DNA from: Populus alba
Lineage: Eukaryota > Streptophyta > Magnoliopsida > Malpighiales > Salicaceae
Reading direction: 5' to 3'
DNA length: 64,000 nt
Assembly: GCF_005239225.2 (NCBI RefSeq)
Contig: NC_133293.1
Coordinates: 2,914,001 to 2,978,000, forward strand
Shown: positions 1 to 64,000 of the stretch, piece by piece
How the letters are laid out: each line of letters starts with the position of its first letter
Numbering within the stretch: the stretch's first letter is position 1
The notes under the pieces: generated by a model
What the model was told of the DNA's origin: nothing
Seen by the model: only the letters and a program-made list of their open reading frames with translations
Databases searched by the model: none
Made by a program: the position numbers and the translations under genes

Positions 1-658
1 CGATCCAGGCAAGGTCAAATTCGAATTTTGACGTAAAATGCACAACTATCCAGTTTTACGGAAATAGTCATAATTCTCAATCCTACCGTTGGATTGGACT
101 GAAATTTTACGTGGAGGCTTCTGACATGTTTTCGTACCTTGGGTTAAAATATCATGTCAATCGAAGTTCAGCAAGGCATCCAAACACGGGTCAACAGAGG
201 CTGTACGAGTTTTGTTATTTACTTCCTTTTGACTTGTGGACTTCCTATTTGGCTAGGATTCTTTTTCTAAAAGGATGCGGCAACTTATTTTGGGAATCTC
301 CTAATTCTACAAAGATCTTTAATGGGATGCAACATAGTTTTCAAGTGTGGCAAGGATTCATAAATGTTTCAGAATCCTTTTCTTACAAGGATTCCTTATT
401 CATCCTAGCTACAAAAAGGAAAGAAGATTTCAGAACTAATTCTACCTTCAGATTTGATTCTCCTATCTTATATGGGACTTCTAAAGGGTAACAAGTCTGA
501 TCTTATCATATTTAGAATTTTAAATTCGAATTTATTTATTTTATTGTTATTTTCTTCTTAGTTTAGGGTTTATTTATATTATTTGGGTTTAATTGTAAGT
601 GGGCATCATATAAGTCCACATAAGGGGTCCATTAGGGTTTATTTTAGTTTGGAGTCAC

Positions 659-666
659 TATAAATA
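659..666 (+). promoter_or_regulatory. TATA box of the putative LTR remnant
   Basis: TATAAATA lies downstream of repeated 'agggttta' words and about 70 bp upstream of a TG microsatellite. The arrangement fits an LTR promoter on the plus strand. Function is inferred from the motif alone. Confidence 0.3.
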
Positions 667-730
667 AGAGCATAATCAGACATGCAAAGAAGACAATTCA
701 GATTAATAAAACTTCTTGTTTGCCGCACTT

Positions 731-749
731 TGTGTGTGTGTGTGTGTGT
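731..749. repeat. (TG)n microsatellite
   Basis: An uninterrupted TG dinucleotide run of about nine units, inside the putative LTR leader. Confidence 0.9.
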
Positions 750-1009
750 TGGTGGGATAATCTCCCTTCCATGGTTCTCTAAAGAACTGAAAAACAACTT
801 ATCGAAGAACAACTATCTTCGTGGCGTCATCCTTATACTTCTCGTTCACGAATCAATATTCATTGGGTGGGGGTTTATGTTTCCAATAGTGTTGGTGCCT
901 AGGTACAAGTTATCTTTGTGTCACACTCCTATCAAACCTGATTTATTTGGCTTTCCGAGAATTGGTGTCTTTACGTGTGGGTTGCATGACCACGTGATCA
1001 CGAGGTTCG

Positions 1010-2412
1010 CATCAGTTGCTACTGACCCTGAATTCATCACCGAAAACTGAGTCACTAATGACCAAGAAATCATCAACGAACACTCCGTCATTGCTGAACC
1101 TGAAATCTTCATCAAAAATTGAGTGACAACTAATGCATGGAATCCCTATAGAGAACAAAGTTGCTCATGACCCTGAAATCATCGCCGAAAACTGAGTCCC
1201 TGCTGACCAAGAAATCATCATGGAACAATTCGTCACTCCTGAACAAGAAATCATCACTTAAAACTTAGTGACAGCTGCCTCATCAAATCCCCATAGAAAA
1301 AAAAAAGTTGCTCCTGGACCTAAAATCATCTCTGAAAAACTAAGTCATTGCTGACCAAGAAATCATCATGCAACAATCCATCACTCTTGAACAAGAAATC
1401 ATCTTTCAAAACTGATTGACGGTTGACTCATAGAATCCCATAGAAAACAAAGTTGCTCCTGACGTTGAAATCATCACCGAAAACTAAGTCACTCTTGACC
1501 AAGAAATCATCATGAAACAATCAATCACTCCTGAACAAGAAATCATCTTTGAAAATAGATTGACGGCTAACTCATGGAATCCACATAGAAAAAAAAAATT
1601 GCTCTTGACCTTGAAATCATCACCAAAAACTAAGTCACTTATGACCAAGAAATCATAAGCGAACACTCCGTCACTGCTGAACCAGAAATCTTAATCGAAA
1701 AATGAGTGATGACAGACGCATGGAATCCCCATAGAAAACAAAGTTGCTCCTGACCCTGTAATCATCTTCGAAAATTGAGTCACTCTTGATTGAGAAATCA
1801 TCAAGGAGCAATCCGTCGTGCTTGAACGAGAAATCATTATTGCAAACTGATTGACAGGTGACTCATAGAATCCATATAGAAAAAAAATGTTGCTCCTAAC
1901 CCTAAAATCATCACTGAAAACTGAGTGACGGATGACTCATGGAATACCTATAGAAAAAAAGTTGCTACTGGCCCTAAAATCATTACCGAAAGCTGAGTCA
2001 CTAATGACCAAGAAATCGTCAGCGAACACTCTGTCACTGCTGAACCAGAAATCTTCATCGAAAATTGATTGATGGTTGATGCATGGAATCCCCATAGAAA
2101 AAAAAGTTGCTGCTGACCTTGAAATCATCACCGAAAACTAAGTCACTCATGACCAAGAAATCGTTAGCGAACACTTCATCATTGTTGAACTAGAAATCTT
2201 CAATGAAAACTAAGTGTTGATAGACATATGGAATCATCACAAAAAATGAGTCATTGCTGATCTAGAAATCATCAGCGAAAACCAAGTTACGTGTGATGCA
2301 TGGAATCATAATCGAAAAATGAGTCACTAATGGCCAAGAAATCATTAGCGAACACTCTGGCACTACTAAACTAGAAATCTTCATCGAACACTGAGTGACG
2401 ACTGACGCATGG
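1010..2412. repeat. Satellite 1 array, block a
   Basis: Diverged tandem repeats made of ~36-bp subunits. The recurring words are 'gaaatcatcaccgaaaac', 'gagtcactgctgacc', 'cactccgtcactgctgaacc' and 'gcatggaatccccatagaaaac'. Four subunits make a ~145-bp unit. Copies in this block differ more from each other than those in block c, as expected at the edge of an array. Short open frames on the minus strand here are by-products of the repeat, not genes. The block is cut by the solo LTR at 2413 and resumes exactly after it. Confidence 0.9.
2408..2412. repeat. Left target-site duplication (CATGG) of solo LTR
   Basis: CATGG immediately precedes the LTR's TGTCATAACCC start and is repeated right after its end at 4797-4801. 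Removing the LTR and one copy restores the satellite phrase 'gacgcatggcatcccc'. Confidence 0.9.
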
Positions 2413-2439
2413 TGTCATAACCCAATTTTGACCTTTGTA

Positions 2440-2472
<33 letters not shown>

Positions 2473-2500
2473 TTTATTTTTATTATTATTTTTTATTTTA
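2440..2500. repeat. (ATT)n microsatellite
   Basis: A TTA/ATT trinucleotide run with interruptions, close to the 5' end of the solo LTR. Confidence 0.85.
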
Positions 2501-2639
2501 TTTACTGAAAAAGGATAAAAAAAATTGATGAAAAAATATAAATAATGATGAAAAAACAAGTAAAATGAAATAAATGAAGAATGAATTAAAATTTGGGTTA
2601 AGGGCAATATGATTGGAAGTTTTGGGGTTTAATTAAACT

Positions 2640-3130
2640 TTGGAATTAATCTAATTAACCTTGGAATTAAATTTATTTAATCCAATTAAGGGTTTAATTA
2701 AAGAATTGATAAATTTTTAGACTTAATTAAGCTTGAAATTAATTTAATTCATCCAATCAAGAATTTAATTGGAGAATAATAAGCTTTGAGACTTAATTAA
2801 GCTAGAACTAATTTAATTAATCCAATTAAGGGTTTAATTAGAGAATTGATAAGTTTTGAGACTTAATTGAGTTTGGAATTAATTTAATTAATCCAATTAA
2901 GGGTTTAATTGGAGAATTGATAAGTTTTAAGACTTAATTGAGTTTGGAATTAATTTAATGAATCCCAATTTAAGGGTTTAATTGGAGAATTGATAAGTTT
3001 TTGAGACTTAATTAAGCTCGGAATTGATTTAATCAATCCAATTAAGGGTTTAATTGGAGAATTGATAAGTTTTAGACTTAATTGGACTTTGGATTTAATT
3101 AAAGAAATAGTAAAGTTTGGGGTTAATTGG
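2640..3130 (+). repeat. Tandem repeat (~71 bp) inside solo LTR
   Basis: About six to seven imperfect copies of a unit built around 'aagggtttaattggagaat', 'gataagttttgagacttaat' and 'ttggaattaatttaat'. The unit measures about 71 bp by direct counting between copies. It is extremely AT-rich and lies upstream of the LTR's TATA box, in the U3 position, where plant LTRs often carry subrepeats. Confidence 0.8.
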
Positions 3131-3420
3131 AGGTCCAAATTGCAAAATTAAAATCCAAGGACTACATTGAAAAGGGCGCGCAAATTCAGGGGGCCAATTA
3201 CAGTTTAACCAGGGGCTTAAATACAAAAGTTTCGAAACTTCACGGGTCAAAACGAAATTGCCACCTCATATCCCAAAACAGCGTCGTTTGAAAGAACGAT
3301 GTTCATCTTCTTCTTCTTCATAAGGAGACCGTTTCCAACAGTAATGACGGGTCACCTCAGTTATAGATGTTTTAATGTTTTCGTCCCTCTGTATGCCGTC
3401 CGTTACCACTGATCAGACTC

Positions 3421-3427
3421 TATAAAA
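3421..3427 (+). promoter_or_regulatory. TATA box of solo LTR
   Basis: TATAAAA after 'cagactc', followed by a long A-rich, purine-rich leader. This is the likely U3/R promoter of the LTR on the plus strand, inferred from motif and position. Confidence 0.5.
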
Positions 3428-4796
3428 CAGAGGAATGACGAAGAAAAACGGGGGGACTGAAAGGGGGAAAACAGTGGGGTTTTGGACGAGAAACCGAGGA
3501 AAAACTTCAGCTAAACCAGACAAAAAAAAAAAAACCAGAGGAGAAACTCAGAGCAAAGAAAAGAGAAAAGCAGAGCACAAATACCAAGCAATTATACACA
3601 AAGAGACGGGGAGAAAAAAAAAGAACCCTGAACAGAGGTGGAAACAAATACCTAGAGGCTAAAAATCCCATACGAAAAAACCCAGTAGACAGGGGGGAAG
3701 CTAAGCCCGGGCGCCAAAAAAACAGTCAGGGAAGACACAGAAAACAAAGGGGCAGGAAACAGAGCAAAAACACAAGACAAAACCCAAACCCAGATTTGAA
3801 GGGAAAGCCAGCACCGTCTGCAGTTCTTCATCGCAAGGACCGAAAAAGTAGGGAAAAGCAAAGAAAAAAGGAACAGCGGCCACAGAAGCAAAGGAAAGCA
3901 GGAGGGAAAGCTATAAGCAAAGGAGGGCCACCGCGCTGCCACCATCCACACCGTCTCCAGAGCCAAGTAAGTAAGCTTCTCTTTCACCGCTTTTCATTTT
4001 AAATCACTTCCTACTGTACACTCTCAATTAATCCCTTTATCTATTAATGCACGTGTGATTTTGTTCACGCGTGCTTCATGTTGCCCAGCCGGGTCCAGCC
4101 CAGCCTATGTGGGCTGAGCTGGACCCAGCCCAAAAAAATAGAAAAAATTAAAAAAAACAACAGAAAAATAGAAAAAAATAAAAATAATAAAAAATGTGTA
4201 TGCATGAATAAAAATAATATAAATTTATTGGTTTATTCACTGACGCCAGAGTCAGGAATAAAAATACCGGCTTAAATTTATATTATTTTTATTCGTTGTA
4301 TTTTTATTTTGTTTAACTAGAAAAATAAAAAATGTGTGCATGAGTAAAAAAATTTTATTTTTATTTATTTATTCACTGGTGCTAGAATAGGGAATAAAAG
4401 AAATATTGATCTAATATTTTCGTAGCTACGAATTTTGACCAACGCTAGAGTTGGAATTATTCAAGCTCGAATATTCACTGGCGCCAAAGTTAAGAATATT
4501 ATAAACAAATCATCATAGTATAAACTAATAAACATTTACCAATTGAAGACAAAACCAGCAATGCAGTCTGTCTTAGGCAGAACGTTTAAGGGATGATAAT
4601 ATATTCCCTTTTGCGTAACCAATTCCGAACTATAGAATCTCTGTTGACCAGTTAGGGTTCCTAGTGACCATAATACTAGGTGGCGACTCCTTAAATAAGA
4701 TATTTTTCCCTAAAAGAACCAGATGCCAGAAACCTATTCTTTTTCCATAATAATCAAGAATTATTTTTGTGGGCCGCCGCAATGTCGGGTGCGACA

Positions 4797-4801
4797 CATG
4801 G
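4797..4801. repeat. Right target-site duplication (CATGG) of solo LTR
   Basis: Direct repeat of 2408-2412. The satellite continues immediately afterwards in register. Confidence 0.9.
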
Positions 4802-5920
4802 CATCCCCTTAGAAAACATAGTGGCTCCTGACCCTAAAATCTTCACCGAAAACTGAGTGATGGCTGACGCATGGAATCCCCATAGAAAATAAAGTTGTTC
4901 CTCACCCTGAAATCATCACCGAAAACTACGTCACTACTGACCTAGAAATCATCAGCAAAAACTGAGTTATGGGTGTTGCATGGAATCCTTAGTGAAAACT
5001 AAGTTGCTTCTAACCGTGAAAATCGTCAAGTGAACACTTCATCACTGCTGAACCATAAATCATCATCGAAAACTTAGTGACGGCAGATGCATGGAATCCT
5101 CATAGAAAAAAAAGTTGCTCCTCACCCTGAAATCATCACCGAAAACTAAGTTACTGTTAACCTAGAAATCGTCTGCGAACAATTCATCACCGTTGAACCA
5201 GAAATCATCATAAAAAATTGAGTGACATATGATGTATGGAATCACTATACAAAACAAAGTTGCTCATGACCCTGAAACCATCACCGAAAACTAAGTCACT
5301 TTGGACCTAGTAACCCTCAACGAACACTCCGTCACTGCTGAACTAGAAATCATCATCAAAAGTTGAGTGACAGTTGACGCATGGAATACCCATAAAAAAC
5401 AATGTTGCTCCTGCCTTGGAATCATCACAGAGAATTGAGTCACTACGGACCTAGAAATCCTAGGCGAGCACTCTGTCACTCCTGAACGAGAAATCATCAA
5501 CGAAAACCGAGTGATGGCTAATGCATGGAATCCAAATAGAAAACAAAGTTGGTCCTGACCCTGAAATCATCACCAAAAACTAAGTCACTGCTACCTAGAC
5601 ATCATATGCGAACACTCCGTCACTGCAGAAACAAAAATCATCACCGAAAACTGAGTGATAGCAGACGCGTGGAATCCCAATAGAAAATAGAGTTGCTCCT
5701 CACCCTGAAATCATCATCGAAAACTGAATCTTTGCTGACCTTGAAATCATCAGCACAAACCGAGTTACGGGTGACGTATGGAATCAACAAGGAAAAATAA
5801 GTCGTTGCTGACCCTGAAATTATCAGCGAACTCTCCATCACTACTGAACCATAAATCATCATCGAAACCTGAGTGATGGCAGACGCATGGAATCCTCACA
5901 GAAAACAAAGTTGCTCCTTA

Positions 5921-5925
5921 CCCTT
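5921..5925. repeat. Target-site duplication CCCTT, left of copy A
   Basis: CCCTT precedes the TGACACG terminus of copy A and recurs at 15289-15293 after its other terminus. This proves a single clean insertion into satellite 1. Confidence 0.92.
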
Positions 5926-7519
5926 TGACACGACCAAAAGCTTGATGTCTTTTCCCAAGTGCAGGAGTGTCGAAGTAATAAATAACCCGGCAAGACCGGG
6001 AGTCGAACCACAGAGAGGGTTAATTGTATAAATTATAAATACAAAGACAACAATAATAACAATAATAATAACAATAATAGTAAATAATATAATAATAATA
6101 ATAATAAATAATAATAATAATAAAGAGAGCTTTGAGATGTAAAGTTGATGTAAGGATTAAACAACGATAAAAACAAAATGTCAAGGTTAGAGGATCCACT
6201 AATGGTACTTTCAAACAAGTATAATATAAACTCTTATTACTCAAATTGGAAAACCACACATAAAGGAGGGTTCCAATCAGATTATAAATTGTTAACATGA
6301 TTACATTAGTCATCTTATTCGAATAAAGCTAATACTTGTAAATGTTGGCAGGCATTCATGATTATAACTTATGTTAACAACAAATCAAGTTCCTTTCATA
6401 GCTCAGGTGTCGGTTATACCATACAATATGGGCTATGAAAGTGCCAAGTATTTGTTGTACCAAGTGTTATACAACATAAATCTAGATTAACCATTTAACA
6501 AGCAAAGTATTAAAAGTGAACAAGATAACAAAATATAAAACATGTTAGTATCCAACGTTAAGGTCCATGTTAAGTTTATATTATACTTATTCTTACACCA
6601 TTAGTGTACCCTTTTCACCTTGACATAATAACTTAGCTGAACATAATGAAAGAAAGAAACATAAATGAACAAGATACAAACATAAATGAGAAAGAACTTA
6701 ACTAAGTAAAGGAAAGGAAATAAAGTGCATAAAACTTGATATTAATGAAAGCAAAACATAAGCAATACAAAGAGAGAAGCAATAGCATGATCTTGATCTG
6801 GAAACCAAATGCCTCAATACATGGTAAGTGCCTCCTTTTATAGGCCAAAATTTGGAACTATTGATTTGTTTGACTAATTGATGAGTGGGTGGCCACATCT
6901 TGACTAGATAACAATCCTTATCTTCTTGTCTGATCAAGACATCATTGCTAACATCATAATTTGCCCAGAATCCTCAAGAATGTTCTAGGAAATTGTCTCA
7001 GCTTTCCAACAAAAAAAGATGAGGTCATTTGGACTTCTAGAACTCAAGATATGGGCTGAACACTAAATAGTGTTTGGGCTGCAGGACAGCTTCGGACTTC
7101 TTCGTTGTTCCTTCAATTTGGACTTCAAAACGACCTTTTCAAATCTTGGGCTCCTCATGAAAGTTGTAGGCTTTTGTCTTACCTTTCCATCCATATAAAG
7201 TGGACCTAAATCCGAAATCTAGAGCTCCAGATATGATCCAATTACCGAGCAATGTTCCCGGTTTGGACTGCACGACATCTCTTTTCTAAGTTTGGCCATC
7301 TCTTTGTCCTTTAACTTTCAATGCTTAAACTCATTAATCAAATCCTTTTATTTATGTGATAGTCCTGCATTTAAAATGAGCATTTACCATAAATTAAGGT
7401 GTCTTATAATATCAAACTTGTTATTATAAACATGCTTTAGTTAAGGAGTTATTGATACTTCAAGTGCAAAATGATGATATAAAAACCTTGATAAACATGC
7501 ACTTTTTAAGTACTAATCA
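5926..7519 (-). repeat. 3' LTR of copy A
   Basis: 1594 bp, with TG...CA termini when read on the minus strand (plus-strand ends TGACACG and TAATCA). It pairs with 13713-15288. By eye the two LTRs differ by about seven substitutions but about twenty one-base or short length changes, nearly all in mononucleotide runs. That pattern suggests sequencing error on top of a young insertion. It contains an (ATA)n microsatellite near 6050-6125. Confidence 0.92.
6835..6842 (-). promoter_or_regulatory. TATA box in 3' LTR of copy A
   Basis: TATAAAAG on the minus strand, within 'cctataaaaggaggc', conserved at the equivalent place in all four LTRs of this family. In the 3' LTR it would direct transcription outwards into satellite 1. 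Confidence 0.6.
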
Positions 7520-7534
7520 CACCCCCCAACCAGC
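7520..7534 (-). promoter_or_regulatory. Polypurine tract of copy A
   Basis: On the minus strand this reads gctggttggggggtg, directly upstream of the 3' LTR's TGATTAG. This is the expected second-strand priming site of an LTR retrotransposon. Confidence 0.75.
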
Positions 7535-7806
7535 TTATTACTAGTCCCTAGTAAATCTAAAGCGTTAAAATTAGAGAAACAATTTGCAAGTTCCACAAAG
7601 CAAGGCATTCATCATTCAACTTCCATTAATCTATCCAGATAAACAAACTCTCATTAAATTTATATTCCTGCTTTCATACTTCGTAAACAAGATATTAATA
7701 AACCTTCTTTTTGTGTGCTCAATGAAAACATAGATGATGGGGCTTTTGTTGGAAGAAAACAATATTATGTTCAAATGTTTAAGGTGAACTTCCTTGGGTT
7801 GGGATT

Positions 7807-7838
<32 letters not shown>

Positions 7839-8566
7839 CTTTTTTTATTTATATACACATACAACTTAAAACACAATGTATCTTTAACCCATGTAACGAG
7901 TTTTAGGGCTAATGACTCCCAGACCAGTTGGTATTAGGGCATTAGGTGTTGAGACACCCCTACGAGCTTAACAACTCGGGTTGCAGATACTGATACGTAG
8001 ATAGTGCAATGTTTGATTCCCTTAAGCTTTTCTCCTTAACCCATGTAACAAAGCTTTGGGCCAATAGCTCCCAAGTCAGTTGACTTTAGGGTATTAGGTG
8101 TTAAAACACCCCTTCGGGCTTAATTGCTTAGGTTAGGGAGGCTACGAAACCAAACTTATCCACGTTTTATTATCATCAATACTAATCTTCTTTTTTTTTT
8201 TTTCTCTTTTTTTTTTTCTTTGCAAATTATATACTATCCTTTTCCCTTAGTTGTTACCTTCAACAAAAGAACATAATTAATGTAATAATCCAATGTGCAA
8301 TCCCACAATCATATGTTAAAGTGTGTGTGTGAAAATGAAGGTTTAAATAATACTTGTTAAATGAGTATATAAGAGCATAATCAAGTGATAACAATGTGAG
8401 AGTTTGTAAACCTGAATATTTCAAGAAGTATTATGATAGACCTTGGTAATGAAACTTACTAAGATGCGTCTCTAGAGTCAATAAAAATTGGATTCCATAC
8501 TCTGGCCATCCTAATAACAATTTTGTCAAATGGTTTTAATAATAGCAAAAACAGTTAGCAAGTTAG

Positions 8567-8568
<2 letters not shown>

Positions 8569-8602
<34 letters not shown>

Positions 8603-8608
8603 ATATAT
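8569..8608. repeat. (AT)n microsatellite in copy A
   Basis: Two TA runs separated by 'tatt', followed by poly(T). The corresponding place in copy B has only a short poly(A)-type run, so the microsatellite expanded in copy A or contracted in copy B. Confidence 0.85.
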
Positions 8609-8651
8609 TTTTTTTTTTAAAACTACTACCCTCTCCCCCCAACCAAAACGA

Positions 8652-8669
8652 GACATTGTCCTCAATGTT
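8652..8669 (-). promoter_or_regulatory. Conserved inverted repeat in 3' region of copy A
   Basis: Plus-strand gacattg-tcct-caatgtt forms a near-perfect 7-bp stem with a 4-base loop. The same hairpin is perfect in copy B at 38611-38628. It lies upstream of the polypurine tract. Function unknown; it could act in RNA structure or packaging. Confidence 0.5.
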
Positions 8670-8806
8670 CGAAGGTAGAAAGATAGAGTATAGAAGACAT
8701 CACCTGAAACAACGAACAATGACAAAACCTGAAACGCACTTAAACAAACATAAAAAGTAACAAAACAAAATAATATGCTATTAATAAAACCAAAAGACAC
8801 AAGGTT

Positions 8807-9462
8807 TCACAGATGAAGGCTCAAATCTAATCTAAGCTTTTTACGACTTTCCTTAGTTGACCAATCTAGACGACTCATGCAGGGATCAATGACAGGGATG
8901 AAAGATTGTAGTTGGTCAATCAATTGTTCAGCAGTAGCAGCAGAGATTATGATTCGTCGTGCCGAAGATGTTAGAAATTCCTGTTCCACAGCTTGATCAA
9001 GGAAAGACAACAACTTATCATAAAAACCATTAACGTTAAAACAAACCTATAGGTTTATGGTGAATGTGCAGTTGGCCCAAGATGAAATATGAAAGATCTC
9101 TTCCAATGTGCCCAGACCACCAGGTAAGGCAATGAAGGCATCAACATGGTTTAAACATGGTATTCAGTCGGTCAGACATTGTTGGGACCTGTAGTTCCTC
9201 TCCAATTGTTTTTCCAATGATGTCCCCAGTTGCTAAAGCTTTGGGGACAACCCCCAAAACTTGACTGCCTTCCTAAAAATGAAGCCATTGACACACCTCC
9301 CATTAACCCAAGGCTGCCTCCCCCATACACTAAATGAATCTTTCTCTCAGCTAGTACCCGACCAAGATGATTTGCTGATTCTAAAAACTCTTTTTCTTTC
9401 CCAGAACTGGATCCACCGAAAACACAAATATTTCTTATATGATGACTTGAGGAACCTGCCAT
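8807..9462 (-). pseudogene. LOG: LOG-type cytokinin riboside 5'-monophosphate phosphoribohydrolase (captured, frameshifted), copy A
   Basis: LOG enzymes release active cytokinin bases from cytokinin nucleotides in one step in the cytosol. The minus-strand reading starts at the ATG at 9462-9460 with ICVFGGSSSG, then GGGSLGLMGG, then PGGLGTLE at about 9101-9125 (the family's PGGxGTxxE signature), and ends at 8807. About 217 codons would be the family's normal length. Compared with copy B there are four one-base length differences: extra bases near 9272, 9156 and 9031 and a missing one near 9076. All four lie in or beside short runs of one base, so the gene does not read through as given. There are no introns, whereas plant LOG genes normally have several, so this looks like a cDNA copy carried by the retroelement. 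The start keeps SSSG in the first motif where copy B has SSPR. Confidence 0.88.
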
Positions 9463-9714
9463 TTCTACACACTTCTATATTTGATGAATATATGGGATGA
9501 GTAGAAATGAAGGGAAGGAAGAGAAGAATTTATAGATGAAAAAAAGTGAAAATGCAATCATACCACCTATATGTAGGCCAGCTGTAGTCTCACAAACTCT
9601 CTCTCTCTCTCTCTTTATTAATTATTTATTTTGAAAAGCATGTATGTACAGGTAGTTGTGATTGTGGCTCACATCTTCCCTTGGTTTTACGTCCAAGAAC
9701 GGCTTAAACGCCCT
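9463..9714 (-). other. Intergenic spacer upstream of LOG, copy A
   Basis: About 250 bp between the cysteine-rich ORF and LOG. It carries a CT/AG microsatellite near 9598-9616, a TATA-like box at 9527-9534 and a pyrimidine-rich leader (minus strand) just before the LOG ATG. No coding sequence is seen. Confidence 0.6.
9527..9534 (-). promoter_or_regulatory. TATA-like box upstream of LOG, copy A
   Basis: TATAAATT on the minus strand, about 65 bp before the LOG ATG and followed by a CT-rich leader. It is conserved in copy B at 37746-37753. It suggests the cargo could be transcribed from its own promoter, but this is inferred from sequence alone. Confidence 0.5.
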
Positions 9715-10269
9715 CTATGGGTCGGGGATAGGCTTCCCATCCAGTTTTCTTAAAAACTGGCAAACAAGGTCTTTTTTTAGTCAGATTCCCAAGACTAAGT
9801 CGATCATGTTCTTTATGGAATTGTGGCCATAAATCATGAATTACACGATGCACATCTCTCCACTAGGATGCGTCTCAAGGGTCAACAAAAGATTATCTAA
9901 AGACCCCTTACTCAGGCCATCCTTAATGAATTGTATCTTATCTTCACGATTTACAGATACCATTCCTAAAGAACGACATGTCATATTACAAGTCCATCTG
10001 GCACATCGATGACAGACTTTCAGTCGTTTTGCACGACGTTTCTTTGCAAAAGTGCTTTTACCTGTTCCAGGCATGTGTGAAATGAAAGAATTGGAGGACT
10101 CACCTGATAATCGGACCTTTGCTTCAATTAGCCAGCGAATATCTTCAGGAATTCCATGATTCATTAACAACCTCAATCTTGCACACCTAGCACGGTAAAA
10201 TTTTTGTAATCGCATTCTGAGGCAGAGTGGGAAAATACCTTTTTCAACTTTTCAAGAGTGGTGTTCCAT
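9715..10269 (-). pseudogene. Basic cysteine-rich ORF resembling plant-virus nucleic-acid-binding proteins, copy A
   Basis: The clearest open stretch is 9841-10215. It contains a GTGKST motif, a run of basic residues (AKKRRAKRLK), then a C-x2-C-x4-C-x3-C cluster starting CHRC, then VN and QFIKDG. A basic block followed by a CHRC zinc-finger-like cluster and a downstream 'N...QFI+DG' is the plan I associate with the small cysteine-rich proteins of carlaviruses and relatives (Carla_C4 / Viral_NABP families). The spacing between the cysteine pairs is shorter here than I recall for those families. A likely start ATG is at 10269, but that frame is broken soon afterwards, and a one-base difference near 9848 breaks the C-terminal part. 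It sits between integrase and LOG. It could instead be an unrelated retroelement ORF. Confidence 0.45.
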
Positions 10270-10482
10270 TTTAAAATTAGAATTGGGGAAAATATTCAAA
10301 AGAAGGGAGAAAGAGCAGAGAATTGTACAAATATATACAAATATCAGTTATTTGGGAAACTGAAAGAACCGACTTAAGAGTCACGGAGTACCGTTATCGC
10401 GCCATTTGACCGGGGTGAGAGACTAGCAAAACAAAAGTCACACTAAAAAAGCAACAAAAAAAATGTGAGAAAAACAAAATAA
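10270..10482 (-). other. Spacer between integrase C-terminus and cysteine-rich ORF, copy A
   Basis: Non-coding. On the minus strand it is T-rich at first, then holds 'caccccggtcaaatggcg', then a TATATATTTG stretch and a CT-rich leader before the ORF. The same layout occurs in copy B, so a separate promoter or splice signals for the downstream ORFs are possible. I cannot decide which. Confidence 0.4.
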
Positions 10483-11030
10483 TCAACCTTTATCAATAAG
10501 ATTATTCAAACCAATGGATTCATTTTCACTAGGAAACTCATCAAAGTAAGCTTTTAAACGATGTTCATTTACCTTCAAAACATTGTCATTCTTTGGATTC
10601 TCAATATCAAGGGCCCCATAAGGATACACATGTTTCAAAATAAATGGACCGCTCCATCTTGATCTTAGTTTTTCAGGAAATAAATGGAGTTGAGAATTAT
10701 AAAGCAAAACTTTTTGACCAGTATCAACTTTTTGACAATTTTCACAAGTTTTGCAGAATGCATGTGTGTCCTTGAACATGGTGGGGCCAATAAAATCCAT
10801 TTTGTAAGATTTTTTGCAGTCGTCTCTCTTGATGAGAAATTGACTCCCACATGCTTCAGAATGACAAAGTTTAATGACATTACTTACCTCATTGTCGGGA
10901 ATGCATTTTTGAAATATTTGATCAGGACAATTTTTGAATAAGTAAGGGTCATCTAAGTAAAAGTTCTTCACTTCGTTCAAAAACTTTCCTTTGTCTTCGG
11001 TACTTCCAGTGAGCTGGCAAATCTCCTGTT
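10483..11030 (-). pseudogene. Integrase remnant (zinc-binding N-terminus fused to C-terminal domain), copy A
   Basis: On the minus strand the frame carries the integrase linker (KFLNEVKNFYLDDP...), then the HHCC-like region ending in C-x2-C (KTCENCQK), and jumps directly to the C-terminal part (LRSRWSGPFILKHVYPYGA...). The whole DDE catalytic core that should lie between them is absent, and the same deletion is in copy B. A further frame change separates it from the upstream pol fragment near 11010-11030. It cannot catalyse integration. It may persist because its RNA sequence is needed in cis, or simply as residue. Confidence 0.75.
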
Positions 11031-11806
11031 GCAAGAAAATTGATATTTTTAGCAAACCAAGGCATTGAACTGAGAGAAAGTAAGGATTCTTCGGGAAAGT
11101 AATCATCGATTGGTGTGATGTCAGATATCAAATTTGTTGTCACTCTTGACAAAAGATCGGCATCAATATTTTCGGTGCCTTTTTCATCCATGATTTCTTC
11201 CTGAGAATAAATCATTTGCAAATCTTCATATTCATCCAACTCAATTTTACTCAAAGTAGATTCAAGTTGATCATGAACTAATTCTTCAATATGATCTACT
11301 TCTTGTAAATCATTATCATCTCCAGGCTGCTTGCAAACGTTGAAAATATTCATCTCTAATGTCATGTTTCCAAAAGATAACTTCATGAGTCCATTCCTAC
11401 AATTAATCAATGCATTAGAAGTTGCAAGAAACGGACGTCCTAAAATAATAGGAAATGAATTACATGCTTCAACAGGTTGCGTGTCCAAGACAATAAAATC
11501 CACAGGATAAATGAATTTATCGACTTGTACTAACACATCTTCAATTATTCCTCTAGGCACTTTTACAGATCTATCGGCGAGTAAAAGAGTTACAAAAGTT
11601 GGTTTTAAATCACCTAGATTGAGACTTTGAAAAACTGAATATGGAAGTAAATTCACACTAGCTCCAAGATCAAGTAAGGCTCTTTCAATTTTATGTTCTC
11701 CAATAAAGCAAGAAATTGTAGGACAACCAGGGTCTTTATATTTCAAAGCATTATTGTTTTGAAGAATGGCACTTACTTGTTCGGCTAAAAAGGCTTTCTT
11801 TTTCAC
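10949..11806 (-). pseudogene. Aspartic protease with RNase H tail (pol remnant), copy A
   Basis: An open frame of 285 codons on the minus strand. It contains the protease active-site motif DLGAS (11657-11671) followed by VNLLPYSVF, then LADRSVKVPRG and IILGRPFL, typical of Ty3/gypsy retropepsins that process Gag. After an acidic stretch it continues into DEKGTENIDADLLSRV, which corresponds to the extreme C-terminus of RNase H, and then SSMPWFAKNINFL, the linker to integrase. Reverse transcriptase and nearly all of RNase H are therefore deleted in frame. The ORF is separated from gag by a one-base change in a T run near 11840. It is better preserved than copy B's version. Confidence 0.8.
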
Positions 11807-11839
11807 ATTCAGTTTTTCTCTTCACAGTGCACAAATCTT

Positions 11840-13545
11840 TCAAAATTTAGCATAGGAAGGAACCTGTTTAATAGCATCCAACAAAGGTATATTGATCCTT
11901 ACCTGTTTGAAAATTTCAAAGATTTCAGAGTTGTGATTGACTTTCCTTTGTTTGGTCATGGCATGAGGAAATGGAAGTGCTAGCGGGGAATCAGCCTTTT
12001 CTTTGCAATGTTCAGGTTCAACCCCTTCCTTACCCTCAGAGATAGACTCATCATCTTTCTCACAAGGTTCAAGAATGGGTTTTTCAATAACCTTACCACT
12101 ACGAAGAGTGATGACTGATTTGACTTGATCCATGTGTTGGCTTCCAGAACACTTGCATTTGCATTGTATTGGCCCCTTTGGATTTTGCATGTGGTTGAGA
12201 AGGAAACTTACCTTTCTCTTGGAAACTGAGAGCAGTTGTTAATTTTGCAAGAGCATCTTTAAAATCGGTCATGCTTTGAGCAAGTTGAGTATTGATTGTC
12301 TCCTGCTTTTCAATGAATGCATGCAATGTTTCCTCAAGATTTCTTCTAGGAGGTGGAGCATAAGGAGGTGCATATCCATGAGAATTTTGGAAATTATGGT
12401 GTGCTTGAAACGGTGGCTGTGAAGTTTGTGTATTATTGTTGTCACTCTTCCAACTGAAATTTGGGTGATTTCTCCAACCAGGATTGTATGTTTGCGAGTA
12501 TGGGTTATGGTTGGGCCTTTGGAAACTGTTTAAAGCATGGGCTTGTTGATGGAGGCATTCCTTAAAAGAAGGCAAAGTTGGACAATTATTTGTTGCATGC
12601 TCATTTGTTTCACAGATTTTGACATACAATGTCTTGAACAGATTTTAATTGACCACTCTTTTTCAATTCTAGTGCCTCGACTTTTCTAGCTAAAGATGCA
12701 AACTTGGCTTGAAGGTCATGATCTTCCCTAAGGTTGTGCATACCTCCACTAGATGTATGAGGTTGAGTTTTACTTGGTGCCTCATAAGTACCTGTGGTAT
12801 CCCAATTTTGAGCATTTTCGGCTAGCAAGTCTAGGTACTCCATTGCTTCATTAGGGTCTTTATCTTCAAAGGTTCCATTGCACATCAATTCAACCATTTG
12901 CCTATCTCTAGGTGTTAAACCTTCATAAAAATGTGAAACCAATCTCCATGTTTCAAAACTATGATGAGGGCAAGTATTAAGCAAAATCTCGATACTATCC
13001 CAACATTGGTAAAATGTTTCTCCTGGTTTTTGAGTGAAAGTGATGATTTGTCTTTTGAAAAGAGTTTGTTCTGTGAGATGGAAAAAACTTTTTTAAAAAA
13101 TTGGTTGTTGCATTTCATCCCAAGCATGAATAGATCCTGATCTCAAATTTTGTAGCCATGTTTTGCTTTATCTTTTAATGAAAAAGGAAAAAGCTTTAAT
13201 CGAATGGTGTTCATGTACAATTTGAGTTTATTATAGGTATTACAGACCTCGCTCAAATTCCCTTAAATGCAAGTATGGATTTTCTAAGTCTAAGCCATGA
13301 AAAGATGGTAAAAGTTGAATAATGCCTGGGCTTAAAATTAAAATGAGATGCATCAGGAGGGAAAACTATGCATGAGGGTGCACTTGTTCTTGTGGGATTC
13401 ATGTGGTCTCTAAGTGTTTCTCATTACGGTTATTCTCATTATTCTCATTATGAAGTGATTGATTATCTTCTTCGGCCATATTTTCTGAAAATGATGAGGA
13501 TACCCTACAAAGTCTACCACTTAATGTACGTGACCAAACTCTCAT
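11840..13545 (-). pseudogene. gag: gag, copy A (frameshifted)
   Basis: Gag forms the particle and packages the RNA. The probable start is the ATG at 13545 (MRVWSRTLSG...). Pieces follow in different frames: a central part with CPHHSFETWRLVSHFYEGL (about 12870-12984), a coiled or charged stretch KVEALELKKSGQ, a zinc-knuckle region around 12590-12640, and a C-terminal part with MDQVKSVITLRSGK leading to the protease. The knuckle is CETNEHATNNC here, with its upstream cysteine in the neighbouring frame; copy B shows the full C-x2-C-x4-H-x4-C. Breaks occur near 13410, 13000, 12620, 12190 and 11840, several of them one-base length differences in runs. The ORF resembles the gag of Athila/Tat-type elements. 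Confidence 0.75.
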
Positions 13546-13688
13546 GCACGTGTAAGAAGAGAATAAAAGCAAGAAAAGAAAATAGAAAGAAAAAGAAAAA
13601 AACAAAACAAAGGAAACAAAAATAGATAAAATGAAAAGTGAAAAAGAGAAAATAAATTAAATATTATAATTTATAACAAGAATTTACC

Positions 13689-13706
13689 TCCCCGGCAACG
13701 GCGCCA
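13689..13706 (-). promoter_or_regulatory. Primer binding site (tRNA-Asp type), copy A
   Basis: On the minus strand this reads TGGCGCCGTTGCCGGGGA, 6 bp inside the 5' LTR. It is complementary to the 3' end of plant tRNA-Asp including CCA, the primer typical of Athila-type elements. Confidence 0.85.
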
Positions 13707-13712
13707 AAAACT

Positions 13713-13867
13713 TGACACGACCAAAAGCTTGATGTCTTTTCCCAAGTGCAGGAGTGTCGAAGTAATAAATAACCCGGCAAGACCGGGGTCGAACCACAGA
13801 GAGGTTAATTGTATAAATTATAAATACAAAGACAACAATAATAACAATAATAATAACAATAATAGTA

Positions 13868-13899
<32 letters not shown>

Positions 13900-15288
13900 G
13901 AGAGCTTTGAGATGTAAAGTTGATGTAAGGATTAAACAACGATAAAAACAAATGTCAAGGTTAGAGGATCCACTAATGGTACTTCAAACAAGTATAATAT
14001 AAACTCTTATTACTCAATTGGAAACCACACATAAAGGAGGTTCCAATCAGATTATAAATTGTTAACATGATTACATTAGTCATCTTATTCGAATAAAGCT
14101 AATACTTGTAAATGTTGGCAGGCATTCATGATTATAACTTATGTTAACAACAAATCAAGTTCCTTTCATAGCTCAGGTGTCGGTTATACCATACAATATG
14201 GGCTATGAAAGTGCCAAGTATTTGTTGTACCAAGTGTTATACAACATAAATCTAGATTAACCATTTAACAAGCAAAGTATTAAAAGTGAACAAGATAACA
14301 AATATAAAACATGTTAGTATCCAACGTTAAGGTCCATGTTAAGTTTATATTATACTTATTCTTACACCATTAGTGTACCCTTTTCACCTTGACATAATTA
14401 ACTTAGCTGAACATAATGAAAGAAAGAAACATAAATGAACAAGATACAAACATAAATGAGAAAGAACTTAACTAAGTAAAGGAAAGGAAATAAAGTGCAT
14501 AAACTTGATATTAATGAAAGCAAAACATAAGCAATACAAAGAGAGAAAGCAATAGCATGATCTTGATCTGGAAACCAAGATGCCTCAATACATGGTAAGT
14601 GCCTCCTTTTATAGGCCAAAATTTGGAACTATTGATTTGTTGACTAATTGATGAGTGGGTGGCCACATCTTGACTAGATAACAATCCTTATCTTCTTGTC
14701 TGATCAAGACGTCATTGCTAACATCATAATTTGCCCAGAATCCTTAAGAATGTTCTAGGAAATTGTCTCATATTTCCAACAAAAAAAAGATGAGGTCATT
14801 TGGACTTCTAGAACTCAAGATATGGGCTGAACACTAAATAGTGTTTGGGCTGCAGGACAGCTTCGGACTTCTTCGTTGTTCCTTCAATTTGGACTTCAAA
14901 ACGACCTTTTCAAATCTTGGGCTCCTCATGAAAGTTGTAGGCTTTTGTCTTACCTTTCCATCCATATAAAGTGGACCTAAATCCGACATCTAGAGCTCCA
15001 GATATGATCCAATTACCGAGCAATGTTCCGGTTTGGACTGCACCGACATCTCTTTTCTAAGTTTGGCCATCTCTTTGTCCTTTAACTTTCAATGCTTAAA
15101 CTCATCAATCAATCCTTTTATTTATGTGATAGTCCTGCATTTAAAATGAGCATTTACCATAAATTAAGGTATCTTATAATATCAAACTTGTTATTATAAA
15201 ACATGCTTTAGTTAAGGAGTTATTGATACTTCAAGTGCAAAATGATGATATAAAACCTTGATAAACATGCACTTTTAAGTACTAATCA
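13713..15288 (-). repeat. 5' LTR of copy A
   Basis: 1576 bp, plus-strand ends TGACACG and TAATCA. It is the promoter-bearing LTR of copy A, with TATAAAAG on the minus strand at 14606-14613. An (ATA)n microsatellite lies at about 13836-13898. It is paired with 5926-7519. Confidence 0.92.
14606..14613 (-). promoter_or_regulatory. TATA box of 5' LTR, copy A
   Basis: TATAAAAG on the minus strand, followed by 'gaggcacttaccatg'. It is the likely promoter for the genomic transcript of copy A. Confidence 0.65.
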
Positions 15289-15293
15289 CCCTT
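15289..15293. repeat. Target-site duplication CCCTT, right of copy A
   Basis: Direct repeat of 5921-5925, directly after the LTR terminus TAATCA. Confidence 0.92.
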
Positions 15294-17879
15294 AAATCAT
15301 CACTGAAAACTGAGTCATTCCTAACATTGAAATTGTCTGCGAACACTCCATTACTACTGAACCATAAATCATCATCGAAAACTAAGTGACGGCTGACGCA
15401 TGCCATGCCCATAGAAAACAAAGTTACTCCTCACCCTGAAATAATCACTGAGTACTGAGTCATGGCTAACGCTTGGAATCCGTATAGAAAACGAAGTTGC
15501 TCCTCACACTAAAATCATCACCGACAACTGAGTCTCTACTGACCTAGAAATCATCTGCGAACACTCTGTCACTGCTGAACCAGAAATCATCATCGAAAAC
15601 TGAGTGACAACAGATGCATTGAATACGCATAGAAAACAAAGTTGCTACTAACCCGGAAATCATCAATGAAAGATGGGTCACTTTTGACGTGGAAATTAAC
15701 AGCAAAAACCGAGTTACGGGTGATCAAAAGAACACTCAGCAAAAACAAAGTTTATGATGATCCTGAAATCGTCACCAAGAACTGAGTCATTGTTGACTTA
15801 GCAATAGTCAACAAAAATCAAGTTAGGGGTGACGGATGGAATCCTCATGGAAAACTAAGTCGCAGCCGACCTTAAATCATCAGCAAACACTTCGTCATTG
15901 CTGAACCATAAATCATCATCGAAAATTGAGTGACGGCTGACACATGGAATCCTTATGTAAAACAAAGTTTCTCCTGACCTTGAAATCATTACTGAAAACT
16001 ACATCACTACTGACATAGAAATCATTAGCAAAAACCGAGTTATGGGTGACGCATGGAATCCTGAGTGAAACCTCAGTCGCTAATGAATGTGAAATCGTGA
16101 GTGAGCACTTCGTCCTAATTGACGTGGCAATCGTCAGACTCATGGAATCGTCGTTGAAAACAAAGTTCCTCCTCACATTGAAATCATCACCGAAAACTGA
16201 GTCTCCGCTGACCTTGAAATCATCAGCAAAAACTGAGTTATGGGTGACGTATGGAATCCTTAGCGAAAACTAAGTCGCTGCTAACCCTGAAATCGTTAGC
16301 GAACTCTTCATCGCTATTGAACCATAAATGATCATCGAAAACTGAGTGAGGGCTTACGCATGGAATCCACATAGAAAACAAAGTTGCTCCTCACACAGAA
16401 ATCATCACCAAAAACTGAGTCTCTACTGACCTTGAAATCATCAGCAAAAATCGAGTTATGGGTGACGTATGGAATCATTAGCTAGTGACATTGAAATCGT
16501 CAGAGAAATCTTCGTCACTGGGGAGCCATTAATGATTACCGAAAACTGAGTGATGGCAGACAGATGGAATCCTCGTAGAAAACAAAGTTGCGCCTCACCT
16601 TGAAATCATCAGCGAAAACTAAGTCGATGCTGACCCAGAAATCATCAGCGAACTTTCCGTCACTGCTGAACCATAAATCATCACCAAAAACTGAGTGATG
16701 GTAGACACATGGAATCCTCGTAGAAAACAAAGTTGCGCCTCACCTTCAAATCATCAGCGAAAACTAAGTTGATGCTGACCCTGCAATTGGAAGCAAACTC
16801 TTTATTACTCCTAAACCATAAATCATCACCGAAAACTAAGTGCTGGCTTACACATAGCATCCCCATACAAAACAAAGTTGCTCCTCACACTGAAATCATC
16901 ACCGAAAACTAAGTCTCCGCTGACCTTGAAATCATCAGCAAACACCGTGTTATAGGCTACGTATGGAATGATCAGCAAAAACTAAGTCGCTATTGACCCT
17001 GAAATCGTCAACGAACTCTCCGTCACTGCTGAACCATAAATCATCATTGAAAACTGAGTGATGGCAGACACATGGAATCCTTGTAGAAAACAAAGTTGCG
17101 CCACACCCTGAAATCATCAGCAAAAACTAAGTCGTTGCTGACCCAGAAATCATCAGCGAACTCTCCGTTACTGCTAAACCATAAATCATCATCAAAAATT
17201 GAGTGATGGCTTATGCATGGAATCCGCATACAAAACAAAGTTGCTCCTCACACTGAAATCATCATCGAAAACCTAGTCTCTTCTGACCTTGAAATCATCA
17301 TCACAAACCGAGTTCTGGGTTACGTATGGAATCATCAGCGAAATCTAAGTCACTGCTGACCTAGAAATCCTATGCGAACAGTCTGTCACTGCTGAGCCAT
17401 CAATCATTACCCAAAACTGAGTGACAACTGACACATAGCATCCCTATAGAAAAAAAAGTTACTCCTCACACATAAATCATGATCGAAAACTGAGTCTCTA
17501 CTGACTTTGAAATCATGAGAAAAAATGGAGTTATGGGTGACGTATGGAATCATCTGCGAAAACTAAGTCGCAGGTGACCCTGAAATCATCAGCGAACTCT
17601 CCGTCACTGCTTAACCATAAATCATCATCGAAACTAAGGGATGGCAGACACATGGAATCCTTGTAGAAAACAAAGTTGCTCTTCTCATTGAAATCATCAG
17701 CGAAAATTAAGTCGATGATGGCCCTGAAATCGTCAGGGAACTCTCTGTCACAGCTGAACCATAAATCATAACCGAAAACTGAGTGATCGCTCACGCATGG
17801 AATCCACATAGAAAAAAAAGTTGCTCCTCACACTAAAATCATCACCGAACACTGAGTCTCCGCTGACCTTGAAATCATC

Positions 17880-19625
17880 AACAAAAACCAAGTTTATGGT
17901 GACTTATGGAATCATCAGCGAAAACTACGTCGTTGGTGACCCTGAAATCGTTAGCGAACACTTCATCATTGCTGAACTATATATTATCATCGAAAACTGA
18001 GTGGTGGCTGACAAATGGAATCCGCATACAAAACAAAGTTGCTCCTCACACTGAAATCATCAACGAAAACCGAGTCTCTGCTGACCTTAAAATCATTAGC
18101 AAAAACCAAGTTATGGGTTATGTATGGAGTCATCATCGAAAACTAAGTCACTGCTGACCTAGAAATCCTATGCGAACAGTCCATCACTGCTGAACCATCA
18201 ATCATCACCCAAAACTGAGTGACAACTGACACATAGCATCCCCATGGAAAAAAAAGTTGCGCCTAACACAGAAATCATCACCGAAAACTAAGTCTCTACT
18301 CACCTTGAAATCATCAGCAAAAACCGAGTTATGGGTGACGTATGGAATCATCAGCGAAAACAAAGTCCCGGGTGACCGTGAAATCATCAGCGAACTCTAC
18401 GTCACTGCTGAACCTTAAATCATCTCCAAAAACTAAGTGATGGCTTATACATGGAATCCGCATAGAAAACAAAGTTGCTCCTCACACTGAAATCATCACC
18501 GAAAACTAAGTCGCTACTAGCCCTGAAATCATCAGCAAAAACCGAGTTATTGGGTGACGTATGGTATCCTTAGCGAAAACTAAGTCACTGTTGATCTAAA
18601 AATCCTCTATGAAGAGTCCATTACTGCTAAACCATAAATCATCACCCAAAACTGAGTGACGCCTAACGCATTGCATCCCCATAGAAAACACAGTTGCTCC
18701 TCACACATAAATCATCACCGAAAACTGGGTCTTTACTAACCTTGAAATCATCAGCAAAAACTGAGTTATGGGTGACGTATGGAATCATCAGCGAAAACTA
18801 AGTCGTCGGTGACCCTGAAATTGTCAGCGAACACTTCATCACTGCTGAACTATATATTATCACCAAAAACTTAGTGCTGGCTGACAAATGGAATCCGCAT
18901 ACAAAACAAAGTTGCTCCTCACACTGAAATCATCAACGAAAACCGAGTCTCTGCTGGCCTTAAAATCATTAGCAAAAACCAAGTTATGGGTTATGTATGG
19001 AGTCATCATCGAAAACTAAGTCACTGCTGACCTAGAAATCCTATGTGCACAGTCCATCACTGCTGAACCATCAATCATCACCCAAAACTGAGTGACAAGT
19101 GACACATAGCATCCCCATAGAAAAAAAAGTTGCGCCTCACACTAAAATCATCACCGAAAACTGAGTCTCTACTCACCTTGAAATCATCAGCAAAAATCGA
19201 GTTATGGGTGACATATGGAATCATCAGCGAAAACTAAGTCCCGGGTGACCTTGAAATCATCAACAAACTCTACTTCACTGCTGAACCATAAATCATCTCC
19301 AAAAACTGAGTGATGGCTTATACATGGAATCCGCATAGAAAACAAAGTTGCTCCTCATACTGAAATCATCACCAAAAACTAAGTCGCTACTAGCCCTGAA
19401 ATCATCAGTAAAAACTGAGTTATTGGGTGACGTATGGTGGTATCCTTAGCGAAAACTAAGTCACTGTTGACCTAGAAATCCTCTACGAACAGTCCATTAC
19501 TACTAAACCATAAATCATCACCCAAAACTAGTGACGCCTAATGCATTGCATCCCCATAGAAAACAAAGTTGCTCCTCACACATAAATCATCACCGAAAAC
19601 TAGGTCTCTACTAACCTTTAAATCA
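17880..19625. repeat. 873-bp higher-order repeat pair in satellite 1
   Basis: Two successive ~873-bp blocks with the same ordered variants. 'atggaatcatcagcg' occurs at 17906 and 18779, and 'gggttatgtatggagtcatc' recurs with its 'tgtatgg' at 18121 and 18994. The rare variants 'gaactatatattatca' and 'gttattgggtgacg' are shared in order. 873 bp is about 24 subunits. Confidence 0.75.
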
Positions 19626-20929
19626 TCATCGAAAACTGAGTGATGGCAGATACATGGAATCCTCATAGAAAACAAAGTTGCTTGTCACACTGAAATCATC
19701 AGCAAAAACTAAGTCGATGTTGGCTTTGAAATGGTCAGGGAACTCTCCGTCACTGCTGAACCATAAATCATCACCGAAAATTGAGAGATGGCTCACATAG
19801 AATCCATATAGAAAAAAAATTAATGCTCACTATGAAAGCATCAACGAAAACCGAGTCTCTACTAACCATGAAATCATCAGCAAAAACTGAGTTATAGGTG
19901 ATGTATGGAATCCTTAGGGAAAACTAAGTCACTGTTGACCTAGAAATCCTTTGCGAACAGTCCGTCCCTCCTGAACCATTAATCATCTCCCAAAACTGAG
20001 TGACGCCTAATGCATTGCATCCCCATAAAAAACAAAGTTGCTCCTCACATAGAAATCATCACCGAAAACTGAGTGTCTACTGACATTGAAATCATCAGCA
20101 AAAACCGAGTTATGGGTGACGTACGGAATCATCAGCGAAAACTAAGTCGCTACTACCCTGAAATCGTTAGCGAACTCTGCGTCACTGCTGAACCATAAAT
20201 CATCATCGAAAACTGAGTGATGGCAGACACATAGAATCCTCATAGAAAACAAAGTTGCTCCTCACCCTGAAATCATCAGCAAAAACTAAGTCGTTGCTGC
20301 CCTGAAATCGTCACCGAACTCTCCAACACTTCTGAATAGTAAATCATCATCAAAAATTGAGAGAGGGCTTACGCATGGAATCCACATACAAAACAAAGTT
20401 GCTCCTCACATTGAAATCATCAACGAAAACCGAGTCTCTGCTGACCTAGAAATCACCAACAAAATTTGATTTATGGGTGACGTTTGGAATCCTTAACGAA
20501 AACTAAGTCACTGGTAACCTAGAAATCCTCTACGAATAGTCCGTTACTACTGAACCATAAATCATCACCCAATACTGAGTGATGACTCATGCATGGCATC
20601 CTCATAGAAAAGAAAGTCGCTCCTCACACAGAAATAATCACCCAAAACTGAGTCTCTACTCACCTTGAAATCATTAGGAAAAACCGAGTTATGGGTGACG
20701 TATGGAATCCTGAGCGAAAACTAAGTCACTGATAACCTAGAAATCCTCTGCGAACAGTCCGTCATTGCTGAACCATAAATCATCACCCAAAACTGAGTGA
20801 TGACTGACGCATGGCCTCCTCATAGAAAACAAAGTTGCTCCTCACACAGAAATCATCATCCTAAACTGAGTCACCACTAACCTTGAAATCATTAGAAGAA
20901 ACTAAGTTATGGGTTACAGATGGAATCAT

Positions 20930-21720
20930 CAGCGAAAACTAAGTCGGTGGTGACCCTGAAATCATCAGCGAACTCTCCATCACTGCTGAACCATAAATCA
21001 TCATCGAAAACTGAGTGATGGCTGACGTATGCAATCCGCATAGAAAACAAAGTTGCTCCTCACACTAAAATCATCAGCAAAAACTAAGTCGCTGCTGGCC
21101 CTGAAATCATCAGCGAACTCTCTGTCATTGCTGAACAATAAATCATCACTGAAAACTGAGTGATGGCTCACGCATGGAATCTGCATTGAAAAAAAAGTTG
21201 CTCCTCACACTGAAATCATCACCGAAAACTGTGTTTCCGTTGACCTTGAAATCATCAACAAAAACTGAGTTATGGATGACGTATTGAATCATCAGCGAAA
21301 ACTAACTCGTTGGTGACACTGAAAACGTCAGCGAACTCTCCTTCACTGCTGAACCATAAATCATCATCGAAAACTTAGTGATGGCTGACGCATGGAATCC
21401 GCATAGAAAACAAAGTTGCTCCTCACACTGAAATCATCAGTGAAAACTAAGTCGTTGCTGGCCCTGAAATCATCAGCGAACTCTCTGTCATTGCTGAACA
21501 ATAAATCATCACTGAAAACTGAGTGATGGCTCACGCATGAAATCTGCATTGAAAAAAAAGTTGCTCCTCACACTCAAATCATCACTGAACACTGCGTTTC
21601 CGCTGACCTTGAAATCATCAACAAAAACCGAGTTATAGGTGACACGTTGAATCATCAGCGAAAACTAACTCACTCGTGACCCTGAAATCGTCAGCGAACT
21701 CTCTGTCACTGCTGAACCAT
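20930..21720. repeat. 363-bp higher-order repeat pair in satellite 1
   Basis: The blocks beginning 'tcatcatcgaaaact.agtgatggctgacg' at 21000 and 21363 are near-identical for a full ~363-bp period (one 145-bp plus one 217-bp unit). Identical ordering in tandem indicates recent local duplication. Confidence 0.75.
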
Positions 21721-21868
21721 AAATCATCATCGAAAACTTAGTGATGGCTCACGCATGGAATCCGTCATTGCTGAACCATAAATCATCACCGAAAATTAAG
21801 TGACGAATGACGCATGGCATCCTTATAGAAAACAAAGTTGCTCCTCACACAGAAATCATCACCGAAAA

Positions 21869-24800
21869 CACATCAAAAACATTTTAGAGCGATCCAACGG
21901 TTGGATCTATAGTTATGGATCTTTTGGGCCGGTACTCTTGTCGTGTCGGTGGTATTGCCCGACAGGATGTCGACTATGAGGAGTACCGAGTCCACGCTAC
22001 TCCATGTAAAAGAGCCTAAGGAAACTAGTGAAAAATATTTTAGAGCAATTCAACGGTCGGATCTATAGTTATGGACCTTTTGGGCCAGTACTCTTGTCGT
22101 GTCGGTGGTATTGCCCGACAAGACGTCGTCTGCGTGGAGTACCGATTCCACGCTACTCCATGTAAAACAGCCTTCGAAAACTCCAAAAAAACATTTTAGA
22201 GCGATCCAACGGTTGGATCTATAGTTATGGACCTTTTGGGCCGGTACTCTGGTCGAGTTGGTGGTGTAGCCCAACCGAACGTCGTTGTCGTGGAGTACCG
22301 ATTCCATTTTAATCCTAGTAAAATAGTCTACGGAAACTCGAGCAAAAAATTTTAGAGCGATCAATGGTCGGATCTTTAGTTATGGACCTTATGAGCCGAC
22401 ACTCTAGTCGTGTCGGTGGTATTGCCCGACCGGACGTTGTCTGCGTGTAGTACCGATTCTGCGCTACTCCTTGTAAAACAGGCTACAGAAACTAGTGAAA
22501 AAAATTTTAGAGTGATCGAACGGTCGGATGTTTAGTTATAGACCTTTTGAGCCGGCACTCTAGTCGAGTCGGTGGTATTGCCCGACCGGACGTCGTCTGC
22601 GTGGAGTACCGATTCCACATTACTCCATGTAAAAGAGCCTATGGAAACTCGTGAAAAACATTTTAGAGCGATCCAACGGTCGGATCTATAGTTATGGACC
22701 TTTTGGGTCGGTACCCGGGTCGTGTTCGTGGTATTGTCAGACCGTACGTCTTCAACGTGGAGTACCGAGTCCATGCTACTCCATGTAAAACAGCCTTCGA
22801 AAACACCTGAAAAACATTTTAGAGCGATCCAACGGTCGTATCTATAGTTATGGATGTTTTGGGCTGGTACTCTTGTCGTGTCGGTGGTATTGCCCGACCG
22901 GACGTCGACTGCGAGGAGTACCGAGTCCACACTTCTCCATGTAAAACAGCCTCCGAAAACTTGTGAAAAATATTTTAAAGCGATCCAACGGTCGGATCTA
23001 TAGTTATGGACCTTTTGGGCCGGTACTCTTTTCGTTTCGGTGGTATTGCCCTACTGGACGTCGACTGCGAGGAGTACCGAGTCCACGCTACACCATGAAA
23101 AACAGCCTCTGGAAACTCCTCAAAAACATTTTATAGCGATCCAACGGTCGGATCTATAGTTATGGACCTTTTGGGCTTGTACTATAGTCATGTAGGTGGT
23201 ATGGCCCGACCGGAAGTCAATTGCGTGGAGTACCGATTCCACTCTACTCCATGTAAAAGAGCCTAAGGAAACTCGTGATAAACATTTTAAAGTGATCCAA
23301 CGGTCGGATCTATAGTTATGGATCTTTTAGGCCTATACCCTAGTCATGTCCGTGGTATTGTTCGATCGTACGTCATCGGCATGGGGTACCGAGTCCATGC
23401 TACTCCATGTAAAACAGCCTCCGAAAACACCTGAAAAACATTTTAGAGCGATCCCACGGTCGGATCTATAGTTATGGACCTTTTGGGCATGTACTATAGT
23501 CATGTAGGTGTTATGGCCCGACAGGACGTCGTCTGCGTGGAGTACTGATTCCATGCTACTCCATGTAAAACAGCCTTTGAAAACTCCAAAAAAACATTTT
23601 AGAGCGATACAACGGTCGGATCTATAGTTATGGACCTTTTGGGCCTATACTATAGTCGTGTAGGTGGTATGTCCTCATCGGAAGTCATCAGCGTGGAGTA
23701 TCGATTCCACCCTACTCCTTGTAAAACAGCCTACTGAAACTCGTGAAAACCAATTCCACGCTACTCCATGTAACACATCCTACGGAAACTCATGAAAATT
23801 TTTTTTAGAGTAATCCAACAATCGGATCTATAGTTATGGACCTTTTGGGCAGGTACTTTTATCACGTCGGAGGTGTAGCCCGACCGGACATCGTTGGCGT
23901 GGAGTACTGATTCCAGGTTACTCCTTGTAAAACAGCCTATGGAAATTCGTGCAAAACATTTTAGAGCGATCCAATGCTTAGATCTTTAGTTAAGGACCTT
24001 TTGACCTGGTATTCTAGTCGTGTTAGTGGGATTGCCTGACCGGACATCCTCTGCGTGACATACCGATTTCACGCTACTCCATGTAAAACAGCCTCCGAAA
24101 ACTCCTGAAAAACATTGTAGAGCGATCCAATGGTCGAATCTATAGTTATTAACCTTTTGGCCCGTTACTCAGGTCGTATTAGTGATAGGGCCTGACCGGA
24201 TGTCGTTGGTGCGGAGTACCGATTCCATGCTCCTTCAAGCAAAGCAGCCTCCAAAAACACTTGAAAGAAATTTTAGCGCAATCAAGCGATCAAATCTATA
24301 GTTATGGACCTTATGGGCCGGTACCCTGGTTGTGTCCATGGTATTGCCCGACCGGACGTCTTTGGAGTGGAGTATCGATTCCACGCTACTCCTTGTAAAA
24401 CAGCCTCTAGAAACTCCTAAAATACATTTTAGAGTGATCCACCGGTCGGATCTATAGTTCTAGATGATTTTGGCCGGTAGTATAGTCGTGTAGGCGATAT
24501 GGCCTGAGCGGACGTTGTCGGCATGGAGTACCCATTCAACGCTACTCCTTGTAAAACATCCTACGGAAACTAGTGAAAAACATTTTAGAGCGATCCAACA
24601 GCCGATCTTTAGTTATGGACCTTTTGGGCCTATACTATAGTCGCGTAGGTGGTGTGGCCAGGCCAGACGTCGTCAGCATGTAGTTCCCAATCTACACTAC
24701 TCCTTGTAAAACAGCCTATTGAAACTCGTGAAAAAACTTTTAGAGCGATCGAACGGTAGGATCTTTAGTTATGCACCTTTTGAGCCGATACTCTAGTCAT

Positions 24801-27800
24801 GTCGGTGGTATAGCCCGACCGGACGTCGTCTGCGTGGAGTACCGATTCCACGCTACTCCATGTAAAAGAGCCTATGGAAACTCGTGAAAACATTTTAAAG
24901 CGACCTAACGGTCGGATCTATAGTTATGGACCTTTTGGGCCGGTACTCTTGTCGTGTCGGTGGTATAGCCAAACCCGACGTCGTCGGCGTGGAGTACCGA
25001 TTCCATGCTACTCCTCGTCAAACAACCTAGTGAAACTCGTGAAAAAACTTTTAGAGGAAATGAACGGTTTAGATCTTTAGTTATGGACCTTTTGAGCTGG
25101 TACTCTAATCGTGTCAGAGGTATTGCCCGATCGGACATCGTCGGAGTGGAGTATTGAGTCCACGCTAATCCATGTAAAAGAGCCTATGAAAACTCGTGAA
25201 AAACATTTTAGAGCGATCCAACGGTCGGATCTATAGTTATGGACCTTTTTGGCCAGTACTCTGGTCGTGACGGTGGTATTGCCCAACCGGACGTCGACTG
25301 CGTGGAGTACCGATTCCACGCTACTCCATGTAAAAGAGCCTAAGGAAACTCGTGAAAAACATTTTAGAGCGATCCAATGGTCGGATCTATAGTTATGGAC
25401 CTTTTGGGGCGGTACCCTAGTTGTGTCCGGGGTATTGTCTGAACGTACGTCGTTGGCATGAAGTACCGAGTCCACGCTACTCCATTTAAAACAGCGTCCG
25501 AAAACACCTGAAAAACATTTTAGAGCGATCCAACGGTCGGATCTATAGTTATGGACCTTTTGGGTCGGTACTCTTGTCGTGTCGGTGGTATTTCCCGATC
25601 GGACATCGTCTACGTGGAGTAGTGAGTCCATGCTACTCCATGTAAAATAGCCTCCGGAAACTCCTAAAAAATATTTTAGAGCGATCCAATGGTCGGATCT
25701 ATAGTTATGGACCTTTTTGGCCGGTACTCTAGTCGTGTAGGTGGTATTGCCCAACCGTACATCGTCGCCGTGGAATACCGATTCCACGCTACTACATGTA
25801 AAATAGCCTTCAAAAACTCCTGAAAAACATTTTACCGCGATCCAACGGTCGGATCTATAGTTATGGACCTTTTGGGCCGGTACTTTGGTCATGTCAGTGG
25901 TATAGCTCGACCGAACGTCGACGTGGAGTACCAATTCCACGCTACGCCTTGTAAAACAGCCTACTGAAACTCGTGAAGAAAATTTTAGAGCGATCGAACG
26001 GTTGGATCTTTAGTTGTGCACCTTTTGAGCCGGTACTCTAGTCATGTCGGTGGTATTGCCCGACTGGACGGTGTTTGCGTGGAGTAACGATTCCACGCTA
26101 CTCCACGTAAAACAGCCTCCGGAAACTCTTGAAAAACATTTTAGAGCGATCCAACGGTCAGATCTATAGTTATGGAACTTTTGGGCAGGTACTATAGTCA
26201 TGTAGATTGTATGGCCTGACCGGACGTCATCGGCATGGAGTACCCATTCTACGCTACTCCTTGTAAAACAACATACGGAAACTCCTGGAAAAAAAAAAAT
26301 TAGAGCGATCCAACTGTCGGATCTTTAGTTATAGACCTTTTGAGCCGGTACTCTAGTCGTGTTGGTGGTATTGCCCGACCAGACACCGTCTGCGTGGAGT
26401 TCCAAGTCGACGCTACTCCATGTAAAACAACCTCTAAAAACTCCTGAAAAACATTTTAGAGGGATCCAACGGTCAGATCTATAGTTTTGTACCTTTTGGG
26501 CCGGTACTTTGGTCTCGTCGGAGGTGTAGCCCGACCGGATGTCGTCAGCGTGGAGTACCGATTTCAGGTTACTCCTTGTAAAACAGCCCATAGAAACTCG
26601 TGCAAAAAATTTTAGAGCGATCCAATGGTCGGATCTTTAGTTATGGACCTTTTAACCTGCTCCTCCATGTAAAACAGCCTCCGGAAACTCCTGAAAAACA
26701 TTCTAGAGCAATCCAACGGTCGAATCTATATGTATGGACCTGTTGGCCTGTTACTCTTATCGTGTCGGCAAGATGGCCTAACCATATGTCGTCGGCGCAG
26801 AGTACTGATTCCAAGCTACTCCAAGGAAAACATCTCCAAAAACTCCTGAAAAACATTTTAGCGCGATCCAACAGTCGGATCTTTAGTTATGGTGCTTTTG
26901 GGCCGATGCCCTGGTCATGTCCATGATATTCCCCGACCGGACATCATCGGAGTGGAGAACCGGTTCCACGCTACTCCTTGTAAAACAACCTCTAGAAACT
27001 CCTAAAAAATATTTTAGAGCGATCCAACAGTCGGATCTATAGTTATAGACCTTTTGGGCCGGTACGCTTGGTATTGCCCGACCAAAAGTCGTCTGACCAG
27101 ACATCATCTGCGTGGAGTACCGATTCCACGCTACTCCATGTAAAAGAGCCTATGGAAACTAGTGAAAAACATTTTAGAGCGATCCAACGGTCGGATCTAT
27201 AGTGATAGACCTTTTGGGCCAATACCCTGGTCGTGTCAGTGGTATAGCCCGACCGGACATCGTCGGTGTGGAGTACCGATTCCATGCTACTCCTTGGAAA
27301 ACAGCTTACTGAAACTCTTGAAAAAAATTTTAGAGCGATTGAACGGTCGGATCTTTAGTTATGAACCTTTTGAGCCGGCACTCTAGTCGTGTCGATGGTA
27401 TTGCCCGACTGAACGTTGTCTGCGTGGAGCACCGATTCCACGCTACTCAATGTAAAAGAGCCTACGAAAACACGTGAAAACAAATTTTAGAGCGATCCAA
27501 AGGTCGGATCTATAGTTATGGACCTTCTGGGCCGGTAATCTGGTCGTGTCGGTGGTGTAGCCCAACCGGACGTCGTCGGTGTGGAGTACCGATTCCATGT
27601 TACTCCTTGTAAAATAGCCAAAGGAAACTCGTGCAAAAAATTTTAGAGCGATCAAATGGTCGGATCTTTAGTTATGGACCTTTTGACCCGGAATTCTAGT
27701 TGTGTCAATGGTATTGCCCGACCAGACATCCTCCGTGTGTCGTACTGATTCCACGCTCCTCCATGTAAAATAGCCTCTGGAAACTCCTGAAAAACATTGT

Positions 27801-30800
27801 AAAGCGATCAACGGTTGGATCTATAGTTATGGACCTTGACCCGTTACTCTAGTCATGTCGGTGCTATTGCCTGATCTGATGTCGTCGGTGCGGAGTACCG
27901 ATTCAAAGCTACTCCAAGTAAAATAGCCTCCAAAAACTCCTAAAAAACATTTTAGTGCGATCCAACGGTCGGATCTTTAGTTATGGAGTTTTTGGGTCAG
28001 TACCCTAGTTATGTCCGTGATATACCACGACCGAACATCATCTGAGTGGAGTACCAGTTCCATGCTACTCTTTGTAAAACAACCTACGGAAACTCGTGTA
28101 AAACATTTTAGATCGATCCAATGGTTGGATCTTTAGTTATGGACCTTTTGACCCGGTATTCTGGTCGTGTCGGTGGTATTGCCTGACCGGACGTCATTTG
28201 CGTGGAGTACCGATTCCACGTTACTCCATGTAAAACAGCCTCCGGAAACTTCTGAAAAACATTTTAGGGTGATCCACCGGTTGGATCTATAGTTCTGGAC
28301 GTTTAGGGCCGGTGGTATATTCGTGTGGGTGGTATGGCCAGATTGGACGTTATCGATATGGAGTTCCCATTCTACGCTACTCCTTGTAAGACAACCTACT
28401 GAAACTCGTGAAAAAAATTTTAGAGCGATCCAACAGTTGGATCTTTAGTTATGGACCATTTGAGCCGGTACTCTAGTCGTGTCGGTGATATTGCCTGACC
28501 AGACATCATCTGCGTGGAGTACCGATTCCACGCTACTCCATGTAAAAGAGCCTATGGAAACTAGTGAAAAACATTTTAGAGTGATCCAACGGTCGGATCT
28601 ATAGTGATAGACCTTTTGGGCTGGTACCCTGGTCGTTTTAGTGGTATGGCCCGACCGGACGTCATTGGCGTGGAGTACCGATTCCACACTACTCCTTGGA
28701 AAACAGCCTACTGAAACTTGTGAAAAAAATTTTAGAGCGATCGAATGGTCGGATCTTTAGTTATGAACCTTTTAAGCCGGTACTCTAGTCATGTCGGTGG
28801 TATTGCCCGACCAGACGTCGTCTGCGTGGAGTACCGAGTCCACGCTACTTCATGTAAAACAGCCTTCGAAAGCACCTAAAAAACATTTTAGAGTGATCCA
28901 ACGGTCGGATCTATAGTTATGGACCTTTTGCGCCGGTACACTTGTCGTGTCGGTGGTATTGCTCGATAGAACGTCGTCTGCGTGGAGTACCGAGTCAACG
29001 CTACTCCTTGTAAAACATCCTCTGGAAACTCCTGAAAAAGATTTTAGAGCGATCCAACAATCGGATCTATACTTATGAACCTTTTTTGCTGGTACTCTGG
29101 TCGTGTCGGTGGTATTGCCCGACCTGACGTCGTCGGTGTGGAGTATCGATTCCACGCTACACCTTGTGAAACAACCTATTGAAATTTTAGAGCGATCGAA
29201 CGGTTGGATATTTAGTTACGGGCCTTTTGGCCCGTTACTCTTGTCGTGTCGGTGGTATTGCCCAACCGGATGTCAACGGCGTGGAGTACAGATTCCAAGC
29301 TACTACAAGCAAAACAAGCTCCAAAAACTCCTAAAAAACATTTTAGCGCGATCCAACGGTCGGATCTTTAGTTATGGAGCTTTTGGGCCGGTACCCTTGT
29401 CATGTCTGTGATATTCCACGATCGGACATCATCGGAGTGGAGTACCGGTTCCACACTACTCCTTTTAAAATAGACTCTAGAAACTCCTGAAAAATATTTT
29501 AGAGCGATCCAACGGTCGGATCTATAGTTATGGACCTTTTGGCCCATTACTCTTGTCGTGTCGGTGGTATTGCCCAATTGGATGTCGTCGGCGCAGAGTA
29601 CAGATTCCAAGCTACTACAAAACAAGCTCCGAAAACTCCTAAAAAACATTTTAGCGCGATCCAACGGTAGGATCTATAGTTATGGACCTTTTGGCCCGGT
29701 ATTCTGCTCGTGTCGGTAACATTCCCAGACCGAACGCCGTCGGTGCGAATTATCGATTCCACGCTACTCCATCTTGAACAGCCTCCAAAAACTCTTGAAA
29801 AATATTTTAGAGTGATACAACGATCTGATCTATAGTTATGGACCATTCGGGCCGGTTCTCTGGTCGTGTCCGTGGTATTACCCGACCGTACATCGTCAAC
29901 GTGGAGTACCGATTCCACTATACTCCATGTAAAACAGCTTCCGGAAACTCCTGAAAAACATTTTAGAGCGATTAAACGGTCGGATCTATAGTTATGGACC
30001 TTTGGGGTCGGAACTCTTGTTGTGTCAGTGGTATTGCCCAACCAGACGTTGTAAGCTTGGAGTACCGATTCCATGTTACTCCTAGTAAAACAGCCTATGG
30101 AAACTTGTGCAATACATTTTAGAGAGATCTAATGGTTGGATCTTTAGTTATGGACCTTTTGACCCGGTATTCTGGTTGTGGTGGTGGTATTGCTTGATTG
30201 GACGTCCTCTGCGTGGAGTACCGATTCCATGCTACTCCATGTAAAACAGCCTTCGAAAACTCCTGAAAAACATTTTAGAGCGATCCAACAGTAGGATCTA
30301 TAGTTATTGACCTTTTGGCTCGTTACTCTGGTCGTGTCGGGGCTATTGCCTGACCGGATGTCGTCGTTGCGGAGTACCGATTCCAAGCTACTCCAAGTAA
30401 AAAGCCTCTGAAAACTACTGAAAAATATTTTAGCGCGATCCAACGGTCGGATCTATAGTTATGGACCTTTTTGGCCGGTACCCTAGTCTTGTCTGTGGTA
30501 TTGTCCGACTGTACGTCGTCGACGTGGAGTATGTGTGGAGTACCGAGTCCACACTACTCCATGGAAAACAGCCTCCGGAAACTCCTGAAAAACATTTTAG
30601 AGCGATCCAATGGTCGGATCTTTAGTTATGGACCTTTGGACCTGATATTCTGGTCATGTCGGTGGTATTGCCAGACCAGACGTCCTCTGCGTGGAGTACC
30701 AATTCCAGCTACTCCATGTAAAACAGCCTCCAGAAACTTTTGAAAAAAATTTTAGAGCGGTCCAATGGTCGGATCTATAGTTAAGGACCTTTTGGCTCGT

Positions 30801-31726
30801 TACTCTGGTCGTGTCGATGTTATTGCTTGACCGGATGTCATCGACGCGGAGTACCGATTCCAAGCAACTCCAAGTAAAAAGCCTCCAAAAACTCCTAAAA
30901 AATATTTTAGCGCGATCCAACGGTCGAATCTATAGTTATGGACCTTTTAGGCCAGTACCCTAGTCCTGTCCGTGGTATTGTCTGATCGTACATCGTCAGC
31001 GGGGAGTACCTAGTCCACGCTACTCCATGTAAAACATCCTCTGGAAACTCCTGAAAAACATTTTAGAGCGATGCAACGGGCGGATCTATAGTTATGGACC
31101 TTTTGGGCCGGTACTCTTGTCGTGTCGGTGGCATTGCCCGACTGGACGTCGTCTGCGTGGAGTACCGAGTCCACGCTACTCCATATAAAACAACTGAAAA
31201 ACATTTTAGAGCGATCTAACGGTCGTATCTATAGTTATGGACCTTTTTGGCCGATACGCTGGTCGTGTCGATGATATTGCCCGACCAGACGTCATCAGCG
31301 TGGAGTACCACTTCCATGCTACTCCTTGTAAAATAATCTACGAAAACTCGTGAAAAAAATTTTAGATCGAACCAACGGTCGGATCTTTAGTTTTGGACCT
31401 TTTGAGCTGGTATTCTAGTCATGTTGGTGGTATTGCCCAATCAGACGACGTCGGGGTGGAGTACCGAGTCCAAGCCACTCCATGTAGAACCGCCTCCTAA
31501 GACTCCTGAAAAATATTTTAGAGCGATCCAACGGTCGGATATTTAGTTATTGACCTTTTGAGCCGGTACTCTAGTCGTGTCAGTGGTATTGCCTGACCGG
31601 ACGTCGTCTGCGTGGAGTACCAAGTCCACTCTACTCCATGTAAAACATCCTCTGGATACTCCTGAAAAACATTTTAGAGCGATCCAACGGTTGGATCTTT
31701 AGTTATTGACCTTTTGAGCCGGTACT
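21869..31726. repeat. Satellite 2 array, block a (156-bp monomer)
   Basis: About 63 tandem monomers of 156 bp; 'gatccaacgg'-type starts fall at 21891, 22047 and 22203. The consensus carries 'ttttagagcgatccaacgg', 'tcggatctatagttatgg', 'ccttttgggccggtactct', 'ggtattgcccgaccggacg', 'gagtaccgattccacgct' and 'actccatgtaaaacagcc'. The monomer equals 52 codons, so the minus strand stays open over several copies (e.g. 25077-25940). This is a length effect, not coding evidence. Satellite 2 shares no overall similarity with satellite 1. Confidence 0.93.
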
Positions 31727-32400
31727 TGATTAGTACTTAAAAGTGCATGTTTATCAAGGTTTTATATCATCATTTTGCACTTGAAGTATCAATAACTCCT
31801 TAACTAAAGCATGTTTTATAATAACAAGTTTGATAATATAAGATACCTTAATTTATGGTAAATGTTCATCTTAAATGCAGGCCTATCACATAAATAAAAG
31901 GATTGAATGATGATTTTAAGTATTGAAAGTGAAAGGACAAAGAGATGGCCAAACTTAGAAAAGAGATGTTGGTGTAGTCCAAACCGGAATGTTGCTCGGT
32001 AATTGGATCATATCTAGAGCTCTAGATCTCGGATTTAGGTCCATTTTATATGGATGGAAAGGTAAGACAAAGGCCTATAACTTTATGAGGAGCCCAAGAT
32101 TTAAAAAGGTCATTTTGAAGTCCAAATTGAAGGAACAACGAAGAAGTCCGAAGCTGTCCTGCAGCCCAGACACTATTTAATGTTCAGCCCATATCTTGAG
32201 TTCTAGAAGTCCAAATGACCTCATCTTTTTTTTGTTGGAAAGCTGAGACAATTTCCTAGAACTTTCTTGAGGATTCTGGGCAAAATATTATGTTAGCAAT
32301 GACATCTTATTCAGACAAGAAGATAAGGATTGTCACCAAGTCAAGATGTGGCCACCCACTCATCAATTAGTTAACAAATCAATAGTTCCAAATTTTGGCC

Positions 32401-32408
32401 TATAAAAG
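32401..32408 (+). promoter_or_regulatory. TATA box of 5' LTR, copy B
   Basis: TATAAAAG followed by 'gaggcacttaccatg', conserved in every LTR of the family. Likely start of the genomic transcript downstream. Confidence 0.65.
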
Positions 32409-33132
32409 GAGGCACTTACCATGTATTGAGGCATCTTAGTTTTCAGATCAAGATCATGCTCTTGCTTTCTCTCTTTGTATTGCTTATTTTTTGCTTTCAT
32501 TAATATCAAGTTTATGCACTTCATTTCCTTTCCTTTACTTAGTTAACTTTTTTCTCATTTATGTTCTTATCTTGTTCATCTATGTTTCTTTCTTTTATTA
32601 TGTTTAGCTAAGTTAATTATGTCAAGGTGAAAAGGGTACACTAATGGTGTAAGAATAAGTATAATATAAACTTAACATGGACCTTAACGTTGGATACTAA
32701 CATGTTTTATATTTGTTATCTTGTTCACTTTTAATACTTTGCTTGTTAAATGGTTAATCTAGATTTATGTTGTATAACACTTGGTACAACAAATACTTGG
32801 TACTTTCATAGCCCATACTGTATGGTATAACCGACACCTGAGCTATGAAAGGAACTTGATTTGTTGTTAACATAAGTTATAATCATGAATGCCTGCCAAC
32901 ATTTACAAGTATTAGCTTTATTCGAATAAGATAACTAATGTAATCATGTTAACAATTTATTCGAATAAGTATTAGCTTTATGTGTGGTTTCCAATTGAGT
33001 AATAAGAGTTTATATTATACTTGTTTGAAGTACCATTAGTGGATCCTCTAACCTTGACATTTATTTTTATCGTTGTTTAATCCTTACATTAATCTTTCAT
33101 CTCAAAGTTCTCATTAATTTCTTCATCTTCTT

Positions 33133-33157
33133 GTTCTTTTATTACTACTACTACTTT

Positions 33158-33189
<32 letters not shown>

Positions 33190-33350
33190 TTACTATTAGT
33201 ATTATTATTATTATTATTATTATTTACATTCTGTTTATATTATATAATATATCTCTTTGATCTTTTCATAAACTCGGTATATAGGCTGGAAACCTATAAC
33301 CCGATCTTTTAGATCATTCTCAAGTGTAACAACGCCATGTACTGAGTATT

Positions 33351-33388
<38 letters not shown>

Positions 33389-33390
33389 CT
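33133..33390. repeat. Microsatellite cluster in 5' LTR of copy B
   Basis: (ACT)n at about 33143-33188, (ATT)n at about 33199-33226 and (TTG)n at about 33350-33388. Copy A has only an (ATA)n run here. Confidence 0.85.
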
Positions 33391-33513
33391 TGTTATTTAT
33401 AATTTATACAATTAACCTCTCTGTGGTTCGACCCCGGTCTTGCCGAGTTATTTATTACTTCGATGCTCCTGCACTTGGGAGAAGACATCAAGCTTTTGGT
33501 TGTGTCAAGTTTT

Positions 33514-33531
33514 TGGCGCCGTTGTCGGGGA
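33514..33531 (+). promoter_or_regulatory. Primer binding site (tRNA-Asp type), copy B
   Basis: TGGCGCCGTTGTCGGGGA, 6 bp after the LTR end. It matches the copy A site except for T at 33525 in place of C, which leaves one mismatch to tRNA-Asp. Confidence 0.85.
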
Positions 33532-33670
33532 GGTAAATTCTTGTATAAATTATAATATTTAATTTATTTTCTCTTTTCACTTTTCATTTTATCTAACTTT
33601 TGTTTTCTTTGTTTTGTTTTGTTTCTTTTTCTTCTATTTTCTTTTCTTCCTTTTATTCTCTTTTTACACG

Positions 33671-35455
33671 TGCATGCGAGTTTGGTCACGTACATTAAGT
33701 GGTAGACTTTATAGGGTATCCTCATCATTTTCAAAAAATATGGCTGAAAAAGATAATCAATCGCTCCATAATGAGAATAATGAGAATAACCGTATGAGAA
33801 CACTTAGAGACCACATGAATCCCACAAGAACAAGTGCACCCTCATGCATAGTTTTCTCTCCTGATGCATCGCATTTTAATTTTAAGACAAACATTATTCA
33901 ACTTTTACCTTCTTTTCATGGCTTAGACCTAGAAAATCCATACTTGCATTTAAGGGAATTTGAGGAAGTCTGTAATACCTATAATGACTCAAATTGTAGC
34001 ATGAACACCATTAGATTAAAGCTTTTTCCTTTTTCATTAAAAGATAAAGCTAAAACATGGCTATAAAATTTGAGACCAGGATCTATTCGTGCTTGGGATG
34101 AAATGCAACAACAATTTTTAAAGAAGTTTTTTCCGTCTCACAGAACAAACTCTTTCAAAAGACAAATCATCACTTCACTCAAAAACCAGGAGAAACATTT
34201 TACCAATGTTGGGATAGGTATCGAGATTTGCTTAATACTTGCCCTCATCATAGTTTTGAAACATGGAGATTGGTTTCACATTTTTATGAAGGTTTAACAC
34301 CTAGAGATAGGCAAATTGTTGAATTGATGTGCAATGGAACTTTCGAAGATAAAGACCCTAATGAAGCAATGGAATACATAGACTTGCTAGCCGAAAATGC
34401 TCAAAATTGGGACACCACAGGTACTTATGAGGCACCAAGTAAAACTCAACCTCATACATCTAGTGGAGGTATGCACAACCTTAGGGAAAATCATGACCTC
34501 CAAGCCAAGTTTGCATCTTTAGCTAGAAAAGTCGAAGCACTTGAATTGAAAAAGAGTGGTCAATTAAAATCTATTCAAGACATTGTGTGTCAAATATGTG
34601 AAACCAAGGAACACTCAACAAATGATTGTCCAACTTTGCCTTCTTTTAGGGAATGCCTCCATGAACAAGCCCATACTTTAAACAGTTTCTAAAGACCCAA
34701 CCATAACCCATACTCACAAACATATAACCCCGGTTGGAGAAATCACCCAAATTTCAGTTGGAAGAGTGATAGCAACAATGCACAAACTTCATAGCCACCG
34801 TTTCAAGCACACCATAATTTTCAAAATTCTCATGGATATGCACCTCCTTATGCTCCACCTCCTAGAAGAAATCTTGAGGAAACATTGCATGCATTCATTG
34901 AAAAGCAAGAGGTAATCAACACTCAACTTGCTCAAGACATGACAGATTTTAAAGATGCTCTTGCAAAATTGACATTTGCTCTCAGTTTCCAAGAGAAAGG
35001 TAAGTTTTCATCTCAACCACAACAAAATACAAAGGGGCAATACAATGTAAATGCGAGTAGTTTTGGAAGCCAACACATGGATCAAGTCAAATCAGTCATC
35101 ACTCTTCGTAGTGGTAAGGTTATTGAAAAACCCATTCTTGAACCTTGTGAGAAAGATGACGAGTCTATCTCTGAGGGTAAGGAAGGGGTTGAACTTGAAC
35201 ATTGCAAAGAAAAGGCTGATTCCCCGCCAGCACTTCCATTTCCTCATGCCATGACCAAACAAAGGAAAGTCAATCACAACTCTGAAATCTTTGAAACTTT
35301 CAAACAGGTAAGGATCAATATACCTTTGTTGGATGCTATTAAACAGGTACCTTCCTATGCTAAATTTTTGAAAGATCTATGCACTGTGAAGAGAAAACTG
35401 AATGTGAAAAAGAAAGCCTTTTTAGCCGAACAAACAGGTACCTTCCTATGCTAAA
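33671..35455 (+). pseudogene. gag: gag, copy B (stops and frameshifts)
   Basis: It begins at the ATG at 33671 (MRVWSRTLSG); a second in-frame ATG lies at 33740. The Gag core follows: FHGLDLENPYLHLREFEE, then LKLFPFSLKDKAKTWL. It is interrupted by an in-frame TAA near 34064. The frame continues (RPGSIRAWDEMQQQFLKKFF), shifts near 34215-34230, and then carries the zinc knuckle C-x2-C-x4-H-x4-C (CQICETKEHSTNDC). It stops again at about 34690 (TAA). The C-terminal part 34885-35454 contains MDQVKSVITLRSGK. The order of parts matches copy A, but the breaks differ, so they arose independently after transposition or during sequencing. Confidence 0.78.
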
Positions 35456-35522
35456 TTTTTGAAAGATCTATGCACTGTGAAGAGAAAACTGAATGTGAAA
35501 AAGAAAGCCTTTTTAGCCGAAC
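35341..35522 (+). repeat. 91-bp tandem duplication at the gag/protease junction, copy B
   Basis: The segment from 'aaacaggtaccttcctatgc' to 'tttttagccgaacaa' (35341-35431) is repeated at once at 35432-35522. Copy A has one copy only. As 91 is not a multiple of three, the duplication itself shifts the frame between gag and protease. Confidence 0.9.
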
Positions 35523-36160
35523 AAGTAAGTGCCATTCTTCAAAACAATAATGCTTTGAAATATAAAGACCCTGGTTGTCCTACAATTTCTTGCTTTATTG
35601 GAGAGCATAAAATTGAAAGAGCCTTACTTGATCTTGGAGCTAGTGTGAATTTACTTCCATATTCAGTCTTTCAGAGTCTCAATCTAGGTGAGTTAAAACC
35701 AACTTCTGTAACTCTTTTACTTGCTGATAGATCGGTAAAAGTGCCTAGAGGAATAGTTGAAGATGTGTTAGTACAAGTCGATAATTCATTTATCCTGTGG
35801 ATTTTATTGTCTTGGACATGCAACCTGTTGAAGCATGTAATTCATTTCCTATTATTTTAGGACGTCCATTTCTTGCCACTTCTAATGCATTGATTAATTC
35901 TAGGAATGGACTCATGAAGTTATCTTTTGGAAACATGACATTGGAGATGAATATTTTCAACATTTGCAAGCAACCTGGAGATGATAATGATTTACAAGAA
36001 GTAGATCTTATTGAAGAAGTAGTTCATGATCAACTTGAATCTACTTTGAGTAAAATTGAGTTGGATGAATCTGAAGATTTGCAACTGATTTATTCTCAGG
36101 AAGAAATCACGGATGAAAAAGGCACCAAAAATATTGATGCTGATCTTGTGTCAAAAGTGA
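35459..36160 (+). pseudogene. Aspartic protease with RNase H tail (pol remnant), copy B
   Basis: Protease active site DLGAS at 35630-35644, followed by VNLLPYSVF and LADRSVKVPRG. A single missing A near 35785 (relative to copy A) shifts the frame. The downstream frame 35797-36468 continues with IILGRPFL, an acidic stretch, and DEKGTKNIDADLVSKV at about 36112-36159, which matches the C-terminal end of RNase H. Reverse transcriptase and the rest of RNase H are missing between the acidic stretch and that tail, as in copy A. The protein would process Gag if intact. Confidence 0.78.
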
Positions 36161-36812
36161 CAACAGATTTGACATCTGATATCCCACCAATCGATGATTA
36201 CTCTCCTGATGAATCCTTATTTTCTCTTAGTTCAATGCCTTGGTTTGCTAAAAATATCAATTTTCTTCCTTTAGGAGATGTGCCAGCTCATTGGAGTACT
36301 GAAGACAAAGGAAAGTTTTTGAACAAAGTGAAGAACTTTTATTGGGATGACCCTGACTTACTCAAATATTGTCCTGATCAAAAATTTCAAAGATGCATTC
36401 CTGACAATGAGGTAAGTAGCGTCATTAAACTTTGTCATTTTGAAGCATGTGGGAGTCATTCTCATTAAGAAAGACAACTGCAAAAATCTTACAAAATGGA
36501 TTTTATTGGCTCACCATGTTCAAGGACACACATGCATTCTGCAAAATTTGTGAAAATCATCAAAAAGTTGATACTGGTAAAAAAATTTTGCTTTATAATT
36601 CTCGACTCCATTTATTTCCTGAAAAACTAAGATCAAGATGGAGCGGTCCATTTATTTTGAAACATGTGTATCCTTATGGGGCCCTTGATATTGAGAATCC
36701 AAAGAATGACAATGTTTTGAAGGCAAATGAACATCGTTTAAAAGCTTACTTTGATGAGTTTCCTAGTGAAAATGAATCCATTGGTTTGAATGATCTTATT
36801 GATAAAGGTTGA
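36161..36812 (+). pseudogene. Integrase remnant (zinc-binding N-terminus plus C-terminal domain), copy B
   Basis: It starts with the linker SSMPWFAKNINFL and continues with KFLNKVKNFYWDDPDL. The HHCC region is split by a frame change near 36455-36470 after ACGSH. The second part carries FYWLTMFKDTHAFCKICENHQK, where copy A has C-x2-C; copy B has lost the last zinc ligand (C to H). The frame passes straight to LRSRWSGPFILKHVYPYGALDIENP, the GPF-type C-terminal domain, and ends at 36812. The catalytic DDE core is entirely absent, with the same junction as copy A. Confidence 0.78.
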
Positions 36813-37023
36813 TTATTTTGTTTTTCTCACATTTTTTTGTTCCTTTTTGGTGTGACTTTTGTTTTGCTAGTCTCTCTCTCACCCCGGTCAAATGGCGGAT
36901 AACGGTACTCCGTGACTTAAGTCGGTTCTTTCAGTTTCCCAAATAACTGATATCTGTATATATTTGTACAATTCTTAGCTTTTTCTCTCTTCTTTGAAAC
37001 TCTTCTCTAATTCTCTTTTGAAA
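36813..37023 (+). other. Spacer between integrase C-terminus and cysteine-rich ORF, copy B
   Basis: Non-coding, T-rich then mixed, with TATATATTTG near 36957 and a CT-rich leader before an ATG at 37024. It could hold an internal promoter for the accessory ORFs. It is conserved with copy A. Confidence 0.4.
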
Positions 37024-37579
37024 ATGGACACCACTCTGAAAAATTGAAAAATTGAAAAAGTATTTTCCCGCTCTGCCTCAGAATGCGATTACAAAAATTT
37101 ACCGTGCTATGTGTGAAAGATTGAGGTTGTTAATGAACCATGAAATTCTTGAAGATATTCGTTGGCTGATTGAAGCAAAGGTCCGATTATCAGGTGAGTC
37201 CTCCAATTCTTTCATTTCACACATGCCTGGAACAGGTAAAAGCACTTTTGCAAAGAAACGTCATGCAAAACGACTAAAAGTCTGTCACAGATGTGCCAGA
37301 TGGACTTGTAATGCGACATGTCATTCTTTAGGAATGGTATCTGTAAACCGTGAAGATAAAATACAATTCATTAAGGATGGCCTGAGTAAGGGGTCTTTAG
37401 ATAATCTTTTGTTGACCCTTGAGACGCATCCTAGTGGAGATGTGCATCGTGTAATTCATGATTTATGGCCACAATTCCATAAAGAACATGATCGACTTAG
37501 TCTTGGGAATCTGACTAAAAAAGACCCTGTTTGCCAGTTTTTAAGAAAACTGGATGGGAAGCCTATCCCCGACCCATAG
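37024..37579 (+). pseudogene. Basic cysteine-rich ORF resembling plant-virus nucleic-acid-binding proteins, copy B
   Basis: The long frame runs from about 37052 to a TAG at 37577-37579. Its first in-frame ATG is at 37109. An ATG at 37024 fits copy A's start, but its frame ends after seven codons. Counting the frame from 37052, there is GTGKST at residues 60-65, a basic block at 68-76 (AKKRHAKRLK) and cysteines at 78, 81, 86 and 90 (C-x2-C-x4-C-x3-C, 37283-37321). VNREDKIQFIKDG and a ~60-residue tail with no recognised motif follow. The order of basic block, CHRC cluster and 'QFIKDG' resembles the nucleic-acid-binding/silencing-suppressor proteins of carlavirus-like viruses. The cysteine spacing and tail differ, so homology is unproven. 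No other viral gene is nearby. Confidence 0.45.
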
Positions 37580-37817
37580 AGGGCATTTAAGTCGTTCTTG
37601 GACATAAAACCAAGGGAAGATGTGAGCCACAATCACAACTACCAGTACATACATGCTTTGTCAAAATAAATAAATAAAGAGAGAGTGTGTGAGACTACAG
37701 CTGGCCTACATATAGGTGGTATGATTGCATTTTCACTTTTTCCTCTATAAATTCTTCTCTTCCTTCCCTTCATTTCTACTCATCCCATACATTCATCAAA
37801 TATAGAAGTGTGTAGAA
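37580..37817 (+). other. Intergenic spacer upstream of LOG, copy B
   Basis: About 240 bp with an 'aataaataaataaagagagag' microsatellite-like stretch, a TATA box at 37746 and a CT-rich leader up to the LOG ATG. No coding sequence. Confidence 0.6.
37746..37753 (+). promoter_or_regulatory. TATA-like box upstream of LOG, copy B
   Basis: TATAAATT, 72 bp before the LOG ATG and followed by 'cttctcttccttcccttc', a typical plant pyrimidine-rich leader. Identical in copy A. Confidence 0.5.
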
Positions 37818-38474
37818 ATGGCAGGTTCCTCAAGTCATCACATAAGAAATATTTGTGTTTTCGGTGGATCCAGTCCTAGGAAAGAAAAAGAGTTTTTTAG
37901 AATCAACAAATCATCTTGGTCGGGTACTAGCTGAGAGAAAGATTCATTTAGTGTATGGGGGAGGCAGCCTTGGGTTAATGGGAGGTGTGTCAATGGCTGC
38001 ATTTTTAGGAGGCAGTCAAGTTTTGGGGGTTGTCCCCAAAGCTTTAACAAATGGGGACATCATTGGAAAAACAATTGGAGAGGAACTACAGGTCCCAACA
38101 ATGTCTGATCGACTGAACGCCATGTTTAGCCATGTTGATGCCTTCATTGCCTTACCAGGTGGTCTAGGCACATTGGAAGAAATCTTTCATATTTCATCTT
38201 GGGCCCAACTGCACATTCACCATAAACCTATAGGTTTGTTAAATGTTAATGGTTTTTATGATAAGTTGCTATCTTTCCTTGATCAAGTTGTGGAACAGGA
38301 ATTTCTAACATCTTCGGCACGACAAATATCATAATCTCTGCTGTTATTGCTGAACAATTGATTGACCAACTACAATCTTTCATCCTTGTCATTGATCCCT
38401 GCATGAGTTGCCTAGATTGGTCAATTAAGGAAAGCCGTAAAAAGCTTAGATTAGATTTGAGCCTTCATTTGTGA
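37818..38474 (+). pseudogene. LOG: LOG-type cytokinin riboside 5'-monophosphate phosphoribohydrolase (captured, frameshifted), copy B
   Basis: Start ATG at 37818 (MAGSSSHH, then ICVFGGSS). An extra T in a T run near 37898, relative to copy A, moves the frame. The long open part to 38334 then carries LAERKIHLVYGGGSLGLMGG (GGGSLGLMG at 37957-37983), a conserved Arg in SDRLNAMF, PGGLGTLEE (38155-38181, the LOG signature PGGxGTxxE) and the WAQL and KPIGLLNV blocks. A two-base gain near 38325 returns to the original frame, which ends at TGA 38472-38474, so total length is 218 codons plus stop. Between the two shifts the core is intact. LOG converts cytokinin nucleotides directly to free cytokinins. 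The gene is intronless here, unlike typical plant LOG genes, consistent with capture through RNA. Confidence 0.9.
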
Positions 38475-39570
38475 AACATTGTGTCTTGTGGTTTTATTAA
38501 TAGCATATTATTTTGTTTTGTTACTTCTTATATTTGTTTAAGTGTGTTTCAGATTTGTCATTGTTCACTGTTTCAGGTGATGTCTTCTATACTCTATCTT
38601 TCTACCTTAGGACATTGAGGACAATGTCTTGTTTTGGTTGGGGGGAGAGGGTAGTAGTTTAAAAAAAAAACCTACCAACTAACTGTTTTTGTTTTTAAAA
38701 AAAACCATTTGGCAAAACTGTTATTACTAGGATGGCAGAGTAAAGAGGAATTATTCTTGAGACGCATCTTAGTAAAAATTTTCTAATGGTTATTTGCAAT
38801 ATTCATAACAAGGCCTATTAGAATACTTCTTGAAATATTCAGGTTTACAAACTCTCACATTGTTATCACTTGATTCTGCTCATATACTCATTTAACAAGT
38901 ATTATTAAACCTTCATTTTCACACACACACTTTAACATATGATTGTGGGTTGCACATTGGATTATTACATTATTTATGTTCTTTTGTTAAAGGTAACAAC
39001 TAAGGGAAAGGGATAATATATAATTTGCAAAAAAAAAAAATATTGATAATATTGATGATAATAAAAACGTAGATAAGTTTGGTTTCGTAGCCTCCCTAAC
39101 CTAAGCAATTAAGCCCGAAGGGGTGTTTTAACACCTAATACCCTAAAGTCAACTGACTTGGGAGCTATTGGCCCAAAGCTTGTTACATGGGTTAAAGATA
39201 CATTGTGTTTTAAGTTGTATGTGTATATAAATAAAATAAAAAGAAGAAGAAAAAAAAAAGAGAAAAAAAAAGAAGAAAAAAAAAGTAATAATAATAATAA
39301 TCACAACCCAAGGAAGTTCACCCTAAACATTTGAACATAATATTGTTTTCTTCCAACAAAAGCCCCATCATCTATGTTTTCATAAATTGAGCACATAAAA
39401 AGAAAGTTTATTAATATCTTGTTTAAGAAGTATGAAGCAGGAATATAAATTTAATGAGAGTTTGTTTATCTGGATAGATTAATGAAAGTTGAATGATGAA
39501 TGCCTTGCTTTGTGAAACTTGCAAATTGTTTCTCTATTTTAACGCTTTAGATTACTAGGGACTAGTAATA
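38475..39570 (+). other. 3' non-coding region of copy B between LOG and the polypurine tract
   Basis: No gene. It contains the hairpin at 38611-38628 followed by 'ttggttggggggagagg', poly(A) runs, and one copy of the 'aacccatgtaac...aacacc' repeat (about 39110-39200) that copy A carries twice. The single copy joins left and right parts of the two repeats, as expected from deletion by recombination between direct repeats. Confidence 0.6.
38611..38628 (+). promoter_or_regulatory. Conserved inverted repeat in 3' region of copy B
   Basis: gacattg-agga-caatgtc is a perfect 7-bp stem with a 4-base loop, directly upstream of a G-rich stretch. It is nearly identical in copy A. Role unknown. Confidence 0.5.
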
Positions 39571-39586
39571 AGCTGGTTAGGGGGTG
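39571..39586 (+). promoter_or_regulatory. Polypurine tract of copy B
   Basis: agctggttagggggtg, ending at the 3' LTR's TGATTAG. The run is interrupted by 'tta', where copy A has 'ttgggggg', so it is slightly decayed. Confidence 0.7.
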
Positions 39587-40769
39587 TGATTAGTACTTAA
39601 AAGTGCATGTTTATCAAGGTTTTATATCATCATTTTGCACTTGAAGTATCAATAACTCCTTAACTAAAGCATGTTTTATAATAACAAGTTTGATAATATA
39701 AGATACCTTAATTTATGGTAAATGTTCATCTTAAATGCAGGCCTATCACATAAATAAAAAGATTGAATGATGAGTTTAAGTATTGAAAGTGAAAGGACAA
39801 AGAGATAGCCAAACTTAGAAAAGAGATGCTGGTGTAGTCCAAACCGGAATATTGCTCGGTAATTGGATCATATCTAGAGCTCTAGATCTCGGATTTAGGT
39901 CCATTTTATATGGATGGAAAGGTAAGACAAAGGCCTAAAACTTTATGAGGAGCCCAAGATTTAAAAAGGTCATTTTGAAGTCCAAATTGAAGGAACAACG
40001 AAGAAGTCCGAAGCTGTCCTACAGCCCAGACACTATTTAATGTTCAGCCCATATCTTGAGTTCTAGAAGTCCAAATGACCTCATCTTTTTTTTGTTGGAA
40101 AGCTGAGACAATTTCCTAGAACATTCTTGAGGATTCTGGGAAAATTATGATGTTAGGAATAACGTCTTATTCAGACAACAAGATAAGGATTGTCACCAAG
40201 TCAAGATGTGGCCACCCACTCATCTATTAGTCAACAAATCAATAGTTTCAAATTTTGGCCTATAAAAGGAGGCACTTACCATGTATTGAGGCATCTTGGT
40301 TTTCAGATCAAGATCATGCTCTTGCTTTCTCTCTTTGTATTGCTTATGTTTTGCTTTCATTAATATCAAGTTTATGCACTTCATTTCCTTTCCTTTACTT
40401 AGTTAACTTCTTTCTCATTTATGTTCTTATCTTGTTCATCTATGTTTCTTTCTTTTATTATGTTTAGCTAAGTTAATTATGTCAAGGTGAAAAGGGTACA
40501 CTAATGGTGTAAGAATAAGTATAATATAAACTTAACATGGACCTTAACGTTGGATACTAACATGTTTTATATTTGTTATCTTGTTCACTTTTAATACTTT
40601 GCTTGTTAAATGGTTAATCTAGATTTATGTTGTATAACACTTGGTACAACAAATACTTGGTACTTTCATAGCCCATACTGTATGGTATAACCGACACCTG
40701 AGCTATGAAAGGAACTTGATTTGTTGTTAACATAAGTTATAATCATGAATGCCTGCCAACATTTACAAT
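39587..40769 (+). repeat. Truncated 3' LTR of copy B
   Basis: 1183 bp matching 31727-32909 of the 5' LTR with 21 substitutions and no indels. It breaks off after 'gcctgccaacatttacaa', and satellite 2 resumes mid-monomer with 'taaaacagcc'. About 600 bp of LTR, the target duplication and part of a monomer are missing. Confidence 0.9.
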
Positions 40770-40799
40770 AAAACAGCCTCCGGAAACTCTTGAAAAACA

Positions 40800-40836
40800 T
40801 TTTAGACCGATCCAACCATCGGATCTATAGTTATGG
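40800..40836. repeat. Shortened satellite 2 monomer, first occurrence
   Basis: The monomer lacks 34 bp after 'ctatagttatgg' (junction at 40836/40837), going directly to 'tatttcccg'. The same junction recurs at 43992/43993 in the same local context. Confidence 0.8.
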
Positions 40837-43800
40837 TATTTCCCGAACGGACGTCGTTGACGTGGAGTACCAATTCCATGCTACTTCGTGTAAAACAACC
40901 TACGGAAACCCGTGAAAAAAAATTTAGAACGATCCAACGGTCGGTTCTTTAGTTTTGGACCTTTTGGGCTGGTACTCTAGTCGTGTCGCTGGTATTGCCC
41001 GACCGGACGTTGTCTGCGTTGAGTACTGAGTCCATGCTACTCCATGTAAAAAAGCCTATGGAAACTCGTGAAAAACATTTTAAAGAGATCCAACCGTCGG
41101 ATCTATAGTTACAGACCTTTTGGGCCGGTTCTCTAGTCGTGTCGGTGGTATTGACCGACCGGACGTCGTCTGCGTGGAGTACCGAATCCACGCTACTCCA
41201 TGTAAAACAGCCTCCGGAAACCCTGAAAAACATTTGAGAGCGATCCAACGATCGGATCTTTAGTTATGGATGTTTTGGGACGATAGTATAGTGGTGTAGG
41301 TGGTATGGCCCGAGCGGAAGTGGTCAGCAAGGAGTACCAATTCGACGTTACTCCTAGTAAAACAGCCTATGGAAACTCGTGATAAACATTTTAGAGAGAT
41401 CCAACAGTCGGATCTCTTGTTAAGGACCATTTGAGCCAGTACTCTGATCGTGTCGGCGGTAGTGCCCGATCGGGCGTCATCTGCGTGGAGTACCGATTCC
41501 ACGCTACTTCATGTAAAACAACCTCCGAAAACTCCTGAAAAACATTTTAAATGATCCAACGGTTGGATCTATAGTTATTGACCTTTTGGGCCAGTAGTAT
41601 AGTCGTGTAGGTGGTCTGGCCCGAGCGGAAGTTGTCGGAATTGAGTACCCATTCGACGCTACTCCTTGTAAAACAGCCTATAGAAACTCGTGATAAACAT
41701 TTTAAAGCGATCCAACGATCGGATCTATAGTTATGGATGTTTTGGGCTATTACTATAGTCGTGTAGGTGGTTTGGCCCGACCGGAAGTCGTCGGCATGGA
41801 TTACCCATTCTACACTACTCCTTGTAAAACAGCCTATGAAAACTCGTGAAAAACATTTTAGAGCGATCCAACTGTTGGATCTCTAGTTATGGACCTTTTG
41901 AGCCAGTACTCTAGTCGTGTCGATGGTAGTGACCGATCGGACGTCGTCTGCGTGGAGTACCCATTCGACGTTACTCCTTGTAAAACAACCTATGAAAACT
42001 CGTGAAAAAAGTTTTAGAGCGATCCAATGTCGGATCTATAGTTATGGACCTTTTGGGCCGATACTCTAGTCGTGTCGGTGGTATTGCCCGACCGGACGTC
42101 GTTTGCGTGGAGTACCCATTCGACGTTACTCCTTATAAAACAGCCTATGGAAACTCGTGAAAAACATTTTAGAGCGATCCAACTGTCGGATCTCTAGTTA
42201 TGGACCTTTTGAGCCATTACTCTAGTCGAGTCAGTGGTAGTGCCCGACAGGACGTCGTCTGCGTGGAGTACCGATTCCACGCAACTCCATGTAAAATAGC
42301 CTCCTTTTGAAACTCATGAAAAACATTTTAAAGAGATCCAACTATCGGGTCTATACTTATGGACCTTTTGGGCTGGTAGTATAGTCGTGTAGGTGGTATG
42401 GCCCGAGCGGACATTGTCGGAATGAAGTACCCATTCGACGCTACTCCTTGTCAAACACGCTATGGAAACTTGTGAAAAAAAATTTAGAGCAATCCAACGG
42501 TCGGATCTTTAGTTATGGACCTTTTGAGCTAGTACTCTAGTCTTGTCGGTGTTATTGCCCGACCGGACGTCGTCTGCGTGGAGCACCGAATCCACGCTAC
42601 TCCATGTAAATCAACCTCCGAAAACTCCTGAAAAACATTTTAGACCGATCCAACAATCGGATCTATAGTTATGGATGTTTTGGGCTAGTAGTATAGTCAT
42701 GTGGTAGGTATGGCCCGAGCGGACGTTGTCAGCAAGGAGTACCCATTTGACGTTACTCCTTGTAAAACAATCGATGGAAACTTGGAAAAACATTTTAGAG
42801 AGATCCAACTATCGGATCTCTAGTTATGGACCTTTTAAGCCAGTACTTTGGTCGTGTCGGTTGTAGTGCCCGACCAGACGTCGTCTGCGTGGAGAACTGA
42901 TTCCATGCTACTCCATGTAAAACAGCCTCCGAAAACTCCTAGAAAACATTTTAGAGCGATCCAACCGTCGGATTTATAGTCATTGACCTTTTTGGCCGAT
43001 ACGCTAGTCGTGTCGATGGTATTGCCCGAACGGACATCGTTGGCGTGGAGGACCAATTCCATGCTTCTCCTTGCAAAACAGACTACAGAAACTCGTGAAA
43101 AAAATTTTAGAACGAACCAACGGTCGGATCTTTAGTTGTAGACCTTTTGGGCCGGTACTCTATTCGCGTTGGTGATATTACCCGACTAGACGTCGTCTGC
43201 GTGGAGTACCGAGTCCACCCTACTCCTTGTAAAAGAGCCTATGGAAACTCGTGAAAAACATTTTAAAGAGATTCAACCGTCGGATCTATCGTTATAGACC
43301 TTTTGGGTCGGCACACTAGTCATATCAGTGGTATTGCCCGACCGGACGTCGTCTGCGTGGACTACCGAATCCATACTACTCCATGTAAAACAGTCTCTGG
43401 AAACTCCTGAAAAACATTTAACAGTGATCCACTAGTCGGATCTAGAGTTATGGATGTTTTGGGCCGGTAGTATAGTCGTGAAAAACGTTTTAGAGCGATC
43501 CAACGGTCGGATCTCTAGTTATGGACCTTTTGAGCTAGTACTCTGGTCGTGTCGGTGGTAGTGCCTGACCGGATGTCATCTGCATGGAGTACCCATTCAA
43601 CGTTACTCCTTGTAAAATAGCCTATGGAAACTCGTGAAAAACGTTTTAGACCGCTCCAACTGTCGGATCTCTAGTTATGGACCTTTTGAGCCAGTACTCT
43701 GGTCATGTCGATGGTAGTGCCTGATCCGACGTCGTCTACGTGGAGTATTGAGTCCACGCTACTCCATGTAAAAGAGCCTATGGAAACTCATGAAAAACAT

Positions 43801-43955
43801 TTTAAAGAGATCCAACCGTCGGATCTATAGTTACGGACCTTTTGGTCCGGCACTGTAGTCGTGTCGGTGGTATTGCCTGACCGGACGTCGTCTGCGTGGA
43901 CTACCGAATCCAAGCTACTCCATGTAAAACAGCCTCCGGAAACTCTTGAAAAACA

Positions 43956-43992
43956 TTTTAGACCGATCCAACCATCGGATCTATAGTTATGG
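43956..43992. repeat. Shortened satellite 2 monomer, second occurrence
   Basis: Same 34-bp deletion as at 40836. The following monomers share the unusual variants 'tttagaacgatccaacggtc' and 'gttctttagttttgg', so this is a duplicated block and not an independent deletion. Confidence 0.8.
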
Positions 43993-46900
43993 TATTGCCC
44001 GAACGGACGTCGTCGGCGTGGAGTACCAATTCCATGCTACTCCGTGTAAAACAACCTACAGAAACACGTGAAAAAGAATTTAGAACGATCCAACGGTCAG
44101 TTCTTTAGTTTTGGACCTTTTGGGTTGGTACTCTAGTCGTGTCGCTGGTATTGCCCGACCGGACATTGTCGGAATTGAGTACCCCTTCGACGCTACTCCT
44201 TGTAAAACAGCCTATGGAAACTCGTGAAAAACATTTTAGAGAGATCCAACTGTCGGATTTCTAGTTATGGACCTTTTAAGCCAATACTCTGGTCGTGTCG
44301 GTGGTATTGGCCAACCGTACGTCGTCGGAGTGGAGTACCGATTCCACGCAACTCCATGTAAACCAGCCTCCGGAAACTCCTGAAAAACATTTTAGACCGA
44401 TCCAATCATCGGATCTATAGTTTTGGACCTTTTGGCCCGGTACTCTGGTCGTGTCGGTGAAATTCCCCGACCAGACGTCGTCGTCGCGAAGTACTGATTC
44501 GACGCTACTCCTTGTAAAACAAGCTACAGAAACTCGTGCAAAAAATTCTAGAGCAATTCAACGGTCGAATCTATAGTTATGGACCTTTTGGGCCAGTACC
44601 CTTGTCATGTCGGTGGGATTGCCCGACCAGATGTCCTCTACGTGGAGTACCGATTCCACGCTACTACATGTAAAACAGCCTCCGGAAACTCCTGAAAAAC
44701 TTTTGAGACCGATCCAATGGTCGGATCTATAGTTATGGACCTTTTGGGCCGGTACTCTTGTTAAGTCGGTGGCATTGCCCGCCCGTACGTCCTCGGTGTG
44801 GAGTACCGATTACACGCTAATCTATGAAAAACAGCCTCCGAAAACTCCTGAAAAATATGTTAGAGTGATCCAATGGTCGAATCTATAGTTATGGACGTCT
44901 TAGGCCGGTACTCTTATCGTGTCAGTGGTATTGCCCGACCGGACATCATCAGCGGGGAGTACCGATTCCACGCTACACCTTGTAAAACAGATTACGGAAA
45001 CTCGTCCAAAAAATTTGAGAGCGATCCAATGGTCGGATCTTTAGTTATGGACCTTTTGTCCCGGTATTCTAGTCGTGTCGATGGTAGTGCCCGACCAGAC
45101 GTCCACTATGTGGTGTACCGATTCCACGCTACACCATGTAAACAACCATCGAAAGCTCCTAAAAAACATTTTAGACCGATCCAATGGTCGGATCTATAGT
45201 TATGGACCGTTTGGGCCGGTACTCTTGTCGTGTCGGTGGTATTTCCCGATCGGACGTTGTCTGTGTGGAGTACCGAGTCCACACCAGTTCATGTAAAGCA
45301 GCCTCCGAAAACACCTAAAAAACATTTTAGAGTGATCCAACAGTCAGATCTATAGTTATGGAGCTTTTGGGTCGGTACATTTGTAGTGTCGGTATTATAA
45401 TTCCCGATCCGACATCCTCTGTGTGGATTACCGAGTCCATGCTACTCCATGTAAAACATCCTCCAGAAACTCCTGAGAAACATTTTAGAGCGATCCAACA
45501 GTCGGATCTATAGTTATGGACCTTTTTGGCCGGTACTCTAGTTGTGTCGGTGGAACTGCCCAACCGGACGTCATCGGCGTGGAGTACCGATTCCACGCTA
45601 CACCTTGTAAAACAGCCTATTGAAACTCATGAAAAAAAATTTAGAGTGATCGAACGGTTGGATCTTTAGTTATGGACCTTTTGATCCGGTACTCTAGTCG
45701 TGTCGGTGGTATTGTCCGACCGTACGTCGTCGGAGTGGAGTACCGATTCCATGCAAATTCATGTAAAACAGCCTCCAAAACTCCTGAAAAACATTTTAGA
45801 GCGATCCAACGGTAGGATCTATAGTTATGGACCTTTTGGCCCGGAACTCTAGTCGTGTACCCGACCGTACGTCGTCGGCATGGAATACAGATTCCACTCC
45901 ACTCCATGTAAAACAGCCTCCGGAAACTCCTGAAAAACATTTTAGGCCGATACTCTGGTCGTGCTGGTGGTATTGCCCGATCGTACTTCGTTGGAGTGGA
46001 ATACCGATTCCATGCAACTCCATGTAAAACAGCCTTCAAAAACTACTGAAAAATATTTTAGAGCGATACAATGGTCGGATCTATAGTCATGGACCTTTTG
46101 GGCCGGTACTCTTGTCATGTTGGTGGTATTGCCCAACCGGACGTCGTCAGCTTGTAGTATCGATTCCATGTTACTACTAGTAAAACAGCCTACAGAAACT
46201 CGTGCAATACATTCTAGAGAGATCCAATGGTCGGATCTTTAGTTATGGAGCTTTTGACCCGGTATTCTGGTCGTGTCGGTGGTATTGCCCAACCGGACTT
46301 CGTCAGCTTGGAGTACCGATTCCCTGTTACTCCTTGTAAAACAGCCTACGGAAACTCGTGCAAAACATTTTCGAGCGATCCAATGGTCGGATCTTTAGTT
46401 ATGGACCTTTTGACCCGGTATTCTAGTCATGTCGATGGTATTGCCCGACCTGGACGTCCTATGCGTGAAGTATCCACGCTACTTTATGTAAAACAGCCTT
46501 CGGAAACTCCTGAAAAGAAATTTAGAGCGATCCAACGGTCGGATCTATAATTAGGGACCTTTTGGCTCCTTACTCTGGTAGTGTCGATGCTATTGCCTGA
46601 CCGGATGTCGTCGGCATGTATTACCGATTCCACGTTACTCCATGTAAAACAGCCTCCGGAAACTCCTGAAAAACATTTTAGAGCAATCCAACAGGCGGAT
46701 CTATAGTTCTGGACCTTTTGGCCGGTTATTTCTTGTCGTGTCGGTGCTATTGCCCGACGGGACGTCATCTGCGTGGAGTACCGATTCCACGCTACTCCAT
46801 GTAAAATAGCCTCCGGAAACTCCTGAAAAACATTTTAGAGCGATCCAACGGCCGAATCTATTGTTATGGATGTTTTGGGTCCGTGCTATAGTCGTGCCCG

Positions 46901-47529
46901 CGGTATTGCCCAACCGGATGTCATCGGAGTGGTGTACCAGTTCCATGCTACTCCTTGTTATACGGCCTACGGAAATTCATGAAAAACATTTTAGAGCGAT
47001 CCAACGGTTGGATCTATAGTTATGGACCTTTTGGGCCGGTACTCTAGTCCTGTCGGTGGTAATGCCAAACCGGACGTCGTCTGCGTGGAGTACCGATTCC
47101 ACGCTACTCAATGTAAAAAAACCTTTAGAAAATCCAGAAAAACATTTTACATGGATCCAATGGTCGGATCTATAGTTATGGACCTTTTGGGCCAGTACTC
47201 TAGTCGTGTCCGTGGTATTCCCGACCGGATGTCATCGGAGTGGAGTACCGGTTCCATGCTACCACTTGTAAAACGGCCTACGGAAACTCATGAAAAAAAT
47301 TTTAGAGCGATCCAACGGTCGGATCTTTAGTTATGGAGCTTTTATGCCGGTATTCTAATCGTGTTGGTGGTATTGCCCGACCAGATGTCATCGGCGTGGG
47401 GAACCGATTCCACACTACTCCATGTAAAACCCCCTCCTAAAAGTCCTAAAAAACATTTAAGAGCGATCCAACGGTCGGATCTATAGTTATGGACCTTTTG
47501 GGCCGCTACCCTGGTCTTGTCCATGGTAA

Positions 47530-50500
47530 TGTCCGATCGTTCGTTGCGTCGTCGTTATAGATACCGGATTCCACACTACTCCCATGTAAAAACAGCCTCT
47601 GGAAACTCCTAAAAATCATTTTAGAGCGTATCGCAGAACAGTCCCGATCTATAGTTATGGACCTTTTTTTGAACCGATTATTCTAGTCGTGTCGCGGTAT
47701 TGCCCGACCAGACGTTGTCTGCGTGGAGTACCCATTCCACACTACTCCATGTAAAAACATTCCTCCTGAAAAAAACATTTCTAGAGCGATCCAAATGGTC
47801 GGATCTTTAGTTATTGATCTATTAAGCCAGTACTCTAGTCGTGTTGGTGGTATTGCCCAACTCGAACGGTCGTCTCCGTGGAGTATGATTCCATGCTAGT
47901 CCAAAGCAAAACAGCCTTAAAAAACTCCTGAAAAACATTTTAGACTTATCCAACGGTTCGATCTATAGTTATGGACCTTTTAAGCCGGTACTCTTGTCGG
48001 GTCCGTGGTATTGCCTGACAGTACGTTGTCGGCGTGCGGTACAGATTCCACTCTACTCCATGTAAAAAACCCTCCAGAAACTACTGAAAAACATTTCACA
48101 GAGATCCAACGGTCGGATATATAATTATGGACCTTTTCGGCAGGTACTCTAGTCGTGTTGGTGGCATTGCCCTACCGGATATCGTCGGCGTGGAGTACCA
48201 ACGCTTCTCCTCCTTGTAAACAGCCTACCGGAAACTACTGAAAAACATTTAAGAGTAATCCAACGGTCGGATCTATAGTTATGGACCTTTTTAAGACCTA
48301 CTCTATTCGTGTCGGTGGTATTGGCCCGACCGGACGCCCGTTCGAGTACCGATCCACCTACTCCATTAAAACAACTACGAAAACCGTGATAAAAAATTTT
48401 AAGTTGTTGCTAGCGATCCAATACCATCGTCGGGCTGGGGGATCTTTAGTTCTGGTCACATTTTGGACTCTGTTTCTCCGCCGCCTCTGTCGTCGACTTG
48501 CAACGGGTATGATCCGACACGTCGGACTTGTCGTGTTGCGAGTACCGATCCCACGCTACTCGATGTAAAGGAAAAGTGAGGTACCAGTCCAATATGCGCT
48601 TAAACTCGTTGATAAACATTTTACACATTTTATAGAGCGCATCCAATTAATCGAATCTTATAGTTCTGGCCTTTTTGGGCCAGTACTCTTGTTGTGTCGG
48701 TGTTATTGCCCAACCGGATTCGTCGGAGAGTACTTTATTCCAGAACTCGCTACTACATGTTAAAACAGGCCTCCGGAAACTCGCTGAAAACTAATCCTGT
48801 TTTAAGACTCAGGTACGTGGTGATCAACGATCGGATCTATAGTTTCGAAACTTGTAGGGTCAGTACCGGACTTTGTTCTTTATGGGTCGTGTCGGTGGTA
48901 TGTCCCGACCGGGAAGTCGTCGTTGCCTGGAGTGATCGATTCCACGCTACTCCATCGTAAAACAACCACTTATAAACTCCTAAAACACATTTTAGAGCGG
49001 TCCAACGATCGGATCTATAGTTATGAACTTTTAGGTCGGTACTCTGGTCGTGTCGGAGGTAGTGCCAACCGAACGTGGTCTGCTGGATACCATTATAAGG
49101 CTACGACCAATGTAAAAACAACGTCCGAAACTAAACTCTTGAAAAAACATTTTAGAGTGATCCAACGGTCAGATCTATAGTTTTGGACCCTTTGGGCCGG
49201 TACTCTGGTCATGTCGGTGGTATTGCCACCGGCGACGTCGTCGGCTTGGAGTACCCTTCCATCGCTACTCCTTGTAAAACAGCCTACGAAAACTCGTGAA
49301 AAAAATTTTAGAGCGATCCAACGATTGGATCTTTAGTTATGGATATTTTGATCCCCGGTACTCTCAAAGGTGTTGGTGGTATTGCCCACGACACGTCGTG
49401 TGCGGTTCTGAATTGCAACTAGAGTCCACGCTACTCCATGTAAAGGAGCATATGGAAACTCGTGATAAACATTTTAGAGCGATCCAACCGTCGGATGTAT
49501 AGTTAGGACCTTTTGGGCCGGTACACTTGTCGTGTCGGTGGTATTGCCCGACCGGACGTTGTTAGCTTGGGTAGTACCCGATTCGACGCTACTCCATGGT
49601 AAAACAGCCTCTGGAAACTACTGAAAAACATTTTATAGGCGATCAACAGTCAGATCTCATAGTTAAGGACGTTTTGGGTCCGTAAGTATAGTCTGTCGTG
49701 TAGGTGGTAAGGGCCTGATCGTCGGATGTCGTCGGCATGGATATCCCATTCTACGGTACCTTGTAAGAAAACAACCCCATACAGAAACTCGATGAAAAAA
49801 ATTTTCAAGCGATCCACGTATCGGATCTTTAGTTATGGACCTTTTGAGCTCGGTACTATATGTCGTGTAGTGGTATAGCCCGACCGACGTCGTCTGCGTG
49901 GAGTACCGTAACGCTACTGTTGTGATTGTGCCATGTAAAACAGGCCTCCAGAATACTCCCTGAAAAACATTTTAAAGCGATCTAAAATTACGGTCGAGTC
50001 TATAGTTATGGATGTTTGGGCCAGTACTATAGTAGTCGTAGGTGGGGTATGGCCCGACCGGATGTCGTTCGGCATGGCATTACCTCTACTCTAGTGCTAA
50101 CTTTGTAAAAACAGAACCTACGCAAACTCGTCATGAAAAAATTTAGAGCGATCCAACGGTCGTATCCTTTACCATTTATTGACCTTCTGAGTCGGTACTC
50201 AAAGTCCGTGTCGGTGGTATCCCGACCGGATATCGTCGCTGTGCGATGGAGTTTGATTAAGATTCCATACCTCTGGAACAAAACTGAAAAACTTTTTAAA
50301 ATGATCCGCTCCAATATTAGCTCGGAATCTATAGTTGTGGGACCTTTTGGGCCTACATGGTACTCTAGTCGTGTCCTTGGGATTGCTTGATCGGCAGGAT
50401 CAGTCGCGTCGTGCGGTTAGTAACTAAGTCCATGCTACACCCAATGTAAAACACGCCTCCGTAATACTCCTAAAATACTTTTAGAGTAATCCAACAGTCA

Positions 50501-53500
50501 GATCTATATGTTATGGACGCTTTCTTACCGACAGGTACTCTCTTGTCCCCGGCTGCGGTGGTATTCCCCAACCTCGGACATCCCTCCCGTGTGGATAATC
50601 TGAGTCTACCACTGGTACTTCCCATAGTAAAAAAGCCCTTTCGGAAACTCCTCATGAAAAAAACATTTTAGAGGGCATCCAACAAAGATTGGTCGATCTA
50701 TAAGTTATGGATTTTTGGCCTCTGGTACTCTCGTTGTAGGGTGGTATTTCCCAACCGGACTGGTATCGCTGCGTTCTGATGATCCACACGCTACTCCATG
50801 TATAATTATAAACAATCGCCTCTGGAAACTCCTGAAAAACATTTTAAGAGGGATCAAGACAGCCAAATCATATTATGTTAGGACATCTTCGTGTGGGCCG
50901 TATCCTATAGCGACCGGTTCGCTTCGCTAACTCACTCCTTTGTAAAACGTTCTACTCCGAAAACTGTCAACAAAGGTTTTTTTAGAGGATCCAACGGTGT
51001 CATCTATAGTTATGGAGCTTTTTGTGCCGGTATTCCTAGTCATGTGGTGTTATTGCCCGACCCGGACATCGTTCGGCGTGGCGTTCTGATTACATTCCAC
51101 GCGGAAATCCATAATAACAAACCGCCTCCTCGCAAAAGTCCTTCAAATAACAGTTTAAATGAGCGAAATGTAACGGCAATATCTAGTTATGGACCTTTTG
51201 GGCCGCCCTACCTAGTCTTGTCCGTGGTGGTATCGCTGTAACATCCGCTTAGTGCGTCGACGTTGTCCCATCGTAAGAGTCACTTCCACGCTACCAGGTC
51301 CATGTGAAAAACAGCCTGCCAAAACTGTAATGAAAAATCATTCCTAGAGCGATTACAATCCAAAGTCTGATCTATAGTTTTTTCTATGACCTTTTTACCC
51401 GAACTCTGAGTTGTCGTGTCGGTGGGATTGGCCGAGACTAACATCGTCGCGCGTGCGAGTACACAGAGTCCACACCTACTCCCATTGTGAACCCGCACAA
51501 GTCCCAAAACTCCTATAAAAATATTTTTAGGAGCGATCCAGTTCGTGGTCAATATGTGTAGGTTTGACCTTTTGAGCCGCCCGGTAACTCTAGCTTCGTG
51601 CGGTGGTTTAGGTATTGCCCCGACCGGAGGTCGTCTTCGTGATGGTAGTACCCCTTCCACGCTACTCCATTGGAAAAACATACACTCCTGAAACTCGAAA
51701 AAATATTTTCAAGAGCGATCAAAGATTCGTATCTTTAATAGTTATTGAACCTTTTAGACCCGGTACTTCTGGTGTCGTGTGGATGGTTATTGCTCGCCAG
51801 ACGTCGTCTCCGTGGAGTACCGATCACGCTACTCCATTAGTAAAACATCGCTTCAAGACTCCTGAAAAAACATTTTAAACTTATCCAACGTCCGATCTAC
51901 TAACGGACCTTTTAGGGCTGGTACTGCTGGTCGGTGTCCGTGGTATGCCTGAGACACACGTCGTCGGCGTTCAATTAACGATTCCAACTCTACTTCCGTG
52001 TTAAAAAGTCCTCCAGAAACTTCCTGAAGAAACTTTTACAAGCGATCCAACGGTCAGTCGTATAGTTATTGGACTTTTTGGGCAGGTACTCTAGTCCTGG
52101 TGGCATTGCCCTCGGACGTCGTCGACCGTGTAGAATACCATTCCACGCTGTCTCCTTGTTTAAAACAGCCTACAGAAAAACTCCTTGAAAAACATTGAGA
52201 GCGATCCAAACGTCGACGGTCGGATCTGATATTAAGGACGTTTGGGTGTGGCCAGTAGTATAAAGTCGTGTCGGTGGTATTGGCCCCGAGCGACACGTGG
52301 GTCAGCATGGATACCGCTTACATCTATGGTAATATTCTTGAACAGCCCTACTCAGAAACTCATGAAAAACATTTTAGAGCGATCCAACGGTCAGATCTTT
52401 AGTTATTGACCTTTCTTGGGCCCGGTTACTCAAGTCGTGATTGGTGGTATACGACCGGACTGTCGTCTGCGTGGAGTATCGATTCCACGCTAACTCATGT
52501 AAAACAGCCTTGGAAACTCCTCAAAAAACCATTTTAGAGTGATCCAACGGTAGTTCGAGTCTATAGTTAAATAAGACCTTTGGCCGGTACTCTGTGTGTG
52601 TTGTGTTATTGCCGAACCGGACTACGTCCTCTGCGTGAGTATCGAATCTACGCTACTCCATGTAAAAAACCAAACATCCGGAAACTCCCTGAAAAACTTT
52701 ACAGCGATCCAACGGTCGGATCTATAGTTATGGACGTTTTGGGCTGGTAGTTATAGTCGTTGTAGGTAGTACTAGACAAATCCATGCTTCTTGTATAAAC
52801 ACCTTTGTAAAACAGCCGTACAGAAACTACTGAAAAGAAAAATTTTTTAGAGGATCCACGGTCAGTGAACCTCATTCGTTATGGACCTTTTTGGGCTGGT
52901 ATTCTGGTTCGTGTCGGTATTGCCCGATCAGACATGTCCGTTCTGTGAAGTTCCGAGTCCACGCTACTCCCATGAAGTCAAACGCCTCAGAGCTTATGGA
53001 AACTCGGAAAAAAATTTTAGAACGGATCGCCAACCGTTGATCTATAGTTACGGACCTTTTGGGCCGGTTACTATACTGGTCATGTCGGTGATATTGCCCC
53101 ATCGGACGTTGTCGGCATGATACCCATTCTACGCATACTCCTTGTAAAATCGGCTTATGGAAACTCGTGAAAAAAACATTTTAGAGCGACTCCAACGGTT
53201 CGGATCTTTAGTTCATGAACATTTTGACCGGTTACTCAAGTGTTGTCGGTGGTATTGCCCGACTGCAACGTCGTGTGCGTGGAGTACTGAGTTCCACGCT
53301 ACTCCATGTAAAGGAGACATATGGAAACTCGTGATAAAAGTTTTTAGAGCGATCCAACGTCGGATGTATAGTGTTATGGGACCTTTTGAGCTTGTTACCA
53401 CTTGTCGTCGTGTCGGTGGTATGCCCGACCGGACGTTGTTTAGTGGAGTTACCAATTCCACTGCTACTCCATGATAGAACAGCCTCTGGAAACTCCTGAA

Positions 53501-56500
53501 AAACATTTTACAGCGATCCAACGGTCGGATCTATAGTTATGGACCTATTGGTCTGGTACTCGTTGTTAGCGGTCGTATTGCCCGACCGGTACGTTGTCGC
53601 ATAGAGGTACCGGGTTTACTCAATACGCTCTAATCATGTATATAACAGCCTCCGAAACTCTGAAAAACGTTTTAGAGCGATCCGCAACGGTCGGATCTAT
53701 AGTTATGGACCTGTTGGGCTAGGTACTCTTCGTCGGTCGGTTTGTATTGCCCGACCGAAGTCGTCTGCGTGGAGTACTTGAATCCACGCAACTCCATGTA
53801 AAACAGCGTCCAGAAACCATGAAAAATATTTTAGACCGATCCAATGATCGTCTATAGTTATGGATGTTTTTGGGCCGGTAAAGTATAGTCGTGTAGGTGG
53901 TATGGCCCGAGCGGACGTTTCGTCAGTCATGGTTCTGTACATGCCATTCAAGTAACGCTACTCCCTTTTGGGGCCAGGAAATTGAAAAATTTTGGGGCCG
54001 ATACGCTGGTCAACGGTCGGTCTATGGTATTACCCGACCGCAATTTTGTCGTCGTCGTCGTCGTGTATGGCGAGTACCGATGTGGAGAGCACTTCATTGT
54101 AAAACAGCCTCCGCAAACAACTGTTAAAAAACATTTCAGGGAGCGATCCAATAGTCGGAATCTTTAGTTATGGACCTTTTTGAGGCCGATACTCCGGTCG
54201 TGTCCGTGGTAGGCCCAACCGGACAGGCGTCGAATTGGAGTACCAGATTCTACGCTACTCCATGTAAAACAGCCCTCTGGAAACTCCTGAAAAACATTTT
54301 AGAGCGATCGGAACGTCGGATCTATAGTTATGGAACCTTTTGTGCCTAAATCTTGTCGTGTTCGTGGTATTGCCCGATTGGACGGTTCATCGCGTGAGTA
54401 CCGAAGTCATGCTACTCCATGTAAAACCAAGCCTATGGAAATTCTCGGTGAAAAACATTTTAGAGCGATCCAACCGGTGATAGTTAGTCGATACCGCCAC
54501 ATCCTAGGGCCCGCGTACGCGGGTCGTGTCGGCTGGTATGGCAATGGCGCCAAAACCCAGACGTTGTGACGTCGTGGAGTACTGTAGTCGAAGTACTCCG
54601 AAACGCGTCTTTCTGATTGCTCACTCCAAGTAAAATAGCCTCCGCAACTGTGAAAAAATATTTTAGAGCGATCCTAACGATCGGCATCTTAGTTATGGAC
54701 CTTTTTTAAGCCAGTACTCTGTCGTGTCGGTGGTATTGCCCGACCGGACGTCGTCTCGTGGAGTTTTTATTTACTGATTCGACGCTACTCAAAACAGCTC
54801 CGCAAAAACTCGAGAAAAACCATTTTAAAGTGATTCCAAACAGTCGGATCTTTAGTTATGGACCTTTTGAGCCGATACTCTACGTGTCCGTGGTAGTGCC
54901 CAACCGGACATCGTCAAAACAAGACCGGGGTTCCATGACTCCAACGCGCTACTGTCCAAGTAAAACATCCTCGAAAACTCCTGAAAAACATTTTTAGAAC
55001 ATGAATCCAACGATCGGCATCTATAGTTATGAACCTTTTTATTTACCTGGTACTCTGTTGTGTCCGGTAGTATGCCTGATGGGGCATCAATGTGGAGTTC
55101 CGATTCCATGCTAGCTCCATGTAAAAAGCCTCCACGCTCCGAAACTCGTGAAAAACATTTTAGAGCGATCCAACGGTCGGATCTATAGTATGGACATTTT
55201 GGGCCGGTACTCTTCGGTCGTGTCGTGGTGGTATTGCCCGACCGGACATCGTTTGTGAGTTTTGGATTTCATGCTACTTTCCATGTAAAAACAGTCTCCG
55301 CAAAACATGAAAAACATTTTGAGCGATCCAATCTTGGATCGTTAGTTATGGACCTTTTGAGTGGTACTCTGTCATGTCGTGTCGTGTATAGTTGGCCCGA
55401 CCCAAGACATCGTCGAAATGGAGTACCGATTCCACCATGGCTCTTCGGACGTAAAACAGCCTCCGAAAACTCCTTAAAAACATTTTAGATCAATACAACG
55501 TCAGATCTATAGTTATAAGGGACCTTTTGAGCCGGTACTCTGGTCGTGTCCGGTGGTATTGCCCAACCGGAAGTCGTCAGTGGGATGTTTCGATTCCATG
55601 CTACTCCATGTAAAACAGCCTTCGAAAGCTCCTGAAAAACATTTAGAGCGATCCAATACGTTCGGATCTATAGTTGGAGGGACCTTTTAGTTACTCTGGT
55701 CGTGTCGGTGGTATGGTCCCCGACTTTGACATCGTCGTCGGAATGGAGTCCGGTTATTCCGCGATACTCCCATGTAAAACAGCCTATTGTGAAACTCATA
55801 AAAAATTTAGAGCGATCCAACGGCGAATCTCTAGTTATGACCTTTTTAAGGTGTACGCTGGTCATGTCGGTTGTATTGCCCCCCACATCGTCGGAGAGGA
55901 GTACTGAATTCCTCGGGTAAAAACATCTCCGGCATACTCTTGAAAAACTTTTTAGAGTGCGATCCAACGGTGGATCTATAGCTTTTGGACCTTTTTAGGC
56001 TTACTACTGGTCGTGTCCGTGGGTATTGCCCGACAGACATTGTCAGCGTGGAGTTCCGATTCCATGCAATCCATGTAAAACAGCCTCGGAAACTCTGAAA
56101 ATTTAAAGCGATCCAAGCAGACGGTCGATATTATCCAATAAGTTATGGACATTTTGGTGATACTCTGTCGTGTCGGCGGTAGTATTGCTTAACGGACGTC
56201 CATCGGAGTGGAGTATCAGTTCACGCTACTCCATAAACACCTCTGGGGAACTCTTGAAAAACATTTTAGAGCGATCCATCGATCGTCTATAGTTAAGGAC
56301 CTTTTGGGCCGGTACTCTGTCGTGTTGGTATTTGCCCGACGACGTTTGTCACGTGGAGTTCCGATTCCATGCTACTCCATGTAAAACAGTCCAACGAAAA
56401 AACTCTTGAAAAAATTTTAGAGCGTATCCAACGGTCCAATATTAGTTATGGATCTTTTGAGCCGGTACTTTGTCGTGTCGGTGGTGTTGCCCGGACGTCC

Positions 56501-59350
56501 TCGCATGCATGGTTCTGTTCCGATAACCGACGTCCATGTAAAACAGCCTTCCAGAAACTCCCCTCCCCCTTTTTCCCATGAAAAAAAATTTTAGAGCGAT
56601 CCAACGGTCGGATCTATAGTTATGGACCTTTTTACCACGGTATGCTACCTCTAAAAAGTTGTAGTCATGTTTGTTATTGGCCCGACGGAAACATAAGTTG
56701 TCTCGGAAGTATTCTGCCCATTACGCTACTGGAATAAAAAGAAGCCTCCAAAAACTCCTGAAAAAATTTTACAGCGATATCCAACGGTCGGATCTATAAA
56801 TTATGGAACTTTTGAATTATTAACTCTAGTCGTGTTCGGTGGTCTTGGCCTGAACGGACGTCATCGAGTGCCAGTTCACGACTCTTCCATGTAAAACAAC
56901 CTCCAGAAACTCCTGAAAAAAAATTTTAGAAGCGATCCAAACGGTCGATCTAATAGTTAAGGACCTTTTGGGCCCGGGCCGTACTCTGTCATGTCCATGG
57001 TATTGCCCGACCGCGATATATTTTGACAATCTTCGGAGTGCGTTGATTACACCTACTCCAGTCAAAACACGCTTTCTTCCACGAAACAGCCACCAAGAAA
57101 CTCATGAAAAAAATTTTTAGAGCGGATCCAACGGTTGGATCGAATATATAGTTATGGCTTTTTACCTTCCCGGTATGCGGTACTCCGGATGTATGAGTGC
57201 GTTGCTGTACAGCCAACATCCTCCGAAACGGACCCAACGATCAATCGTGTCGGTGGTAAACATAAACAACCTCCAGAAAAAAATTTTAGAGCGATCTCTA
57301 AAGTCATGTCGGGTAAACGGTCCAACTCTACTTTATCGTGATTTGAAACATTTTAAAATTTAGGGAAGCGACCAACGGTCGGATCCGCTTTTTACCCCCG
57401 GTACTTCTGTCGTGTCGGTGGTATGGCCCGATTAGACGGACATCCGTCGACTGGAGTAATCGACTGACACTACTTACATGTAGAAACAACCTCCAGAAAA
57501 CTCATGAAAAAAATTTTAGAGCGAATCCAACGATCGGATTATAGTTATGGACCTTTTGACGCAGGTACTCTAGTCGTGTTTTCGGTGGTATGCCCGACCG
57601 GATCGTCGGATTGTCGCGGTTTCTGATAACCGACACGCTACTCCATGTAAAGAGCCTCAAGAAAACTCCATATGAAAAACATTTTAGAGCGATCCAACGG
57701 TCGGATCTATAGTTAATGACATTTTTACCTGGTACTCTGGTCGTGTTGGTTGGTATGCCCGACCGTGACGTCGTCCAAGTGGATTTACCGAGTCCACGCT
57801 ACTCAATGTAAAACAACCTTCAAAAACTCTTGAAAAAAAATTTAGCGCGATCCGACGGTCGGATCTATAGTTTTTGACCTTTTGGGCCGGTACTCTGGTC
57901 GTGTCGTAGGTTTGCCCACGTACGTCGTCGGAGTGGAAGTACCGATTCCACTCTACCCAAGTAAAACAAGCCTCCGGAAAGTCCTGAAAAAACATTTTAG
58001 AGAGCGATCCAATGTCGGATCTATAGTTATGGATGTTTTCAGCCGGTACTTTAGTCGATTCCGTGGTATTGCACAACTAGACGTCGTCGACATGGATTAC
58101 CGATTCCACGCTACTCCTTGTAAAACGGCCTACGGAAACTCCTGAAAAACATTTTAGAGCGATGCAAAGGTCGGATCAATTGTTATGGACCTTTTTGGCC
58201 GGTACTCTGCCGTGTGGTGGTTTTGCCCACCGGACGTCGTCACCGTGGAGTACCGATTCCGCGCTACTCCTTGTAAAACAGCCAATGGAAACTCGTAAAA
58301 AACTTTTTAAACAGATCCAACGGTCCAATCTTTAGTTATGGATCTTTTGAGCGATACTCTATCGTGTCAATCGTGTTGGCTAGGACATAGACGTCGTTGG
58401 CATGGAGTACCGACTGCACTCTACTCCTTGTAAAATGGCCTACAAAAACTCCTCAAAAACATTTTAGAGCAATCCAAAGGTCGGATCTATAGTTTTGGAC
58501 CTTTTGATCTGGTACTCTAGTCTTGTCGGTGGTATTGCCCGACTGGACGTCGTTCGGAGTGGAGTACAGTTCCATGCTACTCATGTAAAACAGCCTCCGG
58601 AAACTCCTGAAAAACATTTTAGAGCGATCCATTGGTCGGATCTATAATTAAGCACCTTTTAGGCCGGTACTCTAGTCGTGTCCATGGTATTGCCTGACCG
58701 GACAGCGTGGAGTTTCGATTCCATGCTACTCCATGTAAAACAGCCAACGAAAACTATTGAAAAACATTTTAGAGTGATACAACAGTCCCATATTTAGTTA
58801 TGGACCTTTTGAGCCGGTACTCTATTGTGTCGGTGGTGTTACCCAAACAGACGTCGTCGGCATGGAGTACCGAGTGCACTCTACTCCTATTACAACGGCC
58901 TCCGAAAACTCCTGGAAAACATTTTAGAGTGATCCATCGGTCGGATCTATAGTTAAGGACCTTTTGGGCCGGTACTCTAGTAGTGTCCGTCGTATTGCCC
59001 GACCAGACATTGTACGTGGAGTTCCGATTCCATGCTACTCCATGTAAAACAGCCTGTGAAAACTCTTGAAAATCATTTTAGAGCGATCCAATGGTTGGAT
59101 CTATAGTTATGGACCTTTTGAGCTGGTACTCTATCGTGTCGATGGTGTTGCCCAGATAGACGTCGTCGGCATGGCTTACCAACTGCACATTACTTCATGT
59201 AAAACAGCCTCCGTAAACTCTTAAAAAACATTTTAGAGTGATCCAACGGTGGGATTTATAGTTATGGACCTTTTGGGCCGGTACGCTGGCTGTGTCCATG
59301 GCAGTGCCGACCGACGTCGTCATTATAAGTGTGGAGTTCCGAGTCCAAGC
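47530..59350. other. Indel-rich, probably unpolished stretch of satellite 2
   Basis: Monomers here are recognisable but scattered with small insertions, homopolymer changes and short losses. Their average spacing is about 165 bp by rough count between 47463 and 58160, against 156 bp outside. Onset near 47530 is abrupt. Disturbance is heavy to about 58200 and lighter to 59350. It resembles raw long-read sequence more than biological decay. Monomer-level statistics from here should not be trusted. Confidence 0.7.
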
Positions 59351-62300
59351 TACTCCATGTAAAACAGTCTACGGAAAGTTGTGAAAAACATTTTAAAGCG
59401 ATCCAACGGTCGGATCTATAGTTATAGACCTTTTAGGCCGGAACTCTGGTCGTGGCGGTACTATAGCCCGATCGGACATCATCGGCGTCGAGTACTAATT
59501 CCATGCTACTCCTAGTAAAACATCCTACAGAAACTCGTGAAAAATTTTTTAGAGCGATCCAATGGTCGGATCTTTAGTTATGTACCTTTTATGTCAATAC
59601 TCTGGTCGTGTCGGTGGTATTGCCCGACCGGACGTCGTCTGCATGGAGTAATGATTCAAAGCTACTCCATGTAAAACAACCTTCTTAAACTCCTGAAAAA
59701 CATTTTAGAGCGATCCAACGGTCGGATCTATAGTTATGGAACTTTTGGGCCGGTAATCTAGACGTGTCTGTGGTATTACCCGACCGTACGTCGTCGGCGT
59801 GGAGTACCGAGTCCACGCTGCTCTATGTAATAAAGCCTCCAGAAACTCCTGAAAAACATTTTAGAGCGATCCAATGGTCGCATCTTTAGTTATGCACCAT
59901 TTAGGCCGGTACACTGGTCGTGTCGGTGGTATTTCCCCACCATATGTCGTCGAACAGGACTAACGATTCCTCGTTGTTCCATGTAAAATAGCCTCCGAAA
60001 ACTCCTGAAAAACATTTTAGAGCGATCCAACGGTCCCATCTTTAGTTATGGACTTTTTGGGCCGGCACGCTGGTCGTGTCGATGATATTGCCCGACCATA
60101 CGTCGTCAGTGCGGAGTATTGATTCCACGCTACTCCATGTAAAACAGCCTCCGGAAAATCCTGAAAAACATTTTAGAGTGATCCAATGGTCGAATCTATA
60201 GTTATGGACCTTTTGGTCCGGTACTTTAGTTGTGGCGGTAGTATAGCGCGACCTGGCATCATCGGCATAGAGTACCAATTCCACGCCACTCCTTGTAAAA
60301 CGTCCTATGGAAACTCCTGAAAAACATTTTAGAGCGATGCAAAGGTCGGATCTATAGTTATGGACCTTTTGATCCGGTACTATAGTCGTGTCGATGGTAT
60401 TGCCTGATCGTACGTCGTCGGTGTGGAGTTTCGATTCCACTCTAATCCATGTAAAACAACCTCCGAAAACTCGTGAAAAACATTTTAAAATGATCCAACG
60501 GTCGCATCTTTAGTTGTGGACCTTTTGGGCCGGTACTCTAGTTGTGTCGGTGGTATTGCCTGATCATACGTCGTCGGCGCGGAGTACCGATTCCACGCTA
60601 CTCCATGTAAAACAGCCTCCGGAAACTACTGAGAAATATTTTAGAGCGATCCAAAGGTCGAATCTATAATTATGGACCTTTTGGGTTGGTACTCTAGTTT
60701 GGCGGTAGTATAGAGCGACCAGACATCGTCGGCGTCGAGTACCGATTCCACGCTACTCCTTGTAAAATGGCCTATGGAAACTCCTGAAAAACCTTTTAGA
60801 GCGATGCAAAGGTCAGATCTATAGTTATGGACCTTTTGGGTCGGTACTATAATCATGTAGGTGGTATAGCCCGACTGGACGTCCTCGTCATGGAGTACCG
60901 ATTCCATGCTACTACTTGTGAAACAGCCTCCGGAAACTCGAGAAATAAATTTTCGAGTGATCCTACGGTTAGATCTTTATTTATGGACCTTTTAAGCCGT
61001 GGTGTTGCCCGACCCGACGTGGTCTGCATGGAGTACCGAGTCAATGCTACTCCATGTAAAACAGCCTCCGGAAACTCCTGAAAAACATTCTAGAGCAATC
61101 CATTGGTCGAATCTATAGTTATGGACCTTTTGGGACGGTACACTGGTCGTGTCCGTGGTATTGCCTGACCGGACATCATTAGCGCAGAGTTACGTTTCCA
61201 TGCTACTCCTTGTAAAACAGCCTCCGAAAACTCGTGAAAAAAATTTTAAAGCGATAGAACAGTTGGATCTTTAGTTATGGACGTTTTTGAGCCGGTAGTT
61301 TGGTCGTCTTGGTGGTATTGCCCGACCGGACATGGTATGCGTGGAGTACCAATTCCACACTACTCTATGTAAAATAGCCTCCGGAAACTCCTGAAAAACA
61401 TTTTAGAGCGATCCCACGGTCGTATCTTTAGTTATGTACCTTTTGTTTCGGTACTCTGGTCATGTCGGTGGTATTGCCCCACCGGACGTTGTCTGCTTGG
61501 AGTAACGATTCGAAGCTACTCCATGTAAAAGAGCCTCCGAAAACTCCTGAAAAACATTTTATGGCAACCAACGGTCTGATCTATAGTTATGGACCTTTTT
61601 GGCCCCGGTAATCTGGTGGTGTCTGATGATTGCCCGATCGTTACATCGTTGGCGTGGAGTTCCGATTCCACTCTAATCCATGTAAAACAGCCTCCGAAAA
61701 CTCGTGAAAAACATTTTAGAGCGATCCAACAGTCGCATCTTTAGTTATGGACCTTTTAGGCCGGTACTCTAGTCGTGTCGGTGGTTTGCCCGATCATACG
61801 TCGTCGCGCATGGAGTTCCGATTCCACTTTAATCCATGTCAAACAGCCTCCGAAAAGTCGTTAAAAACATTTTAGAGCGATCCAACCGTCCCATCCTTAG
61901 TTATGGACCTTTTGTGCCGGCACGCTGGTCGTGTTGGTGATATTGGCCGACCATACACGTTGGCGTGAGTCCGATTCACGCCTACTTCCATGTAAAAACA
62001 GACTCTGGAAGCTCCTGAAAAACTTTTTAGAGCGATTTAATGGTCGAATCTATAGTTTCATGCACCTTTGGCCGGTATGCTGGTCGTGTCGGTGGTATTG
62101 CCCCACTGTACATCGTCAGAGAGGAGTACCAATTCCTCGCTACTCCATGTAAAACAGCTTCCAGAAACTCTTGAAAAAATTTTTAGAGTGATCCAACTGT
62201 CAGATCTATAGTTATGGACCTTTTGGCCCGGTACTCAGGTCATGTCGTTGATACTGCCCGGCCAAACATCTTCGGCGTGGAGTACTGAGTCCACGCTACT

Positions 62301-64000
62301 CCATGTAAAACCGTCTACGGAAACTCCTGAAAAAAATTTTAGAGCGATCCAAAGGTCGGATCTATAGTTATGGAACTTTTGGCCCGGTACTGTGGTCATG
62401 TCGCTGATATTGCCCAACCAAACATTGTCGGTGCGACGTATCGATTCCACGCTACTACTTGTAAAACAGCCTATAGAAACTCCTGAAAAACATTTTAGAG
62501 CAATCTAACGGTAGAATCCCTAGTTATGCACTTTTTGGGCCGGGACGCTGGTCGTGTTGGTGGTATTGCCCCATTGTATGTCGTCGAAGAGGAGTACCGA
62601 TCCTTGCTACTCCATGTAAAACAGCCTGCAGAAACTCCTGAAAAAAAAATTTTAGTGCGATCCAACGGTGAGATCTATAGTTATGGACCTTTTAGCCCGG
62701 TACTCTAGTCATGTCGCTGATATTGCCCGACCAAACATTGTCGGTGCGGCGTATCGATTCCATGTTACTCCTTGTAAAACAGCCTATGGAAACTTCTGAA
62801 AAACATTTTAGAGCGATCCAACGGTCGGATCTATAGTTATGGACCTTTTGGACCGGTACTCTAGTCGAGTCCGCGGTATTGCCCGACCGGACGTCATCAG
62901 CGTGGAGTACCGATTCCATCTTACTCCATTTAAAACAGCCTACGAAAAGTCGTGAAAAACATTTTAGAGCAATCCAACGATCGTATCTATAGTTATGGAC
63001 CTTTCCGGCGGTACTATGGTCGTGCGGTGTATGGCCGAACATTGTCGGCGAGGAGTTTTGATTCCACTCGAATCCATGTAAAACAGCCTACAGAAACTTG
63101 TGAAAAACATTTTAAAGCGATCCACCAGTCACATCTTTAGTTATAGACCTTTTAGGCTTGTACTCTGGTCCTGTCGGTGGTATTGCCTGACCGTACGTCG
63201 TCGGTGTGGAGTACCGATTCCACTCTAATCCATGTAAACAGCCTCCAGAAAGTCGTTAAAAACATTTTAGAGCGATCCAACGGTCGCATCTTTACTTATG
63301 GACCTTTTGGGCCGGTACGCTGGTCGTGTCGGTGGTATTGCCCCACCGTACATCGTCGGAGAGGAGTACCGATTCCACTCTAATCCATGTAAAACAGCCT
63401 TCGAAAAGTCGTTAAAAACATTTTAGAGCGATCCAACGGTTGCATCTTTAGTTATGGACCTTTTGGGCTGGTATGCTGGTCGTGTCGGTGGTATTGTTCC
63501 ACCGTACGTCGTCGAAGAGGAGTACCAATTTCTCGCTAATCCATGTAAAAAAGGCTCCGGAAACTTGTGAAAAACATTTTAGAGCGATCTAACAGTCCCA
63601 TCCTTAGTTATGGACCTTTTGGGTTGGCATGCTGGTCGTGTCGGTGATATTGCCCAACCATACATCGTTGGCGCGGAGTACCGATTCCACGCTACTCCAA
63701 GTAAAACAGCCTTCAGAAACTCCTAAAAAACATTTTAGAGCGATCCAATGGTCGGATCTATAGTTATGGACCTTTTGGGCCGATACTCTATTCATGTCGT
63801 TGATATTGCCCGACCAAACATCATCGATGCGGCGTATCGATTCCACGCTACTCCTTGTAAAACAGCCTATGGAAACTCCTGAAAAACATTTTAGAGCGAT
63901 CCAACTGTCGGATCTATAGTTATGGGCCTTTAGGACTGGTACTCTAGTCGAGTCCGCTGTATTGCCCGACCGGACGTCATCAGCGTGGAGTACCGATTCC

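What the first reader, a model, noticed from the sequence alone, without database searches (positions are those of the whole stretch)
36813..39586. Retrotransposon family carrying a LOG cytokinin gene plus a virus-like cysteine-rich ORF in the env-like position
Both element copies (A 5926-15288, B 31727-40769) carry the same two non-retroviral ORFs between integrase and the 3' LTR: a basic cysteine-rich ORF and an intronless LOG with the PGGxGTxxE signature. Two independent insertions with identical cargo mean capture preceded amplification, so this is a family and not a chance insertion. Cytokinin activation paired with a putative nucleic-acid-binding protein could favour transposition in dividing or meristematic cells, where LOG activity matters. 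That role is inference. I know of no described plant retroelement with this pair, but I cannot search.
Basis: partly seen in the sequence, partly recalled or inferred. Interest (0 to 1): 0.9.

Follow-up and report, generated by a model that had tools for sequence, protein, structure and literature searches.

The report
Poplar retrotransposons carrying a hormone-enzyme gene
A large family of poplar retrotransposons carries two extra genes, one related to an RNA-virus nucleic-acid-binding protein and one to the plant enzyme that activates the hormone cytokinin; both genes show the mark of selection in copies elsewhere in the genome and would likely help the element spread through dividing cells, but the two copies in this window are broken.

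Summary
The cargo is real and belongs to a family. Both window elements carry a carlavirus-type nucleic-acid-binding gene (NABP) and a LOG gene between integrase and 3' LTR. They are separate Athila-like insertions in Populus alba satellite DNA, both without reverse transcriptase or integrase core, and both with frame-broken cargo. Elsewhere the same pair sits in elements that keep reverse transcriptase and integrase. Intact LOG (217 aa) and NABP (182 aa) frames are common, with dN/dS 0.18-0.33 against 0.66-0.75 in a neutral simulation. Element LOGs from Populus, Xanthoceras and Acer form one clade apart from 23 host LOGs, and separate captures in Populus and Xanthoceras are rejected, so the capture is probably old. 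Poplar element LOGs keep the catalytic residues but change three of five pocket positions, so a cytokinin role there is unproven. A conserved in-frame peptide follows the NABP stop codon, a candidate readthrough extension. LOG in Athila-like elements was already reported (2011, 2022); I found no paper joining the virus-type gene to a retroelement in an open-paper library. A module acting on silencing and host cell state is the best mechanism, untested.

The parts
31727..33507 (+). Element B 5' LTR (end placed by comparison with A)
   Evidence: 98.22% identical to B's 3' LTR over 1182 bp
33514..33531 (+). Element B primer binding site, Athila/tRNA-Asp type (one base differs from A; tRNA assignment recalled)
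33614..36468 (+). Element B gag-protease remnant in several frames, aspartyl-protease match at 35459-35860 (below Pfam cut-off); reverse transcriptase/RNase H absent
36447..36812 (+). Element B integrase remnant (zinc-binding region and C-terminal end; core absent)
   Evidence: (Integrase_H2C2, E 3e-4, 21.3 bits, below the 25.5 cut-off)
37024..37579 (+). Element B carlavirus-type NABP gene; open frame 37052-37579 from an internal TTG, upstream frame broken
37577..37645 (+). Conserved in-frame peptide after the NABP TAG stop (candidate readthrough extension)
37818..38474 (+). Element B LOG-type gene without introns, broken by frame changes
39587..40768 (+). Element B 3' LTR, truncated
5926..7519 (-). 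Element A 3' LTR
8801..9462 (-). Element A LOG-type gene, motifs in three frames (broken)
9715..10255 (-). Element A NABP gene (aligned part), broken; best open frame 124 aa
10483..10896 (-). Element A integrase remnant
13689..13706 (-). Element A primer binding site
13713..15288 (-). Element A 5' LTR

Best explanation
These are two broken, non-autonomous copies of a probably old, Athila-like retrotransposon family that carries a virus-type nucleic-acid-binding gene and a LOG-type enzyme gene after its integrase, a pair that likely works as an accessory module helping the element against silencing and toward dividing cells. Shown: the pair is in the same order in copies with and without reverse transcriptase; intact frames are frequent; substitutions are mostly synonymous; element LOGs from two plant orders group together apart from host LOGs. 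Inferred: the NABP, like carlavirus relatives, would enter the nucleus, bind nucleic acid, weaken silencing and promote cell division. Inferred: LOG would release active hormone bases from nucleotide precursors, as host LOGs do. Together they would raise the chance that a new copy enters cells that form shoots or gametes. Inferred for poplar: LOG keeps the hydrolase chemistry but its substrate may have shifted.
For: Family size: LOG profile, 150 of 150 scored places match, of 1248 first-look candidates, on 22 contigs; NABP DNA 40 of 40 scored, of 1271. Anatomy: of 20 LOG loci of 10 kb, 9 keep the RT-side and integrase-core stretches, 6 share B's deletions, 3 have a larger deletion into NABP, 2 are partial; Pfam finds RT in L016, RNase H and integrase core in L028. 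Linkage: LOG DNA beside NABP in 28 of 30 loci taken by NABP, and in 10 of 10 taken by the 3' non-coding stretch, 7 of 10 with an intact 217-aa frame. Selection: LOG dN/dS 0.264 (25 copies), NABP 0.248 (21 copies); LOG sampled without regard to LOG 0.330, leave-one-out 0.284-0.398; neutral simulation 0.66-0.75, net between subfamilies 0.204. Grouping. Same order in Acer: gene model P0255 is NABP then LOG. Viral relative as silencing suppressor and hyperplasia factor: PMC12172455 (passages). LOG fold: model pLDDT 78.9, best PDB matches Arabidopsis LOGs, TM 0.91-0.93 by target and 0.74-0.78 by query length.
Against: Three of five prenyl-pocket positions differ in the poplar element LOGs (7 of 7 rows), and PMC4979012 (passages) reports almost complete loss of activity when binding residues, Lys100 among those it lists, were changed to alanine. 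The Acer model P0255 lacks the catalytic Arg and its NABP part lacks the cysteine stretch. No expression, protein or enzyme data. NABP similarity to the viral family covers about 80 residues; its model is poor (pLDDT 50.8). A derivative class has lost two thirds of NABP yet keeps LOG, so the two need not act together. Only 7 of 30 NABP-sampled loci have a LOG frame of 200 aa or more. Ratios rise among the most similar pairs (dS under 0.05: LOG 0.406, NABP 0.516), in the mini class (0.361, 3 copies), and single simulated neutral pairs went as low as 0.36-0.39.
Confidence: 0.5

Rival explanations
1. Passive cargo: the two genes were picked up by chance and ride along; intact frames only reflect recent amplification from a few source copies.
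For: A and B are broken; only 7 of 30 NABP-sampled loci keep a LOG frame of 200 aa or more; A and B inserted fairly recently (LTR identity 99.4% and 98.2%); ratios rise toward neutral among the most similar pairs.
Against: dN/dS 0.18-0.33 also in samples picked by another feature, against 0.66-0.75 under simulated neutrality; net ratio between subfamilies 0.204; both genes present in Populus and Sapindales.
Confidence: 0.12
2. The poplar LOG has left cytokinin chemistry and hydrolyses another nucleotide, for example a modified RNA breakdown product or a nucleotide defence signal, to protect the element.
For: Catalytic Arg99 and Glu122 and the PGG-GT-EE loop kept while His97, Lys100 and Glu125 are changed in 7 of 7 poplar rows; P0282 and P0348 have two of the three changed; purifying selection continues.
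Against: No substrate evidence; Xanthoceras element LOGs keep the full canonical pocket in 3 of 3 rows.
Confidence: 0.25
3. A and B derive from one segmental duplication, so the shared cargo is one event.
For: Both in one 64-kb window with the same internal deletions.
Against: Different LTR identities, unlike flanks, opposite strands, own target duplication for A, and the deletion type is shared with 6 other fetched copies elsewhere in the genome.
Confidence: 0.02
4. The LOG is a host gene in use by the plant, spread by the element but kept by host-level selection.
For: Public records name poplar members LOGL10 (P0210, P0349), which fall in the element clade.
Against: Canonical host LOG exons are a separate set (16 sites in the genome); host-level selection on so many near-identical copies is unlikely (inference).
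Confidence: 0.05

Closest known systems
Athila-like elements with a LOG-like extra ORF (Steinbauerova et al. 2011, Genetica; not held, abstract recalled) and YgdH-domain LTR consensuses in Citrus and P. trichocarpa (PMC9289625, section 12 read)
   Same: LOG-type gene in Ty3/gypsy elements, in Sapindales and Populus
   Different: The section read names no carlavirus-type partner gene and gives no selection test, common origin or pocket change for LOG; the 2011 paper itself was not seen
Carlavirus NABP/CRP, e.g. chrysanthemum virus B p12
   Same: Pfam Carla_C4 and Viral_NABP matches; basic stretch followed by cysteines
   Different: Element protein is 182 aa with further conserved N- and C-terminal parts and sits in an integrated retroelement beside LOG
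Plant host LOG enzymes (Arabidopsis structures 2a33, 1ydh)
   Same: Fold, nucleotide loop, catalytic Arg and Glu; about 50% identity
   Different: No introns (host introns recalled); extra basic C-terminal tail; poplar pocket changed at three positions
Orchid Gypsy elements with an AlkB-type RNA demethylase (PMC9289625)
   Same: Enzyme gene captured by a Ty3/gypsy element and kept over many copies
   Different: Other enzyme; there activity was shown in vitro, here it was not tested

Membership tests
Athila lineage (Ty3/gypsy) | gag-protease-RT-RNase H-integrase order | tested here: met
   Two relatives read: protease then RT in L016, RNase H then integrase core in L028; A and B have lost RT, RNase H and integrase core
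Athila lineage (Ty3/gypsy) | Primer site complementary to tRNA-Asp next to the 5' LTR | tested here: met
   TGGCGCCGTTGCCGGGGA in A; that this pairs with tRNA-Asp and is the Athila type is recalled; PMC6317226 passages list tRNA-Asp among non-chromovirus primers
Athila lineage (Ty3/gypsy) | Forward extra ORF between pol and 3' LTR | tested here: met
   NABP and LOG
Athila lineage (Ty3/gypsy) | RT placed in the Athila clade by phylogeny, no second RNase H | not tested
   No reference set of plant RTs at hand
Type-I LOG | Fold and PGGxGTxxE loop | tested here: met
   25 of 25 P. alba copies with open frames keep PGG-GT-EE; fold
Type-I LOG | Catalytic Arg and Glu | tested here: met
   7 of 7 poplar rows; by motif Arg in 24 of 25 P. 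alba copies (one unmatched) and Glu in 25 of 25; Acer P0255 has Leu for Arg
Type-I LOG | Prenyl pocket Met96, His97, Lys100, Glu125, Trp129 | tested here: not met
   Poplar: His97, Lys100, Glu125 changed in 7 of 7; Xanthoceras element LOGs: met in 3 of 3
Type-I LOG | NCBIfam equivalog score for cytokinin LOG | tested here: not met
   NF058542: 112 bits poplar, 127.5 Xanthoceras, cut-off 300; no plant host LOG was scored, so this may only reflect a bacterial model
Type-I LOG | Cytokinin nucleotide phosphoribohydrolase activity | not testable with these tools
   needs enzyme assay
Carlavirus-type NABP | Pfam gathering score | tested here: met
   Carla_C4 26.3 bits (cut-off 20.9), Viral_NABP 23.0 (cut-off 23)
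Carlavirus-type NABP | Basic stretch plus cysteine motif | tested here: met
   KKRRAKR or close, then Cys 85, 88, 93, 97 invariant in 10 of 10 rows
Carlavirus-type NABP | Descent from a virus gene rather than the reverse | tested here: inconclusive
   Scan of viral contigs gave no relative; no viral rows for a tree

The most novel reading that the evidence does not exclude
An old lineage of plant retrotransposons carries its own two-gene program for steering the host cell: a virus-type nuclear regulator, possibly with a stop-codon-readthrough form, plus a hormone-releasing enzyme. The module was captured once before the spread into Populus and Sapindales, kept under selection, and in poplar its enzyme has been retuned to a new nucleotide substrate.
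Probability: 0.3. Interest if true: 0.87.

Novelty: new variant of a known kind. Interest (0 to 1): 0.66.

Why it matters
If the module works as proposed, a mobile element makes a plant hormone signal and a silencing-related regulator of its own, which ties transposon success to meristem biology and makes the open question of what Athila 3' ORFs do testable with two small proteins. It also points to exchange between RNA viruses and retroelements, and warns that poplar gene models named LOGL10 and the poplar miR2912 family may come from these elements.

Tried and rejected
Segmental duplication rejected. Separate nested insertions of the two genes: same order, and a spacing of 236-271 bp in 18 of 26 copies measured (the others mostly have a broken frame on one side); no own boundaries seen. 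Independent LOG captures in Populus and Xanthoceras rejected by AU tests (p 7.9e-46 and 2.5e-49; groups chosen after seeing the first tree). Plasmid records gave no NABP match; viral contigs gave no relative of NABP or LOG, so the direction of virus/element transfer stays open. PDB has no NABP relative by sequence; the NABP model was too poor for a fold search, so none was run. RNA folding after the NABP stop: 90 nt z -1.25 (26 of 200 shuffles as good), 150 nt z -2.36 (2 of 200); not conclusive. Introns of host LOG genes were not checked here; that plant LOGs have introns is recalled. LTR dating in years was left out because the rate would be recalled.
Full report
Where it is. The window is C10:2914001-2978000 of a 416-Mb, 96-contig genome. 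Contig lengths 54846348, 16454697 and 20300730 equal those listed for Populus alba proteins P0065, P0131 and P0142, so the source is taken as Populus alba. The two elements interrupt satellite arrays.

The observation. Element A (minus strand, 5926-15288) has LTRs of 1576 and 1594 bp with 10 mismatches in 1570 aligned bases (gaps apart) and a 5-bp duplication AAGGG. Element B (plus strand, 31727-40768) has a 3' LTR truncated to 1182 bp, 98.22% identical to its 5' LTR. The flanks differ and interior pieces are 93.7%, 94.2% and, for a 422-bp piece, 90.3% identical, so these are two insertions. In both, the stretch between the integrase remnant and the 3' LTR holds an NABP gene and a LOG gene. 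B's NABP reaches Pfam's cut-offs for Carla_C4 (26.3 bits, cut-off 20.9) and Viral_NABP (23.0, cut-off 23). All four genes in the window are broken: A's LOG motifs fall in three frames, B's in two, A's best NABP frame is 124 aa, and B's NABP frame starts at an internal TTG.

The family. The LOG profile matched 150 of 150 scored places of 1248 candidates, on 22 contigs, most with open frames near 220 aa; the list is biased to good frames because only the best are scored. Of these, 20 were read as 10-kb stretches. Nine (L012, L014, L016, L019, L020, L023, L025, L026, L028) carry an extra stretch on the RT side where B lacks it (about 1.56-1.58 kb in eight, 1.05 kb in L020) and a second of about 0.73 kb inside the integrase. 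Six (L009, L010, L011, L015, L017, L021) lack both, as B does. Three (L013, L018, L024) have a larger deletion into NABP. L022 and L027 are partial or nested. In the two first-class loci that I translated, the extra stretches encode RT (L016, E 9.8e-22), and RNase H (E 2.7e-38) and integrase core (L028, E 5.8e-9); frames are interrupted in both. The window copies are thus members of an amplified deletion subfamily that would depend on relatives. The primer site after the 5' LTR is of the Athila type (type recalled).

Two samples drawn without regard to LOG. The 30 best of 59 loci found by the NABP profile: 28 have LOG DNA beside NABP and 7 have a LOG frame of 200 aa or more; 20 of the 30 were fetched as only 1651 bases. 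Ten loci (ranks 2-11 of the 40 best matches to B's 3' non-coding stretch): 10 have LOG and 7 have the full 217-aa frame; these are the copies most like B.

Selection. Nei-Gojobori ratios on frames open as they stand: LOG 0.264 (25 copies), 0.282 (7 NABP-sampled) and 0.330 (7 sampled by the 3' stretch, leave-one-out 0.284-0.398); NABP 0.248 (21 copies), 0.182 (9 LOG-sampled) and 0.304 (12 NABP-sampled). Among the most similar pairs (dS under 0.05) the ratios are higher, LOG 0.406 and NABP 0.516, as decay after insertion would give. A neutral simulation with the LTR mutation spectrum that only forbids stops gives 0.66-0.75, with single pairs down to 0.36-0.39 in 40 runs each. The net ratio between two LOG subfamilies is 0.204. 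Copies with the RT stretch give 0.247 (8), RT-less 0.225 (6) and the mini class 0.361 (3). The duplicate loci L001-L008 and all copies without a near-full frame were dropped before these counts.

Origin. A tree of 40 LOG rows (16 labelled element, 23 host, 1 bacterial) puts the 16 on one branch (93/95; 92% of 200 bootstrap trees). Without four rows (bacterial outgroup, P0348, AtLOG8, Acer P0255) the split is 100/100. Trees joining poplar element LOGs to the poplar and willow host LOGs, or Xanthoceras element LOGs to the Xanthoceras host LOG, are rejected (p 7.9e-46 and 2.5e-49; groups chosen after the first tree). Five of the 16 element rows come from unnamed sequences and are labelled by their tail and place only. 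Host rows are those that the searches listed, mostly LOG7 types. Xanthoceras P0203 joins LOG to a stretch like the gag linker of L016 (seen by eye). Acer P0255 is one gene model of NABP followed by LOG, without the cysteine stretch and without the catalytic Arg, so that copy is degenerate. NABP relatives occur in Xanthoceras and Acer (P0081, P0099). Populus is Malpighiales and Acer Sapindales. One old capture fits best; transfer between lineages is not excluded.

The enzyme. The model of a P. alba element LOG (P0131) is confident except its ends (pLDDT 78.9) and matches Arabidopsis and bacterial LOGs. Numbered as in C. glutamicum LOG (PMC4979012, passages), poplar rows keep catalytic Arg99 and Glu122 and the nucleotide loop but have Ser for His97, Leu or Met for Lys100 and His for Glu125, in 7 of 7 rows. 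Xanthoceras rows are canonical in 3 of 3, host rows in 23 of 23, and P0282 and P0348 are intermediate. The 16 element rows carry a basic tail (such as KKRRL, KRRRLD, KKLRLDL) that the 21 full-length host rows lack (the two Arabidopsis rows were cut short). So the ancestral element enzyme looks like a normal cytokinin-releasing LOG, and the poplar branch a hydrolase with an altered pocket. That reading is inference.

The partner. Carlavirus-type proteins act as silencing suppressors, and chrysanthemum virus B p12 as a transcription factor that induces hyperplasia (PMC12172455, passages). Ten NABP rows share a basic stretch and four invariant cysteines. After the NABP stop an in-frame peptide RAFKPFLDVKPREDVSHNHNYLY is kept in 44 of 49 places; the stop is TAG in 48 of 49 (TGG in one), though the search pattern itself held the TAG with up to 4 substitutions allowed. 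Variants in the peptide are 10 synonymous and 13 nonsynonymous, pN/pS 0.30, small numbers. Diversity is 0.02-0.04 over the NABP end and the peptide and 0.10-0.15 beyond, but the start of LOG is also at 0.10-0.14, so low diversity alone does not show coding. Acer P0255 has nearly the same peptide fused on. Readthrough is predicted, not shown.

Literature. LOG in Athila-like elements is in print: PMC9289625 (section 12 read) cites Steinbauerova et al. 2011 (not held; abstract recalled as naming two Athila-like elements similar to LOGL4). For the NABP half I searched and saw no listed paper joining it to a retroelement; some searches were the LOG searches. PMC3136472 (passages) reports a flexivirus replicase-like sequence in cucumber, not this gene. 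The library holds open papers only.

Verdict. A real and abundant family, probably old; the window copies are dead. Known kind, with a notable partner gene, evidence of selection and a changed enzyme pocket. The cell-state mechanism is plausible and untested.

Noticed in passing
window 37577-37643 (+) and 9717-9651 (-); Acer P0255: Conserved in-frame peptide directly after the NABP TAG stop, with coding-like variation (pN/pS 0.30, small numbers): candidate stop-codon readthrough.
   Followed up: partly
window 7036-7191, 14807-14962 (+), 32053-32207, 39913-40067 (-): All four LTRs match Rfam MIR2912 at 106-111 bits on the strand opposite to the element; the many-membered poplar miR2912 family (PMC6431645, passages) is probably LTR-derived small RNA.
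   Followed up: partly
P0210, P0227, P0349: Poplar proteins named LOGL10 in public records are close to the element LOGs (P0210 and P0349 were put in the tree and fall in the element clade), so they may be retroelement genes annotated as host genes.
   Followed up: partly
window 35341-35522: Exact 91-bp tandem duplication inside element B's gag-protease remnant; A and the relatives whose matches span it show it once.
   Followed up: no
window around 15295-31726 and 40769-64000: Satellite arrays (about 156-bp period near B, other spacing near A) around both elements, possibly centromeric.
   Followed up: no
L013, L018, L024: A further deletion class loses the integrase end and about the first two thirds of NABP but keeps an open LOG frame (213-217 aa).
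   Followed up: partly
window 37740-37800: TATA-like sequence and pyrimidine-rich stretch upstream of the LOG start, as if LOG had its own promoter inside the element (seen by eye).
   Followed up: no
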